From contig VGOW01000032.1 of NCBI GenBank assembly GCA_016875735.1, positions 1 through 41,238 of the forward strand: DNA of 41,238 nt. The letters run 5' to 3'. The DNA is from Chloroflexota bacterium. Its GTDB lineage: Bacteria > Chloroflexota > Anaerolineae > Anaerolineales > VGOW01. Shown here one piece after another: positions 1 through 41,238 of this stretch. How positions within the stretch are numbered: position 1 is the first letter of the stretch; each line of letters starts with the position of its first letter. Below the pieces are notes generated by a model. It did not search any database, was not told the origin of the DNA, and worked only from the letters and a program-made list of their open reading frames with translations. A program made the position numbers and the translations under genes.

Positions 1-126
1 GGAGCATGGCGGGTATCTGGGGTGGAGTGGTGTCCTCCCAGTGTACCTGCCGGCTCCCTTTTGGCAAAAGTGCAAAGAACTTCTGACAACCTACTTAGTA
101 TTCAAATGGCTTTTGCGTAAGTCCTA
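1..126 (-). mobile_element. Insertion sequence end (left fragment, probable 5' end of the element)
   Basis: The segment ends at 126 with a 31-bp terminal repeat (96-126) that is the exact reverse complement of 2783-2813. Read on the minus strand, the sequence inside the repeat differs from that next to the other copy, so this is probably the opposite (upstream) end of the same kind of element. An ATG at 7-5 on the minus strand could be the transposase start, but only two codons lie in the window. The family cannot be named from this fragment. Confidence 0.55.
96..126. repeat. 31-bp terminal inverted repeat, left copy
   Basis: This is a perfect reverse complement of 2783-2813. On the minus strand it begins TAGGACTTACGCAAAAGCC. 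A 31-base exact match is far beyond chance and marks insertion-sequence ends facing each other across the two-gene segment between them. Confidence 0.9.
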
Positions 127-155
127 TATGATCAGCTTCTCATGCCCGCGTACTT

Positions 156-1118
156 CTATACCCATTTCTCGAAGATGTAACACAGGCTGTTGGCAATATG
201 CCGATAACTCTCACGGCTGTACCCGCCGCCCGTGAGCATTGCCACCGGAATCTCTGCGGCTATCAACGCCTCCAACACAATTCGATCCCGCGCCCGTATC
301 CCTTCCGGCGACACACACAGCCCGCCGAGAAGATCGCGCTCGTAAATATCGGTGCCAGCAATATACAAAGCGATCTTCGCCCCACTCGCCGCGCGTATCA
401 CGGCAGGCAAATGGCGGCGAAGTTGGCCGATGTACGTTTCGTCGTCGGCCCCCGACGAGAGCGGCACGGCGCGGTCGATCCGCGCCCGCGCCTCTCTGTC
501 CTGTGGAAATATATCGCGATTGTAAATATCGAAGATGAAGATGTCCGGGTCGCCCGCCGAGATGCGTTCGTGGCCGTTTCCCTGATGGGCGTCGAGATCG
601 ATAATCAACACTTTGTCTTGCCCGGCGATCAATTCGCCGGATCGCCGCAGGGTTTCGATGGCGATGTTGATGTCGGCGTAAACGCAGAAGCCTTCACCTT
701 TTTCGCGGCTGGCATGATGGTAGCCTCCGGCTATGTTCACCGCCACTCCGTGCCGGAGGGCCTCGCGCGCCGCCATCATTGTGCCCATCACCGCCAGCCG
801 CATGGGTTTGAGAACGCGGCTTTCGAGGAGGCGCATCGGCAGAGCAGCCAGCACCGGCAGCTCGATCACTTGCGCCAAATAGCGCGGCGACCTCAATTTG
901 TTCAGGTACTCTTCGGTGTGAATCGCCAGCAGTTCATGGCGCTCTGCCGGACGCGGCGGGCGAATGGTGCGCCGTGCAAGTGTATCGCCGATCACCCGAT
1001 GCGTCTCGCGCCACGCCCGGCTGAACTTGCGGCCATCGAAGGGGTGCAGTCTCTCGATGCCCCACAGGCTTAGATCGTAATCGGGCGAATAAACGACGAC
1101 CGGCTCGACGCACAACAT
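156..1118 (-). CDS. Histone deacetylase family protein, HDAC11-like (class IV)
   Basis: Zn-dependent deacetylase of the arginase/HDAC fold, 320 aa, acting on acetyl-lysine or acetyl-polyamine-type substrates. Visible residues are the His pair in GGYHHA (H134, H135), the DLDAHQGNG block with probable Zn ligands D176 and H178, the third ligand D257 in GTD, and the C-terminal LTGGGY loop with the catalytic Tyr. The N-terminal ERLHPFDGRKF segment and the IYNRDIFPQD segment resemble class IV (HDAC11) proteins more than AcuC. It lies 34 bases downstream of the broken AAA ATPase gene, same strand, and its stop is 30 bases from the insertion-sequence repeat, so the two genes fill an IS-bracketed cassette. 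All catalytic residues seem intact. The natural substrate cannot be told from sequence. Confidence 0.9.
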   Translation of the reverse strand: MLCVEPVVVYSPDYDLSLWGIERLHPFDGRKFSRAWRETHRVIGDTLARRTIRPPRPAERHELLAIHTEEYLNKLRSPRYLAQVIELPVLAALPMRLLESRVLKPMRLAVMGTMMAAREALRHGVAVNIAGGYHHASREKGEGFCVYADINIAIETLRRSGELIAGQDKVLIIDLDAHQGNGHERISAGDPDIFIFDIYNRDIFPQDREARARIDRAVPLSSGADDETYIGQLRRHLPAVIRAASGAKIALYIAGTDIYERDLLGGLCVSPEGIRARDRIVLEALIAAEIPVAMLTGGGYSRESYRHIANSLCYIFEKWV

Positions 1119-1152
1119 CAGGCTTCGCCCAGCTGCCCGGCGCGATGAGCGA

Positions 1153-2774
1153 TCACGGGGCCATATCCTTTTCTTGGATCAGCCGACCCATTTTTTGCAG
1201 TTCGCGGCGCGCGCCGTGCAGAAGATGCGCCATCGTCACTTGCCCGCCGTTGTCGGCGGCCAAGAACGCCGCGCTGACGATGATGTTGCGGATGTTGCCT
1301 CCGGCCAATTTGAAGCGGCGAGCCATGAGCATGAGATTCACATCGGGCGCGCGCGGCACGTCGGGCGGGAAGAGAGTCTGCCAAATTTGCTCGCGGTAGG
1401 CTTCGTCGGGAAAAGGGAAGTCCACGGCGAATTGAAGGCGGGGTTGGAGTGCGCGCGCGCCGCATAGAAAAGGTCGTCGGGGCCGAGAGCCGAGCCGTGT
1501 TGGGCGGCGCGATCTTTGGCTGAAGCGACCGAATCGCGGATCTGTTCGGCGGTGAGGTAGAACTGGCTGGCGAGCGCGGCAACTGCTGAGTCAGTCGATG
1601 GCGCGTCTCCCAAAAAGTGTTTCCACAATTCAGCGCGGTGCGGGTAATCGGGAATGGCGAATTCGATCCACAAGATTTGCCGGTCGCGGGCGAGGCCGCG
1701 CGCTTGCCAGCCTGCGCGCCCGGCCACGATGGCCAGGTCGGGGTGGGCGCATAACGCGGCCAGCAAAGTCGGAGGCGGCGCCCCATCGGCGAGGCAAGAG
1801 TCCCAACCGGTGAAGAAAGGGATCGCGCCCGTGAGTCGCGCATCGCGCAAGGCAATGTTGAGAACGATCAGCGGTGATGACTCGGAGTTGATCGCTCCCG
1901 GCAGATTCACGTGAAGGAGTGGGCGATGGATGGCCGCCGCCAACTGCCGGGCGGCCGCCTCTTGCCCGGCCTCGTTCACGCCGTGAAAGACAAGCAGGGG
2001 CCAATGGCCGGGTTGCGCGGCGGCGCGTTCGATGTCGGGCCAGGCCGACATGGCCAGCAAACGGTCGGTGGCGGTGGCGACGGGCGGGAGGAGGCGGGCC
2101 TGCGCTCTCAGCGCGGGATGAGATCGGTAATCGCCTAAGAGCCAGGCAATGATGGACTCATCGGGCAAGAGGATGTAATTGAGGGGCGAAGGTTTGGCGT
2201 TGGCCGAGTCGGGGATGCGTTCGAGGAGGCGATGGGCAAAGAGCGGCGCGTCGTCGGCGAAGCGCGGCAGGCGGCGCAAACGATCGGCGTCCGGGCCGCA
2301 CAGCAGATCGAGAGCGAGGTTGACGCTGGGGCGTCTGCGGGTGATGTCGTCCTGCAAATATCCGTAGAGGCGTTCGTATCGGTTGTCGAGCGCGGGAGCA
2401 AGGGCGATGAGCAAAACGTCGAGATCGAATCGGTCGAGGCCGAAGGTGGCCTCGAGACGTTCGAGGCGGGGCATGTCTCCGGCGAGGCGGGCGGCGTCGG
2501 AGGCGGCCACGATTTTGCGCTCGGCTTCGGCGAGTGATCGGGTAAATCCATCTTCGATTTTGGAATCGAGCCGGGCGATTTGCCCCCAACTGACGCCGAA
2601 GGGGCGAGCCGACAGCGCCACCGCATCGTCGTCGGTAATTCGCAGGCCGCGAAAGTCGTCGTTCGGGTTCTGCCCCACGCTTTGCCAGCGCATCACCTCG
2701 CGGCGAATCAGCGCATCGATGCGCGCCAATTCACACAACAGGTGTTGCATGCTCAGATCGGAGTCAGTTGCCAC
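1153..2774 (-). pseudogene. AAA-family ATPase, catalytic domain deleted and frameshifted
   Basis: The 5' part (GTG at 2774, reading to about 1440) encodes the N-terminal region and a first, degenerate AAA-like domain in which the P-loop position reads GVNEAGQEAA rather than GxxGxGK. The 3' part, in another frame (about 1440 to the stop at 1153), encodes only the end of the second AAA domain, from RLQFAVDFPFP through the lid helix to KDMAP. In intact two-domain relatives about 200 residues with Walker A, Walker B and the arginine fingers lie between these blocks. Here they are missing, and the junction near 1440 changes frame. Either the gene is dead or the assembly collapsed. The GTG start is 9 bases from the insertion-sequence repeat; an internal ATG at about 2750 is an alternative start. 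Confidence 0.8.
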
Positions 2775-2782
2775 AGATCAAC

Positions 2783-2813
2783 TAGGACTTACGCAAAAGC
2801 CATTTGAATACTA
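2783..2813. repeat. 31-bp terminal inverted repeat, right copy
   Basis: Perfect reverse complement of 96-126. It contains the stop codon of the transposase remnant and sits 9 bases upstream of the GTG start of the AAA ATPase gene, so that gene may be transcribed from or through the element. Confidence 0.9.
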
Positions 2814-2994
2814 GGAGACCGGAGTTGTTGCCGGAGGTAGTCAGACAACAACCCGTGTTTGATGCGATAGACAGTCTGCTTGGTTTCATTGGCCACTTGC
2901 TGGAGACGAACCCAAACCAAAACAGCACAAGCATTGTAAGCGTAGGTCTGGGAGGATGCAAGTGGGTGATACTTGTCCCGCAACCTCACCACCC
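2783..2994 (-). mobile_element. Insertion sequence remnant with transposase C-terminus
   Basis: The open frame ends at 2789 with residues KHGLLSDYLRQQLRSPS and then MAFA; its stop codon lies inside the 31-bp terminal repeat (2783-2813), as is usual for transposases that run into their inverted repeat. The piece (about 60 residues) resembles the C-terminal tail of IS4/IS701-type transposases, though the family assignment is tentative. The upstream part is gone: the oxidase gene stop at 2995 abuts the remnant. Its orientation (minus) matches the fragment at 1-126, so two copies in direct orientation, or one rearranged element, bracket the HDAC/AAA cassette. Confidence 0.6.
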
Positions 2995-4170
2995 TCAACC
3001 CGCAATGCTGTACTCGTACCGACCGCGCACGGGCTTGCCTTCGGCGTATCTCCCAAAACGAAACATCGCCGGGTTGAGGTCTTCGGTTTCGTCACCCGTG
3101 ATCATGTCGGCCACCATCGCGCCCACGGCCGGCCCCAGTTTGAACCCGTGCCCGCTGTGCCCGGCGGCGATGAAGAATCCGCTCCCGGCGGGCACTTCGT
3201 CGATCACCGGATGCCAGTCGGGCGTCACGTCGTAAACGGCGGCATATCCGCCCCGGCTGTTGCCGCGTTCCATGCACGGAAAGCGTTTCGCCAATTGCGT
3301 CCCCATCTCGACGATGAAATCAAAATCCACTCGTTCGTTATGATGATCGGGATCGACATGAGCATTGGCTTCGCTGGGGTCAATCGAGCCGATGAGAGTC
3401 ATGCCGCCGGTTTCGGGGCGGAAGTAGGTGACGTTGGGAAAGTCGGCGAACACGTGCGGCGCGGGCTTCTCGTCGGGCGGCGCTTCGAAGAACGACACTT
3501 GCACGCGGCACGGTTGAATGGGCAGATCGACTCCGATCATCTTTGCCACACGCGCGCCCCACGGCCCGGCGGCGTTCACCACCGCCCCGGCGCTGATCTC
3601 GCCTTTGTTGGTGACGACGCCCTTGGCGCGTCCGCTCTGCATGATCACTCCGGTCACTTCGGTTTCCTGCAAAATCTTTGCGCCGAGTCGCTTGGCCGCC
3701 TCGCCGAAAGATGCCGTGGTGAGCGACGGATCGGCGTAGCCGCCTTCGGGTTCGTAGGCCGCCGCCACCGAATCGAGATCGGCCATGCCGGGCGCCATTT
3801 CACGCAGTTCGGCGCGCGACAGCATTTTGGTGTTGATACCCACGCCCTGCTGTAATTGCACATTGGCGATCAGCCCTTCGCGATCTTTCGCCGCCGCCAG
3901 GGCCACGAAGCCGGTTTGCGCAAACCCGCACTCACCGCCGACGATCTCTGAAAAATTTTGGAAGATGCGCAGGGAATACAACGCCATACAGGCCGTCGTC
4001 TCGTTGGAATAATGCTGGCGCACGATGGCTGACGATTTGCCAGTGGAGCCGCCCGCCAAAAACGACTTCTCCACCAGAGTCACTTTCACGCCGCGCTCGG
4101 CCAACCGAAACGCCGTGCTCGCGCCCATGATCCCGCCGCCAATGATCACCACATCTGCTGTTTGATTCAT
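2995..4170 (-). CDS. FAD-dependent oxidoreductase, DAO family (sarcosine oxidase beta/glycine oxidase-like)
   Basis: 391 aa. An N-terminal Rossmann FAD-binding motif (GGGIMG, residues 11-16) is followed by the GGSTGKSSAIVRQHYSNE block typical of sarcosine/dimethylglycine-type amine oxidases, and a C-terminal FAD contact, AAGHSGHGFKLGP. It oxidises an amino acid or N-methyl amine using FAD, in the cytoplasm. The lack of other Sox subunits nearby argues against heterotetrameric sarcosine oxidase. Its stop abuts an IS remnant, so anything once downstream was lost. The gene starts 29 bases after the CruF-like gene stop. A dimethylglycine dehydrogenase-like enzyme lies 15 kb away, so methylated-amine use is a shared theme, but the substrate is inferred only. 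Confidence 0.85.
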   Translation of the reverse strand: MNQTADVVIIGGGIMGASTAFRLAERGVKVTLVEKSFLAGGSTGKSSAIVRQHYSNETTACMALYSLRIFQNFSEIVGGECGFAQTGFVALAAAKDREGLIANVQLQQGVGINTKMLSRAELREMAPGMADLDSVAAAYEPEGGYADPSLTTASFGEAAKRLGAKILQETEVTGVIMQSGRAKGVVTNKGEISAGAVVNAAGPWGARVAKMIGVDLPIQPCRVQVSFFEAPPDEKPAPHVFADFPNVTYFRPETGGMTLIGSIDPSEANAHVDPDHHNERVDFDFIVEMGTQLAKRFPCMERGNSRGGYAAVYDVTPDWHPVIDEVPAGSGFFIAAGHSGHGFKLGPAVGAMVADMITGDETEDLNPAMFRFGRYAEGKPVRGRYEYSIAG

Positions 4171-4199
4171 AAATGGTTCATCTCCAACACAAATAGTGG

Positions 4200-5000
4200 T
4201 TACAGCGCCCTGCCCAACGCCGTCAATGATAACGCGCCCATCGTAAAAAAGGCAATCACCGCCAGCGCCGCTTCGCCCTGTGCGGCATAACCAATGACGA
4301 ACGAAAGCGCCAGTCCGCCGTAGGCCACGATGGGCAAAAGCGCAAACGAAGGCGAGGGGTGATCAATCGGCGGCGGCGGCCATCGCCACGTGAGCGCGCG
4401 ATACGCGGCCAAGACGATCAGCGAGGTGATCATCCAGCCCACAAAGTTCTGCACCGGGATTCCAAAAAACTCACCCGGCTGATCCCACACCCACAGATGA
4501 CTGCGCGCCATTTGCGGATCGGCCACCACATCCCACGCCGTCGCCACCACCGCGCCGATGAGGCAATACAATACCGCGCCGCGCAGTGATTTCGATCTAT
4601 CGCCCTCGCCTATCAACCGTTCGGTGACGGCGTGGGCGAGATAGATCACCATGAACCACGACAGCGGAATGAGGATGGGCACGCCGAACCACTGCGGGCC
4701 GAGTCGCGGGCTGTAGTGATAGCCGCCATACACCCAGCCGGTGGCGACTCCGACGGCTTCGAGGGCAAGGCCGACGACGAAGGCCGCGCCGAAAAATGTG
4801 AGTGCGCGCCGCCAGCCCAACATCCACAGCGCGTGGCCGAGCGCGAAGCCCCACACGAACAGGGTCGAGACCGGCCCCAACATGCGCGGGATGGGCCAGC
4901 CGAGAATCGGTTTGAGGGCGAAGAAAAAGATGGAGGCGAAATAGATGCCAAGCAGAGCGTACACGCTTGCCCGCCACGCCGATTTCCAAAGAGGCATCAT
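4200..5000 (-). CDS. Carotenoid biosynthesis protein, CruF/DUF422 family
   Basis: 266 aa, about seven hydrophobic membrane segments. Relatives (PF04240) include bisanhydrobacterioruberin/carotenoid 1,2-hydratases such as CruF, which add water to the psi end of acyclic carotenoids in the membrane. Diagnostic stretches include GWVYGGYHYSPRLGP, WFMVIYLAH and AWDVVADPQMA. Two adjacent ATG codons (5000 and 4997) could start it; neither has a clear ribosome site. The gene begins just after a rho-independent terminator for the cytochrome c gene, so it probably has its own promoter or relies on read-through. No other carotenoid gene is in the window. Confidence 0.75.
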   Translation of the reverse strand: MMPLWKSAWRASVYALLGIYFASIFFFALKPILGWPIPRMLGPVSTLFVWGFALGHALWMLGWRRALTFFGAAFVVGLALEAVGVATGWVYGGYHYSPRLGPQWFGVPILIPLSWFMVIYLAHAVTERLIGEGDRSKSLRGAVLYCLIGAVVATAWDVVADPQMARSHLWVWDQPGEFFGIPVQNFVGWMITSLIVLAAYRALTWRWPPPPIDHPSPSFALLPIVAYGGLALSFVIGYAAQGEAALAVIAFFTMGALSLTALGRAL

Positions 5001-5002
5001 CG

Positions 5003-5053
5003 AAAAAGAGTCGAGGCCTCAACCGGCGCTGATCGATCCGGCTGAAGCCTCGA
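5003..5053 (-). terminator. Rho-independent terminator after the cytochrome c gene
   Basis: Arms TCGAGGC (5011-5017) and GCCTCGA (5047-5053) pair perfectly, with inner pairing of TCA/TGA and CCGG/CCGG. On the minus strand the stem is followed by CTC and then five T residues (5007-5003). It lies 32 bases after the cytochrome c stop and ends the respiratory operon. Confidence 0.75.
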
Positions 5054-5085
5054 GGCGAACGCGCAAATCGGTTGAGCGCGCGCCG

Positions 5086-5499
5086 TTATTTCGCCAGCGT
5101 GCGAATATAGGCAACGACGTCAGCCAAATCCTGATCGGTGAGGGCCGGGTTGCCGCCGCGCGGGGGCATGTCCACGCCGGTGGTGTTGGCCGAATCGCTG
5201 GCCGGGCGGCCTTTGGTGAGGAACAGAATCATTTCGGCGTCGGGCAAGCCTTTGATGAATTCGCTGGTGGTCATGTCTTTGCCCAGCCCGGCGATGCCCA
5301 CCCCGCCCGGGCCGTGGCAACTGACGCACGTGCCGTCGAACTTCGTTTTTCCGGCGGCGGCGTCGCCCACAAGCGACGCGTATTTTTGAGCCTCGGCGGA
5401 AATCGCGGGGCCCTCGGGCGTGGCCGCTCCGCCGCAGGCGGCAATGAGAGCCGCTCCGACGAGCAGAGCCAGCAATACTGTGAACCGTGTGACTTTCAT
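5086..5499 (-). CDS. Lipoprotein c-type cytochrome (mono-heme)
   Basis: 137 aa. The start at 5499 was chosen for the strong site AGGAGG before the ATG; the longer open frame upstream has none. A signal peptide ends in LIAAC, a lipobox with C22 as the lipidated residue, so the protein is anchored to the outer face of the membrane. A heme-binding CVSCH (C58, C61, H62) and a probable axial Met (M111 in VDMPPRGG) define a class I cytochrome c. It lies 100 bases downstream of the SCO fusion gene and is the last gene of the oxidase cluster before a terminator, so it is the likely electron donor to the CuA site of subunit II. Confidence 0.88.
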   Translation of the reverse strand: MKVTRFTVLLALLVGAALIAACGGAATPEGPAISAEAQKYASLVGDAAAGKTKFDGTCVSCHGPGGVGIAGLGKDMTTSEFIKGLPDAEMILFLTKGRPASDSANTTGVDMPPRGGNPALTDQDLADVVAYIRTLAK

Positions 5500-5540
5500 T
5501 TGAGATAGCCTCCTAAAACTTTTGCGTGTGTGATGAAGTA

Positions 5541-5565
5541 GCGCAATTTTGCGCTCAAATTGCGC
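5541..5565. other. Stem-loop upstream of the cytochrome c gene
   Basis: GCGCAATTT (5541-5549) and AAATTGCGC (5557-5565) form a perfect 9-bp stem with a 7-base loop in the 100-base gap between the SCO fusion gene and the cytochrome c gene. No T-run follows on the minus strand, so it is not a clear terminator. It could be a processing site that sets cytochrome c mRNA levels apart from the rest of the operon. Confidence 0.45.
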
Positions 5566-5600
5566 CGCAGACCATGACGCCAATCATACCAGAAATGGCC

Positions 5601-6812
5601 TCACAATTCGCGGGCCATCTCGCGCACCTTCTCGATGATGGTTTGTGGATCGGCGCGGAGGCCGAACACCGAGCGCAGTTGACTCTGCCCGTCGATCAGC
5701 AGGATCGTCTCGGTGTGGGCGACGCCGTTTTCTGCGCGGGCGACGAATACCGCATATTGAGCCGCCGCCGAATCGATGGATACGGGGTCGCCAGTGAGAA
5801 AGACCCAATTGCCGAAATCGGCCTGCCATTTTTCGCCGAAGGCTTTCAGCACAGCGGGCGTGTCGGTTGCCGGATCGACGGTGATCGAAAGCAGAACAGT
5901 CGAGTCGCGCAAGTTGGAGTCGAGCCCGTTTTGCACGGCGCGGAAAGTGGCGGTGAGCAATGGGCATGAGGTAGTGCACGAGGTATAGATAAAGTTCATC
6001 ACCACAACTTTGCCGCGATAGTTTTGCAGGCTCACTAATCGCCCGTTTTGATCGGTGAGGGTGAATGGCGGAGCCGGCGCGGGCTCGAGATCGACGGCGG
6101 AGTGGCTTGAGTGATCGGCGTGCGACGCCAGTGCGGGAAACAACGGGATGCCGCGAAAGGCAGTGATCAACCCGAGCGCGATCACCAACACACCCGCCGC
6201 GCGCGCCAGCATGGGGCGCAGTGCGCCTTGCCGCGAGGCCGCCGCCCCGCCCCAGGCAACGGCAAGCAGCATCGGCGCGGTGCCCAACCCGAAGGCGAGC
6301 ATGACGAGCAGCGCGGCAGTAAACGAGCCGCTGCCAGCCGCAGTGAGAGCGAACGTGTAAACGAATCCGCAGGGCAGAAATCCGTTGAAGAGGCCGAGAA
6401 AGAACGCGCCATCGAGCGAATCGCGCTGGCGAAATGTTTGGAAGATGGGGCCGAGAAATGGGCCGAGCCACAATCGCGAGGCGATGCGGTTGACGATGTT
6501 TTGGCCCGGCGCGAGCCCGAGCGTTTGCAGTCCGACGACGACGATGAGCGACCCGGCCACCGCCGCGAAGGCGGCTTGCGCCGCGCGCACCACTGCATTC
6601 TCGATCAGCGCCGCGCCCAGCACTCCGGCCACCCCGCCGATGAAAACGTAGGTGAATAATTTTCCGAAGTGATAGGCCGAGAGACGCAATAACGACGACT
6701 GCGTTTGCCCCGGCCTCACCAGCCCCAGCGAGAAGCCGCCGCACATGGCCGCGCAATGGAACGAGCCCATGACGCTGGCCGAGAACACGAGCAGGAGCGC
6801 GGCGGCAGTCAT
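5601..6812 (-). CDS. DsbD2/TauE-like membrane protein fused to a SCO1/SenC domain
   Basis: 403 aa. Residues 1-225 form a six-TM domain of the cytochrome-biogenesis DsbD_2/TauE-SafE type, with GSFHCAAMCGGF (C20, C24) in the first helix and NGFLPCGF (C148). A periplasmic linker with spaced His (H231, H234, H237) leads to a SCO domain (about 245-403) with the Cu-binding C279-TTS-C283 and the ligand H366. SCO proteins deliver Cu to the CuA centre of oxidase subunit II, and DsbD2/TauE proteins accompany Cu ATPases in oxidase assembly, so one chain may combine membrane transfer of reductant or metal with Cu insertion. The ATG overlaps the stop of the cytochrome b fusion by 4 bases (ATGA). The fusion is unusual; the two domains are normally separate genes. 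Confidence 0.87.
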   Translation of the reverse strand: MTAAALLLVFSASVMGSFHCAAMCGGFSLGLVRPGQTQSSLLRLSAYHFGKLFTYVFIGGVAGVLGAALIENAVVRAAQAAFAAVAGSLIVVVGLQTLGLAPGQNIVNRIASRLWLGPFLGPIFQTFRQRDSLDGAFFLGLFNGFLPCGFVYTFALTAAGSGSFTAALLVMLAFGLGTAPMLLAVAWGGAAASRQGALRPMLARAAGVLVIALGLITAFRGIPLFPALASHADHSSHSAVDLEPAPAPPFTLTDQNGRLVSLQNYRGKVVVMNFIYTSCTTSCPLLTATFRAVQNGLDSNLRDSTVLLSITVDPATDTPAVLKAFGEKWQADFGNWVFLTGDPVSIDSAAAQYAVFVARAENGVAHTETILLIDGQSQLRSVFGLRADPQTIIEKVREMAREL

Positions 6813-8932
6813 TTCAACTCGAAGGCGTTGGTTACGCGATTGAAGGTGATGGCGCGAATCTGCCCCGACTCGAAATTCGCCGTTTCGTCGATCGCCACCT
6901 CATAGCCGCCGCCGCTGTCGTCCACACTCAACCGCACCGTGCGCGCGCCGGGCGAAACGAAAAACTTGCCGTAGGCAAACGCCGAACCTTCACGATGAAA
7001 GCCCTGCGGCTCGTACGTTTGGTCGAGCACTACCTGTCCGTCCACTTCCAACTTGAGCCGGGTGGGGAAGCGGCCTTCGGCTTGTTGGGCATTGAGGTAT
7101 TCCACTTGCTGATCGTGCGGCAGGGCGGCCAATTCGGGGCCGGTGAGTTGCTGAGTGTTCTGCCGCCACTCGCCATTGTTGCGCACGCCGAGTTCCAGCA
7201 AACTTTCGGTGGGGGCATAGGGGCGATAGGGCATATCGGTGAAAGCGACTTGAATGGCGAGGGCAGCGGCCAGAATCAATCCGCCGCGAACGAAATGGGG
7301 CGGGCCGATGGCCGGCTTCGCTTTCGCCGGTTGCGGCGTGCCCCCCCCGCTCTTCAGCGCGGAGGTGAATTCGTTGGGCGGCGCAAAGGCCACGTGAATC
7401 GGCGCGCCCATGAAATCGCGTTTGAGGCGCGGGGCGCGTGTGCGCGCCAGCCGCGCTTCCATCCACAAGTTGCCTTCGCGTTGAGCGCAATCTTCACCGG
7501 GGCAGCCCACGATCATCACATCGCTTGCCCCCGCTTCGAGCGATTGGCTGACGACGTTGGGGTGCAGTGCACCCACGCACGGAACGGTGATCGCCTCTCG
7601 CGCTCCGCCCGCCGCTCCGGGTCCGCCGTGCGCCGCGTGCCGCTCGCAAGTGAACACGACTTGCACCGGAGCGCCCGCCGCCGCGTTCGCCGCCCGCACG
7701 CGAGTGAGAATCGAGCGGTAGTAATCGGGGGCGGGCAAATCGGTGAGACTCACCGCCAGCCCATCGCACGATCCTACGCAGAGTCCGCACGACACGCACA
7801 GATTCGGATTCTCCATCGCGATCAATTTGTGCGGTTTGCCGTCGGTGCGCGGCAGCATGGAGATGGCGTTGTAAGGGCAGTCTTCGGCGCATTTGGTGCA
7901 GCCAGTGCAAATATCTTTGTCAATCGTCACTTTGCCCGTAGGCTTGCCTTTGAACAACCACGGGAATGCAGTGATGACTGCGAACAAAAGAATCACCCCG
8001 CCCCAAAAGAAGGCCGGGTTCACGCGCAGGGTGGCCGGAAGATAAAAGAGGAAGAACGGATCGAAAGTCAGTTGGCCGGGCAGTCTGCCGAGATCGGCTT
8101 GCGGTGCGCTTGTGGCCGGGCGAGCCAACGCGGCGGCGGCAAGGAGAATCGAGAGGCCGATCATGTAATAGCGGGCCGGCAAAAACTTGGCCCGGCTGAG
8201 GCGCAGAATGTGAAACCAATAGAACGCGCCGATCACAGCGAACAGCGCGATGTGCGCGAACAGCAGAAGCAAAAAGAACACCCACGTTTGATCGGTGGCT
8301 TCGTTGGTGACAAAGTTGAGGGCGAACGGCACACCCACCGACGGAAACACCATCAATGCGCGGATGACGGTTTCCAGAATCAATTGCGCGCGCTCGTCCC
8401 ACACCAGCCAATAGCCGGTGAGTCCCTCGAACCACATCGCCGCCAGCAACAGCATCCCCGTGAACCATGCCAGCCATCGCGCGCCGCGAAAGCGATCTTG
8501 AAACAGCGTGCGCAGAGCGTGCAGAAGCGTGGCGATCACCGCCGCGCCCGAAGCGTAACGGTGCGCGCCGCGAACGATGCGCCCGATCCACAGCCAGTGC
8601 CCGTCGATGGCGGCCACTGCGCCGAAGGCCACTTTTGTTCCGAGTCCGGGAGCGACGTAAAAGACGGTGAGGTAGAGTCCGGTGACGGCGACGGCAATGA
8701 GCAAAAAGACGGCGACCGTGCCGGTGTGATAAAAGGGATTCAGTTTATCGGCGTGGGGGCCGACGAGGCGATTGATCAGACTCTCGAAGGCCAGCGCGAT
8801 CTTCTCGATGGCCACCAGCGCGGGCCGCCCGGAAATTTTTGGCCGATACGACCACGGCCACCCGGCAACGCCCGCCTTTCCGGCGCCCACTGCCTGCCAC
8901 TCGGCCTCATGCTCATCTTCATCTTCAATCAC
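6809..8932 (-). CDS. Cytochrome b / 2x[4Fe-4S] / MvhD-like / C-terminal domain fusion
   Basis: About 707 aa. The GTG at 8932 is chosen because it follows the P-type ATPase stop (8958); the frame is open to 9058, so the start is uncertain. Order: a four-helix cytochrome b N-terminal domain with both bis-His pairs (H124/H138 and H227/H241, each H-x13-H); two more TM segments (about 255-270 and 308-328); two [4Fe-4S] motifs (C342, C345, C348, C352 and C379, C382, C385, C389); an MvhD/FrhD-like iron-sulfur domain (about 423-500, C429, C452, C477, C482); another TM helix (about 550-566); and a soluble C-terminal domain of about 140 residues, predicted outside. This would connect a cytoplasmic donor or ferredoxin to membrane hemes and quinone. 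It overlaps the SCO fusion gene by ATGA. No single known complex has this whole architecture as far as I can recall. Confidence 0.82.
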   Translation of the reverse strand: MIEDEDEHEAEWQAVGAGKAGVAGWPWSYRPKISGRPALVAIEKIALAFESLINRLVGPHADKLNPFYHTGTVAVFLLIAVAVTGLYLTVFYVAPGLGTKVAFGAVAAIDGHWLWIGRIVRGAHRYASGAAVIATLLHALRTLFQDRFRGARWLAWFTGMLLLAAMWFEGLTGYWLVWDERAQLILETVIRALMVFPSVGVPFALNFVTNEATDQTWVFFLLLLFAHIALFAVIGAFYWFHILRLSRAKFLPARYYMIGLSILLAAAALARPATSAPQADLGRLPGQLTFDPFFLFYLPATLRVNPAFFWGGVILLFAVITAFPWLFKGKPTGKVTIDKDICTGCTKCAEDCPYNAISMLPRTDGKPHKLIAMENPNLCVSCGLCVGSCDGLAVSLTDLPAPDYYRSILTRVRAANAAAGAPVQVVFTCERHAAHGGPGAAGGAREAITVPCVGALHPNVVSQSLEAGASDVMIVGCPGEDCAQREGNLWMEARLARTRAPRLKRDFMGAPIHVAFAPPNEFTSALKSGGGTPQPAKAKPAIGPPHFVRGGLILAAALAIQVAFTDMPYRPYAPTESLLELGVRNNGEWRQNTQQLTGPELAALPHDQQVEYLNAQQAEGRFPTRLKLEVDGQVVLDQTYEPQGFHREGSAFAYGKFFVSPGARTVRLSVDDSGGGYEVAIDETANFESGQIRAITFNRVTNAFELK

Positions 8933-8957
8933 AGCCGGCAGGCAATCCTTATCGGCA

Positions 8958-11066
8958 TCAGCCTGCGGCAGCAAATTCTTCCACGAAGGTTTCTTCAACA
9001 CTGTCCTTGTCCTTCGGCGCGGAACCGCGAGCGAGCCGCAGTGAGTTGCCCACCACAAACAGGTTGCTCAACACCATCGCCAGCGCCGAAATAATGGGGT
9101 GCAAAATTCCAAACAACGCCAGCCCAATGCCCACGGCGTTGTAGAAAAATGCCCACCACAAATTTTGTCGTATCGTTCGATACGTTTCGTGGGCCAGCCT
9201 CGCCGCCCACACCACCTGCCGAAGATCCGAGCCGATGAGACTCACGTCGGCAGTCTCTCGCGTCACATCCACACCGCACCCCAGCGCAATGCCCACATCC
9301 GAACGGGCCATCGCCGGAGCGTCATTCAGCCCGTCGCCCACCATCGCCACCGGGCCCAATCGTGATCGCGCCTCCGCGATCAACCGCTCTTTATCGTCGG
9401 GCAGAAGATTCGAATGGACTCGGATTCCCAACCGGCGGGACACCGCCTCTCCCGCCGAACGATCATCTCCGGTGAGCGCTTCCACCGCGAATCCCAGAGC
9501 CGTCAACTCGCGCACCGTCTCCGGCGCTTCAGGCCGAATCGATTCGACGAAACCCAATAGCCCGCGCGCCACCCCATCCCAACCCACGCACACCACCGTG
9601 CGCCCTTCACCGTGGAGACGCGCCCGCTCGGCAGAAAGAGTCGGGCACAGAGGCCAACCCATCCTCTGCATGAATCGCTCACTGCCCACCGCCACCTTCG
9701 ACGCGCCGCCCACTTGCCCCACAACTCCCAACCCGGGCATCGCCCGAAACTCACTCACCGGGCTGATGACGGCATGATGCGCGCGCGCGTGCGCCACCAC
9801 CGCTCGCCCCAACGGATGCTCCGACGCCGTCTCGAGCGACGCCGCCCAGCCAATAAGCTGCCCGCCATCGATCCCTGCCGCAGGAATTGTATCGCGCAAC
9901 AAGAACGTGCCTTTGGTCAGCGTGCCGGTTTTGTCGAAGAACACGGCTTTCACTCCGGCCAATTTCTCCAACGCCTCTGCGCTTCGGACGAGCACCCCGC
10001 CCTCGGCGGCCCGCCCCATCCCGGCCCAGATCGCAAGGGGTGTGGCCACCCCCAACGCGCACGGGCAGGCAATGAGCAGAACCGCCAGCGCGGCCATCAG
10101 CCCGTGACTCGCGCCGTCGCGCCAACACCAAAACGCGAAAGCCAGCGCCGCGCACAGCACCGTGAGCGGAACGAAAATGGCCGACACGCGATCGGCCAAT
10201 CGTTGAACCGGCGCGCGGCGAGTGAGCGCCTCGCGCAGATGCCGCACGAGGCGAGCCATCGCCCGATCCTCTCCGACTCCGGTGGCGCGAATGATCAGCC
10301 GCCCATCGAGATTCACGGCGCCGGAATACACGCGCTCGCCTGCCTCTTTGAACACCGGCTCGGCCTCGCCGGTAATGGAGGCCTCATCCACACTGCCCGC
10401 CCCGTCGATCACTTCGCCGTCCACCGGGATCGATCCGCCGGGGCGGACGATGACGGTTTCGCCGAGCGCAACGGCGGCGGCGGGCACATCGGTTTCCACG
10501 CCGCCGCGCACCACACAAGCCATATCGGGAGCGCGGGCCAGCAATCGCTCCAGCGCTTCAGAGCCGCGAGCGCGAGCGCGCAGTTCGAGGTAATGCCCGG
10601 CGGTGACGAAAACGAGAATGGTGGTCGCAGTGTCGAAATACACTTCGCCGCCGGTGGCGATGCCATACAACGAGGCCGCATAACCGGAAAGGCTGCCCAG
10701 CGCGATGAGGGTGTCGGTGCTCATCCGCCGCTGGCGCAGGCCGTCCCACGAGGCGCGCAGGATGGGCGGGACGAGAACGAGCATCGTCAGCGTCGAGCCG
10801 AGAAGCATGTTGAGTTTGAAGAGGAGAACGATCGAGGAGGGAATCGTCGGCTCCCCGCCGAAGATGGCCGCGCGCGCCCAATCGGAATATAGAAAGAACG
10901 ACATCATCATCGTGTCCATGCTGAACACGATGCCCAGCGCGAGGCGGGTGAGAAGTTTCCACGCTTCTTCGCCCGGATCCGTTTGATCGAGATCGATGCA
11001 ACAGGAGGAGAACTGCCAAGCGGGGGAAGCCGACTCCGATGACGAGGCGAGGGCGGTGTGCGACAT
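8958..11066 (-). CDS. Heavy-metal (copper) translocating P1B-type ATPase, CopA2/CcoI-like
   Basis: 702 aa from the ATG at 11066; the frame is open to 11120 (GTG), so the start is not certain. Motifs are CPC in the transport helix (334-336), phosphorylated D378 in DKTGT, the HP locus (H417-P418), an actuator loop with TGEAEP, and the GDGLNDAP hinge. No N-terminal HMA metal-binding domain is present; only C22-C23 in SSCC lies ahead of the first helix. The TM8 motif reads MVLSN rather than the MxxSS of most Cu+ pumps. Position between oxidase genes and a SCO fusion fits a CopA2/CcoI role, exporting Cu+ for oxidase assembly rather than detoxification. Confidence 0.9.
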   Translation of the reverse strand: MSHTALASSSESASPAWQFSSCCIDLDQTDPGEEAWKLLTRLALGIVFSMDTMMMSFFLYSDWARAAIFGGEPTIPSSIVLLFKLNMLLGSTLTMLVLVPPILRASWDGLRQRRMSTDTLIALGSLSGYAASLYGIATGGEVYFDTATTILVFVTAGHYLELRARARGSEALERLLARAPDMACVVRGGVETDVPAAAVALGETVIVRPGGSIPVDGEVIDGAGSVDEASITGEAEPVFKEAGERVYSGAVNLDGRLIIRATGVGEDRAMARLVRHLREALTRRAPVQRLADRVSAIFVPLTVLCAALAFAFWCWRDGASHGLMAALAVLLIACPCALGVATPLAIWAGMGRAAEGGVLVRSAEALEKLAGVKAVFFDKTGTLTKGTFLLRDTIPAAGIDGGQLIGWAASLETASEHPLGRAVVAHARAHHAVISPVSEFRAMPGLGVVGQVGGASKVAVGSERFMQRMGWPLCPTLSAERARLHGEGRTVVCVGWDGVARGLLGFVESIRPEAPETVRELTALGFAVEALTGDDRSAGEAVSRRLGIRVHSNLLPDDKERLIAEARSRLGPVAMVGDGLNDAPAMARSDVGIALGCGVDVTRETADVSLIGSDLRQVVWAARLAHETYRTIRQNLWWAFFYNAVGIGLALFGILHPIISALAMVLSNLFVVGNSLRLARGSAPKDKDSVEETFVEEFAAAG

Positions 11067-11141
11067 GAGCGGGCGACAGGATGAAAAGGTGAAGGGTGAA
11101 CTCCGCACCCTCTCATCCACTCATCCTGTCACCGGGTCAAT

Positions 11142-12593
11142 TCAATCCCCGGTCGAGCCGACGAACGCCGGCTTTTGGATCTCAACCGTCCGCTTGCTCT
11201 CGGCTCGGCGCAGAAGCGACCCAGCCATGATGCCCACGAACATGGCGCCGCCGAGCGCGGCGATGGCCGCGCCGCCGCCCATGACGATCATCGGTTTGAG
11301 CCAGGCCGCGCCGGTCACCGCCGCATCGTAAGTTTTGCGCGGCGCGCCGAGATCGCCCGCGCCCAGCAAACCGGAGACGAGCCCCATGAGGCCAAGGGCG
11401 AACAAATACGGTTGCGCGATTGCGGCTCTGCGCCACACGACCGGGCGGTTGAGTTTCGAGAGCATGTGATAGGCCAAGCCCATGAAGGCCAGCGTGACTC
11501 CGCCGACGACAACGCTGTGATAGTGCGCGGGCGTGCGCAGGGTGCCCTGCCGCGCCGCCGGATGAATGGTGAGGCCGAAGGCAAACAGAATGGCCGAGAA
11601 CACGAAGGTCATCACTCGCGGTTCGCCCCACGGCATTCGTTTGAGCCATGCGCGCACATCCTCTCCGCGCGTTCGCCACACCCACACCAACAGCAGGGGC
11701 CCGAGGAACATCACCGGCACACTCAGAGCGCTGTCGAGGGCAATGCCCCACGCTTTGCGTTGCGGCACGGTGATCGGATCGTAGAGAAAGTATGGAATGG
11801 GCGAAGCCAGCGGGGAGAGGGCGAAGATGGCGAGCATGGCTTTGGCAAATTTGGCGTTGAGGCGCGACTCGCCGAGAAAGAGTCCGACGAGCGCGTACCA
11901 CACCACTACCATTGTCGCCACGCTCACGTATTGAAGCGAGTGCCCCATGCCCCAAAACATGGATTGATAGTATTGCGCCGGTTCGCGGCCGTTCGCGCCG
12001 ATGCCCAAGCGCAGAGCGGCCACGCCCAGCGACACCACCGCGACGAGCGCGGCAACGGCGGCGCAGGCCATGCCGAAGGCGATGAGGGAGAGCGGCCCGG
12101 CGGCCCGATCGCGCCGGGCAACGCCGACGAGATAGGTGGCCGCTGTGATTCCGACGCCGATCAAAAAGGTGACGAAGCCGACGAAAAAGAGGGGCGTGTC
12201 GAGAAGCGGCACATAATCGGTGGTGACGGCTTCCCCTTGGAAGAGGGCGATGGGGATCGAGATAATGATCGTTCCGATCAGCGACGTGATCAGCCCGGCC
12301 CAACTTCCAATTCGATTCAGCGCGATCCCGGATTGGGCCGCCACCCACACCCAAACGGTGGAAATGAAAGCGAGCAACCAAATGGTGAGCGCAAAAGTGA
12401 CGTGGGCGATCAGAATGACTTGAAAGGCTCTGGCCGAGGGCAAGATGCGCACGCCGGGGGTGCGGGTCATGGCTACTAAAAAGGCCAAGGTTCCGGCGAT
12501 GCCCGCCGCGCCGATGGCATAGAGCAACCAGCTATAGAGCAGTTTGCGTTGTTGTGGAGAGAAGTCGAGCGAGGTTTTCATGAGCGCCACCAT
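11142..12593 (-). CDS. Heme-copper oxidase subunit I-like protein lacking the CuB His-His pair
   Basis: 483 aa, about 12 membrane segments. It aligns without difficulty to the neighbouring subunit I: H64 for the low-spin heme in helix II, the helix VI motif FWGMGHSLQYV (H218, Y222), and AHYH in helix X (H357, H359). The helix VII block that carries His-His in true subunits I (before the DP motif) reads SPIPYFLYDP, with P267-Y268 in place of the pair. Heme ligands are kept while CuB cannot be built normally. Possible roles are a heme-only electron-transfer partner, a quinol-binding subunit or a sensor. Start may instead be the ATG at 12581; neither has a good ribosome site. A stutter palindrome separates it from the 42-aa gene. 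Confidence 0.85.
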   Translation of the reverse strand: MVALMKTSLDFSPQQRKLLYSWLLYAIGAAGIAGTLAFLVAMTRTPGVRILPSARAFQVILIAHVTFALTIWLLAFISTVWVWVAAQSGIALNRIGSWAGLITSLIGTIIISIPIALFQGEAVTTDYVPLLDTPLFFVGFVTFLIGVGITAATYLVGVARRDRAAGPLSLIAFGMACAAVAALVAVVSLGVAALRLGIGANGREPAQYYQSMFWGMGHSLQYVSVATMVVVWYALVGLFLGESRLNAKFAKAMLAIFALSPLASPIPYFLYDPITVPQRKAWGIALDSALSVPVMFLGPLLLVWVWRTRGEDVRAWLKRMPWGEPRVMTFVFSAILFAFGLTIHPAARQGTLRTPAHYHSVVVGGVTLAFMGLAYHMLSKLNRPVVWRRAAIAQPYLFALGLMGLVSGLLGAGDLGAPRKTYDAAVTGAAWLKPMIVMGGGAAIAALGGAMFVGIMAGSLLRRAESKRTVEIQKPAFVGSTGD

Positions 12594-12660
12594 TGGCAGA
12601 TGGCCGACAGCCGATAGCGAATGAGCGCACTATCGGCTATGAGCCATCCGCCATTTGCTA
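12594..12660. repeat. Intergenic stutter palindrome
   Basis: AGCCGATAG (12609-12617) pairs with CTATCGGCT (12630-12638), and the outer parts repeat variants of GATGGC and GCCATC. The same style of self-similar palindrome recurs at 32448-32522 with the ATAGCGGATAG motif. It fills most of the space between two oxidase genes. Confidence 0.6.
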
Positions 12661-12789
12661 TCAGCGCATTCCCCACGCCTGCGAGAGCGTGACCCAATGG
12701 CCGAAGTAAAGGAAGCCCAGCCAGATGAGCAGAAGGAAGGTGAGCACCACTGTGCCGGGAGCCTCCATGCCGCCGTGTTTCTTGTCCAT
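12661..12789 (-). CDS. Small single-TM protein, probable oxidase accessory subunit (42 aa)
   Basis: The reading frame MDKKHGGMEAPG followed by an 18-residue hydrophobic helix and HWVTLSQAWGMR encodes a 42-aa protein: short cytoplasmic head, one TM helix, short tail. It lies between the two subunit I-type genes on the same strand, and a moderate ribosome site (AGAGAC) is upstream. B-type (ba3) oxidases carry a single-TM subunit IIa of similar size, so it could be an equivalent that supports one of the two large subunits. No conserved motif proves function. Confidence 0.6.
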   Translation of the reverse strand: MDKKHGGMEAPGTVVLTFLLLIWLGFLYFGHWVTLSQAWGMR

Positions 12790-12798
12790 AGTCTCTTC

Positions 12799-12884
12799 TC
12801 CAAAAGAGGATGGTTAGACGGTTCGGTGGTTTGGCCTGCCCAACAACCTAGCCACCCAACAACCCAACCACCTAACAACCTAAT
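12799..12884. repeat. Intergenic stutter palindrome rich in CCAACAACC
   Basis: Short, diverging copies of CCAACAACC/CCAACCACC (12839-12883) face GGTTCGGTGGTTTGG-like copies (12812-12833), giving a long imperfect hairpin between subunit I and the 42-aa gene. It codes for nothing evident and may act as an mRNA stabiliser or attenuator. Confidence 0.5.
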
Positions 12885-14450
12885 TCATGCTTCCATCGGA
12901 TCCAACGCCCGCGCTTCGCGCTTGGGCATGAACAGCGAGCCGACGCAGACGACGACATACATGATGCCGCCAGTGACGGCGATGAGCGCGCCGATGCCGG
13001 TGAGCGTGAGCATCAAGTTCGTCAGCGAGGGCAGCTGCACGGGAATGGCGGCGTTGGTGAACGTGGTGTCCCAATGGCGGCGCGGCGCGCCGAGCACACC
13101 AGCCATCGTCATCGAAATGCTCACGAGGATCATGCCGATGCCATACACCCAGGGCTGCCAGCGCACCAGCGGTTTAGCGAACAGTGGCCGGCGGAAGATG
13201 AGCGGGATGACGTAATAGGTGAAGCCCATGAAGGCCAAGGTGGTGCCGCCCACGACGGTGGCATGGAAGTGTCCGGTGATGCGCCAGGTGTTGTGAGCCA
13301 GCAGGTTGATCTGCCCTGCGCCGATCACCACGCCGGTGGGGCCGCCGATGAACCCGAAGATGAACAGCGAGAACATCAACGCTGAAAAGCCGGGCTCCTT
13401 CCATGGTGCGTTCAACAACCAGCCGAACAAGCCTTTGTTGTAGCCCTTCTCGCGCATGGCAACCTCAATCGCCGCCGGAATGGAGAAGGCGTGAATGAGA
13501 CTGCCCAGCACCGCCAGATACATTGCATACGAGGTGTTGAAGAACTTGTTCGCCGAGCCGAGTCCGGGATCGACCAGCAAGTGATGCATCGAGCCGAGAT
13601 TGATGAAGAGAATGTAGAGGAAGAACGCGAACCGCGAAAGTTTCTCGTTCACCGGCTTCGCGCCCACAGTGAGGGTGGCCAGCGAATACCAAATGGCGAT
13701 CATCGCCGAGAGGTTGATTTGCTGAGCCGAGTGGCCGAAGCCCCAGAAGGTGACTCGATACGCGCCGGGATCGACCTCGCCAATGCCGAGCCGCCACAAC
13801 AGCGTGGGGATGAGCGCCACCGCGCCGCTGGCCAGCGTGAACAGCGCGATGATGGCCGCCGTGAGCAGGCCGAACACCGCCAGCGGCATCGAGCCCTCGT
13901 AGCGGCGCTCCACCTTCGCCATTACCAGCGAGGCGAGGAAAATGCAGCACACCAGTATTGCGCCGACAGCGAAGAGAATGTAGCCAACGTAGAACAACGG
14001 GTCGGCGGCCAGCGGCGGGTAGGCGCTAAACATCACATCAGCCTTGCCCATCAGCACCATCACATTCACCATGAGTGAGCCGATAAGCATGAGGGCAAAG
14101 GCCACCCACGCCAGCCGCACCCCCACCAGCCGCGCATTCAACAGCGCGGTGACGCCGAAATACAAACCGGCGGCCTCGAAGAACACAATCCAGAACACGA
14201 GCATGTTGAGGCCATGCCCGGTGAGCAGCCGGTAAAACCACGGCGCGCTGAGGAGGTGCACGTCGGGCCAGCGGGTGAGGCCGATGAGCAGGGCATAGAG
14301 GCCGCCCACCGTGAGCGCCACAATCGCCGTCACCGCGTTCCAAATGATCAGCCGCTCGGCGGCCAGATCAACTTTGAGCGTGGTCACCGGGCACACGCGA
14401 TATTGTGACTTGGTGCCCGTAAAAATGTTGGGAGCAGAAATCGCAGCCAT
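12885..14450 (-). CDS. Heme-copper oxidase subunit I, B-type, active-site Tyr replaced by Gln
   Basis: 521 aa, about 12-13 TM helices; the start at 14450 has a good site (AAGGAGAAG). Ligands present: H79 (low-spin heme), H240 (CuB, helix VI), H289-H290 (CuB, helix VII), H394 (high-spin heme) and H396 (low-spin heme). Helix VII (MHHLLVDPG) and helix X (HNTWRITGHFH) resemble ba3-type (B-family) enzymes. In ba3 the helix VI motif is HPIVY with a cross-linked Tyr at H+4; here it is HSAQQ, so that position is Q244. There is also no Tyr six residues before the His pair, the cbb3 position. Loss of this Tyr is a mark of NO reductase lineages, so NO reduction is a real alternative to O2 reduction. Confidence 0.9.
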   Translation of the reverse strand: MAAISAPNIFTGTKSQYRVCPVTTLKVDLAAERLIIWNAVTAIVALTVGGLYALLIGLTRWPDVHLLSAPWFYRLLTGHGLNMLVFWIVFFEAAGLYFGVTALLNARLVGVRLAWVAFALMLIGSLMVNVMVLMGKADVMFSAYPPLAADPLFYVGYILFAVGAILVCCIFLASLVMAKVERRYEGSMPLAVFGLLTAAIIALFTLASGAVALIPTLLWRLGIGEVDPGAYRVTFWGFGHSAQQINLSAMIAIWYSLATLTVGAKPVNEKLSRFAFFLYILFINLGSMHHLLVDPGLGSANKFFNTSYAMYLAVLGSLIHAFSIPAAIEVAMREKGYNKGLFGWLLNAPWKEPGFSALMFSLFIFGFIGGPTGVVIGAGQINLLAHNTWRITGHFHATVVGGTTLAFMGFTYYVIPLIFRRPLFAKPLVRWQPWVYGIGMILVSISMTMAGVLGAPRRHWDTTFTNAAIPVQLPSLTNLMLTLTGIGALIAVTGGIMYVVVCVGSLFMPKREARALDPMEA

Positions 14451-14461
14451 AGATCTTCTCC

Positions 14462-14986
14462 TTACTTCACTATGATCTTGCCAGTCATCAAGTGATGGCC
14501 GATACTGCAAAACTCGTTGCAGATCAGGCCGTACTCACCCGTTCGGTTCGGCGTCACCGTCACGATGAAATCGTAGCCGGGGAAGATTTGCAGGTTCAGG
14601 TTGATGGGCTGAACTGAGAAGCCATGCTGCACGTCGAGTGATGAAAGGTGCAGGGTGTACGTCTTTCCGACTTCGAGCTCAAGAATCGGCGTCCACTGCC
14701 ACTGCTTGGCAATGAGATAAGCATCGCCTCCAGCGGGGACATGCACGATGGGGATTCCGGCTTCCTCTCCGACTTTGTTGGCCTGCACGAAAGCGTCGGT
14801 GAGCGTTTGGAACTGCGCGGGCGTGATGCGCATGGTTTTCGTGGGCAGGTTCTGCGCGCCGAGGAAATACCAGCCGATGAGCATGAAGAACATGAAGAAG
14901 CACCACACGGCCGAGACCGTCACCCACAGACGTTCTTCGCGGCCAAGCGGCTTCCACCACACACGTTCGGGGCTAAAGATTGCCAT
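14462..14986 (-). CDS. Cytochrome c oxidase subunit II (CuA), short B-type
   Basis: 174 aa: one N-terminal TM helix (about 22-43) and a periplasmic cupredoxin domain. The full CuA set is visible: H121 in DVQHGF, then C156, E158, C160, H164 and M167 in CNEFCSIGHHLM. Length and single-helix topology match subunit II of ba3-type oxidases. It receives electrons from cytochrome c and passes them to subunit I, whose gene follows 11 bases downstream. An intact CuA implies that the complex takes electrons from a c-type cytochrome or similar donor, such as the lipoprotein cytochrome at 5086-5499. Confidence 0.93.
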   Translation of the reverse strand: MAIFSPERVWWKPLGREERLWVTVSAVWCFFMFFMLIGWYFLGAQNLPTKTMRITPAQFQTLTDAFVQANKVGEEAGIPIVHVPAGGDAYLIAKQWQWTPILELEVGKTYTLHLSSLDVQHGFSVQPINLNLQIFPGYDFIVTVTPNRTGEYGLICNEFCSIGHHLMTGKIIVK

Positions 14987-15004
14987 TGGACTCTCCTTTC
15001 GGGC

Positions 15005-15187
15005 TTACGGGTGATAGACGGGGATAACCGAGGTGGACCACAGCCCCCACACAATGTAGAGCAGTGTGGGAACAACCAACCCCAGCATGAGGAGCAAGAA
15101 AACATCGTCGAAGATGACTTGCCCAATGGGGACACGCTCCTCAGGCGGCGCCGCCTGATCTTGCGAGGACTTCGATTGATCAGCCAT
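15005..15187 (-). CDS. Small single-TM protein heading the oxidase operon (60 aa)
   Basis: The start at 15187 follows AAGGAGAACGCATCT, a strong ribosome site; upstream in-frame codons run through the operator region and are unlikely to be translated. A hydrophilic head of about 25 residues (MADQSKSSQDQAAPPEER) precedes one TM helix (VFLLLMLGLVVPTLLYIVWGL region) and a short tail ending PVYHP. Size, topology and place ahead of subunit II suggest an accessory subunit of the IIa type. Confidence 0.65.
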   Translation of the reverse strand: MADQSKSSQDQAAPPEERVPIGQVIFDDVFLLLMLGLVVPTLLYIVWGLWSTSVIPVYHP

Positions 15188-15207
15188 AGATGCGTTCTCC
15201 TTATGGA

Positions 15208-15229
15208 AAGTATGATTTGCATCATACTT
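15208..15229. promoter_or_regulatory. FNR-like operator palindrome, proximal site
   Basis: A perfect 9-4-9 palindrome: AAGTATGAT, spacer TTGC, then ATCATACTT. The core ATGAT-N4-ATCAT has the 5-4-5 layout of FNR/DNR/NNR sites (TTGAT-N4-ATCAA). It lies 21 bases upstream of the first oxidase-operon ATG. On the minus strand it contains TATGAT, a possible -10, so binding here could repress. Confidence 0.7.
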
Positions 15230-15246
15230 GCGTACCAAAATGCAAA

Positions 15247-15268
15247 GAGCGCCCTCGGCGGGGCGCTC
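15247..15268. terminator. Strong GC hairpin between the two operator sites
   Basis: GAGCGCCC (15247-15254) and GGGCGCTC (15261-15268) form a perfect 8-bp stem with loop TCGGCG. On the minus strand it is followed by TTTGCATTTT, so it may act as a terminator for transcription arriving from the regulator side, insulating the oxidase promoter. A structural role in the divergent promoter is also possible. Confidence 0.5.
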
Positions 15269-15269
15269 C

Positions 15270-15285
15270 TATGATGCAAATCATA
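15270..15285. promoter_or_regulatory. FNR-like operator palindrome, distal site
   Basis: TATGAT, spacer GCAA, then ATCATA: the same ATGAT-N4-ATCAT core as the proximal site and its exact 16-base reverse complement. The centres of the two sites are 59 bases apart. If TATGAT in the proximal site is the -10 element, this one falls near -63, close to the class I activation position used by Crp/Fnr proteins. Confidence 0.65.
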
Positions 15286-15380
15286 CACGTCGTGTCCGAG
15301 TCGGGCTACACTACCTCACACGTTCGCAATTTTTTCTGTTGAAACATACAACACGGGGAAGGCAAGGAGCGCCTGACGGG

Positions 15381-15647
15381 ATGACTCAGGAGAATCCTGC
15401 TCTTTCGCGGCTCAACGAATTCCGCCGCTGGCTCTACAATTGGATCACGAAAACCCTTCGACCCCCACAGACTCCGGCTGAGCCGCCGCGAGTCGAGGGA
15501 CCCTATCCCGACTACGTCACCTGCCCTCGCTGCGGCGAATTAGAAGTGGAAGTGTGGTCACACGAAAAGGCCGGGCGCTGTCACCGCTGTGGGCAGACCT
15601 TCGAGTATCCTCTGCCGCGCCCCGAGCAATCCAAGCCGACCCATTGA
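15381..15647 (+). CDS. Small zinc-ribbon protein
   Basis: 88 aa on the plus strand, divergent from the oxidase operon and convergent with the Crp/Fnr gene. The ATG at 15381 follows AAGGAGCGCC, a good ribosome site; the longer open frame upstream crosses the operator region. Two CxxC pairs (C48, C51 and C67, C70), separated by 15 residues, form a rubredoxin/zinc-ribbon-like knuckle; the rest is charged and proline-rich. No known function; location suggests co-regulation with the oxidase genes by the shared operator region. Confidence 0.65.
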   Translation: MTQENPALSRLNEFRRWLYNWITKTLRPPQTPAEPPRVEGPYPDYVTCPRCGELEVEVWSHEKAGRCHRCGQTFEYPLPRPEQSKPTH

Positions 15648-15656
15648 AACCGCCCG

Positions 15657-16415
15657 TCACTCGGCGACAGGGGGCGGGCTCAGTTTGGGGTTTCTGCCTT
15701 CGGCCTCTCCCCTGCTGATCTTTCCCAGCATCTCGCGATTCAGAATCACCACATAGCCGCCGGGCAGAGTCTTCGCCCACCCGGATTTGCTAAACTTGGA
15801 CATCACACGAATGGCCGTCTCGGTGGTGGTGTCGGCCAGTTCGGCAATTTCCTGCCGTGAGAGGCTCACGCCGATCATCCAACCAGAGTCGGTTTCCACC
15901 CCGCACTTGCTGGCAATCTTGATCAGGATGTGGGCGATGCGCCGCTCCACCCGTTCGCTGATCATCATCCGCATCCCGATCACTCCGCGCAAACGCTCGC
16001 CCAACATCTCGATCACTCGCACACTCACGGCAGGGTAATCGAGCAGCACCCGCTTGTATTCTTCCACCGACAGGCTGAGAGTCACCGCGTCGGACAGCGC
16101 GCGCGCGGTGGCGGGTTGGCGGCTCATAAGCACGGTGGCGCTGCCGAACACTTCGCCGGGCGGGATCACTTCGAGTACCGTCTCTTTGCCGCCCTCGGCG
16201 TATTTGACGATCTTCACCTGCCCTTCGCTCACGATCCAAAATCGCTCTGCCGCATCGCCCTCATGGAAGATGTGCGCGTCGTGCTGAAACCTGTCCACGC
16301 GAAAGCGCGGCGCGAGGGCGAGCAGTTCCTCGCGCCGCAGATCGGCGAGCAGCGGCACTTGCGACAACACAGCGACGCTGGCCGGAGAATGATTGGCCCG
16401 TTGGAGGGATGTCAC
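15657..16415 (-). CDS. Crp/Fnr-family transcriptional regulator
   Basis: 252 aa. An N-terminal cyclic-nucleotide-binding-type beta-roll (about 15-125) contains HEGDAAERFWIVSEGQVKI and PPGEVFG; a long dimer helix follows, then a winged helix-turn-helix (about 180-225) with SLSRQEIAELADTTTETAIR. There is only one Cys (C171), so no FNR-type iron-sulfur cluster is possible; a heme- or ligand-sensing Dnr/CooA/Crp-like mode is open. The recognition helix reads E199-T-A-I-R203: Glu and Arg as in FNR, but Ile where FNR has the Ser that helps read the first T of TTGAT. The nearby palindromes have ATGAT instead, which fits this protein as their binder, by inference. Confidence 0.87.
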   Translation of the reverse strand: MTSLQRANHSPASVAVLSQVPLLADLRREELLALAPRFRVDRFQHDAHIFHEGDAAERFWIVSEGQVKIVKYAEGGKETVLEVIPPGEVFGSATVLMSRQPATARALSDAVTLSLSVEEYKRVLLDYPAVSVRVIEMLGERLRGVIGMRMMISERVERRIAHILIKIASKCGVETDSGWMIGVSLSRQEIAELADTTTETAIRVMSKFSKSGWAKTLPGGYVVILNREMLGKISRGEAEGRNPKLSPPPVAE

Positions 16416-16455
16416 CGAGAGTAAAGCCTCTCTCCGAAAAGATTGTTCATTGACA

Positions 16456-16485
16456 GATCACGCCGAATTGTCGTTCGGCGTGATC
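16456..16485 (-). terminator. Stem-loop at the end of the ETF/thioesterase operon
   Basis: A perfect 12-bp stem, GATCACGCCGAA (16456-16467) with TTCGGCGTGATC (16474-16485), loop TTGTCG. It spans the last codons and stop of the thioesterase gene. The T-run downstream on the minus strand is weak, so termination is probable rather than certain. Confidence 0.55.
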
Positions 16486-16901
16486 CCTTCATAGTCTGCG
16501 ACAGCGCGGCGAAACCGCTCCGGAATCTCCCGCTCGGCCCACGTGCCGGCTTCTGCCGTGACGGCGACAACGTGGCCCGTGGCCACCTGCCGCCCATCGT
16601 TGGCCGCGCGGATGTCGAACTCGTACCGGATACTGCGCCGGCCCATGTGCCCGATGCGCGTGTGCACCTTCAGCACTTCGGGCCACTTCACCGACGACTT
16701 GTAGTGGCAGTGCGATTCAGCATACAACAGATCGACGCCATCGGCCAACATGTCTGCATAATCGTAGCCGATGGCTTCCATGTACTCGGTCGCCCCCACA
16801 TCGAAGTAAAACAGATATTGGCCGAAGTTGACGTGCCCCTGCAAATCGGTTTCATTGAAACGAACTTTGATCGGCGCAAAGAACTTGAACGGCTCGCTCA
16901 T
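16458..16901 (-). CDS. Acyl-CoA thioesterase, 4HBT/YbgC hot-dog family
   Basis: 147 aa. The start at 16901 gives a 4-base ATGA overlap with the etfA stop. Hot-dog fold signature near the N-terminus: RFNETDLQGHVNFGQYLFYFDVG, with the Asp-x-x-Gly-His-x-Asn active-site pattern, followed by the beta-strand YKSSVKWPEVLKVHTRIGHMG. The family hydrolyses acyl-CoA thioesters (4-hydroxybenzoyl-CoA or short/branched acyl-CoA). Tight coupling to the ETF genes suggests it acts on a product or inhibitor of the flavoenzyme pathway; the substrate is unknown. Confidence 0.85.
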   Translation of the reverse strand: MSEPFKFFAPIKVRFNETDLQGHVNFGQYLFYFDVGATEYMEAIGYDYADMLADGVDLLYAESHCHYKSSVKWPEVLKVHTRIGHMGRRSIRYEFDIRAANDGRQVATGHVVAVTAEAGTWAEREIPERFRRAVADYEGITPNDNSA

Positions 16902-17854
16902 GCCATCGCTTTCTTCACTTCGGCGCACAGCGCCGGGATCACTTCATGCAAGTCGCCGATGATGGCGTAATCGGCGGCGGCCACGATGGGCGCGTCGGCG
17001 TCGGTGTTGATGGCCAGAATGTGCTTCGATCCTCTCGCGCCGATCAGGTGTTGAGTGGCCCCGCTCACTCCGCAGGCAATGTACAGATCGGGCGCGATGC
17101 GTGTGCCGGTTTGACCCACCTGCTCGGCGTGAGGCCGCCAACCCAAACTGGTGACGGCGCGCGAACAGCCCACCGCCCCGCCCATCAACTCGGCCAACTC
17201 TTCGAGCGGCTTGAATCCTTCGGCGCTGCCCACTCCACGCCCGCCGCCCACCACCACTCGCGCTTCGGCCAACGATATTTTGCCCGCGCCTGCTTCCACC
17301 CGCCCCGACACGCGAACGCGAAATACTTTGTCGTCGAGAGTCGGCGTCACCGTGTTGATCGTCGGCGATCTGGCCGGAGACTCGACGGCCTCCACTGCCA
17401 GCGGCGCGACGGTGAGCAAGTGAGTCGATCCATTCAGCCGCGCCTCCTCCAGCAAACTTCCGCCCCATCGCGCGCGGGTGACGACGCACGGGTTGCCAAG
17501 TTTGATTTCGATGCAATTCGCCGCCATCGGCAACCTCGTTTGGGCGGCCACGTGCGCCATCACTTCGTTGCCGCGATCGGTGCCCGAAGCCAACACCGCT
17601 TCCGGCTTCAGCGACTCGATCAATTCCACAACACACTGCGCCCATGCTTCCGGCGCATATTCAGCCAATCGTTCATGCTGAACAACGTGAACGGTGGCCG
17701 CCCCGAACGCCGCGGCGCGGTCGGCCAATGGCCGCGCCGCTTCGCCGATGAGCACGGCGTGAAGCGGCAAACCGAGTCCGCGCCCCAACGTGAGCATCTC
17801 CAACGATGATTCGTTCAGTTTCCCCCTGTCGTGTTCAATCAATGCGATGATCAT
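16898..17854 (-). CDS. etfA: Electron transfer flavoprotein, alpha subunit
   Basis: 318 aa. The N-terminal half has the alpha/beta fold that pairs with EtfB; the C-terminal half (about 195-318) binds FAD, with RAVTSLGWRPHAEQVGQTGTRI, CGVSGATQHLIGARGSKHILAINTDADAPI and ADYAIIGDLHEVIP, all classical EtfA blocks. It takes electrons from a flavin dehydrogenase and passes them to ETF:quinone oxidoreductase. It overlaps etfB by ATGA and lies two genes downstream of the dimethylglycine dehydrogenase-like gene, its probable electron source. No ETF:QO gene is in the window. Confidence 0.93.
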   Translation of the reverse strand: MIIALIEHDRGKLNESSLEMLTLGRGLGLPLHAVLIGEAARPLADRAAAFGAATVHVVQHERLAEYAPEAWAQCVVELIESLKPEAVLASGTDRGNEVMAHVAAQTRLPMAANCIEIKLGNPCVVTRARWGGSLLEEARLNGSTHLLTVAPLAVEAVESPARSPTINTVTPTLDDKVFRVRVSGRVEAGAGKISLAEARVVVGGGRGVGSAEGFKPLEELAELMGGAVGCSRAVTSLGWRPHAEQVGQTGTRIAPDLYIACGVSGATQHLIGARGSKHILAINTDADAPIVAAADYAIIGDLHEVIPALCAEVKKAMA

Positions 17855-18612
17855 TTCTGAAACAACCCCAGCTTCTGAAAGACTTCGACGGCTTTGGGCG
17901 CAGCCCCCGGCCCATTGCCCAAAATCTCAACCTGATGCTCTTGCTCCTTCGGAATCTTGAGCCGCGCCTTTTCCATTTGATTACCATTCCACTGCGGCTT
18001 CGCTCGCGCAATATCTTTCTTCTTGGCTTTGAGCCGCCCCTGAAACGACGGGTAGCGCGGCAGGTTGATTCCTTCTTTCACCGTGACCACTGCTGGCAAC
18101 GGAATCTCGAAGATGTCCCAGCCGCCGGAGGCTTCGCGTTTGGCAACCGCCCCGCCGCCTTTGATCTCCAGCGATTTGATTCCGGTGACGCACGGCAAGC
18201 CGAGCGCGTGCGCCACCCGAATGCCCACTTGATAATCGCCGGTGTCTGCCGCTTCGTTGCCGAACAACAACAGATCGAAATTCATGCCGTCGGCGCGAAC
18301 GGCTTCGACGATGGCCGCCGCCGTCGAACCGGCGTCCCACTCGCGGCCATCGGTCTCCAACAGAATCGCGCGGTCGATCCCCATCGCCATCGCATCGCGC
18401 AATTGTTCCGTCGAAACTTCCGCGCCGAGAGTCAGCACGGCGCTGCTGCCGCCGTTGGCCTCGATCAGCCTCACGGCTTCTTCCACCGCGCATTCTTCGT
18501 GCGGGCTGACAGTGAAGCCGAGATGCCGCGTGTCAATCTCTTGCTCGTCCGCCGTGAGCGACACCTTGCCGCCCGTGGCCGGAATGCGTTTGATGCAAAC
18601 GAGGATGTTCAT
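17851..18612 (-). CDS. etfB: Electron transfer flavoprotein, beta subunit
   Basis: 253 aa. Begins MNILVCIKRIPATGG and shows the beta-subunit signature blocks SPHEECAVEEAVRL, GNEAADTGDYQVGIRVAHALGLP and the C-terminal arm. It forms the ETF dimer with EtfA and normally binds AMP. It sits 49 bases after the flavoenzyme stop, with a short palindromic repeat in between. Same-strand order DMGDH-etfB-etfA-thioesterase points to one operon. Confidence 0.93.
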   Translation of the reverse strand: MNILVCIKRIPATGGKVSLTADEQEIDTRHLGFTVSPHEECAVEEAVRLIEANGGSSAVLTLGAEVSTEQLRDAMAMGIDRAILLETDGREWDAGSTAAAIVEAVRADGMNFDLLLFGNEAADTGDYQVGIRVAHALGLPCVTGIKSLEIKGGGAVAKREASGGWDIFEIPLPAVVTVKEGINLPRYPSFQGRLKAKKKDIARAKPQWNGNQMEKARLKIPKEQEHQVEILGNGPGAAPKAVEVFQKLGLFQK

Positions 18613-18626
18613 AGGAAAATCGTAAA

Positions 18627-18658
18627 TGGTAAGTGGTAATTGCCATTCACCACTTACT
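18627..18658. repeat. GTAAGTGGT intergenic palindrome
   Basis: GTAAGTGGT (18629-18637) pairs perfectly with ACCACTTAC (18649-18657). The same core word appears at 26804-26838 and in one orientation at 25573. It may attenuate transcription between the flavoenzyme gene and etfB. Confidence 0.65.
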
Positions 18659-18661
18659 GCA

Positions 18662-21169
18662 CTAGCCTTTCATCCGCTTGTTTTCCGGATCGAACAACGG
18701 CGTGGGGCCGACGGCGGCCACGGTGACCGGGAAGTGATCGCCGAAGTATTCCACTTTGAGTTTCGTGCCCAACTTCGCATAGTCCGGCGGCAGGTAACTC
18801 ATGAGCACCGTCTTGCCCAGCGAGGGCGCAGAGCCGGCGCTGGTCACATACGAGCAGCGGCCATGTTTGTCTTCGAGCGGTTTGCCGTCGAGCGAGAGGA
18901 TCGGCTCGCGGCCCATCATGGCCCGCTTGATGCCCGATGACGAGGTGTTGTCGTCCACCGTGAGTGAACAGAGAACGGCGGCGGGCGGTTCGGATCGCTG
19001 CTTGAGGTATGCCGCCTTGCCTATGAAATCTTGCGGCTTCACGGCGCGCAACATGCCCGCTTCCACGAGATTGAACTCTTGCTCCAACTCGTTGCCGTAG
19101 GCTCGATAACTCTTCTCCAAACGAGCTGTCGTGCCGTACACGCCGATGCCCACCGGCAATACACCGAACTGCCGACCGGCTTCCCACAACGTATCCCACA
19201 AACGCCCAGCCTGCTCGAAGGGCACATAAATTTCCCAACCCAGTTCGCCCACGTATGAAATGCGCGAGGCCAGCGCGCGGATCGGGCCGAAGTCCACCCA
19301 CTGGCACGTGCCGAAGGGGAAGGCCGCGTTCGACATATCGGCTTCGGTGGCCGACTGCACCAGATCGCGCGCTTTGGGTCCCCACACGCCGATGGTTGAC
19401 CACGCCGACGTGAGATCGGCCAACGCCGCCGAGCCGTCGGCGGGCAGATGATCGGTGAACCATTTCTTATCGCGCATTCCATCGAACGCGCCCGTGACCA
19501 CGCGAAATTGATTCGCGGCGAGGCGCATCACGGTGAGGTCGGCTTTGATGCCGCCGTGATCATTAAGCAACGGCGTGTACACCACGCGGCCCACTGGCAC
19601 ATCCATTTGCGCCACGCACATCTTTTGCATGTAAGCCAACGCGCCGGGCCCGGTCACATCGAAGATGGCGAAGGCCGAAAGGTCAACCATGCCCACGCGT
19701 TCGCGCATCGCCAAATGCTCGGCGTTGATGATGGGCGACCACCAGCGCGAGTCCCACTCGTTGCGGCGGTGCATCACCCGCTCGCCGTATTCGGCCACCA
19801 GTTTGGCATTCGACTCGTACCACTGCGGACGTTCCCAACCCATCGCCTCGAAGAAGACTGCGCCCAATGCTTTCTCGCGCTCATAATATGGGCTGAGGCG
19901 CACGTTGCGGTTACTGGCCCACTGCTCGCGCGGATGCACGATGCCATAGGTTTTGTTGAAGCCTTCGGCGGTGCGGGCGCGGATGTGAGTCCACGTTTTT
20001 TGATGATCGTAAAAGCGGGCGATGTCGGATCCACTCGGATCGATCTCCGGGTTGCCGGCTGTCATCCATTCGGCCACAGCGCGGGCGATGCCGGGCGCTT
20101 CTTTGATCCAAATGGCCGACACCGACCACAGCCCTTTCACTTCGGGCGTCTCGCCGAGAATCGGAAAGCCGTCGGGCGTGAGCGAGAGCAAGCCGTTGAT
20201 GGCGTATCGCACACCGTACTCGCCGAGGAAAGGCATGAGTTCGAGCGCGCGCTCCATCGACGGATCGAAGTCGTCTTGGGTGAACGGCATTTCGGTGGGC
20301 GAGAGGGCGGCCTTTTCAATCGGCGGGATGTCGTCGGGGTCCATCAGAATCGGGCGATGATCGTACGAGCCGACTTCCATATCACTGCCGTGCTGTCGCT
20401 CGTAGGAATTGAAATCGACATCGCGCACGATCGGGTAATTGATCTCGCCGGGCTTTTCGGCCAACAACGGGATGGGGCCGACACTGACCATTTGATGCAC
20501 GGCGGGCGTGAGCGGGATGGACGCTCCGGCCATCTTGGCAATGCGCGGCGACCAAATGCCGCAGCACACGATGACGGTTTCGGCTTTGATGTTGCCCTGC
20601 GTGGTGCGCACGCCGCGCACACGGCCGTTCTCCACATCCACTCCGGTGATCTCGATCTTGGGAAAGACGGTGAGTGCGCCCATGGCCTGTGCGCGTTCGC
20701 GCATGATCGTTCCGGCGCGCAATGAGTCCACCGTGCCGATGCCCTCGGTGTAAAAGCCGCTGAGGATAATCTTCTCGTTGATGAAGGGCACGAGGTTTTT
20801 GACTTCGGCGGGCGTGAGGATGTGCAGGCCGTCGATGCCCCACGACTTGCCGGAAGCCACGCGGCGCTTCAGTTCGTCCACACGCTCTTTGGTGCGCGCC
20901 ACTTCGATGCCGCCGCTTTGCGTGAATACTCCCATTTCTTTGTATTGCGCCACGCTGTCGAGCGTGAACTTGGCCATCTCTTTTGAGTGATCGACGAGGA
21001 AGATGAAGTTGGAGGCGTGGCCGGTTGAGCCACCGGGGTTCGGCAGGGGGCCTTTATCCAACAGCACGATGTCTTTCCATCCGAGCCGGGCCAGATGATA
21101 TGCCATGCTGTTGCCCACAATGCCTGCCCCAATGATGACAACGTTCGCCTGATTGGGAAGTGAACTCAT
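18662..21169 (-). CDS. Dimethylglycine/sarcosine dehydrogenase-like FAD protein with GcvT domains
   Basis: 835 aa. Residues 1-400 form a DAO-type FAD domain (GAGIVG, 14-19), with H51 in GSTGHAS at the position of the covalent FAD-linking His of dimethylglycine dehydrogenase. An FAO_M segment (about 400-450) leads to a GcvT aminomethyltransferase fold (about 450-725) and its C-terminal barrel (about 730-835). Such enzymes remove an N-methyl group from dimethylglycine or sarcosine and hand the one-carbon unit to tetrahydrofolate, with electrons going to ETF, whose genes follow. The start at 21169 has AAGGAGC upstream. A promoter and operator lie just before it. The exact methylated substrate is not decided by sequence. 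Confidence 0.9.
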   Translation of the reverse strand: MSSLPNQANVVIIGAGIVGNSMAYHLARLGWKDIVLLDKGPLPNPGGSTGHASNFIFLVDHSKEMAKFTLDSVAQYKEMGVFTQSGGIEVARTKERVDELKRRVASGKSWGIDGLHILTPAEVKNLVPFINEKIILSGFYTEGIGTVDSLRAGTIMRERAQAMGALTVFPKIEITGVDVENGRVRGVRTTQGNIKAETVIVCCGIWSPRIAKMAGASIPLTPAVHQMVSVGPIPLLAEKPGEINYPIVRDVDFNSYERQHGSDMEVGSYDHRPILMDPDDIPPIEKAALSPTEMPFTQDDFDPSMERALELMPFLGEYGVRYAINGLLSLTPDGFPILGETPEVKGLWSVSAIWIKEAPGIARAVAEWMTAGNPEIDPSGSDIARFYDHQKTWTHIRARTAEGFNKTYGIVHPREQWASNRNVRLSPYYEREKALGAVFFEAMGWERPQWYESNAKLVAEYGERVMHRRNEWDSRWWSPIINAEHLAMRERVGMVDLSAFAIFDVTGPGALAYMQKMCVAQMDVPVGRVVYTPLLNDHGGIKADLTVMRLAANQFRVVTGAFDGMRDKKWFTDHLPADGSAALADLTSAWSTIGVWGPKARDLVQSATEADMSNAAFPFGTCQWVDFGPIRALASRISYVGELGWEIYVPFEQAGRLWDTLWEAGRQFGVLPVGIGVYGTTARLEKSYRAYGNELEQEFNLVEAGMLRAVKPQDFIGKAAYLKQRSEPPAAVLCSLTVDDNTSSSGIKRAMMGREPILSLDGKPLEDKHGRCSYVTSAGSAPSLGKTVLMSYLPPDYAKLGTKLKVEYFGDHFPVTVAAVGPTPLFDPENKRMKG

Positions 21170-21216
21170 GAAAGTTGCTCCTTTTTTTGTAGGTGCTCGT
21201 GGATGAGCTGGGGTCG

Positions 21217-21240
21217 GTGATATATCACATATATATCACA
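21217..21240. promoter_or_regulatory. Operator-like palindromes over the promoter of the flavoenzyme operon
   Basis: GTGATATATCAC (21217-21228) is a perfect 12-base palindrome. An overlapping one has arms TGATATAT and ATATATCA separated by 5 bases (21218-21238). They cover the putative -10 element, so a repressor bound here would block transcription; GntR-type operators are often of this kind. No regulator gene is adjacent. Confidence 0.65.
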
Positions 21241-21257
21241 AATTCTCACCCTGTAAA
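21230..21257 (-). promoter_or_regulatory. Putative sigma70-type promoter of the DMGDH-ETF operon
   Basis: On the minus strand TTTACA (21257-21252) and TATATA (21235-21230) are 16 bases apart, a good housekeeping promoter. The transcript would have a leader of about 55 bases before the ATG at 21169. The 21170-21299 gap holds this promoter, the operator and a small hairpin (21268-21282), with no coding sequence. Confidence 0.6.
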
Positions 21258-21299
21258 CCCCTGTTTTCAGAGAAACACTCTGGGCAAATAGCGGTACGA

Positions 21300-22952
21300 T
21301 TACACAGCACTTGCCGCGCCGTAGTCCTTCGCCGCTGCTTCTTTGCTCACCTTCCCCTCCTCCACGTCGCGCGCAATCGCCTCGCGGTCACGCTCGCGCG
21401 GGTCGCCGTAGCCGCCGCCGCCCGCCGCGTCCATCGTCACCACATCGCCCGGTTGCAGGCGCGTGAGGCCGTACGGGTTGCCCGGTTGCCCGTTGACGAG
21501 AAATTGCGCTTTGGCTCCGGGCTGGCCGCCGAACAAGCCTTCCGGCGGCAAACGGAAACGGCCCGATTGAATGGCGAGGCTCACCGGCGGTTGCACATCA
21601 GCCGGGATGCGGAAAACTTCCCGCCGCCCCAACGCGCCGCGCTGTTTGCCCGGCCCACCCGAGTCCATTAGCAACTCGCGGCGCTCAACCACCAATGGCG
21701 AATCGCTCTCTAAAATTTCAACGGGCGTGTTCGCGCCGTTGGCCGGGAAGATGAAACAGCCCTCGCCGTCGCGCGCGCCGCCTGCGCCCAACCCGCCGCC
21801 GCGAATGAGCGAAACGTGAAACGGCTGACCATCACCGCGCCGCCCGTAAAAGACTTGCATCGTCGCGGGCGTGCCGCCGCTGGCCGCAATCACGCGCCCC
21901 GGCAAGGCTTGCGTCAGCGCGCGATAAATCACCTCGGTCATGAAGTGGCCGATTTGCATCCGCGCCGCCACCGCCGCCGGGAACTTGCAATTCACCACCG
22001 TGCCCTCCGGCGCGGTCAGATGAATCGGCGCGGCGCTTCCATCGTTGTTGGGGATGTCCGGGTCGAAGATGCTCTTCACGGCCATGTGCACGTAAGCGTA
22101 GGTGAAGTTGTAGACCACGTTGCCGCCCCAATCCACTTGCGGCGAGGAGCCGCTGAGGTCAACGTGGATGTCGCTCCCCTTCACTTCAATCGCGCACCGG
22201 ACGACTAAATCCTTGCGGCCCGCCATTTGCTCAATCACGCCCTCCGCGCGATACACGCCCGGCGGCACTTTGGCAATCGCCGAGCGGATACTGCGTTCAC
22301 TGCGCGCGATGATTTCATCCGCCAGCGCGTCGAGGTCATCCAAATGATTCTCGGCCAACATCCGGGCCACTTGCTCGGCGCACACATGATTGGCCGCGAT
22401 TTGCGAACGGATGTCGCCGATGACCTGCTCCGGCGTGCGGACGTTCCAGCGAATCATATCCAGCACAGCCTCGTTCAACACGCCGCCGTCGTACAACTTC
22501 ACTAGCGGGATGAAGAGGCCTTCCTCAAAGACATCGTGATTGTCGGAGGCCACGCGCCCGCCGATGTCGGCGTGATGCAGCACGCAGGCCGTAAACCCGG
22601 CGAGGCGCTCGCGATAAAAGATGGGGCTGAGCACGGCCACATCATTGAGATGCCCGGCCAGCGCCCACGGGTCGTTGGTGACAAACGCATCGCCGGGCTT
22701 GAATGAATCAACCGGCAGGCGTTGCACCAGTTTCTTGATGCCAATCGCCATCGCCCCGCTCTGCCCCGGCGTGGCAAACGTGCCCTGCGCCAACTCGCGC
22801 CCGCGTCGGTCGGTGAACATACAGGTGTAATCGTGCGCGTCGCGCAGAACGCTGGAGAACGCGGTGCGCGCCACCGCCGCGTCGGCCTCATCCACAATGG
22901 AAAGCAAGCGCCGCCAGAGAATTTCGAGGGTGACCGGGTCAAATTTGTGCAT
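21300..22952 (-). CDS. hyuB: Hydantoinase B/oxoprolinase family protein
   Basis: 550 aa, the usual length for HyuB. It begins with KFDPVTLEILWRRLLSIVDE, a standard family opening, and carries CMFTDRRG, VTNDPWALAGHLNDVAVL and GGRVASDNHDVFEEGL blocks. It forms the second half of an ATP-dependent cyclic amide hydrolase (N-methylhydantoinase, 5-oxoprolinase) or acetone-carboxylase-like enzyme with HyuA. The hyuA gene is upstream on the same strand, with a small repeat-flanked gene in between. Near the DMGDH-like operon, N-methylhydantoin or creatinine degradation via sarcosine would be a sensible role, but this is inference. Confidence 0.9.
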   Translation of the reverse strand: MHKFDPVTLEILWRRLLSIVDEADAAVARTAFSSVLRDAHDYTCMFTDRRGRELAQGTFATPGQSGAMAIGIKKLVQRLPVDSFKPGDAFVTNDPWALAGHLNDVAVLSPIFYRERLAGFTACVLHHADIGGRVASDNHDVFEEGLFIPLVKLYDGGVLNEAVLDMIRWNVRTPEQVIGDIRSQIAANHVCAEQVARMLAENHLDDLDALADEIIARSERSIRSAIAKVPPGVYRAEGVIEQMAGRKDLVVRCAIEVKGSDIHVDLSGSSPQVDWGGNVVYNFTYAYVHMAVKSIFDPDIPNNDGSAAPIHLTAPEGTVVNCKFPAAVAARMQIGHFMTEVIYRALTQALPGRVIAASGGTPATMQVFYGRRGDGQPFHVSLIRGGGLGAGGARDGEGCFIFPANGANTPVEILESDSPLVVERRELLMDSGGPGKQRGALGRREVFRIPADVQPPVSLAIQSGRFRLPPEGLFGGQPGAKAQFLVNGQPGNPYGLTRLQPGDVVTMDAAGGGGYGDPRERDREAIARDVEEGKVSKEAAAKDYGAASAV

Positions 22953-22964
22953 GGGGAAATCTAT

Positions 22965-23035
22965 CCACGAAGAACACGAAGGAGCACGAAGAATTTAATG
23001 GGAAAACCTTTGTGTGTCTTCGTGTCCTTCGTGGA
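22965..23035. repeat. CACGAAGG-type palindromic repeat downstream of the GxxExxY gene
   Basis: CCACGAAGAACACGAAG (22965-22981) faces CTTCGTGTCCTTCGTGG (23018-23034) with one mismatch. The right arm, extended by one base (23018-23035), is also an exact 18-bp direct repeat of 23435-23452 on the other side of the GxxExxY gene. Confidence 0.75.
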
Positions 23036-23413
23036 CTAAAAAACCAGCCTTTTCCATTCCAGCTTACCGTGGCTGCCAAAGTTGATGAGCACTCCCACGC
23101 GCAAGCCGGTGGCCTTGAGGTAGTTCAACACTTGCGCTTCTTCGCGCCCCGTCAGGCAATCAATGGCTTTCAATTCTGCGACGATTTTTCCATTAAACAC
23201 CATGTCGGCCTCGTAAGCTTTTGCGAGTTCTCTCCCCTTGTAGCAAATCACCAATTTCTTGTGCGATTCAAAGCGGAGACCGCGCCCAACCGACTCGATT
23301 TCCAGTGCCTCGTGATATACGGCCTCCAAAAAACCCGGCCCCAAAGTTTTGTGCACCTCAATTGCCGCTCCAACAATGGCATACACTTCATCTTTGAATA
23401 AGAGGTCGGCCAT
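23036..23413 (-). CDS. GxxExxY protein
   Basis: 125 aa, of the GxxExxY family (PF13366), with the motif in VGAAIEVHKTLGPGFLEAVYHEAL and a PD-(D/E)XK-like central part (VFNGKIVAELKAIDCL). Function is unknown; a nuclease-like fold has been proposed for the family. It sits between hyuA and hyuB, which are normally adjacent, and is flanked directly by 18-bp copies of the CACGAAGG repeat: its TAG stop abuts one copy and its ATG is 21 bases from the other. This looks like an insertion into the hyu operon. Confidence 0.85.
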   Translation of the reverse strand: MADLLFKDEVYAIVGAAIEVHKTLGPGFLEAVYHEALEIESVGRGLRFESHKKLVICYKGRELAKAYEADMVFNGKIVAELKAIDCLTGREEAQVLNYLKATGLRVGVLINFGSHGKLEWKRLVF

Positions 23414-23417
23414 GCGT

Positions 23418-25523
23418 TCACCCCTTTCGTGTTCCTTCGTGTCCTTCGTGGATTCTCAAATCAATCCACAAAAACCCAAACTCATCCACCCGCACTTTCC
23501 CCTCTTCGCCGATGATGACGGTGGACTCGCGCTCTTCGATGATGGCCGGGCCGGAGAACTCTGCGCCGGGGAAAAGTTGGTAGCGATTGTACACGGTAAA
23601 CGGAATGAAATCGCGGGCGAGGCCGGAGAAGGCCGGGCGTTCGCCTTTGATGGCATCCGCCACGCGGCCACTGCGGTGCGGCAGGCGCGGCATTTCCAAC
23701 AAGCGCACGGGTAAACTGGCGCGCACGCGAAAGTTCACAAATTCAATCGGCGCTTCGGGATACGTGCGCCCGTACAAGCGCGTGTACTCCGAGTCAAAGC
23801 GGCGCCGCACTTCGGAGGGAGTCAACGCAGAGAAGTCACCAGAGGGGATGGGCAGGTTCGTCTCCGAGCCTTGCCCGATGAAGCGCGCATCCACCGACCG
23901 CGTGAACGCGACCGTGCCCGTCGCGCCCGCCCGGCGTAGAGTCCGCTCGCCCTCCGCCTCCATCGCGCGGAACAGTTTTTCAATCTCCGCAAAATCCGCT
24001 GAGAGCAACGGCGCTTTGTGACTGCGAATCAAATCGAAGGCGCGCGGCGCGGTGAAGAAACCCAGCGCCGAACCCACGCCGGCGTTGGGCGGCACAATGA
24101 GGCGCGGCGCGCCGAGTTTGCGCGCGAGGCCGTAGGCGTGAACCGGGCCAGCGCCGCCAAACGCGGCCACCGTCACCACGCGCGGGTTGCCGCCGCGCTC
24201 GGCGATGTGCGTCTTGGCGGCGGCGGCCATCGTCTCGTTGATTAAATCGTGGATGCCCCACACCGCTTGCAAATACGATACGCCCAGCGGCCGCGCCGCG
24301 CGCTCCTCCATTCCGCGCTTGGCCGCCTCCACATCCAACTTCATTGTGCCGCCGAGAAAATAATTGGCGTCGAGGTAGCCGAGCAACAAATCCGCGTCGG
24401 TGACGGTTGGCTCTGTGCCGCCGCGCCCGTAACAAATCGGACCCGGCTCCGCGCCCGCGCTGTCCGGCCCCACTTGCAATGTGCCCAAGCGGCTCATGCG
24501 CGCGATGCTCCCACCGCCCGCGCCAATCTCCATCAAATCCACCACCGGCACTTGGATGGTGAGGCCGCTCCCTTTCATGAAGCGTTGCACGCGCCCCACC
24601 TCAAACGTGGGCACCACGCCCGCCACGCCATTTTGAATCAAACACGACTTCGCGGTAGTGCCGCCCATGTCAAAGCAAAACATCTCCGGCAAGTTGAACA
24701 GGCGGCTGAAGTATTCGCCGGCAATGACGGCGGCGGTGGGGCCGGACTCGATGATGCGGACGGGGAACTCGGCGGCGGTTTCGGCAGAAGTGACTCCGCC
24801 GCTGGAGAGCATGATGAACAGCCGCCCATTGAAGCCCAGCCCGGCCAGCCTTTCGCGCAAACGCCGCAGATATTTTTCGGTCAACGGCTTTACGTAGGCG
24901 TTGGTCACGGTGGTGCTGGTGCGTTCGTATTCGCGGATTTGCGGCAGGACTTCGTACGAGATGGAGACGGAGGCCGAGGGCAGGTCTTCGGCGAGGAGTT
25001 TCTTAAGCGCCAATTCGTGCGCGGGATTCTCGAACGAGTTGAGCAGACACACCGCAACAGATTCAACGTTCAGATATTTCAGCGCTTTGATGACTTCGCG
25101 CGCGCCGGCTTCATCCAGCGGAGTCTCCACTTGCCCATCGGCGCGGACGCGCTCGGTCACTTCCAACCGGCGCGCGCGCGGGATGAGCGGCTCCGGCGCT
25201 TGCGCGAAAACATCGTACGGCGCGTACCGCATCTCGCGGCCCAGTTCCAACACATCGCGGAAACCGGCGGTGGTGATGAGGCCCGTGCGCGCGCCTTTAC
25301 GCTCGATGATGGCGTTGATGACCAGCGTGGTGCCGTGAATGATTTCTTCAAGCCGCGCTTCATAGCCGGGCAGTTGCTTGCCCAAGCCGAGGATGCCTTC
25401 CTCCATCGCGTCCGACGGGTCGCGCGGGGTGGTGAGGCATTTGTAGGTGAAGGTCTGGCCGGTGGCGTCGTCGAGCAAAACAAAATCGGTGAATGTGCCG
25501 CCGATGTCAATACCGAGGCGCAT
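23418..25523 (-). CDS. hyuA: Hydantoinase A/oxoprolinase family protein
   Basis: 701 aa. The N-terminal ATP-binding part opens with RLGIDIGGTFTDFVL; MGGTTAK (residues near 285) and GAGGGSIA are the other family blocks of this actin-like ATPase. It couples ATP use to hydrolysis of hydantoins or 5-oxoproline, paired with HyuB. The last ten residues (HEGHEGTRKG) are translated from the CACGAAGGACACGAAGG repeat, so the native end was probably near WIDLR and has been extended. An intervening repeat-flanked gene now separates it from hyuB. Confidence 0.9.
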   Translation of the reverse strand: MRLGIDIGGTFTDFVLLDDATGQTFTYKCLTTPRDPSDAMEEGILGLGKQLPGYEARLEEIIHGTTLVINAIIERKGARTGLITTAGFRDVLELGREMRYAPYDVFAQAPEPLIPRARRLEVTERVRADGQVETPLDEAGAREVIKALKYLNVESVAVCLLNSFENPAHELALKKLLAEDLPSASVSISYEVLPQIREYERTSTTVTNAYVKPLTEKYLRRLRERLAGLGFNGRLFIMLSSGGVTSAETAAEFPVRIIESGPTAAVIAGEYFSRLFNLPEMFCFDMGGTTAKSCLIQNGVAGVVPTFEVGRVQRFMKGSGLTIQVPVVDLMEIGAGGGSIARMSRLGTLQVGPDSAGAEPGPICYGRGGTEPTVTDADLLLGYLDANYFLGGTMKLDVEAAKRGMEERAARPLGVSYLQAVWGIHDLINETMAAAAKTHIAERGGNPRVVTVAAFGGAGPVHAYGLARKLGAPRLIVPPNAGVGSALGFFTAPRAFDLIRSHKAPLLSADFAEIEKLFRAMEAEGERTLRRAGATGTVAFTRSVDARFIGQGSETNLPIPSGDFSALTPSEVRRRFDSEYTRLYGRTYPEAPIEFVNFRVRASLPVRLLEMPRLPHRSGRVADAIKGERPAFSGLARDFIPFTVYNRYQLFPGAEFSGPAIIEERESTVIIGEEGKVRVDEFGFLWIDLRIHEGHEGTRKG
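23435..23452. repeat. 18-bp direct repeat upstream of the GxxExxY gene
   Basis: Identical to 23018-23035 (CTTCGTGTCCTTCGTGGA). It codes for the C-terminal tail of HyuA on the minus strand and brackets the GxxExxY gene with the other copy. Confidence 0.8.
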
Positions 25524-25529
25524 GAAAAC

Positions 25530-25576
25530 TCCAGTGATCAGTTATCAGTGAGTCAGTAATCAGTGAGTGGTAAGTG
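25530..25576. repeat. Intergenic stutter repeat AGTGATCAG/AATCAGTGAG
   Basis: Tandem diverging words AGTGATCAG, TATCAGTGAG, AATCAGTGAG and GGTAAGTGG fill the gap between the CoA transferase gene and hyuA. The AGTGATCAG word recurs inside the CoA transferase coding sequence at 25851-25876. Confidence 0.6.
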
Positions 25577-25577
25577 G

Positions 25578-26792
25578 TTAGATGATTCCGCGCGAGCGGA
25601 GGCCGGAGATTTTCTCGGCGCTGAAGCCCAGCGCGCCGCCGTACACGGCCTCGTTGTGCTCGCCCAGACGCGGCGGAAATTCCAAATCGTCAATCTCGTC
25701 ATCGTTGACCTGCGCGGGCGGCGGCAGAACGATTTCGGTTTGGGTGCGAGGGTCAGTGGCGCGCACAAAATTTTTCTTCAGCATAGGCTCCTCCAACACA
25801 TCCGGCAGGGTGTTCACTTTGGCAATGGGCACGCCGATACCAGCGAGAGCAGTGATCAAGTCATTAGTGATCAGTGAACGAGTGCAAGCGGCGATGCGTT
25901 CGTTGAGTCGGCTCACATCGGCGATGCGGCCGGCGTTGCGCGTGTACAAGTCATCGGCCAATGATTCAAAGCCGGGCAAGCGCGTGAGGGCTTCCCACTG
26001 CCTATCGTTGCCAACGGCGATATAGGCGTAGCCATCGCGCGTGGGGTACACGGCGACGGGCGCGAAGAATTGATGCGTGTTGCCGCGCCGCAGAACCGGC
26101 TCGCCCAGCGCGGTGAGCATGAGCGGGTTGGCCATCCACACGGCGGCGGAGCGGAGCATGGAGATGTCAATGCGTGAACCGACCCTCACCCCTTCCCCTC
26201 TCCCAGTGGGAGAGGGGTTAGGGGTGAGGGCGCGTTGGTATAGCGCCTTCATCACCGCGCCGTAAGCGTGTTCCGCCGCGCCGAGGTCTACCATCGGCAG
26301 GCCGAAGACCAATGGCTCGCCCTCCGGTTCGCCGGTGAGCGCCATCCAGCCGGCGCGCGCTTGCAGAACCGGGTCGTAGGCCGCTTCATCCGAGTCCGGG
26401 CCAAAGCCGGTGATGCCGAGCCAAATCAACTCAGGCCGAATGGCGCGGAGCGTTTCGTAATCAATGCCGAGTTTGGCGTACGATGAGGGGCGATTGTTGG
26501 TGGCGAAAATATCCACCGAGAGATTAGAGATTAGAGAGTGGAGAATGGCGCGGCCTTCGGCTTCGGCCAGATTTAGCGTGATGGCTTCTTTGCCGCAGTT
26601 GTTGGGCAGGAAGTAACTCGCCAGCCCGTCTTCATCGAGGAACTTGCGCCCGACGTAGCGGTTGGGGTCGCCGCGGCCCGGCGGCTCGATGCGAATGACC
26701 CGCGCGCCCTCCCGCGCCAGCCGTTGGGTGAGGAATGGGAGGGTGGTGGCTTGTTCGAGGGAGAGGACGGTGAGGTTAGAGAGTGAAGTCAT
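25578..26792 (-). CDS. Type III CoA transferase (CaiB/BaiF family) carrying repeat-derived segments
   Basis: 404 aa from the ATG at 26792; the frame is open further upstream but that part is intergenic repeat. The N-terminal RIEPPGRGDPNRYVG and NCGKEAITLNL blocks, the probable catalytic Asp in MVDLGAAEHAY, and the GNDRQWEALTR region are CaiB features. It moves CoA between carboxylic acids. An in-frame stretch (LTPNPSPTGRGEGVRV) is encoded by a 48-bp palindrome at 26183-26230, and two other low-complexity repeat words lie within the gene (25845-25880 and 26519-26545). It lies between serA and hyuA; its acid substrate is unknown. The inserts fall in loops, so the enzyme may still be active. Confidence 0.87.
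   Translation of the reverse strand: MTSLSNLTVLSLEQATTLPFLTQRLAREGARVIRIEPPGRGDPNRYVGRKFLDEDGLASYFLPNNCGKEAITLNLAEAEGRAILHSLISNLSVDIFATNNRPSSYAKLGIDYETLRAIRPELIWLGITGFGPDSDEAAYDPVLQARAGWMALTGEPEGEPLVFGLPMVDLGAAEHAYGAVMKALYQRALTPNPSPTGRGEGVRVGSRIDISMLRSAAVWMANPLMLTALGEPVLRRGNTHQFFAPVAVYPTRDGYAYIAVGNDRQWEALTRLPGFESLADDLYTRNAGRIADVSRLNERIAACTRSLITNDLITALAGIGVPIAKVNTLPDVLEEPMLKKNFVRATDPRTQTEIVLPPPAQVNDDEIDDLEFPPRLGEHNEAVYGGALGFSAEKISGLRSRGII
26183..26230. repeat. 48-bp palindromic repeat inside the CoA transferase gene
   Basis: Arms CCCTCACCCC...CCCTCTCCCA and TGGGAGAGGG...GGGGTGAGGG pair over nearly the full length. This CCCTCACCCC...CCTCTCCC element is a familiar intergenic repeat of environmental genomes; here it is read through in frame as NPSPTGRGEG. 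Confidence 0.85.
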
Positions 26793-26794
26793 AA

Positions 26795-26855
26795 TCGAGA
26801 ATAGTAAGTGGTAAATAGTAAGCGTCTTTACCACTTACCACTCACGATTTGCCAC
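26795..26855. repeat. GTAAGTGGTAAA intergenic palindrome
   Basis: GTAAGTGGTAAA (26804-26815) pairs perfectly with TTTACCACTTAC (26827-26838), followed by a further degenerate ACCACTCACGATTTGCCACTTAC stretch in parts. It shares its core with 18627-18658. It lies between serA and the CoA transferase gene. Confidence 0.7.
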
Positions 26856-27803
26856 TTACTCATTGCTCATCACCCGCCAGCGCAGTTCTCTTCCGTTCAG
26901 CGCGGCCAGCACTTCTTCGGCAATCATCAGTCCGGCGCGCGATTGCGCTTCGTGAGTCTGCGCGCCGACGTGCGGCGTGGCGATGACTTTGGGATGGGCG
27001 GCGATGGACCCGGCCGGCGGCGGCTCGGCGGCAAACACATCGAGCGCGGCCCCGGCCACCTGCCCCGAATCCAACGCAACCTTCAACGCTTCCTCGTCCA
27101 CCACGCCCCCGCGCGCCGCGCAGATCAGCCGCGCGCCTTTTTTCATCCTCGCAAATTGCGCTGAGCCGATCATGCTTTTTGTGTCGGCGGTGAGCGGCAG
27201 ATGCAGAGAGATGTAATCGGATTGGGCGATGGCTTCGTCGAAGGAAACGGAATCGGCGCCCCGCGCGCGAATCTGTTCGTCGTTGAGATACGGGTCGTAA
27301 GCGATCACCGTCATCCCCAGCGCTGCCGCGCGTTTGGCCGTCTCCGCGCCGATGCGCCCGAGTCCGAGAAGCCCCAACGTTTTGCCGTTGAGTTCCACGC
27401 CCATGAACGCGCTCTTCTCCCATTTCTCTTGCTTCATCGAAGCGTCGGCGGCGGGGATGAGGCGGGCGAGGGCGAGCATGAGGCCGAGCGTGTGTTCGGC
27501 CACAGATACCGACGCGGCCAGCGGGCTGTTGACGACGATAACGCCCTTGGCAACGGCGGCGGCCACGTCAATGTTGTCCACGCCCACGCCCGCGCGCCCG
27601 ATCACTTTGAGTTTCGATCCGGCGGCGATCACTTTCGCGTTCACTTTAGTGCGCGAGCGCACGACAAGCGCGTCGTACTCCGGCAGAGCGGCCAGCAACT
27701 CGTCGGCGGTGATTTTGGAGTTGACCGTGACTTCACCGCCGGTCTTCAGCAATGCAATACCGTCATCAGAGAGTCCGTCGGAAACCAAAATTTGGTGTGT
27801 CAT
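26856..27803 (-). CDS. serA: D-3-phosphoglycerate dehydrogenase (short form)
   Basis: 315 aa from the ATG at 27803. A D-2-hydroxyacid dehydrogenase with NAD-binding GLGRIG (147-152), active-site R231 in AARGG, E260 and H278 in TPHVG. It oxidises 3-phosphoglycerate to 3-phosphohydroxypyruvate, the first step of serine synthesis. It ends right after the catalytic domain, so the regulatory ACT domain and intervening domain of longer SerA proteins are absent and serine feedback through ACT is not expected. The next upstream gene is serC, which uses its product, supporting the assignment over other hydroxyacid dehydrogenases. Confidence 0.85.
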   Translation of the reverse strand: MTHQILVSDGLSDDGIALLKTGGEVTVNSKITADELLAALPEYDALVVRSRTKVNAKVIAAGSKLKVIGRAGVGVDNIDVAAAVAKGVIVVNSPLAASVSVAEHTLGLMLALARLIPAADASMKQEKWEKSAFMGVELNGKTLGLLGLGRIGAETAKRAAALGMTVIAYDPYLNDEQIRARGADSVSFDEAIAQSDYISLHLPLTADTKSMIGSAQFARMKKGARLICAARGGVVDEEALKVALDSGQVAGAALDVFAAEPPPAGSIAAHPKVIATPHVGAQTHEAQSRAGLMIAEEVLAALNGRELRWRVMSNE

Positions 27804-27805
27804 TA

Positions 27806-27887
27806 TTAACTCGGCAAGTGGCACGTAGCAGGTAGCATGTGGCAAGTAGCCTATGACAACTACTTGCTACTTGCTGCCTGCCACTTG
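27806..27887. repeat. Intergenic stutter palindrome GGCAAGTAGC
   Basis: Repeating words GGCAAGTGGC, GCAGGTAGC and GGCAAGTAGC (27814-27848) face GCTACTTGC, GCCTGCCACTTGC (27864-27890), forming a long hairpin between serA and serC whose right end runs to the serC stop. Confidence 0.65.
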
Positions 27888-28982
27888 CTACCCATTCTTT
27901 CGCTGAAACTCGGCCATGAACTGCGCCAGCGCCTCCACCGACTCGGCCGGGAGCGCGTTGTACGTCGAAGCCCGAAGGCCGCCCACCGAGCGATGCCCCT
28001 TGAGTCCGATCATTCCTTCCTTCTCCGACTCTTTGGCAAACTTCTTTTCCAACTCTTCCGACTGCAAACGGAAGGTGATGTTCATACGCGAGCGGCTGTC
28101 GGCGCGGGCGTGCCCGCGATAGAAGCCGCCGCTGTCGTCGATGGTTTTGTACACCTTCGCCGCTTTCGCCTCGTTGCGTTTGGCGATCTCTTCCACGCCG
28201 CCGAGCGCCTTGAGCCATTTGAGCACCAGCCCCAGCATATAAATGCCGAAGGTGGGCGGCGTGTTGTACAACGATTTGTTTTCGGCCATCTGCTTGTAGT
28301 CGAGCATGATGGGCAGTTTGGCCGGCACGCGCTCCAACAGATCGTTGCGAAGGATCACCAGCGTGACTCCCGACGGGCCGAGATTCTTTTGCGCGCCCGC
28401 GTAGATCAACCCATATTTCTTCACGTCGAACGGGCGGCTGGCAATGTTGGACGACATGTCGCAGAGCAACGGCACGCCGTCGGGCGGAGTCGGCTCGGCC
28501 TCCGCCGGATACTCCACGCCGTGAATCGTTTCGTTAGAGGTGAAGTGCAGATAGGCCGCTTGCGGATCGAGATCGAGCGCGGCCTGCGCCGGAACGTGAT
28601 TGAAGTTGTCTTTCTCGGTGGAGGCCGCCACGCGGATGCGCCCACGCTTCTCGGCTTCTTTGATCGCCGCTTTGCCCCACGCGCCGGTATTGATGTAGTC
28701 GGCGGAGCCATCGGCAGGGATGAGGTTGCGCGGCGCCATCGCAAACTGCAGAGTCGCGCCGCCCTGCAAAAACATCACGCTGTAATTTTCGGGGATGCCC
28801 AACAGCGATCGCAGATCGGCTTCGGCAGTGTTGATAATCTCTTCGAAATGCGCCGAGCGGTGGCTCATCTCCATCACCGACATGCCGCTCTCGCCGTAAT
28901 TCAACATTTCGTCTCGCGCCCGTTCGAGCACGGGCCGGGGCAGCACGGCTGGCCCGGCGTTGAAGTTGTGAACTCGATCCAT
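27888..28982 (-). CDS. serC: Phosphoserine aminotransferase
   Basis: 364 aa, the usual SerC length. Begins HNFNAGPAVLP; the PLP lysine is K199 in AGAQKNLGPSG; FLQGGATLQFAM binds the cofactor phosphate, and the C-terminal GHRSVGGLRASTYNA binds the substrate. It converts 3-phosphohydroxypyruvate and glutamate to phosphoserine and 2-oxoglutarate. A ribosome site AAGGAAATTGAA precedes the ATG. Paired with serA just downstream. Its 2-oxoglutarate product could feed the kor enzyme encoded nearby. Confidence 0.95.
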   Translation of the reverse strand: MDRVHNFNAGPAVLPRPVLERARDEMLNYGESGMSVMEMSHRSAHFEEIINTAEADLRSLLGIPENYSVMFLQGGATLQFAMAPRNLIPADGSADYINTGAWGKAAIKEAEKRGRIRVAASTEKDNFNHVPAQAALDLDPQAAYLHFTSNETIHGVEYPAEAEPTPPDGVPLLCDMSSNIASRPFDVKKYGLIYAGAQKNLGPSGVTLVILRNDLLERVPAKLPIMLDYKQMAENKSLYNTPPTFGIYMLGLVLKWLKALGGVEEIAKRNEAKAAKVYKTIDDSGGFYRGHARADSRSRMNITFRLQSEELEKKFAKESEKEGMIGLKGHRSVGGLRASTYNALPAESVEALAQFMAEFQRKNG

Positions 28983-29004
28983 TTCAATTTCCTTCCATTG
29001 AGTT

Positions 29005-30597
29005 TTATAACCGCACCGGCTCTCGAAACTCCCCGAACACCTGCTTCAGCGTCTTCGTGATCTCGCCCAGCGTGGCATAAGCGCGCACCGCGTCCATCAT
29101 CGCCGGCATCACATTCTGCCCGTTGGCCGCCGCCTCGCGCACCTTTTCCAGCGCCGCCTCCGCCGCCCGCCCGTCGCGGCTGGCGCGAATGGCATTCGTT
29201 CGGCGGATGGCATCCTCGGCCTGCTCCACTTTATATTCGTGCAGCTCCACATCCCTCTGCTCCTCTTCCATGCGATAGCGATTGACGCCGACTTTCGGAA
29301 TCGACCCATCCTGCAACCCCCTCTCGAACTTCAATGCCTGATGCGCCACCTCACGTTGCGCCGCCCCCTCGCTCACCGCCCGAACGATGCCGCCCATCTC
29401 CCCGTCCACCCGATTCATCTCGGCCACGATGCGCTTCTCCATTTCGCTCGTCAGCCATTCCACGTAATACGATCCGCCCAGCGGATCCGCTGTGTCGCAC
29501 AGCCCCATCTCCTCCACCAAAATTTGCATCGTCCGCAGAGAGATGAGCGCCGCCTTTTCGGTGGGGATGGTGTAGGCTTCGTCATACGAACACAGCGCCA
29601 TCGTCTGCGCGCCAGAGAGGGCCGAGATGAGGGCGTAATACGCGCCGCGCACGATGTTGTTCTCCGGCTGTTCGATGGTGAGGCCGCCGCCGCCGCCGCC
29701 GGCGATCATCTTCATCTGCATCGTGCCCGGCTTCTTCGCCCCGAACTCATCGCGCAGAATCTTCGCCCACAGCTTCCGCCCGGCGCGGAACTTCGCCACT
29801 TGCTCCCACAGATTTCCAAAAATATCGAAGTTGAATGAGAGTCGCTCGGCAAAGTCGTCAACGTGGAGGCCGCGCCCAATGGCTTCGCGGATATAAGCGC
29901 GGGCGATGCAATACGCATAGGCGATCTCCTGCACCGGGTTCGCGCCGCTTTCGCGGATGTGATAGCCGCACACGCTCACCGGGTAATACTTGGGCGCATG
30001 GCGCGCGCAGAATTCGACGGTGTCGGTCACCAGCCGGATGCCGTGCTCCACCGGGAACACCCACGCTCCGCGCCCGATGTATTCTTTCAGAATATCGTTC
30101 TGTGCGGTGCCGCGAACTTCGGCCAGCGGCACGCCGTGCTTTTCAGCCACCACAAAATACATGGCCATGATGGGCGCGGCCACCGCGTTGATGGTGAGCG
30201 ACACGCTGATCTTGTCGATCGGGATTCCATCGAAGGCCGTTTCCATATCGGCCAACGTGTCCACCGCCATGCCCACCCGCCCCACTTCGCCTTCGGCTAA
30301 CGGGTCGTCGGAGTCCAGCCCCATTTGCGTCGGCAGATCGAAAGCCACATTGAGCGCGTTCTGCCCGTTGCCGATGAGGAACTTGAATCGCTCGTTGGTT
30401 TCGGCGGGCGTGCCGAACCCGGCATATTGACGCATCGTCCACGGGCGAGCGCGGTACATGAGCGGATGAATGCCGCGCGTGAACGGGTACTCGCCCGGCC
30501 TGCCAACACCCTCGATGTTGCTAATGTCTTGCGGCCCGTACACGGGTTTGATCGGGATGCCCGACTCTAGAATCACGTCGCGAGTTTTTTCCGACAT
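29005..30597 (-). CDS. Methylmalonyl-CoA mutase, large (catalytic) subunit of a split enzyme
   Basis: 530 aa; the start at 30597 is preceded by GAGGTG. It is the substrate-binding TIM barrel alone, without the B12-binding domain, as in archaeal-type split mutases. Specificity residues favour methylmalonyl-CoA over isobutyryl-CoA: Y58 in TMRQYAGF (Phe in isobutyryl-CoA mutase) and R176 in KEYIGRGAW (Gln there); H213 in GYHIRESGA is the cobalamin-side His. It interconverts R-methylmalonyl-CoA and succinyl-CoA in propionate and branched-chain metabolism. The B12-binding subunit is 9 kb upstream at 39753-40157, beyond the kor and por genes. Confidence 0.92.
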   Translation of the reverse strand: MSEKTRDVILESGIPIKPVYGPQDISNIEGVGRPGEYPFTRGIHPLMYRARPWTMRQYAGFGTPAETNERFKFLIGNGQNALNVAFDLPTQMGLDSDDPLAEGEVGRVGMAVDTLADMETAFDGIPIDKISVSLTINAVAAPIMAMYFVVAEKHGVPLAEVRGTAQNDILKEYIGRGAWVFPVEHGIRLVTDTVEFCARHAPKYYPVSVCGYHIRESGANPVQEIAYAYCIARAYIREAIGRGLHVDDFAERLSFNFDIFGNLWEQVAKFRAGRKLWAKILRDEFGAKKPGTMQMKMIAGGGGGGLTIEQPENNIVRGAYYALISALSGAQTMALCSYDEAYTIPTEKAALISLRTMQILVEEMGLCDTADPLGGSYYVEWLTSEMEKRIVAEMNRVDGEMGGIVRAVSEGAAQREVAHQALKFERGLQDGSIPKVGVNRYRMEEEQRDVELHEYKVEQAEDAIRRTNAIRASRDGRAAEAALEKVREAAANGQNVMPAMMDAVRAYATLGEITKTLKQVFGEFREPVRL

Positions 30598-30632
30598 AAT
30601 CACCTCATGCGGCTATGATACAATCCACATCA

Positions 30633-30884
30633 ATGGCTGTCCGTTTCACTCGTCATGCGCGGGAGAAATTCGATATTCTCGCCGAGCATAAGTTTGTGGT
30701 TACGGAAGCGCAAATTATCGACACTGTGAATTCGCCCGACATCGTCGAAACGGATCGGGACCTGTCCATTGCTCAAAAGGGTTTCGACGAGAAACACGTA
30801 CTTCGGGTTGTGTTTCGGGTCGAGAACGACGACAAAGTGATCATTACATTCTATCCCGGCAGAAGGCGGCAGTATGAAAATTAA
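30633..30884 (+). CDS. DUF4258-like protein, putative toxin of a small gene pair
   Basis: 83 aa, plus strand. Basic N-terminus with FTRHAREKFDIL, a central EAQIIDTVNSPDIVE and a C-terminal VLRVVFRVENDDKVIITFYPGRRRQY, the pattern of DUF4258 (BrnT/RelE-like fold) proteins. Overlaps the next gene by 11 bases. Such pairs are often proposed as toxin-antitoxin modules, without proof here. It is divergent from the mutase gene, with a TATGAT box at 30614 as a possible -10. Confidence 0.75.
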   Translation: MAVRFTRHAREKFDILAEHKFVVTEAQIIDTVNSPDIVETDRDLSIAQKGFDEKHVLRVVFRVENDDKVIITFYPGRRRQYEN

Positions 30885-31080
30885 TTACGACCGCGAAGAA
30901 GACATCCTCACCATAGAACTCGATGCGTCGGCTTCCATTGATCACGCCGGGCATGTTGGATCCGTCATCCTTCACCTCAGCCCGGATGATCGTCCGGTGT
31001 TGCTCGAAATACTCCGCGCCAGCGAATTCCTTTCGGGGTTGGTGAAGGCCTCCATGCGTTCGGAAACAATAACGGTTTAA
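30874..31080 (+). CDS. DUF2283 family protein, putative antitoxin partner
   Basis: 68 aa with the DUF2283 opening KINYDREEDILTIEL and a central VGSVILHLSPDDRPVLLEI. The family is regularly found next to DUF4258 proteins. The overlap with the upstream gene implies translational coupling. It is convergent with korC, whose stop is 2 bases away. An antitoxin role is inferred from context only. Confidence 0.78.
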   Translation: MKINYDREEDILTIELDASASIDHAGHVGSVILHLSPDDRPVLLEILRASEFLSGLVKASMRSETITV

Positions 31081-31081
31081 C

Positions 31082-31639
31082 TCAACCCTTCAGCGACTCC
31101 CCCGCCTTCAGCCCCCGCTCGAACGCCTTTCGATTGAGTTCCTTCACTTTTGCGGGAACGCGCGCCTCAATCGCCTTCCATGCCGCATCGGGCCTCACGA
31201 TGCCGGTGAGCGCAATCACCGCGCCGAGCGCCACCGAGCTCGACAGCACTTCGTTCCCCAATTCAACCTTGGCGATTTCCACAATCGGCAGGCGATGCAC
31301 GTAACGGCCATTCTCGTTCACGTTCGGCACAAGGTTAGCATCTATCAGCAGAACGGCGTCATCGGCCAAGCCGTTGGCGTATTTGTTGTACGACATTTGC
31401 GCGAGGGCGAGGAAGAAATCAATCTTCGTCGCGCGCGGGAAGAGGATGGGCAAGTCGGAAATGATCACATCCACTTTGGTGGGGCCGCCGCGCACCCGCG
31501 AACCGTACTGCGGGCTTTGCACCGCGAAGCGTCCTTCGTGCAAAATGGCGGCCTCCGCCAGAATCGCCCCGCCCAGAATCACCCCCTGCCCGCCCTCGCC
31601 GGAGAACCGAATCTCGTAACGGTCTCTTCTAATGCTCAT
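31082..31639 (-). CDS. korC: 2-oxoacid:ferredoxin oxidoreductase, gamma subunit
   Basis: 185 aa from the ATG at 31639, which overlaps the beta-subunit stop by 11 bases. It opens RDRYEIRFSGEGGQGVILGGAILAEA, the hallmark of the gamma subunit (domain III, CoA-associated), with YGSRVRGGPTKVDVIIS. It completes an alpha-beta-gamma set with the two genes upstream. The separate KorD ferredoxin subunit is not adjacent; the ferredoxin at 39403 or PorD could serve. Confidence 0.9.
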   Translation of the reverse strand: MSIRRDRYEIRFSGEGGQGVILGGAILAEAAILHEGRFAVQSPQYGSRVRGGPTKVDVIISDLPILFPRATKIDFFLALAQMSYNKYANGLADDAVLLIDANLVPNVNENGRYVHRLPIVEIAKVELGNEVLSSSVALGAVIALTGIVRPDAAWKAIEARVPAKVKELNRKAFERGLKAGESLKG

Positions 31640-32447
31640 GCTGAACTTTCTCCACAAACTTCGCCCACTGCGCTGTATATTCGGGGCGCTCCTTTTTGGA
31701 TAGCACGCCCACCACAAACTTGCCTTCGAGGTCTTCGAGAGGCAGCACTTCGATCACGTCTTGATCCACGCAACACTGGCGAATCCAATTCACCATCTCC
31801 GGCGCTTCGGGATGTTTGTTGCGGCGGCCAAAGTTCACGTGGCAATTGCTGATCACTTCGACGACGGATGTGCCTTTGTGCTCCAAGCCCAGCCGGATCA
31901 TTTCGGTGAGATGTTTGAGGTTGGCCACGGTCGAGCGGGCGACGAACGTGGCTCCCGATGCCTGCGCCATTTCGCAGATATCGAATTGCGGCTCCAGCGT
32001 GCCATAGGGCGCGGTGGGCGCCCAACTGTTCGCCGGAGTCGTCGGCGAGAACTGGCCGCCGGTGAGACCGTAGGTGAAGTTGTTGGCGACGATGAGCGTG
32101 ATGTCAATGTTGCGGCGGCAAGTGTGGATGAAATGATTGCCGCCAATCGCCATCGAATCGCCGTCGCCGCTGACCACAATCACGTGCTTGTCGGGGCGCG
32201 AGAGTTTGAGGCCGGTGGCGTACGGCAGGGTGCGCCCGTGCGGCGTGTGCAGGGTGTTGCAGTCGATGTACGACGACATGCGCCCCGAACAGCCAATGCC
32301 CGAAATGATCGAAGCGTCATTGTTGCCGATGCCGCAGTCGGTCATCGCGCGGATGATGGCCTTCATCAAATTGCCAAGCCCACAGCCGGAGCACCATTGC
32401 GTGGGCATCTTGTCGTTGCGGAGATAGGTCTCGTAATTGAAACTCAT
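31629..32447 (-). CDS. korB: 2-oxoacid:ferredoxin oxidoreductase, beta subunit (2-oxoglutarate type)
   Basis: 272 aa from the ATG at 32447; upstream codons in frame are intergenic repeat. Thiamine diphosphate-binding subunit: CSGCGLGN near the N-terminus, GDGDSMAIGGNH with the Mg/ThDP GDG motif, and NNFTYGLTGGQFSPTTP, which is typical of 2-oxoglutarate (KorB) enzymes. With KorA and KorC it oxidises 2-oxoglutarate to succinyl-CoA and reduced ferredoxin, or the reverse. Succinyl-CoA is also the methylmalonyl-CoA mutase product. Confidence 0.9.
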   Translation of the reverse strand: MSFNYETYLRNDKMPTQWCSGCGLGNLMKAIIRAMTDCGIGNNDASIISGIGCSGRMSSYIDCNTLHTPHGRTLPYATGLKLSRPDKHVIVVSGDGDSMAIGGNHFIHTCRRNIDITLIVANNFTYGLTGGQFSPTTPANSWAPTAPYGTLEPQFDICEMAQASGATFVARSTVANLKHLTEMIRLGLEHKGTSVVEVISNCHVNFGRRNKHPEAPEMVNWIRQCCVDQDVIEVLPLEDLEGKFVVGVLSKKERPEYTAQWAKFVEKVQHEH

Positions 32448-32522
32448 ATCGGTTGGCGGATAGCGATTGGCAGATAGCGGATAGCCATTTGCCATCCGCC
32501 ATCTGCTATCTGCTATCCGCTA
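32448..32522. repeat. Intergenic stutter palindrome GGATAGC/GCTATCC
   Basis: Words GGCGGATAGCG, GGCAGATAGCGGATAGCC face GCCATCTGCTATCTGC and TATCCGC in the gap between korA and korB. It resembles the palindrome at 12594-12660. Confidence 0.65.
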
Positions 32523-33695
32523 TCACACGCTCATTTGATACACGGCTTTCTGCGGCAGGGTCACTTTGCCCTCGAGAAATTCGCGCACGGTGAGGACGAT
32601 CTCTTCCGGGTCAATCGGCTGGCCGCTCACTTTGTGGATTCCGACAATCGGCACGTCGCGGATGCCGCGCTCCACTTCGCGGATCATTTGCCCCATATTC
32701 ATCTCGACGACGAACAGCGCCTTCGCATGGGACACCGCCTTCACCAGCGCGGCTTCGGGGAACGGCCAAATGGTGATGGGGCGGAAGAGGCCGACCTTGA
32801 TTCCGGCGGCGCGCAATTCGGCGATGGCCGCCCGCGCCGAGCGGGCCGCCGCGCCGTAAGCGAAGATGGCAACTTCGGCATCGGCCAAACCGTCCTCTTC
32901 CCATTCCATGATGTCGTCGGCGTTGGCCGAAACCTTGAGCATCAATCGCCGCAGTTGGGCTTCGGCGAGATCGGGGTCTTCGGTGGGGAAGCCGGTTTCG
33001 TCGTGTGTGAGTCCGGTGACGTGGTATCGGTATCCTTCAAAGAAGTTTGCCATCGGCGGGACGAGTTCGGTCTTCACATCGTAGGGCAAGTATTGATCGG
33101 GCGCCACATCCGGCTTGCGGCGATCAATGATCGTCAATTCACTCGCATCGGGAATCTCGACGCGCTCGCTCATGTGGCCGAGCAGTTCATCCGAAAGCAG
33201 AATGACGGGCGTGCGATATTTTTCGGCCAGGTTGAAGGCGCGCACCGTTTGCCAATACATCTCGGTGAGGTCGGCGGGATAGAGGGCGATGATAGGATGA
33301 TCGCCGTGCGTTCCCCAACGGGCCTGCATCACGTCGCCCTGCGCCGGGAGGGTGGGCAACCCGGTGGACGGGCCGCCGCGCATGACGTTGACGACGACGC
33401 ACGGCACTTCGGCCATGCAGGCGAAGCCGAGATTCTCTTGTTTGAGCGAGAAGCCGGGCCCGGAGGTGGCCGTGAGCGCCTTCATGCCGCCGAGGCTCGC
33501 GCCGATGATCGCGCCCATCGATGCGATCTCATCTTCCATTTGAATGAACACGCCGCCCACTTTCGGCAGCTCTTCGGCCATCACTGCCGCGATCTCGGAT
33601 GAAGGAGTGATGGGGTAGCCCGCATAGAATCGGCATCCGGCGGCGATGGCCGCCTCGGCGATCACTGCATTACCGGACATGGATTCGATCTTCAC
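32523..33695 (-). CDS. korA: 2-oxoacid:ferredoxin oxidoreductase, alpha subunit (2-oxoglutarate type)
   Basis: 390 aa. The GTG at 33695 is favoured: it follows GGAAAGGGAGAAGAA and overlaps the porB stop by GTGA. Domain I/II fusion with FYAGYPITPSSEIAAVMAEELPKVGG near the start, TATSGPGFSLKQENLGFA and NVMRGGPSTGLPT. It builds the active site with KorB. Translational coupling to porB links the two oxidoreductases in one transcript. Confidence 0.9.
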   Translation of the reverse strand: MKIESMSGNAVIAEAAIAAGCRFYAGYPITPSSEIAAVMAEELPKVGGVFIQMEDEIASMGAIIGASLGGMKALTATSGPGFSLKQENLGFACMAEVPCVVVNVMRGGPSTGLPTLPAQGDVMQARWGTHGDHPIIALYPADLTEMYWQTVRAFNLAEKYRTPVILLSDELLGHMSERVEIPDASELTIIDRRKPDVAPDQYLPYDVKTELVPPMANFFEGYRYHVTGLTHDETGFPTEDPDLAEAQLRRLMLKVSANADDIMEWEEDGLADAEVAIFAYGAAARSARAAIAELRAAGIKVGLFRPITIWPFPEAALVKAVSHAKALFVVEMNMGQMIREVERGIRDVPIVGIHKVSGQPIDPEEIVLTVREFLEGKVTLPQKAVYQMSV

Positions 33696-34633
33696 TTCTT
33701 CTCCCTTTCCAACAGCCTGCCCCACTCCTCATCGACTCGTTGCTGGATGTGTGCGAGCATGTGCTCGTTGCCTGCTTTGAACAAGTGGCCGAAGCGTCCC
33801 TGCCGTTTGAGATATTCCACCACCGGCTTCTTTACGTTGGGGCGGAAGGTGAGCCGGAACTTGCCATTCTCGATTTCGAACAACGGCCAGAAGCACGTTT
33901 CCACTCCGAGACGGGCCAGCACTTGCGACTCTTCCGGCTCCGACTTCCATCCCAATGGGCACACCGACAACACGTTGATGAATGCCGGGCCTTTTGCCTC
34001 CAACGCCTTGCTCACTTTGCGCGTGAAGTCCATGTAATAGCCGGGAGAGGCGGTCGCCACGTAGGGAATGTTGTGGGCGGCGGCAATGGCCGTGAGGTCT
34101 TTGCGTTCTTCTTGCTTGCCCTGAATCATCACGCCCGCCGGGCTGGTGGTGGTGTTCGCGCCGAAGGGCGAAGCCGACGAGCGTTGAATGCCCGTGTTCA
34201 TGTATGCGCCGTTGTCGTAGCAAATGTAGAGGAAGTCGTGGCCGCGCTCCAACGCGCCGGAGAGCGATTGCAGGCCGATGTCATACGTGCCGCCGTCGCC
34301 GCCGAGAGCGATGAATTTGATGGGCTTGTCATTCTTTCGCGCCGGCAAGTCGCCGCGGCGCTTCATGGATTTGTAGGCGGCCTCGACTCCGCTGATGGTG
34401 GCCGCCGCGTTCTCGAAGCCGTTGTGAATCCATGGCACGCGCCACGCGGTGTATGGGTACACGCTGGTGCACACTTCGACGCATCCCGTTGCGTTGGAGA
34501 CGACGATGGGATAGTCGGTGGACATGAGCATTTGGCGGATGATCACGCCCGCGCCGCACCCGGTGCAGAGGCGGTGCCCCGGCGCGACCATTTCTCCCCG
34601 CGAAGTAATTTCAAGAAGGGCAGAGGATGGCAT
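33692..34633 (-). CDS. porB: Pyruvate:ferredoxin oxidoreductase, beta subunit
   Basis: 313 aa. ThDP-binding subunit with CTGCGAGVIIRQ near the N-terminus, the GGDGGTYDIGLQSLSGALERG Mg/ThDP motif and YDNGAYMNTGIQRS, all typical of PorB. It works with PorA, PorC and PorD to convert pyruvate and CoA to acetyl-CoA, CO2 and reduced ferredoxin. It is separated from porA by an alpha/beta hydrolase gene. Confidence 0.92.
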   Translation of the reverse strand: MPSSALLEITSRGEMVAPGHRLCTGCGAGVIIRQMLMSTDYPIVVSNATGCVEVCTSVYPYTAWRVPWIHNGFENAAATISGVEAAYKSMKRRGDLPARKNDKPIKFIALGGDGGTYDIGLQSLSGALERGHDFLYICYDNGAYMNTGIQRSSASPFGANTTTSPAGVMIQGKQEERKDLTAIAAAHNIPYVATASPGYYMDFTRKVSKALEAKGPAFINVLSVCPLGWKSEPEESQVLARLGVETCFWPLFEIENGKFRLTFRPNVKKPVVEYLKRQGRFGHLFKAGNEHMLAHIQQRVDEEWGRLLEREKK

Positions 34634-34642
34634 AGTTGGCCT

Positions 34643-35467
34643 TTATCGTTTGGCCGTTTCCAGCAGGAATGCTTCAAGCAGTGAATTGAACTGATCGGGT
34701 TGTTCCCAGTGAGGCGCGTGGCCTGCGTCACGGACAATTTGCACTGCGCCGCGCCATAAAGTCGGCATCTTCAGTGCGCTGATGTACGCCCCGTTGACAA
34801 GCTGCTCGTGTTCGCCATGAAGGACGGCCAGCGGCGCGGAGAGGTTAGCGACAATCGCAATCTCGTCCGTGTAACCATCGGGGCGAATGCTCGCGGCCAT
34901 CTGCGCCCGCGCTTGCCCGTCGGTGCGGCGAATGTCGTCCAAAAAGAAATCGGGAACGGGCGAACCCGGCTTGAACATCGCCGCCGCGAAACCAGCCGCC
35001 TCATCTTCAGTCAAATCGGGCTTGAATGCAGCGCCCATCGCCGGGTTGGGCAGAAACGCTTCGGTCATTGCCGGAGGAAACGCCAGCGGCGGCGTGCCGA
35101 AGATCAGCCACCCGGCGGCCTTCGGCAGTTGGGCAGTGGCTTCCAGCGCAATGTGGCCTCCCAAACTCCAACCCACGAACACCGCTTCGGTGAGGTTCAG
35201 TTGTTTGGCAACTTCCGCCACGACGCGGGCATAACCGGGCATCGAATAGGTAGCGGGATCAGAGGCGGGCGACGACTGCCCGTGTCCGGGCAGATCCATC
35301 GCTGCCAGCCGGAACTTTTCGCCCAGTGCGCCCTCCAACTGGCGCTGATACGAGCGGCTTGAACAGGAGTTTCCGTGAATGAGAAAAGCGGCAGGCTTCC
35401 CCCTGCCTTTGCTCTGATACACAGCGATTGAATCGGCGCCGACTTTCAATATGTCTGCTTGCATCAT
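34643..35467 (-). CDS. Alpha/beta hydrolase
   Basis: 274 aa. Nucleophile elbow G-W-S101-L-G-G, oxyanion segment LIHGNSCSS (29-37), DLPGHGQS, a probable acid at E221 in HGEHEQ and H250 in DAGHAPHW. It resembles haloperoxidase/lipase-type soluble hydrolases. No signal peptide. Ribosome site GAGGAGGAG precedes two ATGs (35467, 35464). It lies inside the por operon between porA and porB, unusual for this enzyme; thioester or ester clean-up is possible but the substrate is unknown. Confidence 0.85.
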   Translation of the reverse strand: MMQADILKVGADSIAVYQSKGRGKPAAFLIHGNSCSSRSYQRQLEGALGEKFRLAAMDLPGHGQSSPASDPATYSMPGYARVVAEVAKQLNLTEAVFVGWSLGGHIALEATAQLPKAAGWLIFGTPPLAFPPAMTEAFLPNPAMGAAFKPDLTEDEAAGFAAAMFKPGSPVPDFFLDDIRRTDGQARAQMAASIRPDGYTDEIAIVANLSAPLAVLHGEHEQLVNGAYISALKMPTLWRGAVQIVRDAGHAPHWEQPDQFNSLLEAFLLETAKR

Positions 35468-35499
35468 CTCCTCCTCGTGATAAGGAACTGAATCCCGTC

Positions 35500-36765
35500 T
35501 TACTCTCTCACTCCAACCAATCTGAATTTCACCGGTCGGTCGCTATCGAGTTCATCGTATATCTCGCGTATCTCATCCCGCGCCACCGCTCGCCCGCCCA
35601 ATCCGAACACGCGGCTGACGACTTTGGGCGCGCCGCACTCGGCGTTGCGCAAAGCAGATTGCACTTCGGTGAAGAGGGGGCCGCCTTCCGCGCCGAACGA
35701 CAGCGCGCGATCCATCACCGCCACCGCGCGCAGGCCTTTCAGCGCGTCCACCAATTCTTGCGCGGGGAACGGGCGGAAGACTCGCGGGCGAAGCAGGCCC
35801 ACTTTACGGCCCTCGGCGCGCAGGGTGTCCACCATTTCTTTGACGATGCCCGCCGTCGAAGAGAGCACCACGATGGCGGTCTCGGCGTCCTCCATGCAGT
35901 ATGTGTCTATCATTCCGTATGAACGCCCGAACCGCTCGCCGAACTCTTTATCGATCTCGCAGATGACGCGGGCGGCGTTTTGCATGGCGAGCACTTGCTG
36001 ATACTTGTGCTCGGTGTACGAGTCGGGCAGATCGTTGGGGCCGTAGGTGATCGGGTTGTCCACGTCGAGCAACGAATAGCGAGCGTGATACGCGCCGACG
36101 AAGTCGCGCGCTTCGGCGTCGCCGAGCAGTTCCACGTTTTCGCTGGTGTGGGTGGTGAGGAATCCATCCATGCAAGTCATCACCGGCAGAAGCACATCGG
36201 GATGCTCGGCGATGCGAACGGCCTGCAGTATATTGTCGTAGGCTTCCTGCGCGGTCTCGGCGTAAATCTGAATCCAGCCCGAGTCGCGCGCGCCCATCGA
36301 ATCGGAATGATCGCAGTGAATGTTCAGCGGGCCGGAGAGGGCGCGGTTGCCCACCGCCATCACTACCGGCAAACGCAAGCCGGAAGCGATGTACAACACT
36401 TCCCACATCAGCGCGAGGCCGTTGGCCGAGGTGGCGGTGATCACGCGCGCGCCCGCCGCGCTGGCGCCCACGCAGGCGCTCATCGCCGAATGCTCCGACT
36501 CGCACGGCACGAGTTCGGTCTCCATCAGCCCATCGGCCACGAACTGCGCCACCTCTTGCATGATCTGAGTCGTGGGCGTGATGGGGTACGCCGCGCACAC
36601 ATGCGGATTGATCTGCCGGATGGCTTGGGCGACGGCGATGTTGCCGGTGAGCGCTTTGGCGCTCCGCATCGCCGCGCGCGGAGCGACACGGGTTTCAGGG
36701 GGTGCGGTCACCACATCGAGCATCGGTTTGTCCTTCGTTTTTCGTCTTGCTGTTTTCGTCGTCAC
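35500..36765 (-). CDS. porA: Pyruvate:ferredoxin oxidoreductase, alpha subunit
   Basis: 421 aa. The GTG start at 36765 overlaps the porD stop by GTGA. An N-terminal extension of about 35 basic and proline-rich residues precedes LTGNIAVAQAIRQINPHVCAAYPITPTTQIMQEVA, the PorA pyrimidine-side domain, followed by TATSANGLALMWEVLYIASG and NRALSGPLNIHCDHSD. It pairs with PorB for pyruvate oxidation. An ATG at codon 15 could be an alternative start. Confidence 0.92.
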   Translation of the reverse strand: MTTKTARRKTKDKPMLDVVTAPPETRVAPRAAMRSAKALTGNIAVAQAIRQINPHVCAAYPITPTTQIMQEVAQFVADGLMETELVPCESEHSAMSACVGASAAGARVITATSANGLALMWEVLYIASGLRLPVVMAVGNRALSGPLNIHCDHSDSMGARDSGWIQIYAETAQEAYDNILQAVRIAEHPDVLLPVMTCMDGFLTTHTSENVELLGDAEARDFVGAYHARYSLLDVDNPITYGPNDLPDSYTEHKYQQVLAMQNAARVICEIDKEFGERFGRSYGMIDTYCMEDAETAIVVLSSTAGIVKEMVDTLRAEGRKVGLLRPRVFRPFPAQELVDALKGLRAVAVMDRALSFGAEGGPLFTEVQSALRNAECGAPKVVSRVFGLGGRAVARDEIREIYDELDSDRPVKFRLVGVRE

Positions 36766-37079
36766 AGCGTGGCCCCGAATTGCGATTCAGCCACCATCGT
36801 AATCGCCTTCACCATCGGCGGGCACTCCTGCGCGCACATGCCACAGCCTTTGCAGTGCTCGTAATCGAAGCCCACCATTTTGCCGCCGTTGATGAGGATA
36901 GCCGAATCGGGGCAGGAGATCCAACAATGCAAACAGTGAACGCACGCTTTGAGATTCAGCAGCGGGCGTTTGCCGCCTCCGCGCCACTCGCCAGTGAGGT
37001 AGGCCACCGACGTTCCGCCTTCGGGGATCACACCGCCGAGAGGGAACGACTTCCATCCGCCGCGCTTCACGTCAATCAT
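36762..37079 (-). CDS. porD: Pyruvate:ferredoxin oxidoreductase, delta subunit (2x[4Fe-4S])
   Basis: 105 aa from the ATG at 37079. Two cluster motifs: C46, C49, C52, C56 and C76, C79, C82, C86, a full pair of [4Fe-4S] sites. It passes electrons from the ThDP centre to external ferredoxin. Its ATG overlaps the stop of the beta-helix lipoprotein gene by ATGA, so its translation depends on ribosomes finishing that gene or on an internal start; the TAA within the lipoprotein gene might thus lower porD expression. Confidence 0.92.
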   Translation of the reverse strand: MIDVKRGGWKSFPLGGVIPEGGTSVAYLTGEWRGGGKRPLLNLKACVHCLHCWISCPDSAILINGGKMVGFDYEHCKGCGMCAQECPPMVKAITMVAESQFGATL

Positions 37080-38836
37080 GGTTGTTCTCCTTCGTAGGCT
37101 CCCGCATCGCACACTGCGCTGGCATCGGCGAGTCGGGGCGCGCCCAAAATATCCACAGGCGGGCAGAGGCTGTTATCGCCCGCGTCAATGGCCGGACTGC
37201 CGGAGCCGGGACTCATTCCGAACTCCATTCCCGACAGGGGACCGACGAGCAACGGGTCGGCGCACACATCATGCGCGCCCGATGCGGTGAATTCGCCCGT
37301 CGCGCCACACTCGATGTTCTTCGTGTTGTGAACGATGTTGTAATCCGAATCGAGTTTGAGAGTTCCACAACCTTCTTAATAAAACAAAAAGGTGATGTCC
37401 GACGGATCGAAAAAGTCCGAGTCCCCCAGAAAGATAGTGTTGCGCGCCGCGATGGCCTCCGAGCCGTTGCATTGAAAACCCTCGCGTGGGCCCGCTCCCA
37501 CCAAACCATCCCCCCGTCCGTAAATGGTGGAGTTCACAATGGAGGCCGCCTCGCCGCCAGTGAAGACGATGGTCGGCGTGTTGCCGAGCGCGCGGCAGTG
37601 ATCCACCCAATACGTGAATGGCTGATCCTCGAAGAAAGCGCAGTTGCCCACCAGCACACTGTTGGTGATCGTCATTCCGCCGCTCACTTTGATCTGATTG
37701 CCCGCGTTGCCCTCGGCGCGCACGCGGCTGAGGGTGACGCTTCCGCCCAATGTGTGATACAGAAGGTCCAATCCGTCGGATGTGTTGTGAAGGAAAGCCG
37801 AGTCTTCGATGATCCAATCGCCGGCCGTCTCGCCCGTGCCCACGCCGTCACCGTATCCTCCGGCCTCTTGCCCCCAACAGCCCGTCGGCTCGCCTTGGGG
37901 ATACGTTTCGCCGCACCCATTCCACCCGACAACCCAGCGGCGGAAGATCAGCGTGCCGGTGTTCGAATCGGGGCCGTCGTCCCACAAATCGCCATCCCAA
38001 CCCACCGATCCATTTCCGGCAATGCGCACGTTCTCCACCGTCCAATCCTTCAATCGCCCGGCGTGGACTCCGCCGGAGGCGAGGCCGTGAATGTTGAGGT
38101 CGCGCAGATGCACGTTGGCCGAATCTTCGGCATGCAAGCCATACGCCGCCCAATCGCCGTACGGCGGCGTGTCGCGTTCGCAAGCCAAGCCGCCCGTATG
38201 ATTCTCGACACACGGCGAGCGATCGGTGATCTCGAAACACGACATTTCGACGTTGCTCGCGTCGGTGAGATTGACGATGAACCACGGCCTCCCCGATCCC
38301 CACAGCTCGGGCGGGGCGCCGCATTCCGAATCCCAACCGGCGCCGAGAATGCGCGTGGGGTGATCGGAGTCGGGACCGGCGGGGATGGGCGGCATGAGGC
38401 AATCGAACGATCCACCTTCATCGCAGTTTTCTGATCCGGGCGCGCCGAATCCCATTTTGTATTCGCCGCTGGCAACGATAAGCGTGTCGCCGCCGGCCAT
38501 GCGCGGCGTGCCGCCGGGCGGCAGTGCGCGAAAGGGATGATCCCACGCGCACGCTTGGCTCGTTCCACTACCGGCGTACGGCGCATCGGCGAGGCCGGTG
38601 CATTGCTCATCACTGCCTCCATCGGGGCGAACGTAATACACAATGCCGGATAATGGTGGCCGGGTCAGTATCGGTGTCGGCTCGGGCGCGGGGTGAGTCG
38701 GCGCCGCAGTATCGACGGACGGGATCGCGGTGTCCGTTGCAATCGGAGTCGCCGGAGCGGTTCCGGATCCAAAGTTGCAAGCGAGTATCGCCATCATCAA
38801 CGGCAACGTGAGTCGCAACAGCGTTTGCCGAAACAT
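37076..38836 (-). pseudogene. Beta-helix repeat lipoprotein with an in-frame TAA stop
   Basis: A single reading frame of 586 codons is broken only by TAA at 37376-37378 (codon 487, sequence FLFY-stop-EGCG). The first part has a signal peptide with a Cys (LMMAILACNFG), a Thr/Pro-rich linker (about 25-60), YYVRPDGGSDEQC at the start of the folded part, then right-handed parallel beta-helix repeats. After the stop the frame continues as EGCGTLKLDSDYN and ends with SPAIDAGDNSLC...LADASAVCDAGAYEGEQ, the usual terminal block of such proteins. One C-to-T change in CAA would explain the stop. It is a predicted surface polysaccharide-binding or -cleaving protein, lodged inside the por operon between porC and porD, which is odd. 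Confidence 0.82.
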
Positions 38837-38839
38837 GGC

Positions 38840-39394
38840 TCAGCCCTTCACTTCCTCGAACGCTCGCCGAATGGCTTCGAGATTTCCCTCGACTACTTGC
38901 CGTTTGAACTTGTTGCCGAAACTCTTTTCAGTTTCGTTGAGGAGCGTGTCCAGTTGTATGACGCCCGTCACTTTTGCCACCGCGCCGAGCATGGGCGTGT
39001 TGGGCTTGCGCAAGCCAATGGTGTCCTGCGCGATGCGCGAAGCGTCCACCGTGTACACTGCCCCCTTCACGCCCAACACTTTCTTCGCTTCCTCGGGCGA
39101 CTTGGCCGAGTTGACGATGAACACCGAGTCGTCTTCCGCGCCCTCGATCACTTCTGCTCCGGCAAGCGACGGGTCCACGATAATAATCACCTTCGGGTGT
39201 TCGACGATGCCGCGCGCGCGGATCGGCTCATCGGAGATGCGATTGTAGGCTCGGATGGGCGCGCCCATCCGCTCCGGCCCGTAATCGGGAAAAGCCTGAA
39301 TGTGTTTGCCTTCGGCAATGGCGGCGTCGGCCAGCGCCTTTGCGGCGGTCACTGCGCCCTGCCCGGCTCGCGCGTGCCAGCGAATCTCAAACAT
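38840..39394 (-). CDS. porC: Pyruvate:ferredoxin oxidoreductase, gamma subunit
   Basis: 184 aa, a full-length gamma subunit: FEIRWHARAGQGAVTAAKALADAAI at the start, FPDYGPERMGAPIRAYNRISD and IVDPSLAG further on. Ribosome site AGGTGATCC precedes the ATG. It belongs with porD, porA and porB downstream, but a lipoprotein gene starts 3 bases after its stop and lies between it and porD. Confidence 0.93.
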   Translation of the reverse strand: MFEIRWHARAGQGAVTAAKALADAAIAEGKHIQAFPDYGPERMGAPIRAYNRISDEPIRARGIVEHPKVIIIVDPSLAGAEVIEGAEDDSVFIVNSAKSPEEAKKVLGVKGAVYTVDASRIAQDTIGLRKPNTPMLGAVAKVTGVIQLDTLLNETEKSFGNKFKRQVVEGNLEAIRRAFEEVKG

Positions 39395-39402
39395 GGATCA
39401 CC

Positions 39403-39618
39403 TCACACGACGACCGCGGTCACGCGGATGCAAAAATCGGGGCAGGCATCTTCGCATTGCGCGCAGCCGGTGCACATATCGGGGTTTGCCACCCGCGCCA
39501 CTTTCCCGGCCAGCCGCGAGATGTCGGCAGTCATTTGCAGCACGTGCTGAGGGCAGGCGTTGACGCACAGCTCACAGCCCGTGCATAACGATTGAATGAT
39601 TCGCACTGGCGGCTCCAT
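39403..39618 (-). CDS. 2x[4Fe-4S] ferredoxin
   Basis: 71 aa from the ATG at 39618, after the ribosome site AAAGGAG. Cys sets C12, C15, C18, C22 and C49, C52, C55, C59 with CxxCxxCxxxCP spacing. It lies 8 bases upstream of porC and could be the electron acceptor or a delta-type subunit for the kor enzyme, which lacks its own. Confidence 0.9.
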   Translation of the reverse strand: MEPPVRIIQSLCTGCELCVNACPQHVLQMTADISRLAGKVARVANPDMCTGCAQCEDACPDFCIRVTAVVV

Positions 39619-39659
39619 ACCGACTCCTTTTGCCAACTGCTTCCATCGCGCGCGCTCGG

Positions 39660-39720
39660 CGAGGACGCTGATGAACGCCGATCTATTTTGACCTCCAGTA
39701 TCAGCGTTCATCAGTCATTT
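39660..39720. repeat. Intergenic palindrome CTGATGAACGC/GCGTTCATCAG
   Basis: CTGATGAACGC (39668-39678) pairs perfectly with GCGTTCATCAG (39704-39714), 25 bases apart, with further AGCGTT words to 39735. It fills most of the gap between the B12-binding subunit and the ferredoxin. Confidence 0.65.
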
Positions 39721-39752
39721 CAGCGTTGTCTGCGTTCCCATCACCCGTCAAC

Positions 39753-40157
<405 letters not shown>

Positions 40158-40189
40158 AATTCCAAACTCCAAAACTCAAACTCCCAACT

Positions 40190-41104
40190 CTACCCGCGAA
40201 AGTGTCGGCCCAATTCCGAAGCATAGGTTGAGCCGACTTTGTCGGCGTTCTGCGCCAGCCACTCGGTCAGTTTCGTCTTTCCCGTCGGCGGCCTCTTCGA
40301 GACGAGCAGGCCGGCCATCAGCCCGTCCACTTCCTCTTTCGTCAGCACCACGTCACTCACAAACAGCCCGATCACTTGCGAGGCGAGCAGGGCCAAGCCC
40401 GGCGGCATGTGCAGAATCGCCACATTGCGTTTGATGGAGCGAGCGATGATCCGCACCAGTTCGTCGAAGGTGAAAATCTCCGGGCCGACGGCGTCAACGT
40501 GCATGTTCTCGGTTCGGCTTCCAGCGTCCACCATGAGGTCGGCCATATCGTCTATGAAGATCGGCTGAATGCCGTAATCGCCTTTGCCCGGCACGCCGAA
40601 GGCCGGGAAGCGGCGCGCGATCCAGGCGATGTTGTTTATCAGCACGTCATGCAAACTGTAAATCACTGTCGGGCACACAATGGCATGCGATAGCTTCGAC
40701 TCGCGGATGAACTGCTCCAACTTCCCTTTGCCGCTGTAATATGGCAACGGCGAATTGGGGTCGGCGTTGGCGATGCTCACATGCACCAAGCGCGAAACGC
40801 CGGCCGCCTCCGCCGCGCGCACCAGCGTCTTCGTGTTTTCCACTGCCTGATCGAAACTCGTCGCGCCGTGAGTGAAGCGCACCCAATAGGTGTTGTACAC
40901 CACCGATGCGCCTTCGAGACTCTTGGCCAGCGCCTCCGGCTTGTCGAAGTCGAACGGCAGGGCGACGACTCGGCCCGCAAACGGATTCGGGCGATCTGGA
41001 TGGCCGGTCAGAGTCTTGACCGCGATCCCTTTCGCCAACAACCGCTCAGTGATATAGCGCCCGGTGTAACTGAATGCGCCCGTGACAACATGAGTCTCGC
41101 TCAC
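40190..41104 (-). CDS. NmrA-like/atypical short-chain NAD(P)-binding protein
   Basis: 304 aa. The GTG start at 41104 follows GCGGAG at a fair distance. The N-terminal nucleotide motif is TGAFSYTGRYI (8-18), an atypical SDR pattern; Y-x-x-x-K is not well placed (YYSGKGKLE is the nearest). NDUFA9/NmrA-type proteins use this fold for redox sensing, quinone-linked or sugar/isoprenoid chemistry. Function is not determined. It follows a probable thiolase gene on the same strand. Confidence 0.8.
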   Translation of the reverse strand: MSETHVVTGAFSYTGRYITERLLAKGIAVKTLTGHPDRPNPFAGRVVALPFDFDKPEALAKSLEGASVVYNTYWVRFTHGATSFDQAVENTKTLVRAAEAAGVSRLVHVSIANADPNSPLPYYSGKGKLEQFIRESKLSHAIVCPTVIYSLHDVLINNIAWIARRFPAFGVPGKGDYGIQPIFIDDMADLMVDAGSRTENMHVDAVGPEIFTFDELVRIIARSIKRNVAILHMPPGLALLASQVIGLFVSDVVLTKEEVDGLMAGLLVSKRPPTGKTKLTEWLAQNADKVGSTYASELGRHFRG

Positions 41105-41120
41105 ACCAATTCTCCGCTCT

Positions 41121-41238
41121 CTAATTCACTTTGACGACTAATGCCGCCGCCGTGTCGCCGGCCGCACAACCGGTGAACAGCCCATAGCCGCCGCCGAGCA
41201 AAACCAGCTCTTCGATCAGTTCAATCGTCAATCGCATT
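41121..41238 (-). CDS. Probable acetyl-CoA acetyltransferase (thiolase), C-terminal fragment
   Basis: The window edge leaves the last 39 codons, ending at the TAG at 41121. The residues LVLLGGGYGLFTGCAAGDT and the closing AAALVVKVN resemble the C-terminal block of thiolase-type acetyltransferases that carry the GLFTGCAAGD sequence; the Cys would be the second catalytic one. The rest is outside the window, so the call is tentative. It would fit acyl-CoA metabolism around the mutase. Confidence 0.5.
   Translation of the reverse strand, partial: MRLTIELIEELVLLGGGYGLFTGCAAGDTAAALVVKVN

Follow-up and report, generated by a model that had tools for sequence, protein, structure and literature searches.

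A compact run of nine genes in a Chloroflexota genome combines a B-family CuA enzyme of the eNOR type with genes for copper loading and with a bc-type cytochrome b that carries a cytoplasmic iron-sulfur/FlpD arm. We give about an even chance to the reading that the enzyme is a nitric oxide reductase of the eNOR type and that the cluster supplies it with copper-loading genes and an electron-input module of its own. The run is located in a stretch of 41,238 nucleotides, here called the window, which is contig VGOW01000032.1 of a draft genome that is 97.8% complete.

All nine genes are on the minus strand, from position 15187 to 5086, as determined from open reading frames and Pfam, which backs each of the larger assignments. 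The intergenic gaps are short (in order 18, 11, 95, 67 and 21-75 bases, two overlaps and about 101 bases), and the nine genes were therefore counted as one run. The original prediction of eight or nine genes on the same strand was right, the number being nine, and every gene that it named was found. The first gene encodes a single-helix peptide of 60 amino acids (15005-15187), which precedes subunit II in most of the eNOR-type clusters that were read. Its position, together with an analogy with B-type oxidases (PMC3128077), suggests that it is probably subunit IIa-like. It is followed by CuA subunit II (174 amino acids, PF00116, 14462-14986), catalytic subunit I (12885-14450), a second peptide of 42 amino acids (MDKKHGGMEAPGTVVL..., 12661-12789) and a paralogue of subunit I (11142-12593). 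Next are a P1B-type copper-transporting ATPase, by its context of the oxidase-assembly type (8958-11120), and the cytochrome b protein (6809 to about 9001), whose GTG start at 9001 was set by comparison with G006, a genome from another family of the order. The run ends with a DsbD_2-SCO1/SenC fusion for CuA loading (5601-6812) and a lipoprotein cytochrome c of 137 amino acids (5086-5499), which is a candidate donor to CuA. With the ATPase and the DsbD_2-SCO fusion, the copper-loading set that had been expected is present.

The same gene order was found in other genomes, showing that the cluster is not a product of chance. In G006, the order is peptide, subunit II, subunit I, peptide, paralogue, ATPase, cytochrome b, NirK and SCO. 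Two genomes (G001 and G004) contain the first part of the cluster before the contig ends, and five further genomes have the order peptide, subunit II, subunit I, SCO, ATPase and cytochrome b. We inspected the 80 loci with the cytochrome b protein most like that of the window: CuA-oxidase genes were located within 8 kb of the cytochrome b gene in 70 and within 1 kb in 54, and most of the other 10 loci are cut by a contig end. Thus, fusion and oxidase genes do occur together (70/80), while the original prediction had allowed for the case that they are always found apart, and their link extends far beyond the source genome. The genome contigs gave matches when an alignment of the cytochrome b protein was used as query, and nothing was found with the single paralogue sequence as query. 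The clusters of Thermomicrobium roseum and Thermus thermophilus do not contain a cytochrome b gene, which has to be counted against the explanation that we prefer.

The Pfam matches in the cytochrome b protein were limited to the N-terminal b6 domain, two [4Fe-4S] motifs and FlpD. They suggest a plain b6 N-domain, a reading that was dropped because the profile alignment extends through helix F: in hhalign, helices A to F aligned with the genome's own bc cytochrome b, ef loop included, at a probability of 98%. The AlphaFold model (pLDDT 88, pTM 0.88) matches bc cytochrome b chains with Z values of 18-22 over about 260 residues, and several of these matches reach the helix after the iron-sulfur module. 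Profile alignment and model place the Fer4-FlpD module (7349-7930) at the fg-loop position, between helix F and the next helix. By homology this loop would be cytoplasmic, and the C-terminal beta-domain, which follows the module and a transmembrane helix, would be periplasmic. The fold-match list for this last domain is filled by the cytochrome b part, and a CxxCH motif is present near the C-terminus in 40 of the 82 cytochrome b proteins of the fetched loci. In the ef loop, PEWY is missing from the fusion protein in an alignment of 100 relatives, and its place is taken by the substitute xDxx[YF]L, whose Asp is present in 99 of them. The predicted fusion of cytochrome b, iron-sulfur and MvhD domains is therefore present, and can be refined to a protein that is bc-type through helix F and has a Qo-like loop. 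Given this core and loop, a membrane quinol has to be considered, and not a low-potential cytoplasmic donor alone.

Residue conservation was counted in alignment columns over the same 100 relatives. The four heme histidines are complete in 99 of them (one is truncated) and so are the eight Fer4 cysteines (99/100), whereas the four FlpD cysteines are intact in 89. The 11 losses form one clade, always concern all four cysteines, and occur in proteins that keep heme-copper and Cu-ATPase neighbours; the redox function of FlpD is thus dispensable in this clade. The MvhD domain had originally been taken as an argument for a low-potential cytoplasmic donor, and with these losses this argument is weaker than claimed. 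It might also be that the cytochrome b protein simply provides the B-family enzymes with a second quinol:cytochrome c reductase, and that the arm takes no part in catalytic electron flow, having instead a role in structure, assembly or redox sensing. The bc-type fold, the Qo-like loop, the steady association with CuA oxidases and the dispensable FlpD centre are all consistent with such a reductase. However, Fer4 cysteines that are as strictly kept as the heme ligands are hard to explain without electron transfer, and the PEWY motif is missing; we regard this duller explanation as unlikely.

We favour electron entry via the arm, from ferredoxin or from an Hdr/flavoprotein donor. We infer that the iron-sulfur arm exchanges electrons with cytoplasmic carriers, and likewise the direction of this exchange and the formation of a complex. 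On the possible donor side, the window encodes two sets of 2-oxoacid:ferredoxin oxidoreductase and a ferredoxin, and an Hdr-MetFV cluster is located elsewhere in the source genome. Cytochrome b6f is thought to be fed by ferredoxin in cyclic flow, which we offer as a parallel to the proposed entry. Against it, the gene cluster contains no HdrA flavoprotein partner, no HdrBC and no hydrogenase, and a true bc complex with a Rieske protein is encoded elsewhere in the source genome. Electron movement from the cytoplasm to the periplasm would by itself spend membrane potential, which is likewise counted against this explanation.

The arm could also serve as an exit. In this case menaquinol would be oxidised at the periplasmic pocket, one electron would go to cytochrome c and CuA and on to NO or O2, and the other would pass both b hemes to the iron-sulfur/FlpD arm, giving a low-potential cytoplasmic reductant. 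A Qo-type loop with an invariant Asp would suit such a bifurcation of quinol electrons, as would a two-heme chain with a cytochrome c on its periplasmic side and FlpD and Fer4 on its cytoplasmic side. Yet the operon genes include none for a Rieske iron-sulfur protein, the low-potential branch would have to run against the membrane potential, and the FlpD centre has been lost in one clade. Bifurcation is more exotic than electron entry via the arm, and we consider it quite unlikely.

The fusion protein is not specific to the eNOR-type enzyme, since it pairs more often with ordinary ba3-type (HPLVY) oxygen reductases than with NORs, which also counts against the explanation that we prefer. In the tree, the fusion protein of the window groups with those that have oxygen-reductase partners, apart from the fusion proteins of most other eNOR clusters, so that NO and O2 enzymes have apparently exchanged the module.

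Subunit I is a B-family protein and its nearest solved structures are ba3 oxidases. All CuB and heme histidines are kept in the window protein and its orthologues. Where oxygen reductases have their cross-linked Tyr, the protein and its close orthologues have Gln (GHSAQQ), with HH and HFH kept. Gln together with HH is also present in homologues from T. roseum, T. thermophilus and Defluviimonas, the T. thermophilus row aligning with HFK and not with HFH. Gln in place of Tyr has been described as the mark of eNOR and Asn as that of sNOR (PMC8756737, Table A4), and an sNOR identity was set aside because the residue is Gln. In a tree that has no characterised eNOR sequence among its rows, the Gln clade, including the T. 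roseum, T. thermophilus and Defluviimonas plasmid proteins, is well supported and apart from the HPLVY/ba3-type oxygen reductases. Subunit II contains the complete CuA motif CxxxCxxxHxxM and the upstream His. By sequence, the enzyme thus shows Gln for the active-site Tyr together with three CuB histidines, and a CuA subunit II immediately upstream, as is used to recognise an eNOR. The NOR-like CuA enzyme of the original prediction is borne out and can now be named as B-family eNOR type (PMC8756737, PMC4653789), which points to NO as the putative substrate. That subunit I is instead a divergent oxygen reductase, and the whole cluster a module for O2 respiration, is very improbable. B-family membership, the ba3 oxygen reductases as nearest solved structures and the usual HPLVY partners of the fusion protein speak for it; Gln at the cross-link position in the clade, NirK/NirS neighbourhoods of homologues and the published work on eNOR (PMC4653789, PMC8756737) speak against it.

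A strong NO context is given by the neighbourhoods of several homologues, which contain nitrite reductase genes. In G006, NirK is split over two frames and located between the cytochrome b and SCO genes, in G026 it is found directly upstream of subunit II, and the T. thermophilus plasmid homologue adjoins NirS, a multicopper oxidase and ScdA_N. The eNOR of Ardenticatena maritima is encoded in an operon with NirK (PMC4653789). The source genome encodes NosZ, which fits the NO reading; neither NirK nor NirS was found in it, which counts against this reading, and the enrichment of NirK among genomes with the eNOR-type enzyme is weak (5/10 versus 8/51, Fisher p 0.03). An A-type subunit I and another, cbb3-like, subunit I are encoded in the source genome as well, thus the enzyme of the cluster is one of several terminal enzymes.

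Two single-helix peptides had been predicted and both are present, but the second is not a separate subunit. In T. thermophilus, as in T. roseum and other Chloroflexota, subunit I ends with a helix similar in sequence to this 42-residue peptide, and a new subunit was therefore dropped in favour of a C-terminal helix of subunit I that is encoded apart in this cluster.

The paralogue of subunit I keeps the histidines of the low-spin heme (in TM2) and the high-spin heme, the first CuB His and the Tyr (GHSLQY), as well as HYH, and has lost two of the three CuB histidines, the adjacent pair HH being replaced by PY. The degenerate second subunit I that was predicted is thus real. HH is replaced (PY, LY, AY or SY) in every paralogue, while the first His and the Tyr are kept. 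The model (pLDDT 79) has the fold of a B-family/ba3 subunit I, with ba3 oxidases as best matches (TM-score about 0.8). Relatives of the paralogue are located directly after a catalytic subunit I in G001, G004, G006 and G026, in a further Chloroflexi MAG and in a Rokubacteria MAG. In the tree, the paralogues form a clade of their own, always beside a catalytic partner, and the deepest rows are long-branched. Most likely, the paralogue is a heme-carrying, non-catalytic and copper-less partner of subunit I. The nearest solved relative of subunit I, 7deg, comes from a dimeric enzyme, which makes a heterodimer of subunit I and paralogue plausible.

Taken together, electrons would pass from the lipoprotein cytochrome c to CuA in subunit II and from there to subunit I, which with its low-spin heme, high-spin heme, CuB and the Gln in place of Tyr would reduce NO to N2O. 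The cytochrome b protein would be a Rieske-less bc-type protein with two b hemes spanning the membrane and a quinol-type pocket on the periplasmic side, where the invariant Asp takes the PEWY position. Its cytoplasmic arm would consist of the two [4Fe-4S] clusters and FlpD after helix F, and its periplasmic C-terminal domain would itself carry the cytochrome c in many relatives. A cytoplasmic iron-sulfur or flavoprotein donor, such as ferredoxin or an Hdr-like complex, would feed the b hemes, and electrons would then reach the quinone/cytochrome c level and finally NO, CuA receiving them by way of the quinone site and cytochrome c.

Upstream of the cluster, there is an operator-like perfect palindrome, GTATGATTTGCATCATAC (15210-15227; GTATGAT-N4-ATCATAC with a Crp/Fnr-type TGAT-N4-ATCA core), and a second copy with one mismatch, CTATGATGCAAATCATAC (15269-15286). 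With at most one mismatch there are three copies in the genome, two of them before the cluster. A Crp/Fnr-family regulator (Pfam) is encoded just upstream (15657-16415, minus strand), and the core of the palindrome looks like a putative binding site for such a protein. The third copy is located about 40 bases upstream of a small open reading frame that is followed by genes, named by reading their sequences, for a SCO1-like protein, a double PCuAC-like copper chaperone and a cytochrome c; this would fit joint control of the enzyme and of CuA assembly by the palindromes. In relatives, the region before the cluster did not contain the palindrome; G006 also has a Crp/Fnr gene about 2.5 kb upstream of its cluster. 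Of the divergent, operator-bearing region that had been proposed, the operators are real palindromes, but the Crp/Fnr gene is on the same strand and only a small zinc-ribbon reading frame (about 15381-15647, plus strand) diverges from the cluster. At the 3' end of the run, where a terminator had been placed at 5003-5053, there is an inverted repeat of 16 nucleotides (5011-5053, arms 5011-5026 and 5038-5053, 88%), yet the terminator scan gave no T-tailed hit at this place.

Most components have known counterparts. An eNOR has reportedly been characterised by Murali et al. in 2024. The MvhD/FlpD proteins of Hdr-hydrogenase complexes share the four-Cys FlpD domain, fused or adjacent to [4Fe-4S] domains, but here FlpD is fused into a membrane cytochrome b. 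MvhD domains are also carried by Qmo. With the bc1, b6f and bcc cytochromes b, the fusion protein shares the four-His two-heme core, helices A to F, the ef-loop region and the periplasmic cytochrome c; it differs in having no Rieske gene in the cluster, xDxxYL in place of PEWY, Fer4-FlpD after helix F and another C-terminal domain. The Sulfolobales fox cluster has two subunit I genes. This cluster likewise groups a terminal oxidase, a cytochrome b and further redox genes (PMC8280799), but it serves archaeal iron oxidation, and it is likened here by description and not by sequence. The described eNORs (Hemp and Gennis 2008; A. maritima, PMC4653789; PMC8756737) have in common with our cluster the B-family-related subunit I, Gln for Tyr, CuA subunit II immediately upstream and, in some Chloroflexota, NirK in the operon. 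The cluster presented here adds the CuB-less paralogue, the split last helix and the cytochrome b-Fe-S-FlpD protein; for these additions no description was found in the literature searched, which excluded Murali et al. 2024. An appendix of a NirS study (PMC8756737) lists RME88945.1 with a co-occurring set of cytochrome b6, DMSOR-beta-like and FlpD domains, apparently the same architecture as in relatives of the window protein, with no link to an oxidase or mechanism given there. As far as this literature goes, eNOR, bc cytochrome b and FlpD are known, and their combination is undescribed save for this appendix entry.

Beyond the source genome, we hold it to be about as probable as its opposite that a bc-type cytochrome b without a Rieske protein, with its ferredoxin/FlpD arm in the cytoplasm and a cytochrome c in the periplasm, is a widespread respiratory module. 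It would form a direct link between low-potential carriers in the cytoplasm, serving as donor or, in the case of bifurcation, as acceptor, and B-family O2 and NO reductases, in some lineages together with a copper-free partner of subunit I. The paralogue, as a heme-copper subunit that naturally lacks CuB and has only heme, makes the role of CuB and the pairing of the subunits I directly testable. The residues to mutate are known, and the hypothesis is thus cheap to test. Should current pass through the iron-sulfur arm, the respiratory chains of many Chloroflexota and some Actinomycetota and Rokubacteria would have a point, for entry or bifurcation, that joins carriers at the ferredoxin level to terminal oxidases or NO reductases. 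Such a point is part of no textbook scheme, and it would bear on the respiration of O2 and NO, and the production of N2O, by Chloroflexota that look fermentative.

A genome-wide scan for the palindrome GTATGAT-N4-ATCATAC at no more than one mismatch found three copies in the genome of the window (G000). Two of them, at 15210-15227 and 15269-15286, are located before the eNOR cluster, and the third (L157:2956-2973, corresponding to G000:C2:16455-16472) precedes a run consisting of a small His-rich ORF, an SCO1-like gene, a double PCuAC-like chaperone and a cytochrome c. Judged from this common sequence element, the eNOR enzyme and its CuA assembly look like a candidate shared regulon.

On the minus strand, a strong hairpin followed by a T-rich stretch is located between both window palindromes (15245-15270), and the terminator scan ranked it as the top terminator-like site of the region. 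This predicted hairpin may be the end of the Crp/Fnr transcript or an attenuator. The genes at 16898-25523, upstream of the eNOR cluster, encode the alpha and beta subunits of ETF, a DAO-GCV_T protein resembling dimethylglycine/sarcosine dehydrogenase, and two hydantoinase subunits; their predicted function is C1/amine catabolism, which would feed ETF and folate. Elsewhere in this genome, locus L152 (G000:C17) contains MetF-MetV-Hdr-like genes, with HdrA-like proteins of unusual length (1577 and 1066 residues).

In another genome, a third kind of subunit I (L032, G026:C79, 12222-13883, minus strand) carries GHTLQY and intact CuB histidines. Its neighbours include two NirK genes and a CuB-less paralogue, and in the tree it groups with the paralogues, not with the eNOR clade. 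A Gln-type subunit I/II pair is encoded on a T. thermophilus plasmid (L059, NZ_LR027520.1, 14444-16668), adjoining NirS, a multicopper oxidase and ScdA_N. Annotated so far only as cbb3-type oxidase, this pair is likely an unrecognised NO reductase.

In one clade of the cytochrome b-[4Fe-4S]-FlpD protein (L034-L037, L046-L050 and L052-L056), all four FlpD cysteines are lost together, while both [4Fe-4S] motifs and the heme ligands are retained. This clade represents an FlpD-dead series made by nature.
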